From: Pocillopora verrucosa
Lineage: Eukaryota > Cnidaria > Anthozoa > Scleractinia > Pocilloporidae
Direction: 5' to 3'
DNA: 64,000 nt
NCBI RefSeq assembly: GCF_036669915.1
Contig: NC_089313.1
Span: 3,861,585 to 3,925,584 of the forward strand
This document shows positions 1-64,000 of this stretch, piece by piece. The notes beneath the pieces were generated by a model. That model was given only the letters and a program-made list of their open reading frames with translations. It had not been told where the DNA came from and did no database searches. The stretch's first letter is position 1. Each line of letters opens with the position of its first letter. A program made the position numbers and the translations under genes.

Positions 1-3000
1 GCTCTGAGTTAATTAAACACGCACACCGAAAAACGTCCCAAAAAGAGTGCATAGACAAACAGTTCTCGCGCGATGAACACTTCAATAAATTTAATTTCAG
101 TTTTCGCCCGCGGCTATTTGCAAGATTAAGCTGGTAAGTAAAAACAAGTCGTGGAATATGTTTTGAAATATAACCAAGAAAGTTTTGAGATATAACCAAA
201 ACAGTGTAAGTGTTGTGAATGATTAGTTAACTCAGATTATCGTAAAAATTTGAGTAATTTCATTGTACCTTTTAAGACCTTGCATTTCCAAACATTTTCA
301 ACCTTAAATTGCATATTGGTCCGGTGTAGATGTATGACAATTTTTGGAGACTTTTATTTGAAAAAGGTGTGACGATTGATAGCAATAGTTTGTGACTGGT
401 CATTGAAATAATTGTGTCTCTTTGAACGACTAACGCTCCACTTTTCCGCTGCAATGTCAGCGCCGTCGTTACATTCAATTAGCAGAAAAATTATTTACTA
501 ACGAGGCAAAAACTGCCCGACTTCGATCTGTAGACCACCGTTATATTTTCTATCTTGCATAATTTCTTATCGATGATAAATTGGATATATGTGTGTAGAA
601 TGTCGGGCTTCGAAAACGCTACCACGTGATTAATTCAAAATTTGTAAACATCGTTTGCATATATTATGGCGCTGCATAATAAAGAATAAGAATTCATAAC
701 TAAGAAAAAGAGTGAATTGAAAATAAACAGGCTCTGAAATTATTTTTTAGTTCTGTAAAAATAAAAGCTATGCCATGGACACAATTTTTGCGGCACTTGA
801 CATTTGAAATCGTGTTCCTGCAGCACTTGAATATGAAAACTTTTTTTCTGGGCAGGTGAAATTGTATTTAAGATGGGGCTGATTGATTTGCAAATTATTG
901 CGGGATAAATTTGTACCGTGTCATTGCACAAAGCAACAGATTTAAAAGCAGACATGAAATGCAATGGAATAATGAATTGAAAAACAGGCAGCAGTTACTC
1001 TAATGTTTGCAAGATTGTCTGTTTTATCACCGGCTTCGAAGAAATCGTTTTTCCTTCAAATATTTGTGTTTGAGAAGATAATAGCATCAGTAGGAAACCG
1101 ACCGTTTTCGAGAGGTTGACAAAGCTGTTGCGTGGCAGCGCAAAACATTTCGTGTGCTCAGCTCTTGAAACAAGCGAAGCCTGCAGTTAATGTTTCAAAG
1201 AAGATTTCAACACTTGTTTTGCCCACCACGAGGTAAGTTCGCCAATCGAACGTGAAAACAAAACCGAACGGTGTCCTAGTCTGGAATATGTATCTTGAAA
1301 TTGAGCATATTCTCTAACGTGATGTACGTTGTTATAAAATTTGAAAGTTTTTGAAATAGCTCATATATATATATATATATCACTTTGAACTAATAAGTTG
1401 CATGAGATTTTAACACCATTTCGTTTGGCCATGTGACTTATGGTAGAGGATGCCTATGCTATAAACATCGATGTTGTGGATATAGAGCGATTCAACTCGG
1501 AACATTACATTAGGGATTAAGTCCTATGAGCCAATGATTTTTCTGCGTGGGTTATTTGTAGTGTTATGAAGTAAGTAAACGCTGAAATCAGTTTGTACAT
1601 GTTTCTATAAATTCTAGATAAAGAAAGAAGTTCTTGTAGGGGTGTATTTTAAAATTGGTTAGATATATTTGTCGTTGTTATCTAACTTTATTAATGATTT
1701 GCCGAAACAACAAGTCATTAAGACATTGAGCGAGTGGTTACCTAACTTAGCAATTGCTGAAGACTTGAAAGTCTTGAAATATTTATCACAGAGGCGAGCA
1801 GATATGAAAGGCAGTGTTCGGCTTCACTTCTCCTTTATACATTACACGCCATTAAAAAAGTGTCTGTCTTGGAACTATGAAAGCTTTTCCATAGCCTTAT
1901 GAGATATTATCCTTTTAGCAGTTAGCTATTAAAACAATAGATTCTCGATGAGGTGATAGCTTGTACAATTTATCATCAAATTGACAGTTGGCATGAAAAC
2001 AATATGATTCCATCTGTTTAAAATTGTACCTGAATTGGTCAAATTGCACTTGGTTTGCTAAAGTTTTTCTCCTTCGTCATGACAAGTGTTTACCTGCAGT
2101 TAAAATTACTCAAGAACAAACGAAAAATAATAATTCGTGGTCTCTATTAGAGCCCATTACAATGGCAATGATTATTATCCAGTTACTTTTCGTAAACCGA
2201 TGCTCCCAAACTGTCATGAATTTAATTCAAGGGAAAAAAAATACTTTTGGTATTGTCACAAGCTTGGGATGGCGAAAAATTCTGAGTTCCGATGAGGAAC
2301 TGAACCTTAGGGCCTTCGGATGCCGAACTCCGATGTTTTAAGAGTAGTTTAACCAAGCACTAAAGAACGCACATGAAAAGTTTACCATTTTTTTGGCTTT
2401 CAATGAAACTTCTTCCTGTTTTGAAAAAGGAAAGTGAGAGTTTTTGAAATTGATGGGCCTTCTGATGCCACACTGATGTTTTAAAAGTAGTTTAATCAAG
2501 CACTGTAACCTTACAAGATAAGTATATCAACTCTGCCCTTATAGTGTACGACTACCTTTGCAAAATTAGTTGCATTTGCCTGCAGGAATGTCACTCGAAG
2601 GAACTTAGTGTAAGTTAGCTAGATGAGTAATATTGAAAAGAGGAAGTTGTTTGATTTTTTTTTCTGGCTAATTTATTATTTACCTTGAGGCTTTTAAAGC
2701 TCTCTAAGGACCTCACATGAAATGTTTACCTTTTTTTATGGCTCCCAATAAAACTTCTACCTGTTTTGAAAAAGGAAATTAATGGCTGGTAGAAGAGTAA
2801 TGTTGGGTATATGGACTCATGATTCAAGTTAATATTTGTCTCCTTTTTAGTATTACACGTATTTGAAGAGAGATATTTTGCTAGAAACTCTTTAAAGATG
2901 ATTCAGAGTAAAATGCATATTAATCTAAAGGACAATTTCTTCTACGCAGTCAATAGTCAGTCATTAAGGCTACATTTAAAATTATCCACCACTTTAATGA

Positions 3001-3383
3001 CGCTGAGGCAAATATTGTTTTCATTCAACTGGATGAATTTTACCGCAATACTTTATTTCAGCAAAAGAAAATGATGGCACCATTATGGTGAAAATTGTAG
3101 CGTGCGAAATTCATTGGCAATTGAAATTCAGTGAGTGAAAAACAATCTGACTCGCTTTCACACGGCGGAGGACACATACAAATCCGTTAAAAGATTCATC
3201 GATTCCAACTTATTCCGGGTGCCAATTCAGTTTTATAAAATAATTCAAATAGTACGCGCGCTCTGATTGGCCATAAAACCATTTTACATGAGCGTATAAA
3301 CACGGTTTTCGTTCCTCTTTCATTAGTTATTTTATAAAAGAATGTAAAATGGTTTCCGCGTTTACATAGTCTGATGTAAACCC
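1..3383. other. Upstream non-genic stretch
   Basis: AT-rich DNA with stops in all frames at high density. A short (AT)n run lies near 1362-1380. One open stretch on the + strand near 1680-1816 has protein-like composition but no recognisable domain, no start codon and no clean donor, so it is not called. No RNA gene or element with clear ends was seen. Confidence 0.5.
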
Positions 3384-3476
3384 TTGGGAGGTTGGGAGAA
3401 CACTCGATAAGCTGGAAACCACTCCGCTTCGCGTCGTTGTTTCCTACGCTTATCTCGTGTTCTCCCAACCTCCCAA
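3384..3476. repeat. Foldback element with 20-bp perfect arms
   Basis: The 20 bases at 3384-3403 are exactly reverse-complementary to 3457-3476 (arm begins TTGGGAGGTTGGGAG), and weaker complementarity continues inward (GATAAGC/GCTTATC). It sits about 290 bp upstream of the first channel gene. It is probably a MITE or foldback repeat; no target-site duplication could be fixed. Confidence 0.7.
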
Positions 3477-3561
3477 ACAGGAAATCATTTTACATTTCTT
3501 CGCTGTTGTACCAATGAACACGAGACATTAATGTGCACAAACATACAGATCACTAAGGAAG

Positions 3562-3675
3562 TCAGTATCTGAGAAACTTCGCACCTACCCCTCCCTTAAC
3601 CTAACATTAACCCTAACTTATCAGTTGAAGGTTATTTGTTTGGAGAGGGGTAAATGTACAGTTTCTCAGATACTA
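3562..3675. mobile_element. Hairpin MITE, family A, copy 1
   Basis: Inverted termini CAGTATCTGAGAAACT ... AGTTTCTCAGATACT enclose ACCTACCCCTCCCTTAAC on one side and GAGAGGGGTAAAT on the other, so the whole 114 bp can fold back. Two further copies with the same ends lie at 29534-29664 and 30330-30450. It lies directly upstream of the first exon of the channel gene, so it may fall in its promoter or 5' UTR. Confidence 0.75.
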
Positions 3676-3761
3676 ACAAAATATCAAATCTTAACGAATT
3701 AAATCAGTAAATGGGTACGTTTCCCTTGCAGATTCAAGAATAAGCTTTCAAGGAGCACAAG

Positions 3762-6700
3762 ATGAATTTTAAAGTACAACGTACCTTCGCCTTCATAACG
3801 ATGGTCGTGTTAATCTGGAAACCAGTCTACATGAATCAAAATACCCCGAATGCACCGCGAAATGAATGTCTACCAAATGGAGCAAGCTTATCAGTTCTTG
3901 TCCATCCTCCGATGACCACTGACTATCGAGACCAAAACTTTAAAGGAATTTTGGGTGACTTTTTGGGCGAAATTATTGAGAAATGCTTCGTTGAACAGTG
4001 CCAAATATCCCCAGAATCTTTTAAAATAACGGTGTTTAACTCGACAGCGAGTTTTGTAGTAAGTATGAAAGAGAATAACTCGGATATTGCATTTCCAATC
4101 ATGCGACCTCTAAAGATGTTTTTGACTAGTGACGACTATAATGGGTCACGTTTTCGTTTTGTGGAGTTCATGAAAACCCCATGGTATTCTCTGATCCTGG
4201 ACGTGAAAAATTTCAATAGTAAAGCCAATTCAATCGTCTTCAAGACACTGGGTGAGAGTGTGTGGCCTATTGTCATCTTCACACTTCTTATAGCGGGCAT
4301 CTCAGGAATATGTGTGTGGGCTTTGGTAAGATATCAGTTATTAAATAAATGAATCCCTTCAGGCGGCTGGTACATCGACTGATAAGTCCGCAGCTGAGAT
4401 ATTGTCCGAGAGATACCGAATATTTGGCCAAGAAGCAAAGCTTTGAAGGCAAATGCGAAATTTCGGGGACAATCTCACAGCCGAAGAAATCATCAGCCGA
4501 CGTATTAGTAAACCAGAAGGCTTACATAAAGGTTTGTTTTGCTACTTCTTTGTTCATTTCGTAGCAGCATTTGTGATCAGCTTTTTAATTTCACAGTATA
4601 GCGAGTTCGTGAACTCTGGTTCTGGCTTTTCCCCCACTTGCTTTTGTTTCTTTTCGCTGGAAATAATTCCTGGACAGATTTTGACGTAGACGGGGGTTAT
4701 TTCGTGATAAATGTCCTGAGATTTTGCATCATGTGACATAAATTAGCCGATAGAATCGCACAAAAATTAAAGGGTGGGCTATGATCTATGATAATTATAG
4801 AGTTATCAGATTTTCTTTTTCCAGTTTAAGTATGAAAATTCTCTATATGGCTTTCTATTGCTGTGGGTGTTGAATGTAATCAAGGGACCTTTGAAGGCTT
4901 AAGAGTCGTGAGAGGCGATGATACACCACGTTAGCAAAAGGATCTCAAGGATGGGTATTGTTGTACAGAATTCCTGACAATTGGAAACTGAATTTAGTTT
5001 TTAGTACGTCTTCCGAGATTTACATTCTGTGAGGTGGATCCTTCAAATGAAGCGATTTGTATCCCTAAATTGTTAAAGTTTGGCCAAGTTTAATACAAAA
5101 CGAGAATAAACCGCAGTTTTTAAGTTTAACTTGAAATCTTAGACTTCCAAGTTTACAATTAACGTAAATCTACCCTAGGACGTTCAATTTTCGTTCTTTG
5201 GAAATGTTCCTAGCTAATTGCAAGGGTAGATATCTCTTTGATACAAAAAAGAGAATTACCAGGACAAAATTATATAAATGGTTTTCTCTGTTTCAGGAAA
5301 CTTATTTCAATGAAGAGGAATTCCCCCGTTCTTTTACAAAGGGGACATACGAGGGATTTTGGTGGGCCTTTGTCTCCATGACGACCGTAGGGTAAGATTT
5401 TTACAACTTTAAAAGGGTTTTTGGAATGGATGGGGGTACAAATAGAACACTAGAACTAGGTTTTTTCTCTTACGATCTCTCGGGTGTACAGGGTAAGGTA
5501 ACGCTTCATTGTTATATATTGACGAGAGTGAACTGGTTCAAGAAGAGATGAAAACTTGCAAGTGAGAAGCCGTTGTCTCGCCCTAATCTCCCCCTGTGCC
5601 AATTTCTTATCGTCAAATTTTCGCTGAGTAAGGAAAGAGAAACAGACTGTTTGAGTTCCAGGGAGACAAGGTATTTGCTGCTGCCTGATAAAAAATTAAA
5701 AAATGATAATAGATTTGTTACCATTTTCAACACAGTCTAAATTGAATTAGAACGACCTTAATTCATTGATCGCATTACAGGTACGGAGACAAAACCCCAA
5801 AGTTTGTTTTGGGCCGTATGTTTGGCGTGCTTTGGATCTTACTTGGCTTGGTTGTCATAGCAATGTTCACAGCCACAGCTACAAGTGCTTTCAGTATCGA
5901 TGTCGATTCCTTGGCACGGGTGACAGGACAAAGAGTAAACCAAAACACATTCTTTACTAGAAAAATATATAAATGTAACAGTCCTATCATTATGACGTAA
6001 AAACCCAATTGACCAGGTTGTAATTAGCTTGGTCTTGCACCTGATTCGCTGAGAGGATGCTAGATCGAGTTTTGATAGTCCTATACAATGTTGAAGTGAT
6101 TGGTTAAAAATAGGAAGTAAAGGTTTGCACTGCCAACGAAATTAATCGTGTTACTGCAACGTGACTTCATCGTCTCGATTGACTGTGAATAGGAGTGGTC
6201 GTGTTAGGCCTCTTTCGAGATTCTATCCGCCATGTGCCCCGACAGTGGTCGATGGGCGAACTACTCACAATACGAGGCACTTTCTCTCTCTGCTCTGATT
6301 ATTTATTACAATGAGCCCCTCGCAACTACACTATGCAGTTTTGGCCTTGTAGACGAAATTTTAACAGACGTGTAACGTGATCGCATGTACTGAGGATCGA
6401 TCAACACGATCGAGTCGCACCGTATTTTAAGATTAATTAAGATGGAAGATGAACCAAATACCAATCTTTTGCTCCCGGTGGCTTGACGAGACATTTAAGT
6501 GGTAAAACTGTTGTTGTGAAGAAGTAAAAGCAGCGAGGGAGATGAAGGTAAGTTAAGAAACGTGTGTTATTGATGTATTTTCATTTCCTTCTCAGATTGG
6601 CGTAATGATTAATACAACAGCGAGATTAGAAGCGAATAAACTAGGAGCCAAGGAGGTGAAAGGTGAGTCGGCAAGCTGGGTTATTTTTGTCTTAATATGC

Positions 6701-8924
6701 AAACAATAAGTTTTTAAAACCATTTTCGACAAGGGAGGAGGGGCCTCTCTTTCAGGACAATGCGCAGTAATAAAAAGGGAAACGAAAACGCAAACAAACA
6801 AAAAACCTCCCAAGCTATACTGAGTATCAGGTTATCACGAGATCCAAAGAATACAAATAAAAAAAATTTTTCAGTCTCCAATCAAGGAGAAAAGTAACAT
6901 CCATGGTTCAGGAAATCCCCAACAGCACCGGCACCGTAGTATAAATGGTTTTTGACCAGAAGTAAAACTTACTGGATCTTGTCGTCTGATCGTCTAGGTG
7001 GAAGAATTCTGAAAATGAAAGTGACTGACGTTTTGACAACCTGAGCGAAAGTCATCATCAGATTCAAGTTGGAAACTGTTTGCCATTGAAGGGCCGATTT
7101 TGGTTCGTGAAACTAATCGCTAGGTCAGTGATGCTGTTGGCTGCAATTAGCTGTACAAACCATGATAGCGGCAACTACTGTGAAGTTGAATCTGATAATA
7201 ACCCGCTCAGGTTGTCGTTTACAGAACAGTGGAGCTCCGATAACTCGGACTCGTAAGGGAAACAATAATAATGGTTCAAGTTAAGGGGTTTCGATTAATC
7301 GGGATTGGTGCTGAATTTCAATTTTCCTATTACAGGGTGTAATGACTAATAGAAAGTCATGTTTTTTCTATTCTTACACAATCTACATTCATATTCGCAC
7401 ATTAAGTTTGTTTTATGTGGGAGCTTTTTGATAAGAACGTTAAGTTTGGGAAGTTTAGCTAAATATAACACTTTTTCATAAATGTTTTCATGTTTGGTTC
7501 AATCGCGATCAAATTAAGATTGGAACACTTTGACGTTTGTTGACCGACGTTTCTAGTTAAATTTCGAGTTATCAGGGTACATTTGAGCCAAGGGAGAGTT
7601 AAATAGCTCGGGTCACGCAACCGAGTTCAATTAGCTGATACTAATTGACTTGATATATTGGTTCAAATCCTGAGGAAATCGCATTTTGTTCGAGTTAACG
7701 GGGTTCTACTGTACTGCTCTCTACTGGAAGATCAGAATACAAGTGATCACCACGAAACGAATTCCTTTTTAGAGTTTGCATCAAAACAAGCCTTGCTGAG
7801 TGCCCTTCGGAAAAATGAAATAGAAGGCATTTTCATGGACAAGTACATGGCTTCCTACATGCTCTACAAGCAGAATGACTCAAATTTCAAAGTATTTAAA
7901 GACTACGAAGAGAAAATTCCTTATGAACTGGCATATCGCGATAGCCCACTCTTCAGAGATGCATTTGAAAGGGAGACTTGCGCTCGTAATCTCCTTCAGA
8001 AAAGTTTTGTGGACAGCTACCTTATGAAGTACCTAAAGCCAGTTGTGGTAGGCATCATTCATACCTCAGTAATTTTTATGGTGGTTTAAGGCACGCCCAA
8101 TTTGAGTGCGGCATCTAAGGCAAAGAGCAAAGGATTCGTATCTGAAAATGTGAAAAGGTATTGATAAAATAAGCCAACGAGCCGATTGGCTCAACTGGCC
8201 GGACCTTATTCCGGTTTAAAGAAGTGTGAAGTGACCACCTAGGAGTATTGCTTCCCTTGGATGGTATTCTAGCCCATCGTTACCTCTCTACATTTCTTCA
8301 GGCCTCCCTGGCATTTCGCCGCTACCTGCTTATACTCCCGGATAGAGGGGGGCACTGTGAGAACAAAGCCTGTCTTGCCTAAAAACACAACACAATGACC
8401 CAGCCAGGTCTCGAACCCAGATCTCTCGAACCAGAGTCTATCGGACAGTCCGTCAGGCCATGCACTGCATCCACCGACGCGTCTACCGTTACTCTTGAAA
8501 TAACTGCATATTTGTTTTTCAGGCGTATAACGCCGATAGCGACGCCATTAGCCCGTTCTCTGGTGAAAATCCGTGCACTCGCAAGTTCCTGTTAATCATC
8601 ATGGGCGTGTTCCTTGGTCTTTTATCCATTGGGCTTGTGGCAGAAGTTGTGATCAGAATCATCAAGAGGAGAAACAAAAAAGTGAAGAACGTTGCAGGTA
8701 TTAGCAGAAACTAGAACGAAACATTTTTTTGGTTGTTCAATATAATCCCTTTTTTTGCAAGAGAAAAACGAACTTCCTCTGCATACATACATAAAGGCAA
8801 AAAAAACTTAAACATATATGTGACCTTTATTTCCTCTCGAATGAGTTTTATAATTTGAGAGTAGCTACATAGAATTAGCTAATATCTTCGAGACATAAAA
8901 ACGTTAACAAAAACAAAACAATGT

Positions 8925-8957
<33 letters not shown>

Positions 8958-9025
8958 CTAACTGCAGACAGTACTGTTTCGGCCTTCTGGGCCTCATCAG
9001 TGCAGTGCTGATGCTAGGATGGGGG

Positions 9026-9065
<40 letters not shown>

Positions 9066-9870
9066 ATTTGAAGGTTGAACTAATTAATAAGACAACTTTT
9101 CTGTGACTCTGAGTTTCCCGCTTACGCGATCATATATATGTATATATACACATATATATATTTGAAAAAATATATATATATATATTTGAAAATATATATT
9201 GAATATATATACCTTTTCTCTTCTCATCTCTCCTAGATGGAAGAGAAAAGGTACATATATTCAATATGTATTTTCAAATTGCAACGTTTTTGAAAATGGA
9301 TATATATATATCTATTAAAAAATGTATGTAAATAAATTATATGTATGCATGTACATATATATGTATATATGTGTCTAATATGTATATGCAATGTATATAT
9401 ATGTGTAAACGTATATTTGTGTATATATATGTATGTATCTACTATAGCTTAGTCCATTGGTAGTGGATCTACCCATGTACTACCTGTGGATCTACCTATG
9501 GTCCATTTTTCCTGACCGGTAGGGACTGTAGGCTCAACAGATCTTAATGGTTATCCTACTTATCACTGAGAAACAGCCTCACTTAATGATTCGATGTATT
9601 TTTAGGTACAATGTGGTTCCATCTGTTGGTCAGACAATATATGAGAAGCTGAATTTATTCTGAATCATTCAAATCCTTTCCTTTCCTTTTCCAGGTGAAA
9701 TCGACTTGAAAGAAGTGAAAGTGCATAATTCCAAAGGACACCTTAAAGATATTGAAGATAAAGTGAGTCAACTGGTGAACGAAGTCGGTAAACTGCAAGC
9801 GCAGCTGGCAGCTATGTCTTCTTCAGTAAACGGCACTCAGTTTGGGGGACAGCACACTCCCCACTTTTAG
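3762..9870 (+). CDS. Glutamate-receptor-like channel with K+ filter, gene 1
   Basis: Exons 3762-4325, 5297-5391, 5781-5934, 6596-6662, 7773-8047, 8523-8697 and 9695-9870 join in frame to 501 codons; every junction is GT-AG with matching phase. Order: signal peptide (about 1-28), S1 lobe (30-160), M1 (166-188), re-entrant pore loop with WWAFVSMTTVGYGD (G220-Y221-G222), pore helix ending FTATATSAF (about 228-262, at the place of SYTANLAAF in glutamate receptors), S2 lobe (263-395), M4 (about 407-430) and a leucine-rich coiled coil (460-484). This is the topology of bacterial GluR0 and rotifer AvGluR1: a ligand-binding clamshell gating a potassium pore at the plasma membrane, with no amino-terminal domain (usual animal iGluRs are about 900 residues). 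In S1 the ligand-carboxylate Arg position appears replaced by Phe/Leu; in S2 the acidic residue (MDKY) is kept. Hence the ligand is uncertain. A paralogue follows at 14.7 kb. Exons 4 and 7 are short and rest on phase and paralogy. Confidence 0.9.
7227..7711. mobile_element. Pogo/Tigger-like non-autonomous DNA element
   Basis: The left end CAGTGGAGCTCCGATAACTC and the right end, read inverted, CAGTAGAACCCCGTTAACTC resemble the inverted ends of pogo/Tigger transposons. The roughly 485-bp interior has no transposase frame and contains further GAGTTA-type subrepeats. It lies in intron 4 of the first channel gene, and its right end lengthens the open frame ahead of exon 5. The flanking TA duplication is not clean. 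Confidence 0.55.
8165..8480 (-). mobile_element. tRNA-derived SINE, family 1
   Basis: Read on the - strand, a tRNA-like head with a box-B motif (GGGTTCGAGACC) is followed by TGTGTTGTGTTTTTAGGCAAGAC and the phrase GGGAGTATAA, also found in the repeat at 23560-23806. A Pol III promoter head plus a shared body is the SINE layout. It lies in intron 5 of channel gene 1. Ends are approximate. Confidence 0.6.
8929..9057. repeat. (TA)n microsatellites around a ribozyme motif
   Basis: Two alternating TA tracts, about 8929-8956 and 9029-9057, enclose about 75 bp of unique sequence that holds the hammerhead motif. More TA-rich sequence continues to about 9440. It lies in intron 6 of channel gene 1. Confidence 0.85.
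8961..9006 (-). ncRNA. Type I hammerhead ribozyme motif
   Basis: On the - strand the invariant core reads CTGATGA (9000-8994), then a helix II hairpin GGCC-CAGAA-GGCC (8993-8981), GAAA (8980-8977), a very short helix III CAG-TA-CTG (8976-8969), TC as the cleavage dinucleotide (8968-8967), and helix I, where ACTGCA (9006-9001) pairs with TGCAGT (8966-8961). All core bases of the self-cleaving hammerhead are present. The very short helix III is typical of hammerheads from retroelements (Penelope-like elements, retrozymes), which may act as dimers. It is antisense to the host gene, in intron 6. Activity is inferred. Confidence 0.75.
9185..9278. repeat. Long imperfect hairpin
   Basis: Arms 9185-9222 and 9241-9278 are inverted copies with a few mismatches around an 18-base loop. 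The arms begin TTTGAAAATATATATT and end with CCTTTTCTCTT / AAGAGAAAAGG. The size would suit a small foldback element or a hairpin RNA within the channel-gene intron. Nothing beyond pairing supports a function. Confidence 0.6.
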
Positions 9871-12800
9871 GATGAAAGCAAGGAAGACTGAACTCCCACA
9901 CTATTCTCCACTCATAAAGCGACCCTGAAATTGAGTTTTCTTTATGCAGTACTGCACTTGAAGAACGCTTACCGACGACCGGCAAGACCGTTCTTATATT
10001 TCCTTTAAGTATGAAATTCGTATAGAGTGAAAAAGATAGTTATCGTTGGAAATTCAACTTTACTTGGCTTAATTACCAATGTAGCTGTTATCCATCCTCG
10101 AAGAGACATCTCTAGCTATCCCCATTGGACTCAGTTCTTGATGTCCTTGGGATAAAAGTTGCATCACACTATCATCGATGTACGGGATGGATACACAAGA
10201 ACTTACATTCAGAGAACAGCCCCGAAATAAGAGGAAAATATTCTATATCGTAAAGGAGTCCAAAAGAAACCCCTCTGTATAAAATGATCATTAAGGGACC
10301 TTATGATCTCTTGATTCTTTACGAATCTTAACCCTTTAACTCTCAAGATCTCATTTACTGTCTGACATACAATTCTTATGATGTCAATTCGGAGAATTTG
10401 TTATTGGATCAACTGATAATCCCCTAATTGATATTTTACTCTATTCTAATCACCTCTATGCTTCATATTGTATTGATATTGTAAGGAGAAATTCCCTCTT
10501 GGTCACTCATGGGAGGTAAAGGGTTAACGTTACTCTAAATATATCGCATTGGTAATATATATTATTGTGAATAGGATTTTCTGTAGCTCATTGGTAAATA
10601 TCTAGATCTCGAAGATTAAAGGCAATTTAGTCAGTTTTTAGACCAGTAAAGAAAGCGCCGTGAAGACATACTGGTCCTTGGTAATGAAAAAAAACCTTTC
10701 TGTCTCAGTGTTTCACTTTCGCCTCAGGCTTCTCATACAAATAGTCATTTCTAAACGACAAAATTTGTTTAGCTCTCAGAACGTGAAAAAGGCCTCAATA
10801 ATTTGTTAATACCTTGTAAAAGAAGCGTAATAAAAAGATGAAACTATAGTAAAATTTAAGGCCATGAACTACGTGAAGATAGCTGCTCACAAAATGTATG
10901 CCATTCGCTCTGACGCTCGAAGCGTCAGCTTAAAAACTCTTCACGGTGGCCAATTTACGTTATCAACTCAGTTGATAATACCAAGCACCGTAGTTTCTCT
11001 TTACCACCTTTATTCATTTGTGATTGAAATACTTTGAAAAGCGATATTTTCAAGTTGGCCATCTTCTGTGCTCGTCTGTGCTCAACCAACCTTGTTCTCT
11101 TTCTTTCATTCTCACCTGTTCCCTTCCAGAAAGCCAGGCTACTTAGCCCTTATTGAAATGTAATTTTGCAGATAAAAAAAATAACGTGACGCACCCCCCT
11201 ATATTCCTACCTTCATGGACAGCTGGATATTTAAGAAAAGTCAAAATTGTTTAGATGAACATGTCATTCACTTAAGGCGAGAATGGGACGAAAGTTAGTC
11301 CTCCTCGATAGATCGAACTCAGACCTGCGGATAAGATCATAAAGGCATCACACATCTATCACGAACGTGAAACAAAGAAAAGTCTTTCGGGGAACTCAAA
11401 TTTTTTCTTGGCCTCAAACAACTAGCTGATAAATAACACCTTTTTTTTCGACGATTGAGCTAAAAATTACCATCTTTTTCATATTTTAAAAGTTTTTATA
11501 ATTTTTTAATCCAAGTTTAACTTTATCTTAACTTTAGGTTTAACTCCATGGTGACTGTCATCTTAGGTAAACTTTTAAGTAGGAGTTTCACTTTTATTGC
11601 GATAACCTGAAACAACAAAATACATCGATGAGCGATTTTTTAATTTCTACCTAAAGCTGCCATAAAGGACAGCTGGAAAACGAAAAGTGGATTTTTTTTG
11701 CATACCCTATATGAGGTTTGACGCTAAGATAATATACCCTAAAGGGACTGTTATATCCCGATCCAATTAGCACCTAGGAAGATAATTATGTAAATGCTTT
11801 TTGGTGAACATTTTTATAATAATCACTATTTCCCCTTCAATTAAAGGCAGTGAATTCAGTGCTGGTGCAAGATCATCGAGCACTGTGATAAATAACACAA
11901 AAGTCGTTTGAAGTAAGTATTTATAACTTTATCACGCGAATTAAGCGCTGAAAGTGACTAAATTCAGTTTTTCTATCGTTTCTACATCGTTTGTTGTGCG
12001 ACATTGAAAAACTTTGACGATATAAACTGTGAGTGAATCAACGTTACTTTGGTGAATAACAACGTGCATCAAATTGCTGAGGTCATGAGCAGTTGAACGA
12101 GCTCGACTAAAGTTATGTTTAGCTTCCATAAGTCTCACTTTCAGCATGTTTCTTCTCCAGATAAATCCGATCAACCGAAAGTTTTAGGAAGCGAGAAACG
12201 CTTGATTTTTATGGTTAAGTTAAGATATGCGCAGCTTTTATGATTTTATTTTAATTGATGATAACGTTTATTATTAGGGAAGACCTTAATATCTATCTGA
12301 TTATAGAGTTATAGTTCCAGATGCTTTGATAGCATGATAAGGCATAACTTTCTCCAAGTAGTTTCAAGAAATTATACAAATGGCCTTTTAATCTGAAATG
12401 AAAATGAAGAATTATATACTGTCTTCTTCATACAACAGCTGATAATCAGAGCTTTAGAGGTTAACAAAAAATAGAAGGGGAGGTCAAATTCTGTATTAAA
12501 AGCGAAAAACTATTACGTGTAGCTAGAAGGGTATATAGAATATCGAGATTAGTCTAGATTTTCCTCAGCGCAATCTTTACTTTTGATCGTCTTTAGTTGA
12601 AGGCTTATAAAAATGAAAGTTTCAACTTGTCGCAAAAATTATGTTCAGGTGCTCTGCTGATAAAGTAAGAAGCAGGCATCTACTATTCAACGCTACGAAA
12701 CAGACAATTATTTGAGGCTCTACAGTCTTCAGAGAACATACAAGGTATCGCGTAAGTACAAAAATCAAGTTCTTTAGAGTCACTTTCAGCATTACATAGG

Positions 12801-14720
12801 GTTGTATTTAACCCCTCTGCACTTGACTTCTCGCACACATCACATTATTTAAAGATTCAGTATAAACAAACCTACACGAACGCAATTGAAAATGATGACT
12901 TTTCTATTTTTGGTGATGATTAAATTATATTGCTTATCCATAACCTCTGTTATTTGCATTCATAGTGAAATAAAACACCAAAATAATAACAAAACTTAAA
13001 AAATATAATGAATATGGTTAAACATGGACGAATTCGATACAACGAGTTCGAAATGTTTACGGTTTAATTTTTCACGATAGTCATAGCATTAACTTTAACG
13101 TTATTTCTTAAGAATTAACATCTTGGACTTCTTAAACTGAGGAAAAGCTTTGATGAAAACCACTCAGCAGCAAACATTTCCCGATTAACTTTTTCTAAGA
13201 TCGGCTGTTTTGTCATTCACTGATAACCCACAGACACGTACCAATACAAGTATTGTTTCAAAAACACAGGCTATCGGGACTCCCTAGAAAAGTGTTTGAT
13301 TAACTTCAATGTGAACAGCTTAGTTTATCAAAACAGAGTCTGCCAGTTTCTCACGAAAATAGAACTTTCTAGAGCCCGAAAACATAATAGATGATTGAAT
13401 TTTCTCAACACAAGTCTACCGGACGGTTGAATTATTTAAATGTATGAATATATTTAACAACGCATGCTATGAAGATGATTATCTGTTTTGGTACGGTTAC
13501 CATAAAACACAAATTTTGACGCAGTATTTGACGTTAAATGGTTTCTTTTTATCATCAAAAGAAAAAACCTTGAAATAAATTTACAAACTTTAAGAAAACT
13601 CCTATTTTAAGTCGTCACAAAGGCAGAAAATAAGCCTTTGCTCTTTTTTGCCACTGCAAATATACTCTCGATTGCAAAAACTTTGACACTTAAAAAGAGT
13701 GACATTTCAATGAAACCCAACGGCTTTTAAGGGAAATTTTCGCACGGTTACAAGATCAGTGTTAAATTATTCTTCTCTCATTGCAAATCTTTGTTTACGT
13801 TGATTGTTTTCTTTCATGAAAGCGGGTAGGGCTTCTATCGTTTACCACGTGCAGCTAATGATGCAACTATAGTTTATAGTGGTTATCACATAAATGCCCA
13901 TAAAGCAGTTCGGCCTCATCGTTAGCTTCTTACGCTTTTTAGATGTCAACGCTTTTGCAATCGAGTTTATACTGATTAAAGCTCGCAGCTTAAGATCTAG
14001 GTCTACTCGATGGGAAAGTTATTTATTCATGTTCTGTGGCTTGAGACTTTTAGCCTCTCACCATTTCCTTATTGGAGTACATAACCGCTGATAGTACAAA
14101 AATCCTTACTGGCATTTCATTGGCAATCTGAAACAATCCAACACCGAAAAAAATGAGGAATATGCGCTGATATGAAGACTAACAGACGCAACTAGTTTTC
14201 TGTGTTTCTGTTGCTTCCGAATCACTTCTTCCAATTTGGATACCACTCAGTCCTTGTGTGGTAAATTCGGTTCAATGAGCAACACTAAACCTATAACTTC
14301 TACCAAATAAAATTGTATGAAACTACTGATGCCTAATGCTCAAAACAAAGAAGGGGATGGGGTCGCCTCTTGCGTGATGTGAAGGGATTGGTGTGCCGCC
14401 GACACCTTGAAATCCTTGAAAACCCCCTGAAAATTTTTATCATTTCACTTCTTTGCCAAAGAAAAATATGGTCATGGGTTTGTGCTTATTAACCTCGTGG
14501 AGCCCCGCTTAACATATTCATGAATTTCATAGGCAGCATCGTGCCAATGACATTACAGGGTCTTATAAACGGAGGGGGAGGGAGGCTAATGAATGCTCTG
14601 CTTACTACCTCTTTTGAACATCGTTACAAAGAAGTTAGTTTTCTGTAAATTTTATCTTTCAGAAAGCAGAATTTCAAAGGTGTTGTTGCTAGCCACGATA
14701 AAGGAAGCGCTTTGATAAAG
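9871..14720. other. Intergenic region between the paralogues
   Basis: AT-rich, no supportable ORF or RNA gene. It includes the 3' flank of gene 1 (an AATAAA near 10827-10832 is a possible poly(A) signal), a TTAA-ended MITE at 10328-10526 and the promoter of gene 2. The ORFs at 11941-12174 and 13894-14091 look like chance. Confidence 0.6.
10328..10526. mobile_element. TTAA-ended MITE, family B
   Basis: Ends TTAACCCTTTAACTC and GGGAGGTAAAGGGTTAA are inverted. The interior carries CTCCTTACTGTC, TTGGATCAACT and TATTGTATTGATATTGTAAGGAG, shared with copies at 18899-19108, 37744-37952, 38393-38608 and the fragment at 50061-50160. TTAA flanks with a CCCTTT start are what piggyBac-related non-autonomous elements show. 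No coding capacity. Confidence 0.75.
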
Positions 14721-17700
14721 ATGATGTTCGCGGCCTGCGTAACAATAACTTTACTGCTCTATAGACCAGCACTTACGAACACGATAGGAAGTCGTGATCG
14801 ATCTGTGGGATGTCCGCATTCTCGTCAACAATTTACAGTATCAATTCTTGTGATTCCCCCATATACCATCATATCTGATTCAGGCGAATTAATAGGCATA
14901 CTAGGAGATTTTTTCGATGATATCATCCACAGATGTCTTCTTAGATTTTGTGGTTTGTCTAAGGATGCCTTCAACATGACTTTTATTAACTCGAGCAAAG
15001 AATTCCAAATGATCCTACAGAACAATATGACGGATTTCGCCTTGCCAGTATCCAAGCCAATGCAGTTGCTTCTCCGTCCTGACGACCATGATGCACAGCC
15101 ACTTATGATGGTTGAACAAATCATAAGTTCTCCCGGCTATTCGCTGATAATGGACGTAGAAAATGTGAATGTCAGAGCCAACAAAGCCGCACTTATCAAG
15201 TTATACACAGAATCTTGGCCTATTACAATATTTGCATTTATGGTCACTGGAATCTCTGGAATGGTCATATGGATCCTGGTAAGTATCATCTATTTCCCAA
15301 AATATCTAATTAAGTTGCAATTTTGCTCGGCCATTCAAAAAACCGCGATATATCAATTATTTTTACAGAAGAACTATGATTTGCAAAAAAAACAAACTTT
15401 ATCTCATTTAAAGGCAAGCCACTATACAAAACCGAATTGAAATATATGGTGGATAATGTAGAAAAGCCTTTGCCTTTCTTTCCTCACCTCTTCCTAGATA
15501 GGAAATAACAATGGGGGAACTTTAAAACGTATAAAGAGTAACAAGGTCAGACCACAACACAGGGAGCTACTACATTATTCTTTGCGAGCAATGTTTCGGT
15601 CCTTTAACGTCCCCTGCTAACCAGTACAGTCCTCGCCTACGTTTATCGTCCTCTCCTGCAAAGACTAGAGTGTCTAACCATTTGCAGATGTCATAAAAAT
15701 AGCAGATACTGTCAGCTATTTCAAGATCTTGAGTGTTGGTCCCGCCTGGGTCTTGAACCCTACATCTTCCGCACGACAATCAACCCGGTGCTCTATAAAA
15801 TAAGATAACCAAGTGCAGTTATGAAGATAGTGTCTAACTTTCTTTCAGGAGACGCACTTCAACGATGAGGAATTCCCCCGTTCATTTGTAAAGGGATCCT
15901 ATGAAGGCTTTTGGTGGGCCTTTGTTACCATGACAACAGTTGGGTAAAATAAACGTCCATTTTAGAGGGTTTTGTACGACACAGGCAGTTAATGTCATCA
16001 ACTTTGCAAAGCATTTCATGATCATTTTGAACCCAATATCCTCTCTAAATCCAATCATCAATTCAAAAGGTCCAAAAGGGTTGGCTACCGACACTTTTGG
16101 GTTATATCTACAAAAATTGCACAAGAAGTTTAGAATTGGTTTTGAGCGGTTTCTTGAGGAGTTCAAGGGGAGATGTGTGGAAAGCAAAACTAGTGGGTTT
16201 CTAAAACACCTCAGGGATTGTGACGAAATTCTGGAGGTTACTTGATATTAATACGACCAACCTTTCTAGGTAAGGTGACAGGGAACGTCTGGTTTAGTTT
16301 TTATCTTTACTGAAGCTTACCTCCATTCTGAGAATATAATGTTGTAAATTTGATTTGTCTTTGCTCTACTTCAGTTACGGAGATAAAACTCCCAAATTTA
16401 TTTTGGGTCGCGTATTTGGAGTGTTCTGGATTATGTTTGGTCTGATCGTTGTTGCGGTCTTTACAGCTACAGCCACCAGTGCACTTAGTACAAGCATAGA
16501 TAGCTTCGTAGGAGTTGAGGGAAATAAGGTATGTGTGTGTGTGAAATAGTTTTTTGTCTCTCATTTTTGTTACCGTCTTCAGAGAAATGTGGGCATGTTG
16601 GACCGTCGATGGTGCTTCATTACCGAACCCTTTACGTCTTCGTATCATATTTTTCATACCGATCTCTATAATTCTCCAGCGGTATTGATAAGGAAAATTT
16701 TTTTCACAGGCGATTCTTTTCTTAATGATCATTTCCCTTATTCTCATGGCCTTAAGCTTGGATACTGTAGGTTGAAATTGGATGCTAACCCTTAAAGCCC
16801 CGATATCAACATGTATGTTCTCGTCATCATTCTCCATATGTTTCTTATTTTATTAGTGATATTGTTAGGAGAAATTAGATGCTGGTCACTATTGGGGTTA
16901 ACCTGAATTGACACCAAACGAATTAAGCTGATAGACATCGAGATATAGCGCCAATAGAATCGCAAAATGTAAGCATGAGGATCAATTATTAAAACACAGC
17001 GGCAGGTCGGTAAAAAACGGATCTACGAAGCAGAATTAAATTGAGGCGAAATGTGCCAATGAAGGCGCACACAAACGCATCAAGGGTAGTTGACCATTTG
17101 CTGGATACTAGCGACTCGATATCTTTTGATTATTTCGCCTGAGATTAGCAACTAAGGAGCAGAGAGGTCGCGGTTCTCCGTTGATAGCTTGACTCAACAA
17201 TTTATTCTGTCTCTAAATCGTAAGAAAAACGATTAAACATTCATTTACCATCACTTTAACAAATAGATTTCATGTTGCTGCAAGTCTGTTCAGTAATAGA
17301 TCGCAGATTACTTAAAATGTACTTAGGACAAAAAAATAGCACTCGAGGCGCAGCCGGGTGTATGTGTCACTGATGTTCTAACCACGTTCTGGCGTCGTCT
17401 GTGATCTATTACTAAACTGACCCATGGCAACAAGGAAATTATCTGTTTGATATAACAAAGAAGGGAAATGTCGTTAATGTTGACGTCACCTCCGCGTCTT
17501 TCCTCTAATAGACTTTTGGCAAGAACTAATCAAAATGAGTGTGTTACCAGTAAAAGACCTTAGACTCTAACCCTAAGTCTTTATGACTGAGGAAATTAGG
17601 AAGAGAAACAAGGACGTAACGTGTTCTTCTACTTTCCATTTGGTTTTCAGATTGGTGTGTTGAATAGCACGTCGGCAGAGTTTGAGGCCAGAAAAAAAGG

Positions 17701-19760
17701 AGCATTTGTCGAGAGTAAGCCTTAAAAAAATTCAGGCCATTTCAATCCTACATATAAGAAAAAATCGGACCACACTCTTAAATTGATATACAGCCCAGTT
17801 ATATAATCAAAACCTTGGGGGTAAAGTGTGTATTGAAATAGCTATCTTACACTTTACAAAACCTGACGGCAATATTTCGTGTTCACGCTAATCAGCAACG
17901 ACCGCATACAACACAAAAACCTTTCCGAGGCAAAACCACAAGCGCGCAAAGCCTCTGGGGTGTGGATGATCTTTTAAATGAATTTAGCTGTTTCGTCCCC
18001 TCGAACTAGTTTGAGGGACAGTTCACTTTGATATACCAACATGAAGTTCTCCTCCTCTTACAGAACAAATTCTCTCCTTTTTAAAGGAATTACGGCTTTT
18101 GAGTGAAACATTCTAAAGGCGACATAATAAGTAACCCCCCCCCCTTCCCACCTCCTATAAACTCACAAATTTTCATAGATTGGTCTATATTCATTGCCTG
18201 GTGCCTGGGGGGAGTCAGAGGATTTTGGTTGGGTTTAAATAAAATTTACCTGACCTGATACCCCCTGTAGTCAACTCAGCTATGTAATAATCTAAGAATC
18301 CCCTCGTATTGGAAGTCAGTTTTTATAGTCCTCTTATATACGACTAATTCCCCTCCGTTTCCCCTTAAAATCATGCGACCATCCCCCCCCCCCTCCCCTG
18401 CAAAAAAGAAACAACCCTTCCGTCCCTCCAGCGATGAAAAATCCAAACCACTAAAATTCATCCACAATACAGCTGATAAACGTTTTCCTAATAGGTTTTT
18501 CGTCAATTGAAGAAATGTTCTCCAGCCTACGGAGTGGTGAAATAGACGGTGTTCTCATGGACAAGTTTAGAAGCCCAGAGGTTCTGCGCGCAACGAAAGA
18601 TAGGAATTTCAGAGTGTTTTCTGGCTACGATGCAAACGTCCCATACTACCTTGCAGTACACAACAGTTTGAGGAGCCTGTTTGAAGGGGCGTCATGCATC
18701 AAAAACAGGATTAACAACCAGGATTTGGAAAACCTGTTTATCAAATATCTCATGCCAGTGGCGGTAATAACACAACTCCTTACTGAGACATGATTGTTTT
18801 TGTTTATTTGTTTTGCTTGTCTCATGTTTTTTTTTTCGAGCCATGATAACCTGGACCTATTCTAATAGGCTATTTCCAAGTTCTAAGCGTTCTTACTTTT
18901 AACCCTTTAACTCCCAGATCAAATTTGTACTTCTCCTTACTGTCAATCGTACAATTCTTATAATATTAGTTCAGAGAATTTAGAGTTGGATCAACTAATT
19001 ATCCCCAAATTGATATTTTTCTTTATTCCCATCACTTAGATGGTTGATATTGTATTGATATTGTAAGGAGAAATTCTCTCTTGGTCACTCATGGGAGTTA
19101 AAGGGTTAAAATATGAACCATAAGTTTTTTTCATATTATCTTACTTCCAGGTGTACAATAGTGAAAAAGACTCCTACGCTGTGTTTTCTGGCCACTCACC
19201 TGAGACGAATAGATTTTTGGTCATCGTCGTGTGTGTGTTCCTGGGTTTCGCTTTCGTTGGCATCACAGCTGAAGTCATTTATAAGACTGTGAGGAAAGGA
19301 AATTTGAAAGTGAGAAGTAGGGAAGGTATGAATTCTTAATGATCTTCCTCACTGTGGATATACTTAACAGTTTGCTTAATTAAGTTGGCCTAGTGTCAAC
19401 GGATTGAAAGGATTCGCATTCAAAACGGGGAAAGGAGACAGTAAGGTGTGTCCATGGGTGCACACGCAAAAAAAGAGTGATGCACTTTCCATTTGGACGG
19501 ATAGCTCGTTTTTTTTTATTCTTTATTTTTTTGGCGTGTTAATAACATCGAACTACAGAGGTATTTTATTTTTCTCGCAGTTCCTAGCTTGGGTGTCACA
19601 TGTGGGTTAAGTTCATTGGTTGGTCTCATCCTCTGAGGGTTTTTCTCCGGGTTCTCCGGCTTTCCTCTCCCCACAAAAACCAACTTTCCAAATTTCGATT
19701 CGACCTGGAAACAGTGGACAAGAAAAGCCACATCGTGGAATGTCCAGTGATAAATTATTA

Positions 19761-19792
<32 letters not shown>

Positions 19793-20102
19793 GTTCAAGA
19801 GGTTATGATCTCTTGTATTATTATGATTACCACAGATTGGTTGAGTAAGTACGGAAATCAAACAGGTGGGGATTTGATGCTTTTCTTGTTTGTTTTTTTT
19901 TTTATTTGCAATGAACGTGATAAAAAATTTCCTTTAAACAGACCGGGAAAACGGAAATTATTTGAGGGAGGTTGGCGAGCACAGTGCTAGTAAACCTAAC
20001 TTGGCAAATGTGGAGAACAAGTTAAGACAACTGGTCGAAGAGGTCAGCAAACTACAAGAGCAAATTTCAGCCAAAGGACGGCGAAGCACAACTCACATGT
20101 GA
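14721..20102 (+). CDS. Glutamate-receptor-like channel with K+ filter, gene 2
   Basis: Exons 14721-15278, 15849-15943, 16375-16528, 17651-17714, 18495-18763, 19151-19325 and 19942-20102 join to 491 codons; the first in-frame ATG is 14721, directly before a hydrophobic signal sequence. Exons 2, 3 and 6 have the same lengths (95, 154, 175 nt) and all seven the same phases as gene 1, so this is a tandem duplicate. Domains in order: signal peptide, S1, M1 (about 164-186), pore loop with WWAFVTMTTVGYGD (G218-Y219-G220), helix ending FTATATSAL, S2 with GEIDGVLMDKF, M4 in exon 6, and a coiled coil (about 459-483) with regular Leu/Val heptads. The expected product is a ligand-gated K+ channel subunit, possibly co-assembling with gene 1. 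S1 differs from gene 1 (LPVSKPMQLLL) and again lacks an Arg at the canonical place. The Cys before M4 in gene 1 (ENPC) is absent here (SPETN). AATAAA at 20394-20399 is a likely poly(A) signal. Confidence 0.9.
15570..15800 (-). mobile_element. tRNA-derived SINE, family 2
   Basis: The - strand carries a head with box-B-like GGGTTCAAGACCC preceded by GTGCGGAAGATGTA, then a body of about 180 bp that is unlike SINE family 1. It lies in intron 1 of channel gene 2. Ends are approximate and only one copy is in the window, so the SINE call rests on the box-B motif. Confidence 0.45.
16782..16912. mobile_element. MITE fragment, TTAA family C
   Basis: ATTGGATGCTAACCCTTAAAG on the left and AGGAGAAATTAGATGCTGGTCACT..GGGGTTAACC on the right match the ends of the family at 21732-21940 and 62165-62368. 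The interior is shortened. It lies in intron 3 of channel gene 2. Confidence 0.5.
17286..17421. repeat. Foldback repeat
   Basis: GTTCAGTAATAGATCGCAGA on the left pairs with TCTGTGATCTATTACTAAAC on the right, giving a 135-bp inverted-repeat element in intron 3 of channel gene 2. It has no coding capacity and is probably a MITE. Confidence 0.6.
18899..19108. mobile_element. TTAA-ended MITE, family B
   Basis: TTAACCCTTTAACTCCC ... GGGAGTTAAAGGGTTAA with the same interior as the copy at 10328-10526. It lies in intron 5 of channel gene 2. Confidence 0.8.
19752..19793. repeat. (TTA)n microsatellite
   Basis: About 12 ATT/TTA units, one interrupted by C, in intron 6 of channel gene 2. Polar low-complexity ORFs on both strands here are artefacts of the repeat. 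Confidence 0.9.
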
Positions 20103-22747
20103 CAGACAGTGGCACATCTCAGTTGCAATTTTTCCATGGTCATTTGGTCACCAGTGGAAACCAATCATAGAAGCGGTGAAGCCAGGGGGATGAAATTTTA
20201 TTTTCAATCCTTGATGTTACTAGAAGCAAGAGTAGAGAATGGGGAATGGGAAAATGAAATGGAAAATTGAAAATGGGAAATCAGATTTCTCATTTTTTTG
20301 TTTTAGATTTACCATTTATAGTGAGGAACAGATATTTTTCATCGATATCCACTAACTCTTTAAAAAACATTCAGGGAAAAATTCAAGGAACGAAATAAAT
20401 TGATGATACGGAAGAGGTGAGCTTCGAGGAACATATAGTATCCGTGGGCAAATGTACGAGTATATTTTTGCACAAAGTAGAGGCTATTGTGTTTCATATC
20501 CTTCAAATATTTTACAACGCGATTGAAAAATTGTTTACGAACAGCTCACTCTTTTCTACGGGGGAAGTTTTCTTTTTGAGTGTTCTTTGGTAAGAATTTA
20601 TGAACAAAAAAATATTTCCCTTCTTCGGTAACAACCAAAAAACAAAAACGCTCTCTCATCTGAGAGCGTGAGCGTGAGGTTTGAAAATTGTGGAATATTA
20701 TTCGGGTAATATTCGAATATCCCCCAGTTTAAACTGGGGATTATTTTTGTGAACGCGCTGCGTTTTCATCAGCCGCGCGTGAGTAAAAATACTTGATGGA
20801 TCATAATAAATGATATACCTAAATCTCTATGATTGAAAAAGGTATGCATATATAGATTTGGGGCGGATCCCAACCCATAAATTGGTTAGCCTTAGCACAG
20901 AGTACTTCGTTAGGACGTTTGCTGATCATCTAATGTCAGAAGAGTGGGAGTTACGAAGCTCATTTTCAAATCTCAAGCAGTATCCTGTAGTTTTTATCTA
21001 AGAGAACGTCAGCTTGAGTAAAATTTCAATGTAGCGAGTGGAATATTCTAATTAGTATTTTTCAGTACACATCATTAATCAGCTACGATGAGTTACTCTT
21101 CATTTTTCTCTAACACCCCTACCATTTACCTGTCGGTTGTCTTTTCCCTTTCTTTTCATTCCGTGACCCAACCCTTTCCTTCACCAAGCCAAATGCAAAA
21201 ATTGCACAGGGGCAAAATTTCGCATACTAAACTTAATCTGTTTTTTGTACTGTCTACTCAAATCTGTACCATGCGTGGAAGTGGAATATCTTGACTGGAC
21301 ATAGTGCATATCAAATAGCAAAAAAAAGTGTCTTGCATCTAATCCATTCGAGATCTCTATCTCACAGGAAAATAGGAAAGCTAACAGCATTTAAGGAATA
21401 CAATCTCGAAAGAAACATACGAAAATCCTTGCCGGATAAAGTGACCAAAAAAAGGGTGTCCACCAACGTTCTGCTGAAATGAAAATAGAAACGTAACGTG
21501 ACCGGACATTTGAGCGGAAATAAGAAAGCCGATGACCAAGTCTGGGAAGTGAGACTTGCAGAAACACTGGAAAATCATTTTTGCCGTTCTCAGTTTTGAC
21601 AAAGTAAGGTTTACGTTCAGAGCCTATCGGATAAGGGAAATAGCCGATCTCACTAGATACGTTTGGAACCGTGTAGACAAGTTTAATAAGGTTTCATAAA
21701 CTTGATGTGCGATGCCAAATAACCGTCAATTCACCCTTTAATCCCTAAGAGTGATTGGCTTCTAATTCTCCCTACAGTATCACGGTTCATTCAAACATTG
21801 AAGCCATGAGAATAAGGGAAATGATCACCCAACAGAAAAGCCCTTGATTTTTAAACAAGTTCTCCGTGACATCACCTTAAGAAATACAATGAGAACAGTA
21901 TGGAGAATATGCATACTGATATTAGGGTGTAAAGGGTTGAATATTACTGTATATATGGGACAAAAGTATCTACTTTTCCACCTTACGTTGCGTTTAATTG
22001 TGTTGTACAAAGGTTAGGCAAACAGCTCGGTAGGAAAAATATTTTGCTTTCTGTACTCATTTAGCTCAACCTATCCTGACCTGCATGATTATTACAAATG
22101 AATAACAAAAAACGCTGAAAGTGCAACTCAGTGACCCAATTGAGACTGTAGTTGCAAGGACTAAAAATCGTAGTTAAAAGAGACTGCAAATAACCTGTTG
22201 AAAAGGTTAGGTTTGTTTCGTTCATTGTTTGGATAGTTGTTTGCTTATCTGCATTTGCATTGGTACTATCAAAGGGTACCAACATTACCAGTGCTCATTT
22301 TTACAAATAACTATAACAAAACAGAATTCATATCTTTCATGCATGATTATCACTGTTAAATTTTCAGCAGGTAATAAAATTCATTTAACTATTGAGGACA
22401 ACCCACTAAACACTAAATATACTAACACTTAAGTGATATCAAATGTTGCCCAACATGAGGACAAGATAATGCTGAAAATACATGAACAAACGAACATAAA
22501 AACCAAATAAACAAAGCAGAACTAAGTGTCTACTGGGTATTATGTGTTTTTTTCAATATGTCAGGTATGGAATAAGATGGGTAACAGACTTGCATAGCAA
22601 AGTGATGAGGTCTTCTTGCTACTTCAGTATGCTAGCATAGTGTTTTTGTATCTCAGCTATTTGGGCTAAACAACTGTAGTCTGTCATAATCTTATGGTTG
22701 CATGTGTTACTGCAGCAAGTGAAAAGTGGAAGTGGACCTAAATCTTC
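20103..22747. other. Intergenic region before RPA2
   Basis: 3' flank of channel gene 2 and 3' flank of RPA2 (convergent). It contains a short palindrome CCCCAGTTTAAACTGGGG at 20722-20739 and the MITE at 21732-21940. No supportable gene; ORFs here are short and unlike any family. Confidence 0.55.
21732..21940. mobile_element. TTAA-type MITE, family C
   Basis: ACCCTTTAATCCCTAAGAGTG at the left and GATATTAGGGTGTAAAGGGTT at the right, with interior GTATGGAGAATATGCATACT and CATGAGAATAAGGGAAATGATC. The same pattern recurs at 22935-23150, 37518-37735 and 62165-62368. Sequence differs from family B although the outer CCCTTT is shared. Confidence 0.7.
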
Positions 22748-25700
22748 TCAATAGCTGTCCGTAGATCTGAAATGGTCATCATCTATGGTGGAATAGATGT
22801 GGCCTTCATTGCTGAGCCACTCTAAAGTACTCCTAAAAAAGAAGAAAAAGAAAAAAAAAAACAAAGGAGCTTCATGGAGGCATTGTGTAAGTCTTTCAAT
22901 GTTTGCTCCCACCCAGAGTTTTGACTAACAATTCAGATTTAAGCCAAAAGGGTGACCAGTATCTAGTTTCTCCTTACAATATCACCCCATGAATCAAACG
23001 TTGAGGTCATGAGAATAAAGGAAAAATCCCCAAATGAAGAAGCTCTTGATTGTTAAACAAATTTTCCTTGTCAGCACCCTGGGAAAATGTATAAAAAACA
23101 GTACATAAAATAAGCATACTGATTTTAGGATGTAAAGGCACTGACAAAGACACTGTGAAAGTCTTTCACTGTTTTTTTCATCCAGGGTTTTGACTAACAA
23201 TTCACATTTAAGTGTAAATTCTTTTGCAAAATTTTCTGTCAGTATTCTCATTGTTTCTGGCATAAACCAAATATCCTTGATTCTTGGCTAAACGATGCTT
23301 AGCCTCACACTGTGAAGGCCAACCTCACCTGATTTGTTGTTCTGATGTTCTAACTTTTTGTTTAATTTCAGCTACAGACATGCCTTCCTCGTGTTGGCAT
23401 GATGTAATCATTCTGTGAATCTGAAGCAAAAAACTTATGTTACTGCAAACCCAAAAATAGTACAAAATTATAAGTTGGTGAAAACAATAAAAAGAGCTGT
23501 TCCTTCCAAAAAGTAATGGTTAACCACACATTAAAATCAGTGTCATTTACTCCAAGCAACGCCTCCCCTTCCCCTTCCCCCTTCCCCTTCCCCTTCCCCC
23601 CCCCCCCATTTGAACTGAAATAGCATTTCATCAGGCTTCCCCTGGCAATTTACCAGTACACATTTATACTCCTGGGTGGAGAGAGAGAGGCACTATGAAC
23701 ACAAAGTGTCTTGCCTAAGAACACAACACATTAGCCCAATCTGGTCTCAAAGCCAGACCTTTCTACCCAGAGTCCAGCGCACTGACCATTGCATCTTCCA
23801 CATATTAAGTAATAAAACAGAACAAAGTCATAATTTTGGACTCAAACCTCATTTTGAATACCACTGAGCCCAGCACTTGTTCCTCCCATGTTTCCTCCAA
23901 ATCCTTGGCTCATCTTGCCAGGTGTTGTCATCTGACCCTGGAAGCCTCGCCCAGGAGTTGTGTGTTTCATAGGAGTTGTCATACTAGTCATTTCAGATTG
24001 CTATAAATAAAAAGAAGAACCATTTGACAAAGAGGCATGATAAACATGAAGGACTGTGAATGATTGAGGAAAAAAATGTAGTCATTCCTCCTTGTGCATT
24101 TATGTATAAGGTCTTAGCCAGTGGACATCACTGATTTCTGTTAGTTGCCAGGCTGTCAAGCTTCACCCATGTCCAGCCTCTGTCCCTCATTTCCCCTTCT
24201 ACATTTCTCTTCTGATGAAAAAAAAACCTTCTACAAATTGCAGATATTCTTTCTTTTGAAATTATACTTTTAGGTTAATTAACATATATTTATCTCCTAT
24301 CTCTCCTGGCTTAGGAGGCGGTTACAACATTGAAACAAATATGCTGAGCATCCCTCAGTAGATGGGCCATTATCTCTTGAGAGAGTAGACAGCAAGCAGC
24401 ACTACTATTCAGAATAAATTTTCCCCAGAAACATATCAAAATAAAATAAAATGTGTACTGAAAAGTATATTACCTTACTTAATGCCAAGTGAGAATGAAT
24501 AACATCAATCATATGATAAGTAATTTCATTGAAGTCCACGACAGGATTTAGGCTATAGGCTATTAAACTGCGACTGTTCTCTCTGAATGACTTAAGGTGA
24601 CCAATTACTCGAACATAAGTGTTTTCCCTAGAAAAAAAAAATGAGCACATAAGTTAAGAAACTTTGTTTTAAAGCCTCTTACTTCTACAAAAAACGTTTT
24701 GGCTTTGTTTTTTAGTTCTTTTTCACATCATAAAGACTAGTAACTCTGTGCTGCCTCCTCTGATACTTGCAATATGTTATGCAGGCTGTGCCATTTCCCT
24801 TGAAATGCAATTAATTATTAAAGAAGAAAATGCTGTTCTTGTATCTGTATACTCACTGTTTAATAAAACATTTTTACCTGCAGGATGATCGTTTGTCTTT
24901 CTCTGCATCACTTTCCTAAAAGTCAAGTTATTAACAACAGTTTGATTATGCAAACTGATTAAAAATAATCATTCAAATTCTAACAAGAACATTTGCTAAG
25001 GGAAGTAAAATTAAACTTCACTGATTCACTAAATAATTTGCAGCTGGAGCACAAGATGACAAAAATTTATGCTTGATTGTTAGAATACATTATTTATTGA
25101 TAAAATATCACATTATTGATTTTTAAATATAGTGATTTACCTAGTATCAAGAACACAAAACAGGAGAGTTTTTGAAGAAGGTACATGCAACTGGCAACAA
25201 CATTTCTGATTCAACAAATCTATCAAAAGCAGTTTCATAAACTAATCAAAACTACAACAAAATCAAAATTTCATTCTGATGAATAATCAGAAATAAATTG
25301 TGAAATGTAAAATTTTAAAAGCATAAATAAACACAACATCCACAAACTTAACGTAAATTGGTTGATTACTTTATAGGTCAATTGACTGAAGATCAACTGA
25401 TTCACTGTTTGATGAATTGATCAAGCCAACCACAATATTACATGATGAAGTAAAAATCAAACCTCATTTTCAAGCCATTTTCTCACAATGATGTCCTCCC
25501 CAGTCATATCATTAATTGTGTACATAATATTAGTTGCTGACTCTTGTGCATCCCGAATGACACCAACCACTGAAACCTGTAAGTGTATACAAAGTAGAGG
25601 GAAAGTACAGGTTGCAGTTGTAAATATCACTGAAAATAAAAATACTTACTTTAATCACTTAATGCCAAAGGCTGGAGCATGCAGAGGGGTTTGCTGTTGT

Positions 25701-27718
25701 TACAAGAAAATATCCAAGAATCCCTGTTCACTGGGCGTTAACCCTTTACCTCCCATGATCTGATTGTTAACTCTCCCCTCTACTGAGCTGCTACACATTT
25801 CCTTGAAATTAGTTATGCAAATTTGCTGATAGATTAAGATAATAACTTCTACCTGATAACTTTGAGTATTCTCATTACCTGTTTACTGGATAATGTATGA
25901 ATAATTTAGGAAGAAATTACATTTTAATCACCTCTGGGAGTTAAGTGTTTAACATCCATAATCACTATTGTTACATGAACTGTTATTGAATTACATCACA
26001 GACATGTGCAACAAGAAAATGAACAAACACATACGGCAAATAAAGCAGTTTGTTTACAGCATGTATCTGCTACACAGACAAGGACTCTTAATAGTACACA
26101 CCTGGTTCAACTCAATATTCCCTAGTTTGAAGGCATCTTCTGTTTGGTTATATGTTGCACTGTGAAGCTGCTTGATGGAGCATGGAAGGATGGACTGAGC
26201 TCTCATTGGGGAGCGCTGAAAAACAAGCAATTATAAAAACAAAACACATTTGACACATGTCTGTTTTAAGAGTTTCGACAAACTTGTTAAATCATCCAGC
26301 AAATACTTCAAATGACTCACCTTCTTTTCCTGGGAGTCTGTCATTGGGGAACCAAATCCCCCAGCATCTTGCATGTAACCTCCACCTCCAAAACCACTAT
26401 CCATTGACTAAAAGAAACAAGGAGCTGGTCAGTAAGACAAACTGAGAATTCTGCAAGGAGAGAAAAGAGTTCTCAGATCTCTAATCTCTTGAGAACATTT
26501 GATATAGATAATTGAATGGTTATAGAAATCAAAGGTTTCAGATGTTTACATGCTATTGCATTCATCAAATTACTTTTAGCCATAGAAACAGCTTTAAATA
26601 CCTGATATCCACCACCAAACTGATCTAAGAGGAAACAAAACAGAAAAAAGGTTGGTGTGACTAACTCACATGAGTAAATCATAAGGGGTTTAAAATGTAA
26701 TATTACTCAGATTGTTAGTTAATGAATTTTACTGTGATATTGTCAGAATACTACATTGTTCCCAATCAAAAGAAAAGACAAGAAAGAATTATTCCAGAGT
26801 GCATGAGTTTCAGATAAGTCTGGATATGACTGTTTCCCTTTTGTTAAAATTGTTTCCTTAACCCTTATGCTCTCAATATAATGCACCCGAGAAAATCAGA
26901 TCTATGCAGTTCTTGTTCAGAAGAAAGTCTTTATCTCCATTTTTTAAAAATTTTTAGAATGAGAACTTCCTTTACCACTAAAAAATACCAACAATGCGTG
27001 TTAAATTTTTTCCTCACTTTTTTTTTTTTTTTTTTTTTAACTTTTTCTAAAAATGGCAGTCATTTGATGAGAAACAAAACATTTTATGGAGAGGTCTTGC
27101 TTCACATGAAGTCAGGTCTGGAAGGTAATCCCACACATGATGTAAACATTCCTCTCAAACAAGGATGGAGATCAATTTTAGCTTCCTAACAACAACCCAG
27201 TTCTCTGCTGTGACACTAAAGGACATGGAGACATGACACTAGTGTTCGATTCAGTGTAGCTAACGCTTGCACCATAAAATGCATAAAATCTGACTGACCA
27301 TTGAGGAGATACAGTGCAAGGCCCAATCTCCTACAATTACATGTCGCTATGCATATACACAGACTGAAAGAAATTTCTGCACAGTTTTTCAAACACTTTA
27401 GAATGAATAATTGAACGCTTGCATAACTAGTCGAATGAGGAGCTGTTTTACCAGCTCGCTTTTCTAAACGGTGTGGTCAAAGACGTTATTCCAACAACGA
27501 ATGATACGTAGTAGAATATAGTAGCAAACTTGTGCATGTAAAGCAAAAGTTTGAGAGAAACCTGTTCATTTCAAATTAAAATTCAATTAAGTTAGCCAGA
27601 CTAGCTAGAAACGACGACTAGAATGCGAGGCATTATCAGGCGATAATGACTGGAGTATGGACAAAGAAAGCTATTACGGTGGGCCACAAGGAAAGCACTT
27701 ACTTGTGTCGTTCCACAT
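22748..27718 (-). CDS. RPA2: Replication protein A 32-kDa subunit
   Basis: Ten exons, in order of transcription 27718-27703, 26624-26602, 26407-26321, 26215-26102, 25576-25463, 24915-24878, 24627-24474, 24000-23848, 23420-23329 and 22832-22748, give 291 codons (human 270) with all phases consistent. Start MWN as in vertebrate RPA2. Residues 14-42 are a Gly/Ser-rich N-tail ending [12 protein letters not shown], the region phosphorylated in other species. The OB-fold spans about 70-182 ([31 protein letters not shown]). Residues 183-233 form a Thr/Gly/Met-rich linker, and the winged helix ends with [20 protein letters not shown], almost the human C-terminus. It is the middle subunit of the heterotrimer that coats single-stranded DNA in replication and repair in the nucleus. 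Exon 6 (38 nt, ESDAEKDKR) sits at the variable loop of the OB-fold. Family identity is secure; splice sites of the two smallest exons are less so. Confidence 0.95.
22935..23150. mobile_element. MITE, family C, decayed copy
   Basis: Shares TTTCTCCTTACAATATCAC, CATGAGAATAAAGGAAAAATC and GCTCTTGATTGTTAAACAA with the copy at 21732-21940. Ends are worn. It lies in the last intron of RPA2. Confidence 0.6.
23560..23806 (-). mobile_element. tRNA-derived SINE, family 1
   Basis: On the - strand: box-A-like TGGTCAGTGCGCTGGACTC, box-B-like GGTCTGGCTTTGAGACC, then TGTGTTGTGTTCTTAGGCA and GGAGTATAA, ending in a G-rich (GGGGAA)n tail at 23567-23607. The body matches the copy at 8165-8480. It lies in intron 8 of RPA2. 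Confidence 0.7.
25738..25951. mobile_element. TTAA-ended MITE, variant
   Basis: TTAACCCTTTACCTCCCATGA and CTCTGGGAGTTAAGTGTTTAA are the worn inverted ends. The interior (TATGCAAATTTGCTGATAG) differs from families B and C. It lies in intron 4 of RPA2. Confidence 0.55.
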
Positions 27719-28862
27719 ACTTGTCTATCTGGTAGTTAACGTTTAACGTTTTCTAATTGCTCATAAAATTTACCAACTCTCGAGGAAAAGAATCCTGTAA
27801 TTTTAGTCGCACTTATTAAAATTGGCGGCAAATCAGGCCACACTGCGCAGGTATCATCAAGGGTAATACTGCTGACCAGAAAGAGAGTGGGGAAATTTCA
27901 ATAGGTCCGCTGAGCGTACTACATCCTGTTAAGAACAGGAAGGTAACCATGATCTTTCTTGTTCAATCAAAGAAAGTGATCATAAAATTGGACTCATTTC
28001 AAGATCTCATCGGCCCACTTTTATCTACTGTTCGCTCCAACGCCAGAGGAAGCCCCAATAACAATCACTGAAAGATTTCTATTGATATTGTTTGAATATT
28101 ATAAGGAGAAATTTTGTCCTAGTCACTCATGAAGTAAGGCTAAATGACCGGTAGCCTGTATGTATGCGAACTATGGTGTTCTCGGGGTTTAGTTGGCAAA
28201 TCGCTGAAAGAGGAGGTCTTTCCCTTGGTCTAAATGACCGGTAAGCGAGGTCTTCATTCTTCAAAAACTTCGCCAGAGAGAAAAGAAATTCAGCGTTCAA
28301 CAATGAACTTAAAAAATAAAAAAAAAAGCAATGTCGGAGACTAGACTGTCGTCATAAAGGTACTTTATTTGGCTTGGTGACAAAAGCAATGGCATCAGAA
28401 ATGGACTTGAACACTTTTCTAGGAAAAATTTGTTTGGATGGTAAAATCACTGCTCAACACGATTGAACGCCATTTCAACTCAAATTTCAAAACAAATAAA
28501 AGTTTATCACTAACAATAACGACAAAAGCTACAACCTCATTTACACGCAGATATAAAGATCGCAATTAAGAAATTAAATACAATTATTGGACTTAATGGG
28601 TCAAATTATATTGTAACAATACATGTATTTACTCAACTTTTCAAGGCAAGAAGCGTAAAACGCAGTTTTGATTATAATGTTTACAAAATGATCCAAATTA
28701 GTTAATGGCACACGGATATTTCAAAGAAGTTCTGTAATGTCTGTACAAAATGAATACAGAAAAACATGCCAGCCCCAGCATGACAAAAAGACTTAAGTAC
28801 TGAAAACGAACCGTTTCATCTTGCAACACAAGTACACCGATTGCATTTTCACGCAATCCTTA
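27719..28862. other. RPA2 upstream region and zinc-finger 3' UTR
   Basis: It holds the RPA2 promoter side (27719-28000), a fragment resembling MITE family B near 28060-28137, and the 3' UTR of the zinc-finger gene. AATAAA on the - strand (28364-28369), about 495 nt past that gene's stop, is a likely poly(A) signal. No other gene seen. Confidence 0.55.
27825..27832 (-). promoter_or_regulatory. E2F-like site upstream of RPA2
   Basis: On the - strand TTTGCCGC fits the E2F consensus TTTSSCGC and lies 107 nt upstream of the RPA2 ATG, in the coding direction. Replication-factor genes are known E2F targets in animals, which makes this plausible, but one 8-mer is weak evidence. Confidence 0.4.
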
Positions 28863-31800
28863 TTACTCTGTTTGCATGGGTTCTTCCACTTGCTGCTGCT
28901 GCTGATGCGCACCATGACTGCTGGCCTGCAGGTCGCCTCCCAACTGTGTAGAACCTCCAGAGGCCTGGTTCACCACGTCTCCGCCTTGCGTTTGCAATGC
29001 TTGCTGGTCAGCAGCTCCAGCAGCAACTTGAGCCTGAATTAGTTGCTGATCAGCGGTAGCTATCAGTAAATGAGGATGCGACTGCGCAGCCGCCATGGCA
29101 GCTAGGATCTCCGCTGGCACGGTGATACCCAGAGTATCGGATCCCTCTACAGTCACATGCGCTGCCTGCATGGCTTCACCGATGGCTGCTTGAACGTCAG
29201 CTGTAGTGACTGCCGTGCCGTCGGCCACCTCCATAATATGCACTTGTCCGGTAGGAATGCCCACAGCTTCGCCAACCGATACCTCCGGCCCAGCGGTTGG
29301 TATGTCGACAACCTGAGGCATGGTGGTTACTACCGTCTCGACAACGGATTGGCCCACATCACTGGCGGAGATGCCGGCGCTGACGGCAGCTTGTGTGACG
29401 GGATCCACCAACATGGAAGCTTGGACAGCGTGACCATCTTGCAAGTGCTGCAAAGAAATAACTTTTTTATTTATTCACTTTTTTCCATGTTCTATCTCAC
29501 CTTAAACGATAATCATTGAAAGCTCAAGATCCATGTCAGTATAGATCAAGGGTGCACCTACCCCTCCCCTAACCCAAAATTGAACCTATCTTGTTCTCAT
29601 TTGGCTATTGTTGGGTGAGGGGAGGGGAGGGGAGGGGAAGGTGCCAGTTTCTCAGATACTGACATTTATCCGAATTTAAATATTTTCTGCTGATCTGAAG
29701 AATGAAGCAACACCTCATTTGTGTAAGTATGATACCTAAAAACCAGCAGCAACATCATTTTTGCTTCGTTCTTGAAAATACTAAGGCATGAACAACAGAG
29801 GATTTTTGACTTGAAATGAATTCATTGAATGGTACCAGAATTCAAAAAGGTAAGTCTGTTTCCTAAGTACAAACCTGCTGCATAACTGCATCCTCTTCGC
29901 TATGTGTCGTCTCCTCAACGGCTACAACCCGAGGAGTGTCGTCTCCTTCAGCCGCCGCCGCAACTACTGCTTCACTGACGGCAACCAATGCCTCAGCCAA
30001 CTGAACGTCCGCATCTGTACCCAGATGACTGATGTTTACGGTAGACATGGTCTGTTACGATAAAAAAACGAGACAAGCGTGGTTACATACACCAAACTTC
30101 CATGAGCCGATGAGAACTCAAAGATACAAAGTATGTCCACATGACCGATTATAAAACATTCTTGAATGGTTCCAGTCAGATAGACATAAAGAATTGTTTC
30201 ATATTTTGTTGGCTAAGTTAGCACATCAGTTGTTTGTTTGTCTGTTCGTTCTGATGCCCGGCAACAGATGAAACTGCCCGTTAAAAAGCACCGCGAGAAA
30301 TTACACACATGGCAAGAAACGGAATCAATATCAGTGTCTGGACCCCTGCGCACCTACCCCTCCCATAACCCAACAACAGCCAACTGATAATAAGCTAAGG
30401 TTGATGTTGGGTTAGGGGAGGGTTATTTGCGCAGTTCCTCAGATACTGACGCTAATCAAACAATAGCCCCCGCTTTCGATTATTTCACCTGTTTAATAAC
30501 CCGGGCGAAAGGCTGCAATAATAAGAGTTGAGAGTAAGTGATAAACAAGGTTATCGCGTGTTCCCCCGGCAACACAAGAGGGATATTGTACTGATTAACC
30601 AATAGAAAATGTGGTCTAGAGCTTTTATGAAATGAATACAAAACATTTCAGTTTTATTTCCTCTTTACCGTAAAATATAGAGAATTGATTTAATGAACTA
30701 AAGTCAATGTACCTGTTCCACAGTCGTGGTCCCTTGTGACTGTTCATCGATGACCTCTGTGTCAGACTGATCTTCCTTTTTGCCCCGCACTCTGACTCGT
30801 CCATCGCCCTTGTTATGCACCTTCATGTGATACCGGAGAGAAGCCTTGCGGGAAAAATCCTTGTCGCAAACTTCACACTTGAAAGGCTTCTCGCCCGTGT
30901 GAATCCGGAGATGATTGTTAAAATGGCTCCTGTGGTTGAACTCTCGACCACATTCGTCGCATTTAAAAGGCCGTTCACCTAAAAGAAGATAAATCGAAGT
31001 TGTTAGACGGAGGCGGATCCAGACGACTTTGATTCAGTAATTAGAGAATTTTTGTCACACTACAGCTTTGAAAAGCAAAAGATATAGTTCAACACAAGTA
31101 AATTCTAAAGACTTCATATTTAGTGATTACTTGCTGTCCAGTCACTGCATGGATGTTGGTGCCAACCAAGTTTTAAAATTAATGTCTGATGAGAGGGACC
31201 CCCAGAACCATGACTACCCCCTCCTGGATCCGCCAATTTTAGAGGATTGAATATAGGCAAAACGTTGTTCAAAAACACAAAGAAAACAAAATAGAGAAAA
31301 CTTTCGAAGAATTTAGTCCTGATCCAGCCATGTAAAGATCCGAAATTAATAACCTCATAGAAGCAGACACTTTTTCCCTACATGTGTGTCTGTTTTTCCT
31401 GGCCACCGGATGTGAGATGTTCGACCGAATAACCTAAACAATGTCTCTTGCTATGGAGCATCGAAAATTTAAAGAAAATTTCCTTCTAGTACCTGTGTGT
31501 GTTCGAATGTGCTCCTTCAACGTGCTAAACCGAGTGAACATCTTCTCGCATTCGCCACATTTGTACGGTTTGTCCTCGCTGTGCACGGGCATGTGCACTT
31601 TGAGGTCAGTAGAGCGTGCAAAACGCCTGCCGCACTCGGTGCATTCGAACGGCTTCTCCCCTGAGAAAAAAATTCAAACAAGCAAAGTTAGTGCGCTTTT
31701 CCACTTTTTCACTAAAATCATAGCAATCACAACTACCTATCAGAGCGAAGGAAAATGTGTAGGAAAACACGGGTAACAAAGTACTTTTTAATTTCATTGG

Positions 31801-34800
31801 CTGAGAAAATAGCGCTGGTATTAAGGGTAACCCTGGATTTCTTTGGTTTTGCTTTACCACGCTCTGTGATTGGTCTAGAAAACTCGCGCTACCATCTCAA
31901 CTAATCAAATTTAAAACTACGCCCAATCCCAACCTGGTTCTTAACGTTTTTCAACGCTGAGTTCTCATTGGTTGATAATGATGTTAATAATAACAATAAT
32001 TGTTCTGATTGGTAGTTGCGATTACTTTGGTTTTAGTTTTTCGACCCTCAATTGAAAAAAATTCCTACGTGGAGCAAAACAAAAGAAATAAAAAAATACA
32101 TAAACTTTCATGATGAAAATTGCTCTACGGTGAAAGCGAAGAACATGTCGATAACGTATGTTCCAATCCTCTGTTGAAATGTAGCCTTGTATCTTGTAAA
32201 TCAATAGCCTTAACGCTCCTCGGTGTTTCTCCTTACCAGAATGCACAATGGCATGACGCTTAAAGGTGATTGTAGAGATGAACTCCTTGTGACAGATGTC
32301 ACACTGGAAAGGTTTCACCCCAGTGTGCCTTCCCATGTGAGACTGCAGCTCTAGTTGGGTGCGGAACGTCTTGTCGCACTCATCGCATTTAAACGGTTTG
32401 TCTCCGGTGTGCACGGCCTTCACAAGAAAATAAAGAGACCAGACATTATCTCAAACCTCTTGAAAGTCAACAATAGCAATTCAGTGATACATCGAAACAA
32501 TTCCACACCCAAGAACGTGGCCTGAGTTTGAGATTTCCCAGGTAAAATTACAGTTCTACCCTGAAAGTGACCTAAGCAAAAGATAAATTTGTACATAGAA
32601 AAATTGCAGTTGATACATCAATAGAGATAAAATTACAGGGATGCCGCTTATGTTAAGATATCCAGGGTAAAATTACAGTCTAGGGACAGAATCTCCTATC
32701 ATTTGCAGGCTGGTAATGAAACAAGGCCGCAACCCACGAACTTGGCTTAGCTTCGAAGTTAAAAAGGAAGTTCGAGACACTGCATTTCAGGCTTAAGATT
32801 TATCAACGCCATTTGCTTGCTGTGGGAAAAAATGGTATGCAAATTGGGTATTCTTTTGGCACAGTGGACAGTACACAGCAAAGTGATCGACTGTTGTTTA
32901 CCTGATGAGACTTGAGCCCTGTTTGAATAGCAAAGCCTTTACCACACACATCGCATATGTAAGGTTTCTCTCCAGTATGAGTTCTCATGTGGTCTCGCAG
33001 CCGAGCGGGGCGTGTGAACTGCTTCGGACACATCTCACACTTGTATGGTTTGTCACCGCTGTGAGTGAACTTATGCTTCACCAAGTCAAATGACTGGATG
33101 CAGGCAAAATCGCACTGATCACACTTGAAAGGTTTTTCACCTGAAAAAAACAAAGTATCAACGCAAATTTTATGGCGATGGACCCCGTGAGAAGCTACGG
33201 AAAACTGAACTAGACCTAAACGTGAAATCAGCAGTTTACGGTCAAGTTACCTGAAAGGTCTTCTCGCCTAAGGCCAGAGTTATGTGGCGATTGATACAGA
33301 TTTCTTAACTTGACTTAACTTAATTGTTTCCGCTGTGAACACTCAGGTGACATACATATACAGTTGGGAAAATGACTTTCAGGCAACTTACTAGTTCCCC
33401 ACTGGACAATTGCTATCCTTCACAATGTAGTGACATACACGGAGATGGTATTTCTTACCTGTGTGAATGCGGTAATGTCGTTTAAGATCATCATAACGAA
33501 TAAAAGCCTTTTCGCACTGATCACATTTGTGTGGCTTTTCGCCAGTGTGCCTGAATGCATGGCGGGACAACTCGGCTGGTGTCTTGAACGCCTTATCACA
33601 GCCTTCCACTTCACACTTGTGGGGCTTCTCTTCCTGATGCACTCTGCGATGAACCCTACCAATCAAAAAGTATGGCACACATATAGTGGTAGAGGTTTCA
33701 ATAATTTTTCCCATAAGTGCTGTTGATGGTTTGATGGGCTGCTGCACCCAAAAAGGGGGACATAAGCCCCCACCTTCTCCAAGGGGCTCTGGGGGCATGC
33801 TAAAGAAGGCAGTAAGAAGTTTTATAGGAGGTGGTAGATAACTGGCTTTAATTGCAACCCTTGTAAGAGGCAGTATGGTGGTGTGCTACTCAGGATCAAT
33901 GGGACACCAGGTCCACAGGGGTTTCAAAATGTTTCGAATAGGGTGTCAGACTCGGCAAAAGTAGGTGACTATGAAAAGCTCATTCAGGACCAAAAGGTAA
34001 TTATTTTAACCAGAGCAACTGGCGACATGTTATCGAGTTGCTAATGTATTTCATGCAGTCACCAGCTTGTTTTGAAATCTCTGAGTCAAGAAGTCTGGGT
34101 TAGAGACCAAACCAGCTTATTTTATTGTTTTCATGGGCAACACAGTTAGCTATGGCGGTTCCTCTTCTTGGTATGTGTGAATACTAGAACACTGTCAAAG
34201 ACCCCTGTACGCATGCTTGAAGGTTAACGAAGAGGAGAACAAATTTACTCACATATATGTGCCAAATGTGTAACAACGATTAAACAATACTAACCTCAAA
34301 GATCCTGGGTTGTTAAAGGCCTTACCACATGCCTCATGATCACAGATGTAAGGTCTGTCCTCAGAATGGGACAGAACATGGGATCGCAGAGAGCTGGGGT
34401 TGTTGAATGCCTTGTCACAATACTCACATTCATATGGCTTCTCTCCTAGATTGTACATCAGTAATGAATACATAATAGACAAGTTACCTTTAGTACAAAC
34501 ATACATAAATGTACCTTGTATAAAATGCAATAATTACTAATAATGAATTATGTGGGTGCTCCATAGGGGGCCTGAGTGTAAAAGTCAGGTTTTTTTTATC
34601 TTCAGTCACAAATGACCATTGAGGCTCTAAAGTGCAAGTGTAAGTTTTTCATGTGTAAACTGAAGACAATGTGAAAACACTGTGTAAAAGTGAAAACAAT
34701 CCTACGTACACTGCAAATTTCACCCAAAAAAAATTTTAATTTTCATGTGGCATAATGATATTAGTATGAAAACCATACAAAGGCTGCCCCTAGATTTTAG

Positions 34801-37800
34801 AGTTACAAGCCATTATGAGCACTTAGGTACATTTTACCAACAGTTTTATTGTAATATTGATTTGATGATACCCATTAATTCATCAGTAGAAACTAATGAC
34901 AACTAAATAATTTAAACTCATGAAATTTAAAGGTAGTGTATTCAGGGTGTTAAATTATATACAATACCTGTATGAATGAGCATGTGCTGTCGCAGATTGC
35001 TGGCATAATTAAATATCTTGCCACACACTTCACATTTGTGCTGCTTCTCCCCAGAGGCATGTTCTCTCATATGTCCATAATATGACCAGGAGCGAATATA
35101 AGATTTTCCGCAAATTTCACAGGTGTACTTGGGTTTACCATCATCTAAAAAATGGTTACCACAAAGCAATATCTAATTCAATAATTACATGTAAGACATG
35201 TAAGTCATTTTTTAGTATAAAATATATACAACCAGTACAATGTCCTACAATCAGCTTCATAAAAGGCAAAAAAAATTGTATTATTATAAAATCATTACAA
35301 GCTTTGCAGCAAAATTTAAAATGTCTAAAGTCGTATTGAGACTGTGGTATTTTTCTAATGCACTGGAACACATAGCACACAGGATGTGGGAATTCCATAT
35401 CCAGGTACATGCAGGCAAGTTTCAACTCCTAATGTGCCAAGTTGTATGCTTTAAAAGAACAAAATATGTTTACTTGTATGTCTAAAAAGCTAATCATAAG
35501 ACATTTAAAGGGACTTGGTTAACATACTGTTTAGAAAAGCATGCTTTTCCACACTTTGCAATACAAGCATAGTTTAAAAATGTCAACAGCTATATCAGCA
35601 GTGACTCTGTCCAGGCAATGGAAGAACAATCCAAACTTGGTTGGATAAGCTGTATCTTATACACATTTTGTAGGAATAATTCCCACTCACCATCGCCATC
35701 ATGTTCTTCCCCATCATGTCCACCTTCAGTGCCATCTGTAGGAGCCTCTATCACAGCTGGATGAACAGTGACAAGGGTGGCCCCTTGCTCTTGAGCTACA
35801 GCTGCAGCAGCTGCTTCTGCACTTGTGGCAGCTGCGATGATAGCTTCTGTGCTGGTAGTGAGGGTGCCCCCAGTTGTGGATACCCCTCCAGCATCTGTCT
35901 GCGATGAGGCCAGAGCTGACATTTGGGTAACATTCAGGGGCACTTGAATGGTTTGGCCACCTGGTAACTGAATTGTCTGGGTTGTTGCTCCTGGTTGTGA
36001 GGGGCTTATCTGGAAGACAAAGCAATAATGAGAAGACCACAACAGGATTACCTAGATTGGTAGAGTCAGGGTTTTCACCAAGAATAGTGTTGAGTGACCA
36101 GCAAGAATTCTCCATGTCTGAATAAAAATAGATTAGGCCATCAAAAGTTAACCAGAAAATTCTATGAACTAGCAAGAGAACTCTCTAAACAAAAGTGTCT
36201 TGTGAAACACCTGCCGATTGCCACACTACATCCTGGAAGGTCCAAGGTTTGCATACAAGACTAGACTGACATTCAAGGTCTTGAAGACACTGAGTAGAAT
36301 TTGCTGTCTTTGTAATGAAACATGTCTATTGTTGTATGGGGATGATAACCTGTGGGCTTCATCTACCACATCTTCAATGTCATGTGTTTAGTAGGAGACT
36401 ATTAAGAACTCACAAACTATTAAATGCAGTTGTAAAGAGTAGAACACCAGGATGCTGGTCCTAGTTTCTCAGTCTGGTTTTCAACTCAGAAGTCTATGAT
36501 CACTGGGGTGTGGAAAATCCATGGAGAAATCAACTGATAAAGCTACTCAAAGAGTACACTTTATATTGCCTAAAATATCAGGAATCACGAAACAACTAAA
36601 AAAAATTATCAATAAGTTAGTAACAGCTAAGAAATATACTGGAACTTTCAAATGCTAACCTGTAGGGTTGCAAGTGGCATTTGACTGAGTGTGGCTTGTA
36701 ATGAGTTCAAAGTACTTGAATCTGTTGATGTGACAATTGGAATAAACCGTGCCGGAGACTGATGTTGCAGGTACTGAATGTCGCCTGTTGCAGATTGGGA
36801 AAGGACCTGAACTGCAATCATTTCAGCCTGCATGGTGGATAACGTAGCTTGGTCCATCACCTGGGACAGGACTGATGTAGGAATAGTGGTAACATCAGTA
36901 GATGATGCTGCGAGGGAAAGAATTAAAAGAATTGAAAGAATTCAAGAATTATAAACAAGTAAATTATATTTTGACCTGTGAAGGATAATAGGAACTCAGC
37001 CCATAACAGAATGATAAACAAACAGTTGAAAGTTTTCCTTGGAACATCAAATGGAAACAATTTTTTTTACAACGGATTAAGAAACCATTTAAACGTTTTT
37101 GTTACAGCATTAAACGGATGCAAATTTTTTAAACGGATGAGCAAACTGCCTAAACATTTTACCAAAAGTGTTAAACGGATGCAAATTCTTTAAACTGATA
37201 AGCAAACCACTTAAACATTTTAACTAAAGCGTTAAACAGATGCAAATTTTTTTAAACGGATGAGCAAACCATTTAAATGCTTTCATGAACTGTTTAAACA
37301 GATTTAAACAGATAGTAAACAGTTTTGTTTAAACAGAAAAGCGTTAGTGTTCGTTTTCCCATGGAGGGTCACATATTCTCCATAATGTCCTCTATATAAT
37401 TATTTCCTAAGGTGCTGACAAGGAGAATTAAATTTTGTTTAACAGTCCACAACTTCTCTAGCTGGCAATCATTTCCATTTTATAGTGACCTCTCTGTTTC
37501 TGGGGACTATGAGGGGTTTAAGCCTTTACCCTAACACTAGTATGCATATTCTCCATACTGTTCTCTGTAGATCTCCTAAATTCTGACTGGGAGAATTCAT
37601 CTATCAATCAAGAAGTTCTGTAGTAGGCGATTGTTTCCTTCATTCTCACGACCTTAATTTTTGATTCAAGGCTGATACTTTAATGAGAAATTAAATGCAA
37701 GTCACTCTTGGGGGTCAAAAAGGTTAAATGAATGAATTTGACTTTAACCCTTTCACTCCCACAAGTGATCAAGACAGAATTTCTCCTTACAATATCAATA

Positions 37801-40800
37801 CAATATCAAGCAGGTAAGTGATGAGAATAGAGAAGAATATCAATTATGGGATTAGTTGATCCAATACCAAATTCTCTGAACTAACATTATAAGAATTGTA
37901 TAGCAAATAGTAAGGAGAATTATTAATTAGATCTTGGGAGTGAAAGGGTTAAAAAGAAAGACTGAAATTACCATTATCAATAACCATCTCTTCTTGAACT
38001 AGATTGACCTGTCCTTCACTGGAGGTAACCTCTGTACCACTACCTGCCTCCACTACTTCCAGGTATACTGCAGGTTGGTCTCCCTGTCCTGACTCCATGT
38101 TTGCTCCAGGCTGAATTGCCACATACAATGTTTGGGGCTGCTGTGTTTCAGTGTCATTAGCAGACGTTGTAATGTCTTGGGAAGCCACATCTGCCTCTGA
38201 AATGACTTCGCTTTCACCCTGGGTTCAAAAAATGTTTGAGACTAAATTTAAAGGCAATCGGAACTCATAAACAATTTAGTATGGTGGGCCTGTCACAATA
38301 ATTGTGATTGACCACAAACTACTTGAGAAAATCCATCTCAACCTTAACTCAAAGCCTTCAATGACAATTTTTTTACTGTAATATATTTCTTTTTAACCCT
38401 TTAACTCCTGTGAGTGACTGAGAGAGAATTTCTCCTTATAATAATTATTAATACAATATCATGCAGACAAGTGATGAGAATAAAGAAAAATATCAATTAT
38501 GGGGTTGCTAATTGATCCAATACCAGATTCTTCAAACTGACAGAATGAGAATCATTTGACAGATAGTAAGGAGAATTACTAATGAGATCTTGGTAGTAAA
38601 AGGGTTAAAGTTTAGCTTGTATAATTTCCAATAAAATAAAAAATATATGTTCTCTATCAATATTTTGCTTTGTCCATATCACTTTCATTGCAAAATGGTG
38701 ACTGATATGGAAGTTAGCATGGAGCCATGTCTAAGATTAACATACCTGATGGTCTCCTGTATTCACTGGGCCACCTGTGTCAGTACAGTGTTGTTCTTGT
38801 GGTTCTTGCTGCTGGTCAACTGCAGAAGTAGTTTTAGCAGCAGACAGAAAAGATTGATCTTGAGATTGTATATTAGAGTTTGCTGCATTTCCATCTGTTA
38901 ATACTGCTGTTGCTGCTGATTTCAAACAGACAATAAAAATGATAATTTTTAGGTAGGTAAAAAGCCAAGGGCTTTGTGTTAATAGTAAAAATGCATCCTT
39001 TATAAGGAAATAATAATTTCCTCGATGAAAGAACACACAGTTCACGGCTGCAGAAACTGATGGTCAGAAAATTTCCAAGATAACTAAGTAGGGTTGTGCC
39101 AACATCAAACTCAACTAAACATCTCCTGTTTACTAACATAAGCCCACTTCAAAATAAGTTGTTCACAACATCAGCCTATACATTGTAGCTACTTCAAGAC
39201 TACTTTTTGTCAACATCAATCCACTTTAAAACTAAATTTATTTTTATCAACATTGGCCTACTTCAAATCCTAAGAAAACCCTACTACCATTTCTTCTATG
39301 GTGCAAGTAATCATTAAAACCATTTCTGAAGTTTGAAAGACATGGGAAGGGATAGTCAGAATTAAACATTCTGGTGGCACATGGAGAGGTTCCCATAGCA
39401 CCCTGGAAGGTTCAGATCATTCAATAAGCGTTTCACAGGAAAATAAAATAATTCTAGGTTAGTCAGCCTTTTTATAATTTTCATAATTAAAACTTCCTGT
39501 AAAATTTTGTTACAATCATTGATTTTAGTTTGTGATTAGAATTGAATCCAGGTTAGTTTACCCTTTACTCAGGGTATTGCTCTGCTGCATTAGATGAAGA
39601 ATATGTTTCCACACATCTTTTGACCACATCTAAAGAGTGGTTTTTAGTGGTTTTTCAGATCTGGCATAGCACAGGTTCTTTCTGTTGTACCTTTAGTTTC
39701 CCTGTACACATGTTCAGATTGTACGCATATACCAGGCTTATCTTAAATAAACTTTTCATATTGAATGTCTCATGTGAGTGTTGTCATATCTCATTTTAAC
39801 TATTAAAGCACAACATTCAGTGATTTCAAATATGGGCCTTCATTCTATTCCGATTTCCACAATTTTGAGTCGCTACATTACAATGTTTTTAGTAAAGAGA
39901 GAATTCTGCAGACCTCAAAATATAAGGGTATTGAAACAGTCGGTAATCAATTATTCACTGAGTGAGAATATTCATTGCATAACCAATCCTGTGAACATTT
40001 TGAAATGTTTTTACTCTTATGCTTTCTTAGGTACACAACACACTTTGAATGCAATGGCGACCGGTCGAAAACTTCCCGAATGCTAATGTAGACTGACTTC
40101 GCACAAGATACGTTTCTTTAATCCTTCGTCAGTACTTTTGACTCCTTTTCGTCCAATTCAGTAAGGCTTACATTTGACGGCGCCGTTCGAAAATCAAAGC
40201 AAATATCCTCCTGCTCTGTTTAGTTGGGCGAGAAATACAACTCATAAGAATGAACAAAGGCAATTTATGGTTCATCGGTGTCGCTAATATCAGATCACCG
40301 CGCTGTGAACACTTTACGAATTTACACGGCAAGGGGAAACACGAACCGCATGTTGATGTCGTGTGTGGCCGTTCTTGCGAAACCTGCCATTCTTCCTTAG
40401 GAAAAGTTTCAAACAAGAATTACTTAGTCTACAAACAGATTTACTACACAGCCCGAACCGTTTATCGTTTGAGATACTTTTCGGAGGTTTCTTGAGCACA
40501 GAAAACTGCGAATGAGTGCGAAACAAAAGTAAAATATGGCGTCGACCGATATGCTGTTGTTTGAACTGGCTTTGAGGGAAACCATGCGATCAAACTTGGA
40601 ATTGGCCGGCTCCAAAGCATCATACCTTTCTGACTAACACAAGAAAAAATTACTTCGAAAGAAATAGCTCAAAAATAAGAAATAATCAGAGGAAGGTCAG
40701 CGGAAATCGTAGTATCTTCCACAAAATCCCGCTGACCCTCCCAAAACGACAAACAACGCTGTTTCGACCGCATGGATGAAGTGTGGGCTCGAACGAACGC

Positions 40801-41134
40801 AGTTTTGGCCAACTTTTATTTCGATGATGAACTTAATTATCTCATGGATCGGTTTAAAGTATTTCTCAAGAGCTGATATTTCGATGCACCCGATTTAAAC
40901 AAAAATCTAAAACGAAACGCTTCGTTTCTTCTTGTAACGGCATCAAGCGAATTTTGGCGGGCACGATGAGCGAGAGGTTTTTTAGATCTGAGAGCCTCTG
41001 GATTTATTTTTACAGGGTGAAAAGCCGTTATTGAAGTTACCCAGACTTACAGATGTACCCTCCTGTCGCAAAACCGAATAAAAATTTTAGTATTCAGCCG
41101 TCTTACCTTCTTCTTGAATGCTCGAGGACGCCAT
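28863..41134 (-). CDS. C2H2 zinc-finger transcription factor, 15 fingers
   Basis: Fourteen exons in order: 41134-41107, 38915-38746, 38218-37972, 36907-36660, 36009-35691, 35144-34968, 34445-34295, 33655-33459, 33140-32902, 32417-32237, 31660-31493, 30978-30713, 30051-29875, 29447-28863. They join in phase to about 1050 codons. Residues 1-337 are Q/T/S/acid-rich without a known domain (MASSSIQEE start; [13 protein letters not shown] near 245). Residues about 340-770 hold 15 C2H2 fingers with TGEKP-type linkers; two (CEVEGC, CDHEAC) have the 4-residue Cys spacing. The tail (about 780-1050) is rich in A, V, Q and acidic residues with [15 protein letters not shown] and ends [13 protein letters not shown]. 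It is expected to bind DNA in the nucleus, with activating flanks. I cannot match it to a specific vertebrate orthologue. Its last exon is the source of the duplicated exons at 44-50 kb. Confidence 0.9.
29534..29664. mobile_element. Hairpin MITE, family A, copy 2
   Basis: ATGTCAGTAT...GCACCTACCCCTCCCCTAAC on the left against (GGGGA)n GGTGCCAGTTTCTCAGATACTGACAT on the right; the outer 10 bp are perfectly inverted. The same family as 3562-3675. It lies in the last intron of the zinc-finger gene. Confidence 0.75.
30330..30450. mobile_element. Hairpin MITE, family A, copy 3
   Basis: TCAGTGTCTGG..GCGCACCTACCCCTCCCATAACCCAAC left and GTTGGGTTAGGGGAGGG..CTCAGATACTGA right. It lies between the last zinc-finger exon (12) and exon 13 of the C2H2 gene. 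Confidence 0.75.
37010..37340. repeat. Tandem repeat, about 61-bp unit
   Basis: Three to four degenerate units built of AAACGGATGCAAATTTTTTAAACGGATGAGCAAAC followed by TAAACATTTTACCAAAAGCGTT. The words TTTAAAC(G/A)GAT recur about every 25-35 bp. It lies in intron 3 of the zinc-finger gene and has no coding sense. Confidence 0.75.
37518..37735. mobile_element. MITE, family C
   Basis: CTTTACCCTAACACTAGTATGCATATTCTCCATAC start and GTCACTCTTGGGGGTCAAAAAGGTTAAA end; inverted orientation relative to 21732-21940. It lies in intron 3 of the zinc-finger gene. Confidence 0.7.
37744..37952. mobile_element. TTAA-ended MITE, family B
   Basis: TTAACCCTTTCACTCCC ... GGGAGTGAAAGGGTTAA, inverted relative to the copy at 10328-10526. 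It ends 20 bp from the donor of exon 3 of the zinc-finger gene. Confidence 0.85.
38393..38608. mobile_element. TTAA-ended MITE, family B
   Basis: TTAACCCTTTAACTCC ... GTAGTAAAAGGGTTAA with the shared interior GAGAGAATTTCTCCTTATAAT and TAGTAAGGAGAATTACTAATGAGATCTTGG. It lies in intron 2 of the zinc-finger gene. Confidence 0.85.
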
Positions 41135-43202
41135 TTTTCGGAACGAATGCACCCAGAATACCCTGCGATCTGTAAAATGAAAAATACTTGAAATTCAAAA
41201 ATTTGATTAATTGTTAGCATTGTTTCTATTAATAAAAAAAAAATGATATCTTCATATAATTTTTTTTGATTCTCTAAAACTTCCGAGGTTTAAGCAAAGT
41301 CAGGGGAAATGAAATCACCAGAAATTGTATTGAGGGAAACAAAAAGTTTTCTCTATATGTGGCCTGACAGCAAGTTTGGCGGGCCTCAATTAATTATTTG
41401 GCTTAAATTTTGTAAGTAAATAATTATCAATCTTTTATGTTGGTAATTTGCAATAATTTTTTTGACGATCGTTGCCTCTTTTTCACTTTTCTAGCCTACA
41501 AGAAAAGTGGTCAAAATGTGGTTGCGCCCCGTGTGCCAATTTTTTCGTTCGTACAACATTTTGACGTCATCGGTGACGTCTGTGATCCATTATTGAGAAG
41601 GCGCAGGGCAATATTAGAGATTAAAATTACTTGAATATGCTTATTCGGTGATTACCTGATGCACCTGATCCAAAACTTCCATGGAATTAAAGACTTAGCC
41701 GCAAATATCACAAATATCTCTACAATTTCTTTTTTTTTTAATATTCAAAAGTATTCGAGAAAAAGTAAGTTTTTATCTTTTTTTTTTCTTCCAGTCTCTT
41801 TTAGTTTTATTATTTTTTTTTTTTTTTTTTTTTTTCGTTTTGTGATATTTAGGAGTGTCTCGAGTTCCAGCCCAAAGGATAGTTAGGCGGAACAACAAGA
41901 CATTTTCGGCTAAGTGCGAACGACATCCAATCAGGTGACTCGACCCCAAGCATCTGCGGAGGACCACTTGACCTTCCTCGTCGGCGAGCCCGGGCACCAG
42001 TCTTCTTTCTACACTCATTCACTGGTGCACACTCTTGCACTGAAGTCTTCCTCTACCAAAAAAAGGAATGATGATGATGATGATAGTAGCAATGATAATG
42101 ACAACGATAAGAATAATAAAGATGACGACGATGAAAGTTATGACGATGATGATTTCAAATACATATTCCAGACCTGTGATGCGGGAACAAATTCCTTTGC
42201 TAAGGGATTCAGTCGAGAGGTCAGGCTCTCGCTTGTGGTATCTCGTGGGCTGTTGAAGAAACAAAAAGAAAATCCGTCATTTAACAACTATAGATAAAAA
42301 ATCTCCACACCCTTTGGGATCCCACACCCCTTATGACTGAAACTGTATAAAAATTGTTATCAGTTCCGTGGGATTTGGTACCTAATTAATTCGCTCAGAG
42401 CGACATCAACCATTTCGACTTTCCCGCCTCAGCCGATTGACGATTAGATCACGTGAAAACGAAACAAATTTTGCCGGGTAAAGTATTCAAGACATTTTCG
42501 TCGATATACATGAACACGTTATGAGAGTCACACTTTAACAGTCACGCTTTTAATAGTGCGTTAACAGTTTTTATTATCTAGATACTGATGAAATACCAGG
42601 ATTTTTCCTTTTACTAAAAAATCATATCTTCATCGCCCGTAGTGAAGATACTATTTTTATCTTTCACGTGTGAGAATATTGGTGTCGCCATGGTTACTAA
42701 CATGATTAGCCAATTACAAGAGAGCTTTCCGCTCAGGCGCGCGGCCGGTTCTTTTGAAATTTCATCAGTATCTATAAAGTAAACAGAACATTACATGGCC
42801 TCTTGGGGGTACGAATTCTATCTTCTCGTGCTGAGAGACGATAAAATTTGTATCCCCTTGCGGCCATGTAATATCCCCTATTTATTTTAGCAAAAGACAA
42901 CATGCTAATCCAAACGGGTTAAGTTGACGTTCCAAAGTAAATGTTTCAACAAAGCTTAGCTTTATATAAGTGATTAAAGTCTAAAATTCCCACTTTCAAG
43001 ATACCAGTTCTAGTTTGATAACAGAACAGCGCAGTTCTTCGCATAAAATTCACCCATTAGAATTTCAGAAAAGCTCAATTATGTTTCTTCGCCCTCAGTG
43101 TAGCCAGTGACAAAGCAAATTATTGTCTTCACCTTAAAAAGCTAAATATTCTACCCATTAGTATCAGAAGTTCCAATTTAAGTTCCACTGATTTCGGTTA
43201 CC
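41135..43202. other. Zinc-finger gene upstream region
   Basis: The promoter side of the C2H2 gene on the - strand. It contains poly-T at 41811-41835, an interrupted GAT microsatellite at 42070-42150 and a foldback at 42786-42873. The long + strand ORF at 41914-42297 is mostly the GAT repeat (Asp-rich) and is not called. Confidence 0.5.
42786..42873. repeat. Foldback element
   Basis: ACATTACATGGCC...GGGGGTACGAATTCTATC is inverted-complementary, with mismatches, to GATAAAATTTGTATCCCC...GGCCATGTAAT, meeting in a CTCGTGCTGAGAGA loop. The perfect outer part is ATTACATGGCC/GGCCATGTAAT. It is a MITE-like hairpin. Confidence 0.65.
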
Positions 43203-43385
43203 TTTCCTGCTCTGCAGGTGGTGATTTTATTCCCTGAACATCAGGGGCGACAGCATTCCCCTCATGATCAGAATGGTATTCATCTGAGGTGTCAACTTGG
43301 GTGTCAACTTGGAGATCCTCTTTTTCAGGACTCTGTGTATCAAACGAAATGAAAAGAGAATCAGAAAATGTTAGGTTTCTCTCCA
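43203..43385 (-). CDS. Possible exon of the duplicated locus
   Basis: An open stretch of about 61 codons starts ATG at 43385 (MERNLTFSDSLF) and passes an in-frame acceptor-like ACACAG into an acidic segment (SPEKEDLQVDTQ, DEYHSDHEGNAV), ending at a donor-like AG|GTAACC. A worn copy of the same segment lies at 48460-48575, with its own stops, so the unit belongs to the 43-50 kb segmental duplication. No domain is recognised. Whether it is spliced to anything is unknown. Confidence 0.3.
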
Positions 43386-44032
43386 TTTTTGTTCAAATGT
43401 ACAAAAACGTAAAATAAAAATCATTTTATCAGGAGAAAGGGCTGGGGCAAAAAAATAAATTTGAAACTTAAAAGTAACTTCAGGGTCATGTGCATTTTGT
43501 CAGTAATATTTTTTTTTCACATTTTAGACTACTTGTCTGAAGGTGCCTGTGTCAAACAAAGCAATAGCAAATTAACCATTTACACGGAAATTGACTCCAT
43601 CAGTCGCTGTTATTTTCTGGTGTATGAGCACATTAAGAACAGTACATTAACTTACATTTTCCTAGCAATGTCTATTTTACAATGATATCTGACCGACATT
43701 ATTAATATTCTGTCATCCGATATCAGATGTATTTTTTTCTTAGAAATCGGGGATACACCACCGGCTCGAAAGCGTTGATACGTAATCGATACTATTTATT
43801 TTGTTGTTGTTTATTTCATTTCGAGATGCCATTTCCCTTACAGTGACATATGAGCAATATTTTTTTCTTTCCAGATATCAGCAGCTTAGCTGCTCAAACT
43901 CTGAATATCTTCTGCTATTCACTTACGAGCAACGCGTGCGGGATTTTCACACAAAAATGTTATAAACTTTGCAGTTTACGACAGAATTCTCTTCTTATGC
44001 TGTGTTATCTCCCTGTTTTAGTGTATACTCAA

Positions 44033-44139
44033 ACAACTATTTACCTCTGTGTCGATGAATAGCAGTGGATATTTACCTCACCGCTTTAAGTCTCGGTAAA
44101 TATCCACTACTAGCCATATCCAATTCGGTAAATAGTTGT
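44033..44139. mobile_element. Foldback MITE at the end of the tail-repeat gene
   Basis: ACAACTATTTACC ... GGTAAATAGTTGT termini with an inner inverted pair AGTGGATATTTACC / GGTAAATATCCACT. A second copy is at 45370-45471, in the same place relative to the neighbouring duplicated exon. Its outermost base supplies part of the stop codon of the 348-codon model. Confidence 0.75.
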
Positions 44140-45257
44140 CAAATATCAACTTTGCAGCCCCACCCCCTTCCCAAATCCTGGCTCACCACGTCTCCGCTCT
44201 GGTCCAAACCATTTGAGTTCTGAACTGCAGCCTGCGTCTCAATCATTTCCTGGTCAGCAGCTTCAGTGGTAGCTTGAGCCTGCATTAGCGGCTGATCAGC
44301 GATATCTGGGATCTCTGTTGGCTCTACCTTCGACCCAGCGGTAGGTACTACCTCAGGCATGATGCTCACCACAGTCTCGACAACGGACTGGCCCTCATCA
44401 GCTTCTGTGACAAGATCCACTGAAGTTTTAGCTGCAGCGGTGGCTATAGCCTGTATTAGCTGCTGATCAGCGATAGCTGGGATCTCTGTTTGCTCTACCT
44501 TCGACCCAGCGGTAGGTACTACCTGAGGCATGATGCTCACCACAGTCTCGACAACGGACTGGCCCTCATCAGCTTCTGTGACAGGATCCACTGAAGTTGT
44601 AGCTGCAGCGGTGGCTATAGCCTGTATTAGCTGCTGATCAGCGATAGCTGGGATCTCTGTTGGCTCTACCTTCGACCCAGCGGTAGGTACTACCTCAGGC
44701 ATGATGCTCACCACAGTCTCGACAACGGACTGGCCTTCATCAGCTTCTGTGACAGGTTCCACTGAAGATGCAGCTGCAGAGGTGGCTTGAGCCTGTATTA
44801 GTTGCTGATCAGCGATAGCTGGGATCTCTGTTTGCTCTACCTTCGACCCAGCGGTAGGTACTACCTGAGGTATGATGCTCACCACAGTCTCGACAACGGA
44901 CTGGCCCTCATCAGCTTCTGTGATAGGATCCACTGAAGTTGTAGCTGCAGCGGTGGCTTGAGCCTGTATTAGCTGCTGATCAGCAATAGCTGGGATCTCT
45001 GTTTGCTCTACCGTCGACCCAGCGGTAGGTACTACCTGAGGCATGATGCTCACCACAGTCTCGACAACTGACTGGCCCACATCAGCTTCTGTGACAAGGT
45101 CTGCTGAAGTGGAAGCTTGAACAATGACACCGTCTTTCATGAGCTGCAAAGAAAGGGGTTAGTGATCACTAATCGACAGAAGGGGGTGGGGGCTATAATC
45201 AACAAAATACCCTACCTTGCATTTTTCTTCGGAACGTAAACTATCCATCATTTCCAT
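44139..45257 (-). CDS. Tail-domain repeat gene, five 57-residue repeats
   Basis: Exons 45257-45216 (MEMMDSLRSEEKCK) and 45143-44139 join in phase 0 across a 72-bp GT-AG intron to 348 codons. The second exon is a copy of the last exon of the C2H2 gene at 28863-29447 (shared [17 protein letters not shown] and ADQQLIQAQ, and the same TTTCTTTGCAG acceptor), but the motif [20 protein letters not shown] is amplified five times with a 57-residue (171-bp) period. The repeats are nearly identical at the DNA level, so the expansion is recent. There are no zinc fingers. If expressed, it would be a free acidic/Ala/Val/Gln tail that could compete with or modulate the zinc-finger factor; that is inference. 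The long frame without stops argues for a gene, the lack of transcript data against certainty. Confidence 0.55.
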
Positions 45258-45369
45258 GGAGTATAAATTGCTTGCCACAAAGTAGTGTAGTGACAAACAT
45301 CTTGACTTTAGCAAGTGTTTCAATTGATAGATAACGTCTGTGTTATCTCCCCGTTTTATTGTATACTAA

Positions 45370-45471
45370 AACAACTATTCACCTCTGTGTTGGCGACTAG
45401 CGGTGGATATTTAACTCACCGCTTTGTGTCTCGGTAAAAATCCACTACTATCCAATTTGGTAAATAGTTGT
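45370..45471. mobile_element. Foldback MITE, second copy
   Basis: ACAACTATTCACC ... GGTAAATAGTTGT with inner AGCGGTGGATATTTAACTC / GGTAAAAATCCACT. Placed like the copy at 44033-44139. In this unit translation runs through the MITE to a TGA at 45416. Confidence 0.75.
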
Positions 45472-46637
45472 TAAATATCAACTGTGAAGACCCCCCCGTG
45501 TCCTGGCTCACCGCGTCCCCGCCCTGCTCCAAAACACTTGAGTCCTGAACTGCAGCTTGCGTCTCAATTATCTCCTGGTCAGAAGCTACAGCGGTAGCTT
45601 GAGCCTGCTGGTCAGCAATAGATGGAATCTCTGTTGGCTCTACCTCCGACCCAGCGGTAGGTACTTCCTGAGACATGGTTTTTACCGCCGTCTGGACAAC
45701 AGACTGGCCCACATCAGCTTCTGTGACAGGATCCACTGAAGTGGAAGCTTGAACAGTATCCCCGTCTTGTATTAGCTACAAAGAAGGGGGCCACTTATCA
45801 CTAATCGCCGGAAGGGTGGAGGACTTTAGGGAATCATATATCATATGGCTTTCAGAGGGAACAGAGGTGGATCAGTTGACATAGTATAAAAGGAGGGAGT
45901 ACAGAATCAATGCAGGGAAATCATAAGAATATTACAGAGCCTTCTGGCTCCCACCTGAGGCATGGCGCTCATCGCCGTCACGACAATGGACTGACCCACA
46001 TCAGCTTCTGTGACAGGATCCACTAAAATGGAAGCCTGAACAATGTCTTGCACGTGCTGCAAAGAAAGGGGCCATTTATCATTAGTCGCTTGGTTTTCGG
46101 GGGTACAGAGGTAGATCAGTTGTCGCCAATAGATTATTAAGGGGGGCGTACAGAAAACTGACTGGTGAGTAACTACCAATACAGGGAAATCATTAAAACA
46201 TTACAGAGCTTTTTGGGAAGCAGGTGTATTTAATCGAAAACCAACCCAATTTCTTCGCGCCGTCCTCCTTCTCCCTCCGGCAGCTCGCTAACTAAGTTTC
46301 ATTTAGACCAAGCATCTTTGCCGTTTATCTCTCAGGTATCTCTGCCAGCATCTCTTAGAGTTTCGAGAGGCTCTTCACCAGAATTACTGCATTGACATGA
46401 GTTCTTAAAGCTTTTGGATCATAGTTTTGTGCGTATAAAAAATAACAAAAATATCATTTACACTGACAAGCAATCAGTGGTCAGACTGGAATTTGAGTCC
46501 TTGATTGTCGATTCTAACGGACGCACGATATGTTGACATTTTCTTTTGGTCTGTTTTTGACAAGCAAGGCAACCGAAAACAATAAGATACCCTACCTTAC
46601 ACTTTTCTTCGGAACGTAACCTGTCCATCATTTCCAT
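45416..46637 (-). CDS. Tail-domain paralogue without repeats
   Basis: Exons 46637-46596 (MEMMDRLRSEEKCK), 46056-45955 and 45775-45416 join in phase 0 to 167 codons. Exons 2 and 3 are both copies of the 5' part of the C2H2 gene's last exon (xVQDxxVQAS...DPVTEADVGQS), each with the same CTTTGCAG/CTTTGTAG acceptor. The C-terminal 25 or so codons (NNYLPNW...) come from the MITE at 45370-45471. Exon 1 is nearly identical to exon 1 of the neighbouring 348-codon model, so whole units were duplicated. It may be a real short protein or a decaying copy; the phases remain intact, which slightly favours a gene. Confidence 0.42.
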
Positions 46638-48459
46638 GGCGTATAAAATTGCTTGCCATGTAGTGACAAACATCTTGACTTTATCAAGTGTTTCAATTGA
46701 TAGATAACGTCACAAAGGCTCGTAACGTAAAGCTAACCAGATAATATATTGCGCGCGCTTTTCTAATTGTTAATGAAAAAAATTCGAAGAACTAGCTCGT
46801 TCCCAGTCGACTTAAAAGCGCAAAAAAATCGCCAAGGGCAGGATGGGGGCGCAAATTGTCATGGGTAGTGCGGTATACCTTTAAAAGACGCTCTAGACGA
46901 CCGGAGACGAGTCAGGAAATAGAAAGCAAGGGAAAAACAAAACTTACATCGTTTTTTTTTCTATTTTTTTGTTTGCTTTAGGCCTTCAATTGAGGAATTC
47001 TGTTTCTCACACCCTCGCACAAGGGATTAGTAATTATTGGGGGGGGGGTCAGTCATTTTCAACATAAAGAGGGGGATTATAAACATTTGACAGTAGTGAG
47101 GTGGATGATCAGAATACTGCAAAGTCCTTGGCCCACCCTTCCCCTTGCTCCCTGATAACCCGCCACTCTGATTGTGATAACGCTGACTGGGATAATGGTG
47201 GGGCAAGTGGAAAAGGCAAGGGGCAAGAGGAAAGCGGGAGGAACAACAGCGAGGAGGGGGATGGGGTTGGGAGAAGTGGAGAAGATTGGGAGGGAGGAAG
47301 GCTCATGAATAAGGGTGGGGAAGAGCCTGTTGGATATAAAGGGCATCAGTTCATTGGTGTGAACTTGCCTCTTCTGCGAAAGTGTATTTTGTCTGTCACT
47401 TACGCGGTCAAAAGATAGGCGCTGTAGGTTATTTTCTTTTCTTCAAACTGTAGCGAAACTCTTCCAATACCTAGGGACTAGAAAGGGTAGATTGAATTCC
47501 CCGTAATTTTTTTCGAGCACATTTCGACGATATATGATATTTGATGTCATGATGATTATGAAGGATCAGAAACAGATTATGAAAACCAACGACAGGAAAA
47601 CTAAACTTTTTAAAGACTGCGCTAAAGGCGTGTTTGTCATCGTCTTTCGCCTCTGTGAAGTTGTCACACAATTTTTTTCGTCAGTCATCGTTATTGCATA
47701 GTATTAACCATGTGCTCGCAAGTTTTGCCGCACTGCAAATAGAATACGATCCGCCCTCCTTTAATTTTTAAAGAAATCCGTCGCGCGAGTTAAAGCCAAT
47801 CAGCAGAAACAGTATTTGATTCCACGCCGCGCAGAACCCTGAGAGTAGGCCTCACCCCGCTGAGTTTCGCTCGGCTTACGAAACATGATTTTCATTCGCC
47901 TTAGCAAACTCTTGTAATCGGACAGACCAAAAGCACCTTCAGCTATCAGCCAAGAAAACTCAACTGCCAGGCCAATACTGCCCAATCAAAATGAAAAAAC
48001 TTTTCAAGTGACTTGCTGCAGGACAAAGGTCCACATTTAAAACAAAAATTTATTAATAGGAAGCATTAGTATTCATGCATAAGATGATTCATTCTGTTTT
48101 TTTTTTTTTCATTTTGATATTTGAACTTCGTGTCATACAATTTAGTTGTACAGCACTGGAGATATCACTTCCAACCTCACTTCGGTCAAAGTCCCTTTGA
48201 CCATAAATTATACTGAACAATATTAATCTCGTCTTAATTTTTTGTTTAGCTATCTGTCTCTACGGCTTTTGTTTCTATTCATTAAATTTTAATTTCGTTA
48301 GCAAAATGATTTTTATACAAGAGAAACCCTCCTCTATATTCCGGAATCAGTCACCTTTTCTTCGTAACAAATTAATGTCTCTTTAACTGTTACAGTCACG
48401 TGTTTTGATAAGTATTACAAATGCCATCCCTTCTTGATTTCCTGATGAACAGGAAAATC
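46638..48459. other. Non-genic stretch in the duplicated region
   Basis: 46640-46930 is similar to 50250-50560 (for example TTGATAGAT(A/T)ACGTCACAA, GCGCTTTTCTAATTGT, TCGTTCCCAGT(C/T)GACTTAAAA) and probably holds the copied 5' flank of the tail genes. 47180-47310 is a purine-rich, GGGGAGG-type tract. The remainder has no recognisable feature. Confidence 0.5.
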
Positions 48460-50055
48460 GGACATCCCCCTCATGATCATGTTAACTTGGGGAACATCTT
48501 TTTCAGCGCTCTGTGTATCAAAAGAAGCAACAAGAGAAGTAGAAAATATTAGGTTTCTCACCATTCTTGGTCTAATATTAAGAAAAGGCAAGATGGAAAT
48601 AACTTTATTATGAGTAAAAGCTGCGGAAAAAAGTGAATTTGAAATTCAGATATGGACGCGAACTTGAGAAGTAAATTAAAGTCATCTGCGTTTTGTCTGT
48701 AATATCTGTTTTGTCGAAATGCCAGACTGCCTACGGTGCTATTTGCTTCGTGTGGTGTTAAAGTGCTTGAACGCAACTACGTCAAAAAAGCTAAGCAACA
48801 TGGAATTAACCAAGTATACGGAAAGAGAAAACTCTGCCGAGGTGAACTCTGTCCCTGTCAATTTCTAGTACATGAATACACTAAGACTAATAAATTAAGT
48901 TACATTCTCTTAAAAATGTCTGTTTTTAGAAATGTCAGACAATTTATAATATCTCACCGACGTTTTCTTATTTCCAGACGTAGATATTTTCTTTTGGAAA
49001 GCCTGATATGTCATCCATACTGGTTATTTTGTTTTCTTTTTCTGAGATGCCAGACCACTTACAGCGATATATGACAGGCGTTTTTTCCTCTTCAGGCAAT
49101 AGATGTTTTGATTTAGTATATATTAAAACAGTGGAAAGCGTTAAAGGCGCGCTCTGATTGTGCTATATTATTTCACTGTTTTAGTCACCAACTGCAGGCT
49201 GTGTTTCCAGTACCTGTTGGTCGACCAACAGGTACTGGAAACACAGCCTGCAGTTGGTCACCAACTGCAGAGGGAACTTGAGTTTGCATTAGTTGCTGAT
49301 CAGCGCTGAGTCGGAGGTGTCTATTGGGGGTGCTGTGACAGTTACCGACCATATGCTCCAATTATTGGACATACCTGTTCCGTCGAAAAGAAGACCAAAG
49401 AGCCAATACGGAGGAAGAACCGTATTTAATTTAATAACACAATTCGATCTAAAATACAAAGAAACCACTCGGCCTTACAAGTGTTCCAAACAAACAGAAA
49501 ATTGCTGTAATAACCTGGAAACCAACTGAAAACTTACTTCTTGACTGCCTCCGTACTTGTGGTAAATAACTGGTAAGTGATATTAAAATAACTAGTCAGC
49601 TTGCTTGCAACTGAACTGAACAACTGAACAACTAGACTACGCGTCTAAAATTAAACGTTTTACGCGATAAACATTGCGATAATTATTGCGATATATAAAT
49701 TCAAACGAAGCGCGCGCGGAATAGTAAACATGAATAGCACGCGCGTTAAATTTAACAATTATTAGTTATAATAAAATATATTGTTCCGTGAAACAATACC
49801 TACCGAGCTAGCGGTAGGTATTTCCACTATCTGAGGCGTATGGTGTCCTATGCCGTCTCGAAAACAGATTGGCTCAAATCACCGGCAGCGCTGGGTCGGA
49901 GGTGTCTATTGGGGAAGCTGTGACAGCGACCGATCGAATGTCTCAAGTAGTGGACATACCTATTGACCATCAGTAGGTACTTTCACTACCTGAGGCATAT
50001 GGTGTCCACACCTGTCTCGACAACGGATTAGTCCGCATCAATGGCAGAGATACAG
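48460..50055. pseudogene. Decayed and inverted copies of the tail exons
   Basis: Remnants: 48460-48575 (-), a worn copy of 43203-43385; 49251-49305 (-), matching ADQQLMQTQV; 49303-49376 (+), AESEVSIGGAVTVTD; 49801-49885 (-); 49887-49961 (+), SAGSEVSIGEAVTATD followed by VVDIP; 49962-50052 (-). All derive from the last exon of the C2H2 gene ([18 protein letters not shown]) but carry stops and alternate in strand, so they do not form a gene. Confidence 0.6.
49187..49258. repeat. Perfect 72-bp palindrome
   Basis: 49187-49222 and 49223-49258 are exact reverse complements with no spacer; the centre is GGTCGACC and the outer bases ACCAACTGCAGGC. A second, overlapping palindrome CTGCAGTTGGT-C-ACCAACTGCAG follows at about 49248-49270. 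It lies at a strand switch between inverted tail-exon copies. Confidence 0.9.
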
Positions 50056-50060
50056 AGCTC

Positions 50061-50160
50061 TAACCATTTAACTCCCATAAGTGACCAAGACATAATTTCT
50101 CCTTACAATATCAATACAATATCAAGTAGACAAATGTAGAGAATAAAGACAAATATCAAT
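50061..50160. mobile_element. MITE, family B, truncated
   Basis: TAACCATTTAACTCCCATAAG and ATTTCTCCTTACAATATCAATACAATATCAAG match the first half of the copy at 37744-37952. The right half is missing where the duplicated flank begins. Confidence 0.75.
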
Positions 50161-50605
50161 CTCTGTTCATTTTCGACACAATCCTCTCATCCAAATGCCT
50201 TGACAGCCATTTTCTGTCACTACATGGCAAACGATATAGCATATTTCTAGAGTGTAAGAACACTTGCCACGTAGTGACAAACATTTTGACTTCTACTTTA
50301 TCCAGTGTTTCATTTGATAGATTACGTCACAAGGGCACGTTATGTAAAGTTAAATAAATAATCTATCACCGTGCGCTTTTCTAATTGTCAATAAGAAACT
50401 TCTATAGAACTGGTTCGTTCCCAGTTGACTTAAAAAAAAAAAAAAAGCGCGGGCAGCCGACGAGGACACGATGCGAGCGCGGAGTGTTATGTGTTGTGTG
50501 GCGCACATTTTGAAGATGACCGGAGATGGGTCAGGCAGTAGACAGCAAGGGGACAGAAAAAGACTTACAGGGTATTGAATGAGATTTGTTTCTGTCATAG
50601 TTTTT

Positions 50606-50640
50606 TGTTGCTGTTGTTGTTGTTGTTGTTGTTGTTGCTT
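50606..50640. repeat. (GTT)n microsatellite
   Basis: About 10 GTT units with one GCT. It produces a poly-Q run in a - strand ORF (50350-50649) that has no other support. Confidence 0.9.
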
Positions 50641-51127
50641 TAGACCCAAAAGAAGTCTGTTTCTCGGACCTTTAGATGAGAGACCAATAATTTTTTTTAT
50701 CGCTGGGCGGAGGGGGAAGGGGAGGAAGGGAAAATTTTTTTAGGTAATCACATGGTTCTCAGTGGTAACGGAAGGGCGGATCAGTCGACGCTAAAAGAGT
50801 AGATCAAGAGGGACTATAGAAAACGAACTGCCAAACAGGGGGTCAATTTTGCTTCTAAAGTAACCCCCCTTCTCAGCCCGAGGGAGAGAGAGAATTATGA
50901 CCAGACGAAGTGAAGGTCCCCCTTGATCTAGTCCTCTGCCGAGGGCAATAGGAATCGGAGAGACCCTGAGTACTAGGTTGAGAGGGGACATGTAGTTACC
51001 AGTTTCTATCGATGACGCGCCCAGTTTATAATCAACTCAGACGACTTACACGATGATTCATTTTTATCGTCAGGCAGTGAAGAAAAATATTTACATGTAG
51101 TCATCCCGTATCTTACATTAAGTGTTC

Positions 51128-52027
51128 TTACGCATGCGCAGGCGAACTAGAGGTCCTAGAAAGACTGGAAAGGAATTGTGTGGACCTATGATTAGTGATC
51201 AGCTTTGTTATCTCAATCCTGATGTCACTTTTTAAAAACGCGTAAACGAAAGGATTTACCGCCGAGTTTATAATTAGCAGAAGCTGGACTCCTTGTGCAG
51301 CCTCATGTACGACACGAGTAGAGAACATAACCCACAAAATCATTCCATTTACAGCTAAGTGGCAGAGGAAGAATAAAATAACGATGGCAATCACGAAGTG
51401 CGCTTTGTTCTGCCTCTGATGTTTGGGAATACTTGTTTCTTCACAAAATGTTTGGGTAGACTGCACTTGTAGCTTGACAGAAAATTCCCTGTAAGCCTGC
51501 ATACGTGCGACTCTGAATATACGAACAACTGTGTATAAAAGCAACGCACCTGATATTAAATCGAATGCCGAAACACCTGTCAATCGAAGAACTATTAGCG
51601 CGGTGTTCGACTTCGCAATGTATAAACCCACCAAAAGGGTCAGAAAAATCGCGAAGGGGACCAACCATGCCGACAAGATAACCGTTTTTGTGCGTCTCTC
51701 AGTCACGGAACTTTTGTAGCTGAAAGGGTATACGATGTAGGAGTAACGATTCCATGTCAATGCGCAAAGATTCGTTACCGAAGAGTGCACAAAGAACCAG
51801 AAAAATGGTGTGTACAATTTGAAGTTACAACCTAAGCTAGTACAAAAATAGGCCAGTGGATAAGCAACAGCTCCGACCAAAAAATCGGCCATTGCCAGGG
51901 AAAGAACCAACCAGTTGGCTGAGGAATGAAGTCGGCGTTTTTTGGCGACGAGAAAGATCACAAAGCCATTTCCCACGGCTGTAGAAACTGAAAAGAGCCA
52001 ACCGAAAAAACCTAACCACTTTTCCAT
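51128..52027 (-). CDS. Class A (rhodopsin-like) GPCR, single exon
   Basis: One exon of 299 codons, from ATG at 52027 to TAA. Seven hydrophobic segments: TM1 5-27 (GN at 19-20), TM2 38-61 (LAMAD, D48 = the sodium-site Asp), TM3 72-97, TM4 115-136, TM5 146-173, TM6 208-234 and TM7 246-266 with N258-P259-F-V-Y262. A very short N-terminus and a single coding exon are common in the expanded amine/melatonin/adenosine-like receptor sets of cnidarians. Departures from the family: DRY at the end of TM3 is NRY (93-95), TM6 has CHLA where CWLP is usual, and extracellular loop 2 has no Cys, so the standard TM3-loop 2 disulfide cannot form. It acts at the plasma membrane through G proteins; ligand unknown. 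Coding is on the - strand with no neighbour in an operon-like arrangement. Confidence 0.92.
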   Translation of the reverse strand: MEKWLGFFGWLFSVSTAVGNGFVIFLVAKKRRLHSSANWLVLSLAMADFLVGAVAYPLAYFCTSLGCNFKLYTPFFWFFVHSSVTNLCALTWNRYSYIVYPFSYKSSVTERRTKTVILSAWLVPFAIFLTLLVGLYIAKSNTALIVLRLTGVSAFDLISGALLLYTVVRIFRVARMQAYREFSVKLQVQSTQTFCEETSIPKHQRQNKAHFVIAIVILFFLCHLAVNGMILWVMFSTRVVHEAAQGVQLLLIINSAVNPFVYAFLKSDIRIEITKLITNHRSTQFLSSLSRTSSSPAHA

Positions 52028-54565
52028 TCCAACTGCAGCTGTTTGTTCGAGAGTGCTTTTTTCTGTTCTCAGAATTTTAAGACAATATTAGGCGAGGTGA
52101 CCGAACTTTCTTTACCATCCAACTCTAACGCTTTTATAACACCTGGTGTTGTTGTTTGAAAACACCGTCTCTCTTGAGGGTTCTTTAGAATTAATTGCGT
52201 TTCTAGAACATGATCTTTTTTAGCTTTTCTTTTTCATTGAATAATAAATTCCTCATATGGTATTATGAATAACAAAAGTAATTGCTCCTGGCTTTGAATT
52301 AGCAGTATAATGTTGTCCCGGAAACCAGCTTTGAAGTCACGTACATAACTGTCAGAGGTTCTCTAATCAGATGCATCAAGATCTCCGCATTGTAATGCAA
52401 AATATTATCCCGCCGCCAGCACTGCAGGAGTTTTCGTTTTTTTATCAGCTCAAAGCTCAAAGGTGACTTTCGATCAAATCATTTAATTCTTATCAAACTT
52501 TGCTCTAGGTTACCGCATAGAAAGCAGAACATTATCGTAAACAAAATTATTCCTTGCGTCACGAATCAAATTATAGCAAATGAAGTTTTGAAAAGTGCAT
52601 TTCCGATTTCGAGAACTCATCGAAAACGAAAGTACTAATGAAAAAAACTCGTAATTTGTATTTCCCTTAAAGAACGTTTAATTTCCCTTGCTGCCAGAAA
52701 AAGGTTTCTTGTATGCCTTTTATAATTAACAAGCGAGGCTTTAAGGCGTCAAACTGTTCATACAGTCTTTTCAGAATTAAAACCCGGCAGATGTCAAGAA
52801 AGATACAAAAAAACATATACGCTAAGAAAAGATAAGGAAATGAAGGAAACGAATAATTAAATAAATATACCGACTTTTTGCTGAACTTGAATCCTCTCTA
52901 AAAAGTTTCATATTAGATGCGAAATTCTTAAAAAAATCAAATAACAATTATGGATAAAAAACAGGAAAAACAAAAGCAGTACTTGAATAAGCACCATTAG
53001 TGTTATTCCGGCGGCCAAAATGTAAGTTTAAATTGAAAACTAATAACTTGAGATCAAATTAGATCACATATATTTTCCGCATCACCTACTTCTTGGAACA
53101 GGCGCTTTCCTTTTTCGTGCTTGATTAATTTTTCCTAGGATAAAATTTACTTTCAGGCGCCGTTTACATGACCATTCACAGCAAAGCAATGAGGATAAAT
53201 CTTTTGTCAAACTGGCTCGCTTTAAGCGTCTTAAGATGTTCAGGCACTTGAGTGGAAAGGTTCGTCTTGAACGAAAACAATTCCTTCATTCGAAATTTCC
53301 TGTTTTAGTATTTGGATAGAGCCAATTGAAGATCCGACAAAAGACGTCAAAATATTTGTTTTGAAAAGAATAAATTGTTAGTAACACTTGCGCATATTAG
53401 ATTTATCGTATTCACAGGAGATAAGAAGCGACGTTGTTTTTTCCTCTGAGCAGCAGTGATTTTGCCAGTTGAGCAATAAAGTAAATATATCATAAACAAG
53501 CTGAATTATTTTATTGTCAAACCTCCCATTCGGGCCAATTCTCTCTATCGCTTCAAGAGAGAAAAAAAGAGAATTATTAAAAGTATATGTAACCCTGTTA
53601 CCGGATAGTCTGTAAGGTAAATGACTTAATCTTTTTTTCACCATTTCATGTTCTAGGCGAAGAAAAATTAAAAATAATGTTCTTATATTTTCAAGCTATT
53701 GTCTCATCAAGTAGTTTCCTTTCGACAAGCGTAGTTATTCTCAGACTCTAACCCGTTTTGCGTGTTTGGGTACACGAGAAGCTCGGGTAACTGCTACAAC
53801 CGGATGTTGAAAATTTCCCATATCCGATGGTCTATCCGTTATATCCCATGATTCCTTTGCGCTGAAGCGCATACGTCAAGTTTCAGGGAGGGAGGGACAT
53901 TCCGCCGGGTTTAGTACTTCAGAACAGGGCGGAGAGAGGTTCTCTAGGGTAAAAACAAATTACAAATTTTTTTTTCATCAGCACTTCAGATGTTTCTCAC
54001 GTCGTTCACCGTAATTAAACGATATTTAATTTTAGCAAGACATTCAATGAAATTTCCGGCCACCTATTCCATCTTAATTAATAGCACGTAATGAGTGCAC
54101 CTCTCTAAATCATAATCTTTGCGAGTTTTCGATTTTCTGCAGAGTGTATTGACAAGATGAACCACAGTAAACCGGTATTCTATGTTTGCCACTCTTGACA
54201 GAAACAAGATCATGAGAACAAATTTCGTCATACAGGACTTTAAAACTTCAAACCGTTGTAACAACATCTCCGCATACTGCAAGCAAACAGCTGTGGTTCG
54301 CGTATTTATTTAAACGGTTATGTATAATAGTGCACTTTGATACACCAAAATCTGCTGAACAATTGGATGAGGTAGAAAATGGAAAATGAACTCAGCTCCT
54401 ATAAGCCCGGTACGCCTCCAGTTAGATATCTGCACGCGCATTATCATCTGCTTCCTGTTCACAAGAATTATCCCGTGACGTTGTGTGACATGAACGACTT
54501 TAGCAGAGAAAGTGATCCCGTTCAGGTAGGTGTAGTAGCAACCCGTACATTGCGATAGGTCAGCA
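52028..54565. other. GPCR upstream intergenic region
   Basis: AT-rich, no ORF with family resemblance and no repeat with clear ends. The frame at 53378-53644 (-) is open but shows no domain or splice logic. Confidence 0.55.
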
Positions 54566-54668
54566 GCAACCCGCAACCCGCAACCCGCAACCCGCAACCC
54601 GCAACCCGCAACCCCCCACCCGCAACCCGCAACCCCCAACCCGCAACCCGCAACCCGCAACCCCCAAC
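54566..54668. repeat. GCAACCC heptamer array
   Basis: About 14 tandem GCAACCC heptamers (GGGTTGC on the other strand), a few changed to CCAACCC or CCCACCC. The array is out of place in AT-rich DNA and is G-rich on one strand. A - strand ORF with VAGCGLR repeats is a by-product. Confidence 0.92.
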
Positions 54669-55414
54669 TCGTGACTAGTGAGCCGCATAACTCAGGTAAT
54701 CTCCATACTTGCACCGTTGCACTTATGTCCTCTTATTGCAGATATGTCCTCTGACGTAATGTGATACAGTGGCCAATCATATCCTGCGATCTATCGAGCG
54801 ACACGCGGCTTGGGACTGGTTAAGAGACTCCGTTGTGGTTATGTCTTCAAGCGAAAGCACTCATTCAAGGGGGTCGGGATAAGTGGAAAATTTGACCAGT
54901 ATTTTCCGGTAACTGATCTGAGGAAAACATGCTGTTTGCATGATCACTGCGAACCGGATCATTGGCCTCTCATATTGCTTTCCTTGAAGTTCTATCGTTC
55001 GTTGACGCAGAGTGATCGCATCGTTTTTATAACCTAAACTTGGAAGAACAATTTGTTGCGCGTGAATAACAAAGCGACTTTCGACCAAAGGATGCATTAT
55101 TGTTCACGTTTTATTTGCAGCCTTGCTTTATTTACAGTCTTCATTGCTCGACTTGCGACGTCAATGACAACATTTTAGCCACAAGCTAAGACAAAAGCAC
55201 AATGTGGCGTCATATCACAATTGCTTTATTTTCTTTAATAGTTGAAAATCATAGATTATGGTTCGTCGACATAAAATTATATATTTTTGACACTTCACCT
55301 GATCTGCCGGAGGTGAGATCGACTGAGAAGTCCAAGTTGTGATTATTTGTCTGCGTCACGATGTCTTCCTTCAATCACAGAAGTTTGGCCTTCAGTTGTT
55401 TATTTTATTTATTT
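54669..55414. other. Intergenic stretch between two repeat arrays
   Basis: No gene, RNA or repeat recognised. ORFs at 54810-55037 (+) and 54861-55097 (-) overlap on opposite strands and look like chance. Confidence 0.5.
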
Positions 55415-58400
55415 ATCCCGTTTTTCTAGAATTCATTGGAAAAAAAATGGAAAATCGGGTTGAAGATTGGATATGGCAACTTGGGATCTATTCCATTTGG
55501 AGAATAACTTTTCAGATTTTATCCTGTTTTTTGTCAAATTAACTGAAAAAAATGGAAAATCGGAATAAAAATAGTATATGGGAACTTCGGGTATTATTCA
55601 CTTGTAGCATGAATGCTCAGAATTTACCCCGTTTTTCTCGAATTCACTTATCAAATGTAAAATCGGGGTAAAGATGGCATATGGAAACTTAGCGTATTGC
55701 TATCACTTGCGGGATGAGTTCGCAGAATTTTCCTCGTTTTTCTAGAATTCATTGAAAAAAAAAAAAGGAAAATCGGGTTGAAGATAGCATGTGGGAACTT
55801 AGGGTACGATTCACTTGTAGTATGAATGCTTAGAATTTACCCTGTTTTTCTCGAATTCACTGATCAAATGGAAAATCGGGGTAAAGATGGCATATGGGAA
55901 CTTAGCATATTGCTTTTACTTGCGGGATGAACTCGCACAATTTATCCCGTTTATCTAGAATTCGATGAGAAAAAAGCATTGAAAATCGGGTTGAAGATTG
56001 GATATGACAACTTAGGATCTATTCCATTTGAAGGATGAATTCTCAGATTTTACCCCGTTATTCTATAGAATTTTCAGAAAAAAAATGGGAAATCGGAGTA
56101 AAGATAGCATATGGGAACTTCGGGTATTATCCACAATTTACCTCTTTTTTTTTCTAAAATTCACTGATCAAATGGAAAATTGGGGTGAAGATGGCATATG
56201 GGAACTTACGGTATTAGCTACTTGCGGGCCAAATTCTCAAAATTTACCCCGTAATTCTAGAATTCATTGAAAAAAAAAGAAAAAAATGCGAAATCGGATT
56301 AAAGATTGGATTTGGCAACCTAGGATTTATTCCACTTGAAGGACGAATTCTCAGAATTCATCCCGCTTTTCTAGAATTCATCCCGCTTTTCTAGAATTCA
56401 TTGAGAAAAGAAACTTTTTTTAAAAATTTGTAATTTTTCCCCTTTTTTTCATTTTTAAGTAAGACTAGCGAGCCGCACAAAGAAACACTTCTTGTAGTTG
56501 TAAGCTCCTCGTTTATTTCCGATGCGTTTCGTCTCTAATTGAGACTTCTTTAGAGAATGACTACAATTAACAGGGAACAGTAGATTACATAGCACGTTGG
56601 TGTGCCTAAGTTTTTAATTTCCATGGAAGTTAATAATTAGCGCTAATCGTAGAATTTATCGCTGAAAAAAGAAATGGAAAATTGGGGTAAAGATGGCATA
56701 TGGGAACTAAAGTTGTTATCCACTTGTAGCATGTTCTCTCAGAATTTACCCCGTTTTGCTAGAATTTATTGAAAAAAAAAAATGGAAGGCAAGTCAGTAG
56801 GATAAATTCCACTTGGAGGATGACTTTTCAGAATGAATTCCGTTTTTCTATAATCATTGAAAAAAATGGAAAATCGGGGTAAACTAGATTAGATGTGGCA
56901 GGTCAATAGGACATATTCCAGTTGGAGGATAATTTACTAAAATTTGCCCCGTTTTCCCATAATTCCTTGAAAAAAATTGAAAAATCAGAGTAAAGATGGC
57001 ATATGGGAACTACAGGTTTTATCCACTTGTAGCATGAATTCTCAGAGTTTACCCTGTTTTTCTGGAATTAATTCACTAAAAAATGGAAAATCAGGAAAGA
57101 TTTGACATGACAAAGTAGGTTATATTCCACTTGCGGGACAAATTCTAAGAAATTGTCCCGCTTCTCTAGAATTCACGAAAAAAATGGAAAATCTGAGCAA
57201 AGATGGCATTCGGGAACTTCGGGTGATATCCACTTGTAGCATGAATTCTCAGAGTTTACCCTGTTTTTTTGTCAAAAAATGGAAAAATCGGGGCAAAGAT
57301 TGGATATGACAACTTAGGATATATTCCACTTACAGTATGAATTCTCATAACTTACCCCGTTTTTCTGGAACTCATTGAAATAAAAATGGAAGATCGGGTT
57401 GAAGACTGGATATGGAAACTTAGAATGTATTCCACATGCGGGATGAATTCTCAGAATTTACACCGTTTTTCTGGAATTAATCAGAAAAAAACCGAAAATG
57501 AGGGATGTTCCGAGTTATAATTTATTCCAATTTTAAGATAAATGGACACAATTTAGCCCGTTTTCAGAATTCATTGAAAAATTCATTTGGCATGTCGGGA
57601 TATATTCTTTTTATGAGATGAATTTTTTTTCTAGAATTCTCTGAAAATAATGGAAAATCGGGTAAAGATTACAAACCACAAGTTGGGATATGTTTCACTT
57701 GTAGGATGAATTGTCTGATTTTACCCCATTTTGACAGAATTCTTGGAAAAATGCAAAAAAACCGGGACAAAGATTGAATATGACAAGTTAGGATGTATTC
57801 CATTGACAGGATGAGTACTCAGATTTTACCCCGTTTTTCCAGAATTGACTCAACAAACAGAAAATCGGGGTGAAGATTGATTATGAAAAGCTAGGATGTA
57901 TGCCACATGTCGGATTAATTGTCAGATTTTACCTTACTTGTCTCTAATAAACGAAAAAAATGGAAAATTAGGGCTAAAGATTTGATTTGGCAAAATTGAA
58001 AACTCGGAGTAAAGATAGCATATGTGAGCTAAGGGTATTATGAATTCTCAGAGTTTACCCCATTTTTCTAGAACTAATCTATTAAAACAAAGGAAAATCT
58101 GGGTAAAGATTTGACATCACAACTTAGGTTATATTCCACTTGCATGATGAATTGTCAAAACATATCCCGTTTTCTAGAATTCGTTGAACAACTGGAAAAT
58201 CAGGGACAGATTGGACATTGCAAGTCATGATATTAACCACTCGTGGAAAGAATTGTCACGGTTTACCCCGTTTTTCTAGAGTTATTTGAACAAATCGGGA
58301 TAAAGATTGGATATGGAAAAGTTATGATATTATCCACTCGTAGGTTGGTTCAGAAAATAGAAAATTATGGTGAAGATTGGATTTGGCATGTTGGGATATA

Positions 58401-58470
58401 TTCTACTTGCTGGATGAATTGTAAGAATTCAATGAAAAATGGAAAATAGCGGTTAATATTGGATATGTCA
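55415..58470. repeat. Large minisatellite, about 105-bp unit
   Basis: Roughly 27 degenerate head-to-tail units. Typical words in order are AAAATCGGGGTAAAGAT, GGCATATGGGAACTTAGG, GTATTATCCACTTG, AGCATGAATTCTCAGAATTT, ACCCCGTTTTTCTAGAATTC and ATTGAAAAAAATGG. Within each unit CCCCGTTTTTC and GAAAATCGGGG are inverted around TAGAATTCA, so each can form a hairpin. Unit length varies with the A-run. An unrelated insert interrupts it at about 56455-56665. Short ORFs within are meaningless. Confidence 0.92.
56455..56665 (-). mobile_element. Retroelement fragment with degenerate hammerhead
   Basis: This 0.2-kb insert in the minisatellite reads on the - strand CTAAAGA-A-GTCTC-AATTA-GAGAC-GAAAC-GCATC, close to a hammerhead core (CTGATGA / helix II / GAAA) but with the essential G5 changed to A. 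Downstream ACTACAA pairs with upstream TTGTAGT as an outer helix I. Such elements are known from terminal repeats of Penelope-like elements, which is the likely source; no coding sequence remains. Confidence 0.5.
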
Positions 58471-60817
58471 AGTTGGAATACATTACATATGCAGGGTACG
58501 AGCTATTTGATTGTTTTGATTTTCGAATGCGCTTAAAACATGGAAATGCATGGGAATGAACAGATATACCGTATTTGTAAGTTAAATCGCCGGAATTGCA
58601 CCCTTTATTCGCGTAAAAGAATGTTGGGATGGGGGTAGGTGTCGAAAGGTTACCCTCGGGTGAAGTCAATAATTTTAGCCGGTACATTGTAGAATCCCAG
58701 CACAAAGCCTGGACAAATATCACCGAGCCTGAGGAGATTTTTATCGCTGGAAAAGAGAATGTAGCCTTCCCTATAAAATATTTATCAGTCTGCAAGTTTT
58801 GATGCTATGTTTCACCACTGTGATGTTCTTATTGTTGAGACCGGTCTGTATATTACTCACACCCTTGGAATTTAAGTCAATTTAGCGTTAAAAAAAGTTT
58901 TCAGACAATTGGAAATTTTCCCAGAAGTCGCTGTATACACAGATGCATGTGCATATATTGACGGCAAACTATTGATTTATCTTTGCTTGACAAGAAAAGT
59001 GTGCATATACATAGAGGACTACGGGTTCTATGCATCGTCAGATAAAACATTGTAACAGAATATTTAAAGAGTCGAGTGCAAAGGAAGCCATTCCAAAAGG
59101 ATCTCATTCCAGAGAGACATCTGCCCAAAAAGCAGTATGCTTATATGAGAAAAGAAAAGAAAAGAAAACTTGAGTAATTCAGATTTAATCAAATTTTTAA
59201 CAGATGACAATATTAACAAGCATTACTTTCTTGTCACTATTAACATGCATCACGAAAGAAGACAATTGAGCAATAACTATTATTCATGCTAATACTAAGT
59301 CAAGGCTTTGTCACAGTTTCTTTCTCAAAAAGATATTGTAGATGAATATAAAGAGTGATTTTATCCAACTGGTGAAATTGGTCATAAACTACTGTGCATT
59401 ACAAAATTTTTGGTTTATGTCATGTTTTCCACATACAACATGGGGAGAACCAACAATCAAACATGCATGCTGGTGTCACACAGGTTTGTTTACATACTGT
59501 TTCATGGGTTGAGTAAAATCACTCTAGTTGTTCCTTTTTTAATGTTTCATATAAATTTTGGTTACCTTTTTCCTGCTATGATATCTTTTGTTGATAAAAT
59601 CATCTTGATAAATAGGATACACTGTAAGTGTTTGGAACAAATAAACACTTTTTTTGTGTCATTTAAGCAGGAGTGATTGGTGCTAAATATTTTTTCTAAC
59701 CACATGTGCAAATCGTAATTAATCTAACTCAAAATTCAGGCTTACATTGCTCATCTAACAAACAAATGGGTGGTTAAAAAAAAAACTCCTTCAGTTGTAC
59801 TTGAACATGCAACACTTCCATGGAAATAAACATCTTCAGTACAAATAATTCAAGTAAATAACTTCAGGTAAAATACTGATTTTTTGGAATTTGTGAAATA
59901 TAAAGTAGACTACACTGCACTAATATACTATAAATCCATTCTATCCTTTTACTCACTTGCAAATATTTGGCTCTAACTGTTCAATACTATTTGACAGATT
60001 ACAGAAAGTAACTCTGTCCTTCCAATTTGCCCTTATATACTTTTGAATAAAATAAAGCAGTTGACACCAGATCGAGGAGTCAAGGCTATTTTATTCACTC
60101 ATTCACTCATAATGGTTGGTAAGATTTCTTTTTTATATGGGTTGCTGTAAACGTAAAGATTTTAAATAAATTCTTTGCAATTTAAATGTTTGTGTCATTT
60201 TTTAAAATTTTACTGCTCTGGAAATGCACTGGATATGAAACTCTGGAACTACACAACTCCAAAGGAGGTTTTGTGGACAAATTCATGGGTCTGATGTGAA
60301 CATGCTTAAGAGGTCACATTCTCTATTGATGTTCTCTGGCCATGTCTAGGTACTATTCACAATTTGGAGCTGCAGAATTTTGGATATAACTTGAATTAGG
60401 CATGCTTCAAAACCCAATTGAAACTGTTAGAGTGAACACATGACCTGTTAGGTATTTAATTATTAGTATTACACTGTGCCAAATAGCTTTCCTTTACTGA
60501 TTTTATTTAAAATTACATAAAGTCTTTCTCCTCAAGTTGCCTCCATTTCCAGTCTCTCCACATTCCATAATGATGCTGTTTTGTAATGCTCAATTAAAGA
60601 CCCATCCATCACTATCAACTTGCTTTAAGATACTTGCCACATCAGTTCTGTGGTTTCCTTGGTCCAAAATTCCAAGGCTCTATCCCACTTGTAATGAAAA
60701 ATCTTTGTCTCAACCTACCCATCCTTACCTGCCTCCAGTAATCAAAATTAACCTTTTTTTCTGTTGTCATCACTGCATGGTAACACCCTCTTGGAACATT
60801 TATCCCTTTCTCCTTCC
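58471..60817. other. Intergenic region
   Basis: No supportable gene. A short (AAAAG)n run lies near 59148-59168, and TTTATT at 60502-60507 gives AATAAA on the - strand, a possible poly(A) signal for the gene at 60818-63820. Confidence 0.5.
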
Positions 60818-63800
60818 TTAGTTTGAAAAGATATTGCTCAGTGATGGCATTAAGGCCTTGGAATACCTTCCTTCCTTCCTTCCTTCTTTCAAATAGAGAA
60901 TCTGTAGGGTTGGAATCTGTGAAGAAAATCAGTCTCCATTAGAAAAGAAACTTTAATGACACTCAGCTGATGAAAGACTGTCTTTACCAAATGGTATTAA
61001 AATGCACATTTGGCCTACTTTCATTGGGTTGGTTGGACTTCTCTGCTAATGAAGTACCACTAACCTTGAGTATCAGTATGTTAATGATAATATGCTATGA
61101 ATTAACTCAAGGGACAATGAAAACAACCTCATCCTTCTGTTAACCCAACAAACAAATTTAGCAATCAAAGAAGGAACATCAATCATTAGATGTATTTATA
61201 ATAATTTCCCTTAAATTTTATTGCAGACATAAGGCACTAAAAAACATCCAAAACTGGTCATCAAAGGACACATAAAACAAAAGCAATAGTAATTATAATT
61301 GTAATAATAGTAATAATAATAATATTCCCCTAAACTACTTGGCATGTTACAAGAACATCTCTGCATAGTATAAAATAATTATTTTATAATAATAATGATA
61401 TTCCCCTAAACTACTTAGCATGTTACAAGAACATATATGCATAGTTTTAATTAATAATTATAATAATAATAATAAAGTAAGAGAAAACCTAAACAGAAGA
61501 AAACTATAAATCACTCGCAAATTCTGCATACCTCATAAGAAGCATCTTTGGGAGGCTTGAGGAGCTCAAACAGGACAAAATCTTCATCATCTGGTTCACT
61601 GGCTATAAAAAAAGCACACAATGCTTTCATTAGCAAATAACAAAAAACAAACAAGGTTTATAGAGATAAATAATTATGGAACAATGTAGCAAAAAACTCA
61701 TCTTACAAAAACAAAGAGACAAAGAGTGAAAATGGTCAACATAATTATTAACTACCTTGAATATTGTTTTCATTTGACAGCTGTGTCTTTGTCCAGTAGT
61801 TGAATGTCTAATGGTGAAAGAGGAGGGAGGAGAACAAATAAATCATCATTAATATCGTCATAATCCTCCTCAAAATCTCCTGATTCATACTCACCAGGAA
61901 AAGCAACACCAAAACCAGCAGAAACCTCTTCCATGGTTTTTCCAGTACTAAATGGACTCACTCCTGTTTTGCATTTCTTGATTCCATCTTCACCTATTCT
62001 TGCACTGCTGTCTTCACCAGCACAATGCGCAAAACAGTATCTGCCAGTTTTTCATCAACATATTTGTGGCATCCATTGAAGCTACAATCTGCTAAACAAA
62101 ATATAGTATTTGTAAATAAGTACTTAAGCTATCTATGATTGCTACCTTTAACATACACTCACTGACTATACCCTAACATCAGTAGGCATATTCTCCGTAC
62201 CGTTCTCTATACATTTCCTGAACTGTTGACAAGGAGAATTTGTTTAAAAATCAAGAGCTTTATAAGTTGTTGGTCATTTCCTTGATTCATGTGGGATGTG
62301 GGATGATATCAGGGGTGATTTTGTAATGAGAAATTAGAGGCTGGCCACTCTTAGGGTTAAAGGGTTAAGATTTTTTCTTTCATTAATGTATTGCAAACTG
62401 TACATAACTAGTAAAGCAGATCCTATTTAATGGTTCAGAGATGACCCTTCTACAAGTAACTGGAGTTGAGGCAATGGAAGGTATTATTGCATGCTCAGTG
62501 TATTGTAGCATAGTATTTAAAAGTTTCCTGTTTCTGAATTCCAGCAGTGGATAACTCTTGTATTCCAGCACTGTTATTTTCCAGCCCCTCTCAGCTGTTC
62601 TCAGTTTCTCAGCAGGAGTTAACTGTTGTATTCCAGTAATGTTAATTTCCAGCCCTACACAGCTGTTCTGAGATTACCAGCAAGGAATAAATATTCTTTT
62701 ACAGTACTTACTTGTATTTTCCAGCCCCTGCAAGCTGTTCTGTCATTTTTGTTTTCCAGCTGGAGGTAACTGTTATTTCTAAGCACAATTATTTTCTGGC
62801 CTCTCTAGGCTGATTGGAGTTTTCCTGCTCGAGTTGAATGTTATTTTCTGTAAAACAGAATAATATACATAAGGGGCGACCCAGGCATGAAGTGAAGAAA
62901 CCTTCCTTGGAAACCTTGGAAACAAGACAATGTTTTTAATTGCTCAGATCAAAACCAAAAAATTTTATTGTTTGTTAAAAACAATGTTATATAATGTTAA
63001 ATGTTACATAATGTTAAAAATATCAAGGTCAACAGTAATTCTGAACAGAAAATTTAATAAATTTGACACCTGTGGAGTATATAGCATTGCTTATGAATGA
63101 GACTAGAATGTGCTTTTAAATTTCCATCATACCTGAATAATGTCTGTGTAAAATTTGAGCTCAAATATAGTATTTTTAACTTATAAATCTTCTCCTAGTA
63201 AGTGGCCCTGGCAACCTATCTTTACATGTAACTGCCAATAAAATAACCCTCCATCTTCATAAAGATCTAAGTAAGCTTTTAAGGCCTTCCTGTCATTTTT
63301 TTAAAGCATGGCCTCACAAACTTTTTCTTTTGGCTACACCAATAGAAAACATTTAGGGAAAGTCAAATAATCAACAAGCACAACTAGTACTTAAATACTA
63401 AGTTAGCAATTGACTGAGACACCATTAGCACCACTGTGACAATAAAAAATGCAAGAACCCTCAACTGGCTGAAACTTGCATCATTCAGTTGCATACTATT
63501 CTTCCCACATTTCCTAATAAATTAACCTATATTTAGTGGATACCTCTATAACACAGACACTAGGGAAGGTTCTTAGAGAGGTTACCTTTGATACTTTTAT
63601 AACTATAAAAGTAATAGCTTTCGCTGCAGTTTAAAGTGATTTAATTTTTGAGATACAGTTAACTAATTCTTCACTTATCACACAACAGCTGTGCAAAGCA
63701 TATCAATTGTAAATAACAAATATGGAGAGTTACAAATTACTTTCAGTACTTTATAGTGCAAGCAATGTGTTCCTTACCATCATTTTGCAGTGTTTTCTTT

Positions 63801-63820
63801 CCATTTACAGACTCAAGTGG
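60818..63820 (-). CDS. 3' part of an unidentified gene, apparent frameshift
   Basis: Candidate exons in order: 63820-63778 (PLESVNGKKTLQND), 62091-61962, 61807-61756 (TFNYWTKTQLSNENNIQ), 61602-61532 (SEPDDEDFVLFELLKPP) and 60916-60818 (IPTLQILYLK.. to TAA). All have GT-AG sites and their phases agree, except that the second needs one more A in the A5 run at 62048-62052. On either side of that run, two frames give a coherent Cys/His-rich stretch: CSFNGCHKYVDE, then TGRYCFAHCAGEDS and IKKCKTG, suggesting a small zinc-binding module (C-x4-C...YVD..TG.YC..HC). The 5' part lies beyond the window edge. I do not recognise the family. The missing base may be an assembly error or a true lesion. The last exon includes a (CCTT)n repeat and is the least certain. 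Confidence 0.5.
62165..62368. mobile_element. MITE, family C
   Basis: ACCCTAACATCAGTAGGCATATTCTCCGTACCGTTCTCT start and GAGAAATTAGAGGCTGGCCACTCTTAGGGTTAAAGGGTTAA end. The same family as 37518-37735, to the 5' side of the Cys-rich exon of the unidentified gene. Confidence 0.7.
62500..62860. repeat. Tandem repeat, about 75-bp unit
   Basis: Four degenerate units; on the - strand each holds GGGGCTGGAAAATAACA, CTGGAATACAA(C/G)AGTTA and GAACAGCT. Several units have open frames of the LENNSAGIQ type flanked by splice-like signals, so this may be a duplicated exon of the surrounding gene that has decayed. No complete frame survives. Confidence 0.55.
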
Positions 63821-64000
63821 CTGTAATGAAAAAACAAATTCAAACAATTTTACCTCACTTCCTAAAGCAAGAAATCACAAGAATAAACAAGTGTAGAAAC
63901 TTAGACATACTTAGGCTAGAACCCTAATTCAAAAATTAAAAACTACCCCCTGCAAAAAAAAATGTACCACTGTCTTTGGTACCATCCTGTTCCTCCCCTA

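Follow-up and report, generated by a model that had tools for sequence, protein, structure and literature searches.

A tandem pair of coral genes combining a glutamate-receptor-like layout with a potassium filter belongs to a family of about 80 pore-exon loci

What kind of channel do two neighbouring genes encode when they carry a complete K+ selectivity filter within the layout of a glutamate receptor? The question arises in a 64,000-nucleotide stretch of the Pocillopora verrucosa genome (hereafter the window), and it bears on a decades-old proposal in which inserting a K+ pore into a binding protein gave rise to glutamate receptors. A first-pass annotation had described the two genes as a tandem pair with an S1-M1-pore-M2-S2-M4 order and a K+ filter, and had read them as ligand-gated, hyperpolarising K+ receptors. 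Our analysis favours the reading, to which we assign a probability of roughly 0.7, that their products are subunits of a GluR0-like, ligand-gated K+ channel and that they belong to a tandemly expanded family.

Both genes lie on the + strand and are predicted to comprise seven exons, gene 1 spanning positions 3762-9870 with a spliced open frame of 501 codons and gene 2 spanning 14721-20102 with one of 491 codons (Table 1). These are the lengths and end coordinates of the first-pass annotation, reproduced here with GT-AG junctions at all 12 introns across the two genes and with intron phases that are identical exon by exon (0,2,0,1,0,1). Splicing to open frames, together with Pfam matches, also confirmed the tandem arrangement, the filter and the order of features, given here as S1-M1-pore-M3-S2-M4. 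S1 begins about 35-45 residues past the start methionine, within exon 1, and neither gene model has an amino-terminal domain ahead of it; the N-terminus of gene 1 is, judged by eye, a probable signal peptide. An intron interrupts the glycine codon of the filter in both genes (GG before it and G after it in gene 1), with exon 2 ending in FWWAFV(S/T)MTTVG and exon 3 starting with YGDKTP, such that the filter reads FWWAFVSMTTVG then YGDKTP in gene 1 and FWWAFVTMTTVG then YGDKTP in gene 2. M3 reads FTATATSA(F/L)S, a degenerate counterpart of SYTANLAAF, and the PVP hinge of the Kv inner helix is absent from both genes. The C-terminal helix of gene 1 is a probable coiled coil, its leucine-zipper-like Pfam matches falling below cut-off.

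Table 1 Exons of the two window genes, with window positions and the basis of each assignment
Feature	Position	Strand	Basis
Gene 1 exon 1: hydrophobic N-terminus, S1 lobe, M1	3762..4325	+	open frame, GT donor; S1 block pLDDT 52-78
Gene 1 exon 2: M1-pore linker, pore helix, first filter half ...EFPRSFTKGTYEGFWWAFVSMTTVG	5297..5391	+	AG/GT junctions
Gene 1 exon 3: YGDKTP, M3 with FTATATSA	5781..5934	+	gene model; alignment with GluR0
Gene 1 exon 4: S2 start, IGVMINTTARLEANKLGAKEVK	6596..6662	+	aligned to GluR0 RDTTAVDWA segment
Gene 1 exon 5: remaining S2, conserved Asp316 (GIFMDK)	7773..8047	+	gene model; residue acidic in family
Gene 1 exon 6: M4	8523..8697	+	gene model; helix 402-443, low-confidence model region
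Gene 1 exon 7: C-terminal helix, stop	9695..9870	+	gene model; helix 458-486, low confidence
Gene 2 exon 1: probable signal peptide, S1 lobe, M1	14721..15278	+	gene model
Gene 2 exon 2: linker, pore helix, first filter half	15849..15943	+	gene model; genome pattern match C2:3877496
Gene 2 exon 3: YGDKTP, M3	16375..16528	+	gene model
Gene 2 exon 4: S2 start	17651..17714	+	gene model
Gene 2 exon 5: remaining S2 with GVLMDK	18495..18763	+	gene model
Gene 2 exon 6: M4	19151..19325	+	gene model
Gene 2 exon 7: C-terminal helix, stop	19942..20102	+	gene model

The two proteins are 44% identical, and tblastn found no third copy inside the window. Between the genes, dN is lowest in the pore (0.13) and higher in S1 (0.60) and S2 (0.54). 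Synonymous divergence has reached saturation overall (pS 0.77), and dS in S2 is about 2. Given the low pore dN and the synonymous saturation, the pair appears to have duplicated long ago, with strong constraint on the pore; taken together with the recurrence of the pore exon genome-wide described below, these values argue that the pattern seen in the window is not due to chance.

Other features share the window with the pair. On the - strand, several open frames at 32022-33885 resemble C2H2 zinc-finger repeats, and a single-exon open frame of 319 amino acids at 51128-52087 resembles a rhodopsin-type GPCR. A 171-bp unit repeated five times in tandem (copies 93% alike) occupies 44259-45117 within a - strand frame at 44139-45158, where it gives a 57-residue protein repeat, with a similar-looking stretch at 28863-29474; at 55411-57933, several blocks contain long imperfect repeats in tandem, each of about 105 bp.

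Domain searches recognised both parts of the proteins. Pfam Ion_trans_2 matched the two genes at E 8e-13 and Lig_chan at E 3e-8 and 8e-9, all above the curated cut-offs. When gene 1 was searched against the PDB, the best 60 of 369 rows were all K+ channels, with Kv1 and Shaker first; since the filter dominates a plain sequence search of this kind, K+-filter receptor genes may be annotated as Kv channels. The first-pass annotation had staked its reading on the outer domains not belonging to an unrelated family, and with S1+S2 of gene 2 as query the matches were to bacterial amino-acid-binding proteins (E 1.5e-5 and 3e-5), with no animal iGluR among the 27 PDB rows. The search against GluR0 that it had proposed was likewise positive: both window proteins matched two cyanobacterial GluR0-type proteins (L009 and L010) collinearly, at BLASTP E-values of 5e-24 to 5e-18, and a further GluR0-type protein (L011), from a 264-kb IMG/VR contig, at 4e-24. 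S2 alone matched L010 at E 7e-5 and 5e-5 for the two genes and L009 weakly for gene 1 (E 0.001), with no match to L009 for gene 2, and S1 alone gave no significant match to the GluR0-type proteins (best E 0.015). A profile comparison of S2 with S2 by hhalign returned a probability of 92.6 (E 4.7e-7).

The bilobal S1-S2 fold expected by the first-pass annotation is supported in part by structure models. In its favour, the VIA match to 1ii5 spans both lobes of a model whose alignment includes GluR0-type rows, and the Foldseek matches listed for the models are animal iGluRs. Set against this are low pLDDT values and the composition of the alignments, which hold 4 and 5 sequences and include GluR0-type proteins, so that the models may borrow the fold from them. 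Mean pLDDT was 47.6 for the first model (gene 2), a poor one whose structural matches serve as support only, and 59.3 for the better model (gene 1), in which pLDDT drops below 50 in the pore, in M4 and over a large part of the tail.

About 80 pore-exon loci make up the family to which the window pair belongs, a part of the picture that the first-pass annotation did not see. Searching the window's own assembly (G000; 353 Mb, 52 contigs) yielded 88 exon-level matches, which gave 57 pore loci after 7 Kv-type matches had been set aside. A degenerate motif for the place where exon 2 ends (WW, then four residues, one hydrophobic position, TT, another hydrophobic position and G, with GT following) matched 85 times in the assembly and 0 times in a reversed control; subtracting four K+ channels, three with an unsplit filter (the unsplit-filter pattern gave 3 matches and its control 1) and one Kv (L163) recognised among 20 sampled matches, left 81 loci. 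These are spread over nine contigs (C2 27, C6 18, C13 12, C8 6, C11 5, C12 5, C3 3, C9 3 and C1 2) and read TTVG in 75 cases and TTLG in 6. As exons, 65 of the 81 were read (53 by a script covering 100 bases each side, and 12 more of the remaining 28 separately), and the other 16 stand as pattern matches. Two arrays are prominent, one of 23 pore exons at 3.146-3.516 Mb on C2 and one of 15 at 20.96-21.06 Mb on C6 (array members include, for example, L113, L114, L138-L155 and L157); about 0.35 Mb separates the window pair from the C2 array, and one further copy sits at C2:3.845 Mb. The pore-exon peptides are the same in L113 and L114, which lie 177 kb from each other; this suggests recent duplication.

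The splice position is common to the family. In a comparison that left out L127, L129 and L134 as repeats of L111, L106 and L120, all 26 exon-2 copies broke the filter codon at one and the same base, and all 28 copies of exon 3 opened with YGD after AG. Among 20 further copies, exon 3 began with YGD in every one and exon 2 was found in 18, reading TTVG in 16 and TKVG in one (L147); in the remaining one (L143) it is changed at its splice end. Three members of the C6 array (L116, L117 and L118) have the S1 lobe in three separate frame pieces each and look like pseudogenes. With these broken lobes and the altered filter ends of L143 and L147, part of the family is probably non-functional, and the number of working genes would be below 81 if damaged copies are typical.

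While the family-wide count is one of pore exons, the S1 and S2 lobes were read in part of the members, and there they diverge far more than the pore. Among sampled members less than 90% alike, mean pairwise identity was 0.60 for the pore exon (18 rows) and 0.43 for the M3 exon (21 rows), as against 0.24 for S1 (17 rows) and 0.21 for S2 (13 rows). By hydropathy, M4 outside the window was clear in L132 only, with two ambiguous frames in L137, and an M4 HMM search of the family returned its two seed rows and one weak match (L137, E 0.007). A conserved effector with diverging sensors is typical of chemoreceptor families such as the arthropod IRs, and the conserved filters and fast-diverging ligand lobes fit chemical sensors with different ligands. 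Judged from these sequences, the family of about 80 copies has the look of a large chemosensory repertoire whose members would quiet rather than excite cells.

What such receptors might bind is suggested by two positions that we take to contact the ligand in GluR0 and iGluRs, an S1 arginine anchoring the alpha-carboxylate of glutamate and an acidic S2 residue holding the ligand amine. In a five-way alignment with GluR0-type proteins, the acidic residue (Asp316 of gene 1) is invariant, and the S1 arginine position, in a region of uncertain alignment, holds Asp in both window genes. Across the family alignment no fixed arginine was seen by eye in that part of S1, and the S2 amine site is acidic in 13 of 13 rows, window genes included (12 Asp and 1 Glu; an automatic pattern caught 8 of the 13 and the remainder were read by eye). 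Because the anchor arginine aligns with Asp, the ligand of the window receptors is probably not classical glutamate, and different family members probably sense different small molecules, perhaps amines.

These residues also bear on whether the clamshell binds a ligand at all. If it no longer does, the subunits would be constitutive K+ leak channels or silent partners, as the substitution of Asp for the anchor arginine, the missing fixed arginine in S1 and the rapid divergence of the lobes would permit; however, the acidic amine-site residue is kept throughout, and both lobes of the window genes read open, their dN lying below a synonymous divergence that is saturated, and we consider such a loss of binding unlikely. 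Still less likely, in our estimate, is that an iGluR or binding-protein gene took over the pore of a voltage-gated K+ channel, a fusion that the first-pass annotation had raised. The pore helix and filter (FWWAxVxMTTVGYGD) do score slightly higher against Kv channels of the same genome (76-87) than against GluR0 (68-72), the PDB rows of gene 1 were headed by K+ channels as described above, Kv1.3 (E 0.017) remained its best solved match with the filter masked, ahead of AtGLR3.4 (0.11) and GluR0 (0.38), and one apparent Kv exon (L163; G000 C8:13338130-13338430) has a GT right after the same filter glycine codon. Yet on either side of the pore, M1 with its linker and M3 are nearer GluR0 than Kv, the PVP hinge is absent (frames of the genome's own Kv channels show LPVP in 3 of 8, L001, L006 and L007, the rest being variants or frame ends), and the filter-masked search with gene 2 returned no K+ channel in 42 rows. 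Grouping with GluR0 received support of 97/80 in a first tree (46 rows, short and identical ones removed) and 99/91 in a family tree (25 distinct of 27 family rows, with 12 of 38 other viral-contig channel frames); the AU test of the family and Kv as one clade gave p = 0.004 in the first tree and p = 0.145, not a rejection, in the family tree. The secondary gain that the first-pass annotation had offered, in which an ordinary animal iGluR convergently re-evolved the filter, seems a shade more improbable again: the eukaryote-style M4, the overall iGluR topology and the listed Foldseek matches are as it would predict, but the full TTVGYGD, the GluR0-like linker, the binding-protein-like S2, the missing amino-terminal domain and the S1+S2 search free of animal iGluRs all speak against it. 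Overall, the earlier interpretation is supported in part.

Where the GluR0-like build came from is a separate question, as horizontal transfer of a bacterial GluR0-type gene into animals, followed by the acquisition of introns, M4 and a tail and by expansion, is compatible with a ligand-gated K+ channel function. We regard transfer as possible though doubtful. The closest relatives found are prokaryote-type proteins, among them L011, and AvGluR1 of a rotifer has been termed atypical and more like bacterial iGluRs. L011 itself (positions 1608-2618 of a contig filed as viral in IMG/VR) is a GluR0-type K+-filter receptor of 337 aa whose S1 is a canonical amino-acid-binding lobe; the start of its S2 strikingly resembles that of the window genes, with the IGV.NTTA.IEA segment in common, and one tree of weak resolution placed it within the family. 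But L011 is a long branch that drew warnings in both trees, the family is intron-rich, diverged and present on nine contigs, closer eukaryotic relatives may exist beyond the sequences compared, and M4 is present, a segment that prokaryotic iGluRs are described as lacking, along with the amino- and carboxy-terminal domains, in PMC12551409. No relatives of the pair turned up in a genome-contig scan (79 stretches) or in a plasmid search, viral-contig scans with GluR0-type queries returned nothing or L011 again, and scans with queries A2 and A5 returned L011 and otherwise K+-channel-like matches mostly limited to the pore. As a tentative account of origin, animals may have kept, or very early acquired, a lineage of GluR0-grade K+ receptors that have M4 and lack an amino-terminal domain, which in this coral would form an inhibitory chemoreceptor superfamily of about 80 loci sensing diverse ligands.

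Under the favoured reading, each subunit of this GluR0-like, ligand-gated K+ channel would consist of a signal peptide, an extracellular clamshell of S1 and S2, M4 and a C-terminal helix, with no amino-terminal domain, and would carry its complete K+ filter on a re-entrant loop between M1 and M3 that enters from the cytoplasm as in iGluRs. Four subunits would together form the pore. A small ligand closing the clamshell would pull on M3 and open a K+-selective path, hyperpolarising or shunting the cell, so that the ligand would silence or shunt it. The C-terminal helix, probably a cytoplasmic coiled coil, may aid tetramer assembly where an amino-terminal domain is missing.

About 80 loci in one genome that join a K+ filter to M4 and lack an amino-terminal domain would be natural intermediates, and they make the order of steps in the origin of glutamate receptors testable. 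They also point to an entire inhibitory class of chemical receptors in a reef coral, an animal whose chemical senses are poorly understood. To our knowledge, surviving K+-filter receptors in animals are known solely from a rotifer, and we know of no large family of them in rotifers. Among the titles and abstracts listed in searches of openly licensed literature, none described a cnidarian K+-filter receptor family, and one may be described elsewhere. The words potassium and GluR0 are absent from the main text of a metazoan receptor survey (PMC6307864), whose authors' response names several added corals and an anemone, and the word potassium is absent from a 2024 sensory receptor review (PMC11526382). 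Ger et al. 2010 (PMC2950845) found a glutamate-binding domain joined to a K+ filter (their Group 1) only in bacteria, to the extent that its authors could tell.

Among known systems, GluR0 of Synechocystis (slr1257) and its Group 1 relatives have in common with the window genes the S1-M1-pore-M3-S2 order, TTVGYGD and the linker spacing, as well as, judging by the model, the ligand-core fold, whereas the window genes add M4, a C-terminal helix, introns and about 80 loci and are without the S1 arginine. Kv channels are alike in the letters of the pore helix and filter; they differ in placing a voltage sensor (S1-S4) before the pore where the window genes have a binding lobe before M1, and the window proteins have clamshell lobes, no PVP motif and an expected pore orientation opposite to theirs. 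Animal iGluRs (AMPA, kainate, delta, NMDA and epsilon) share the clamshell, M4 and the Foldseek matches, but have an amino-terminal domain, which the window gene models lack, a Q/R/N-type loop where these have the K+ filter, and SYTANLAAF where these have FTATATSA. AvGluR1, which PMC12332018 and PMC12226733 name as an animal example, is a K+-filter receptor of iGluR topology in an animal genome and differs in that it is described as having eukaryotic iGluR architecture. K+-filter iGluRs are thus already known, and what is new, as far as we have seen, is an animal family of them that has M4, lacks an amino-terminal domain and numbers about 80 loci. Arthropod IRs are likewise an expanded, iGluR-derived family with diverse lobes in which the glutamate-anchoring residues are often lost; they have no K+ filter and are thought to depolarise. 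If the tentative account of origin is true, the coral family would be the inhibitory counterpart of the arthropod IRs and would stand midway from bacterial GluR0 to the glutamate receptors of neurons.
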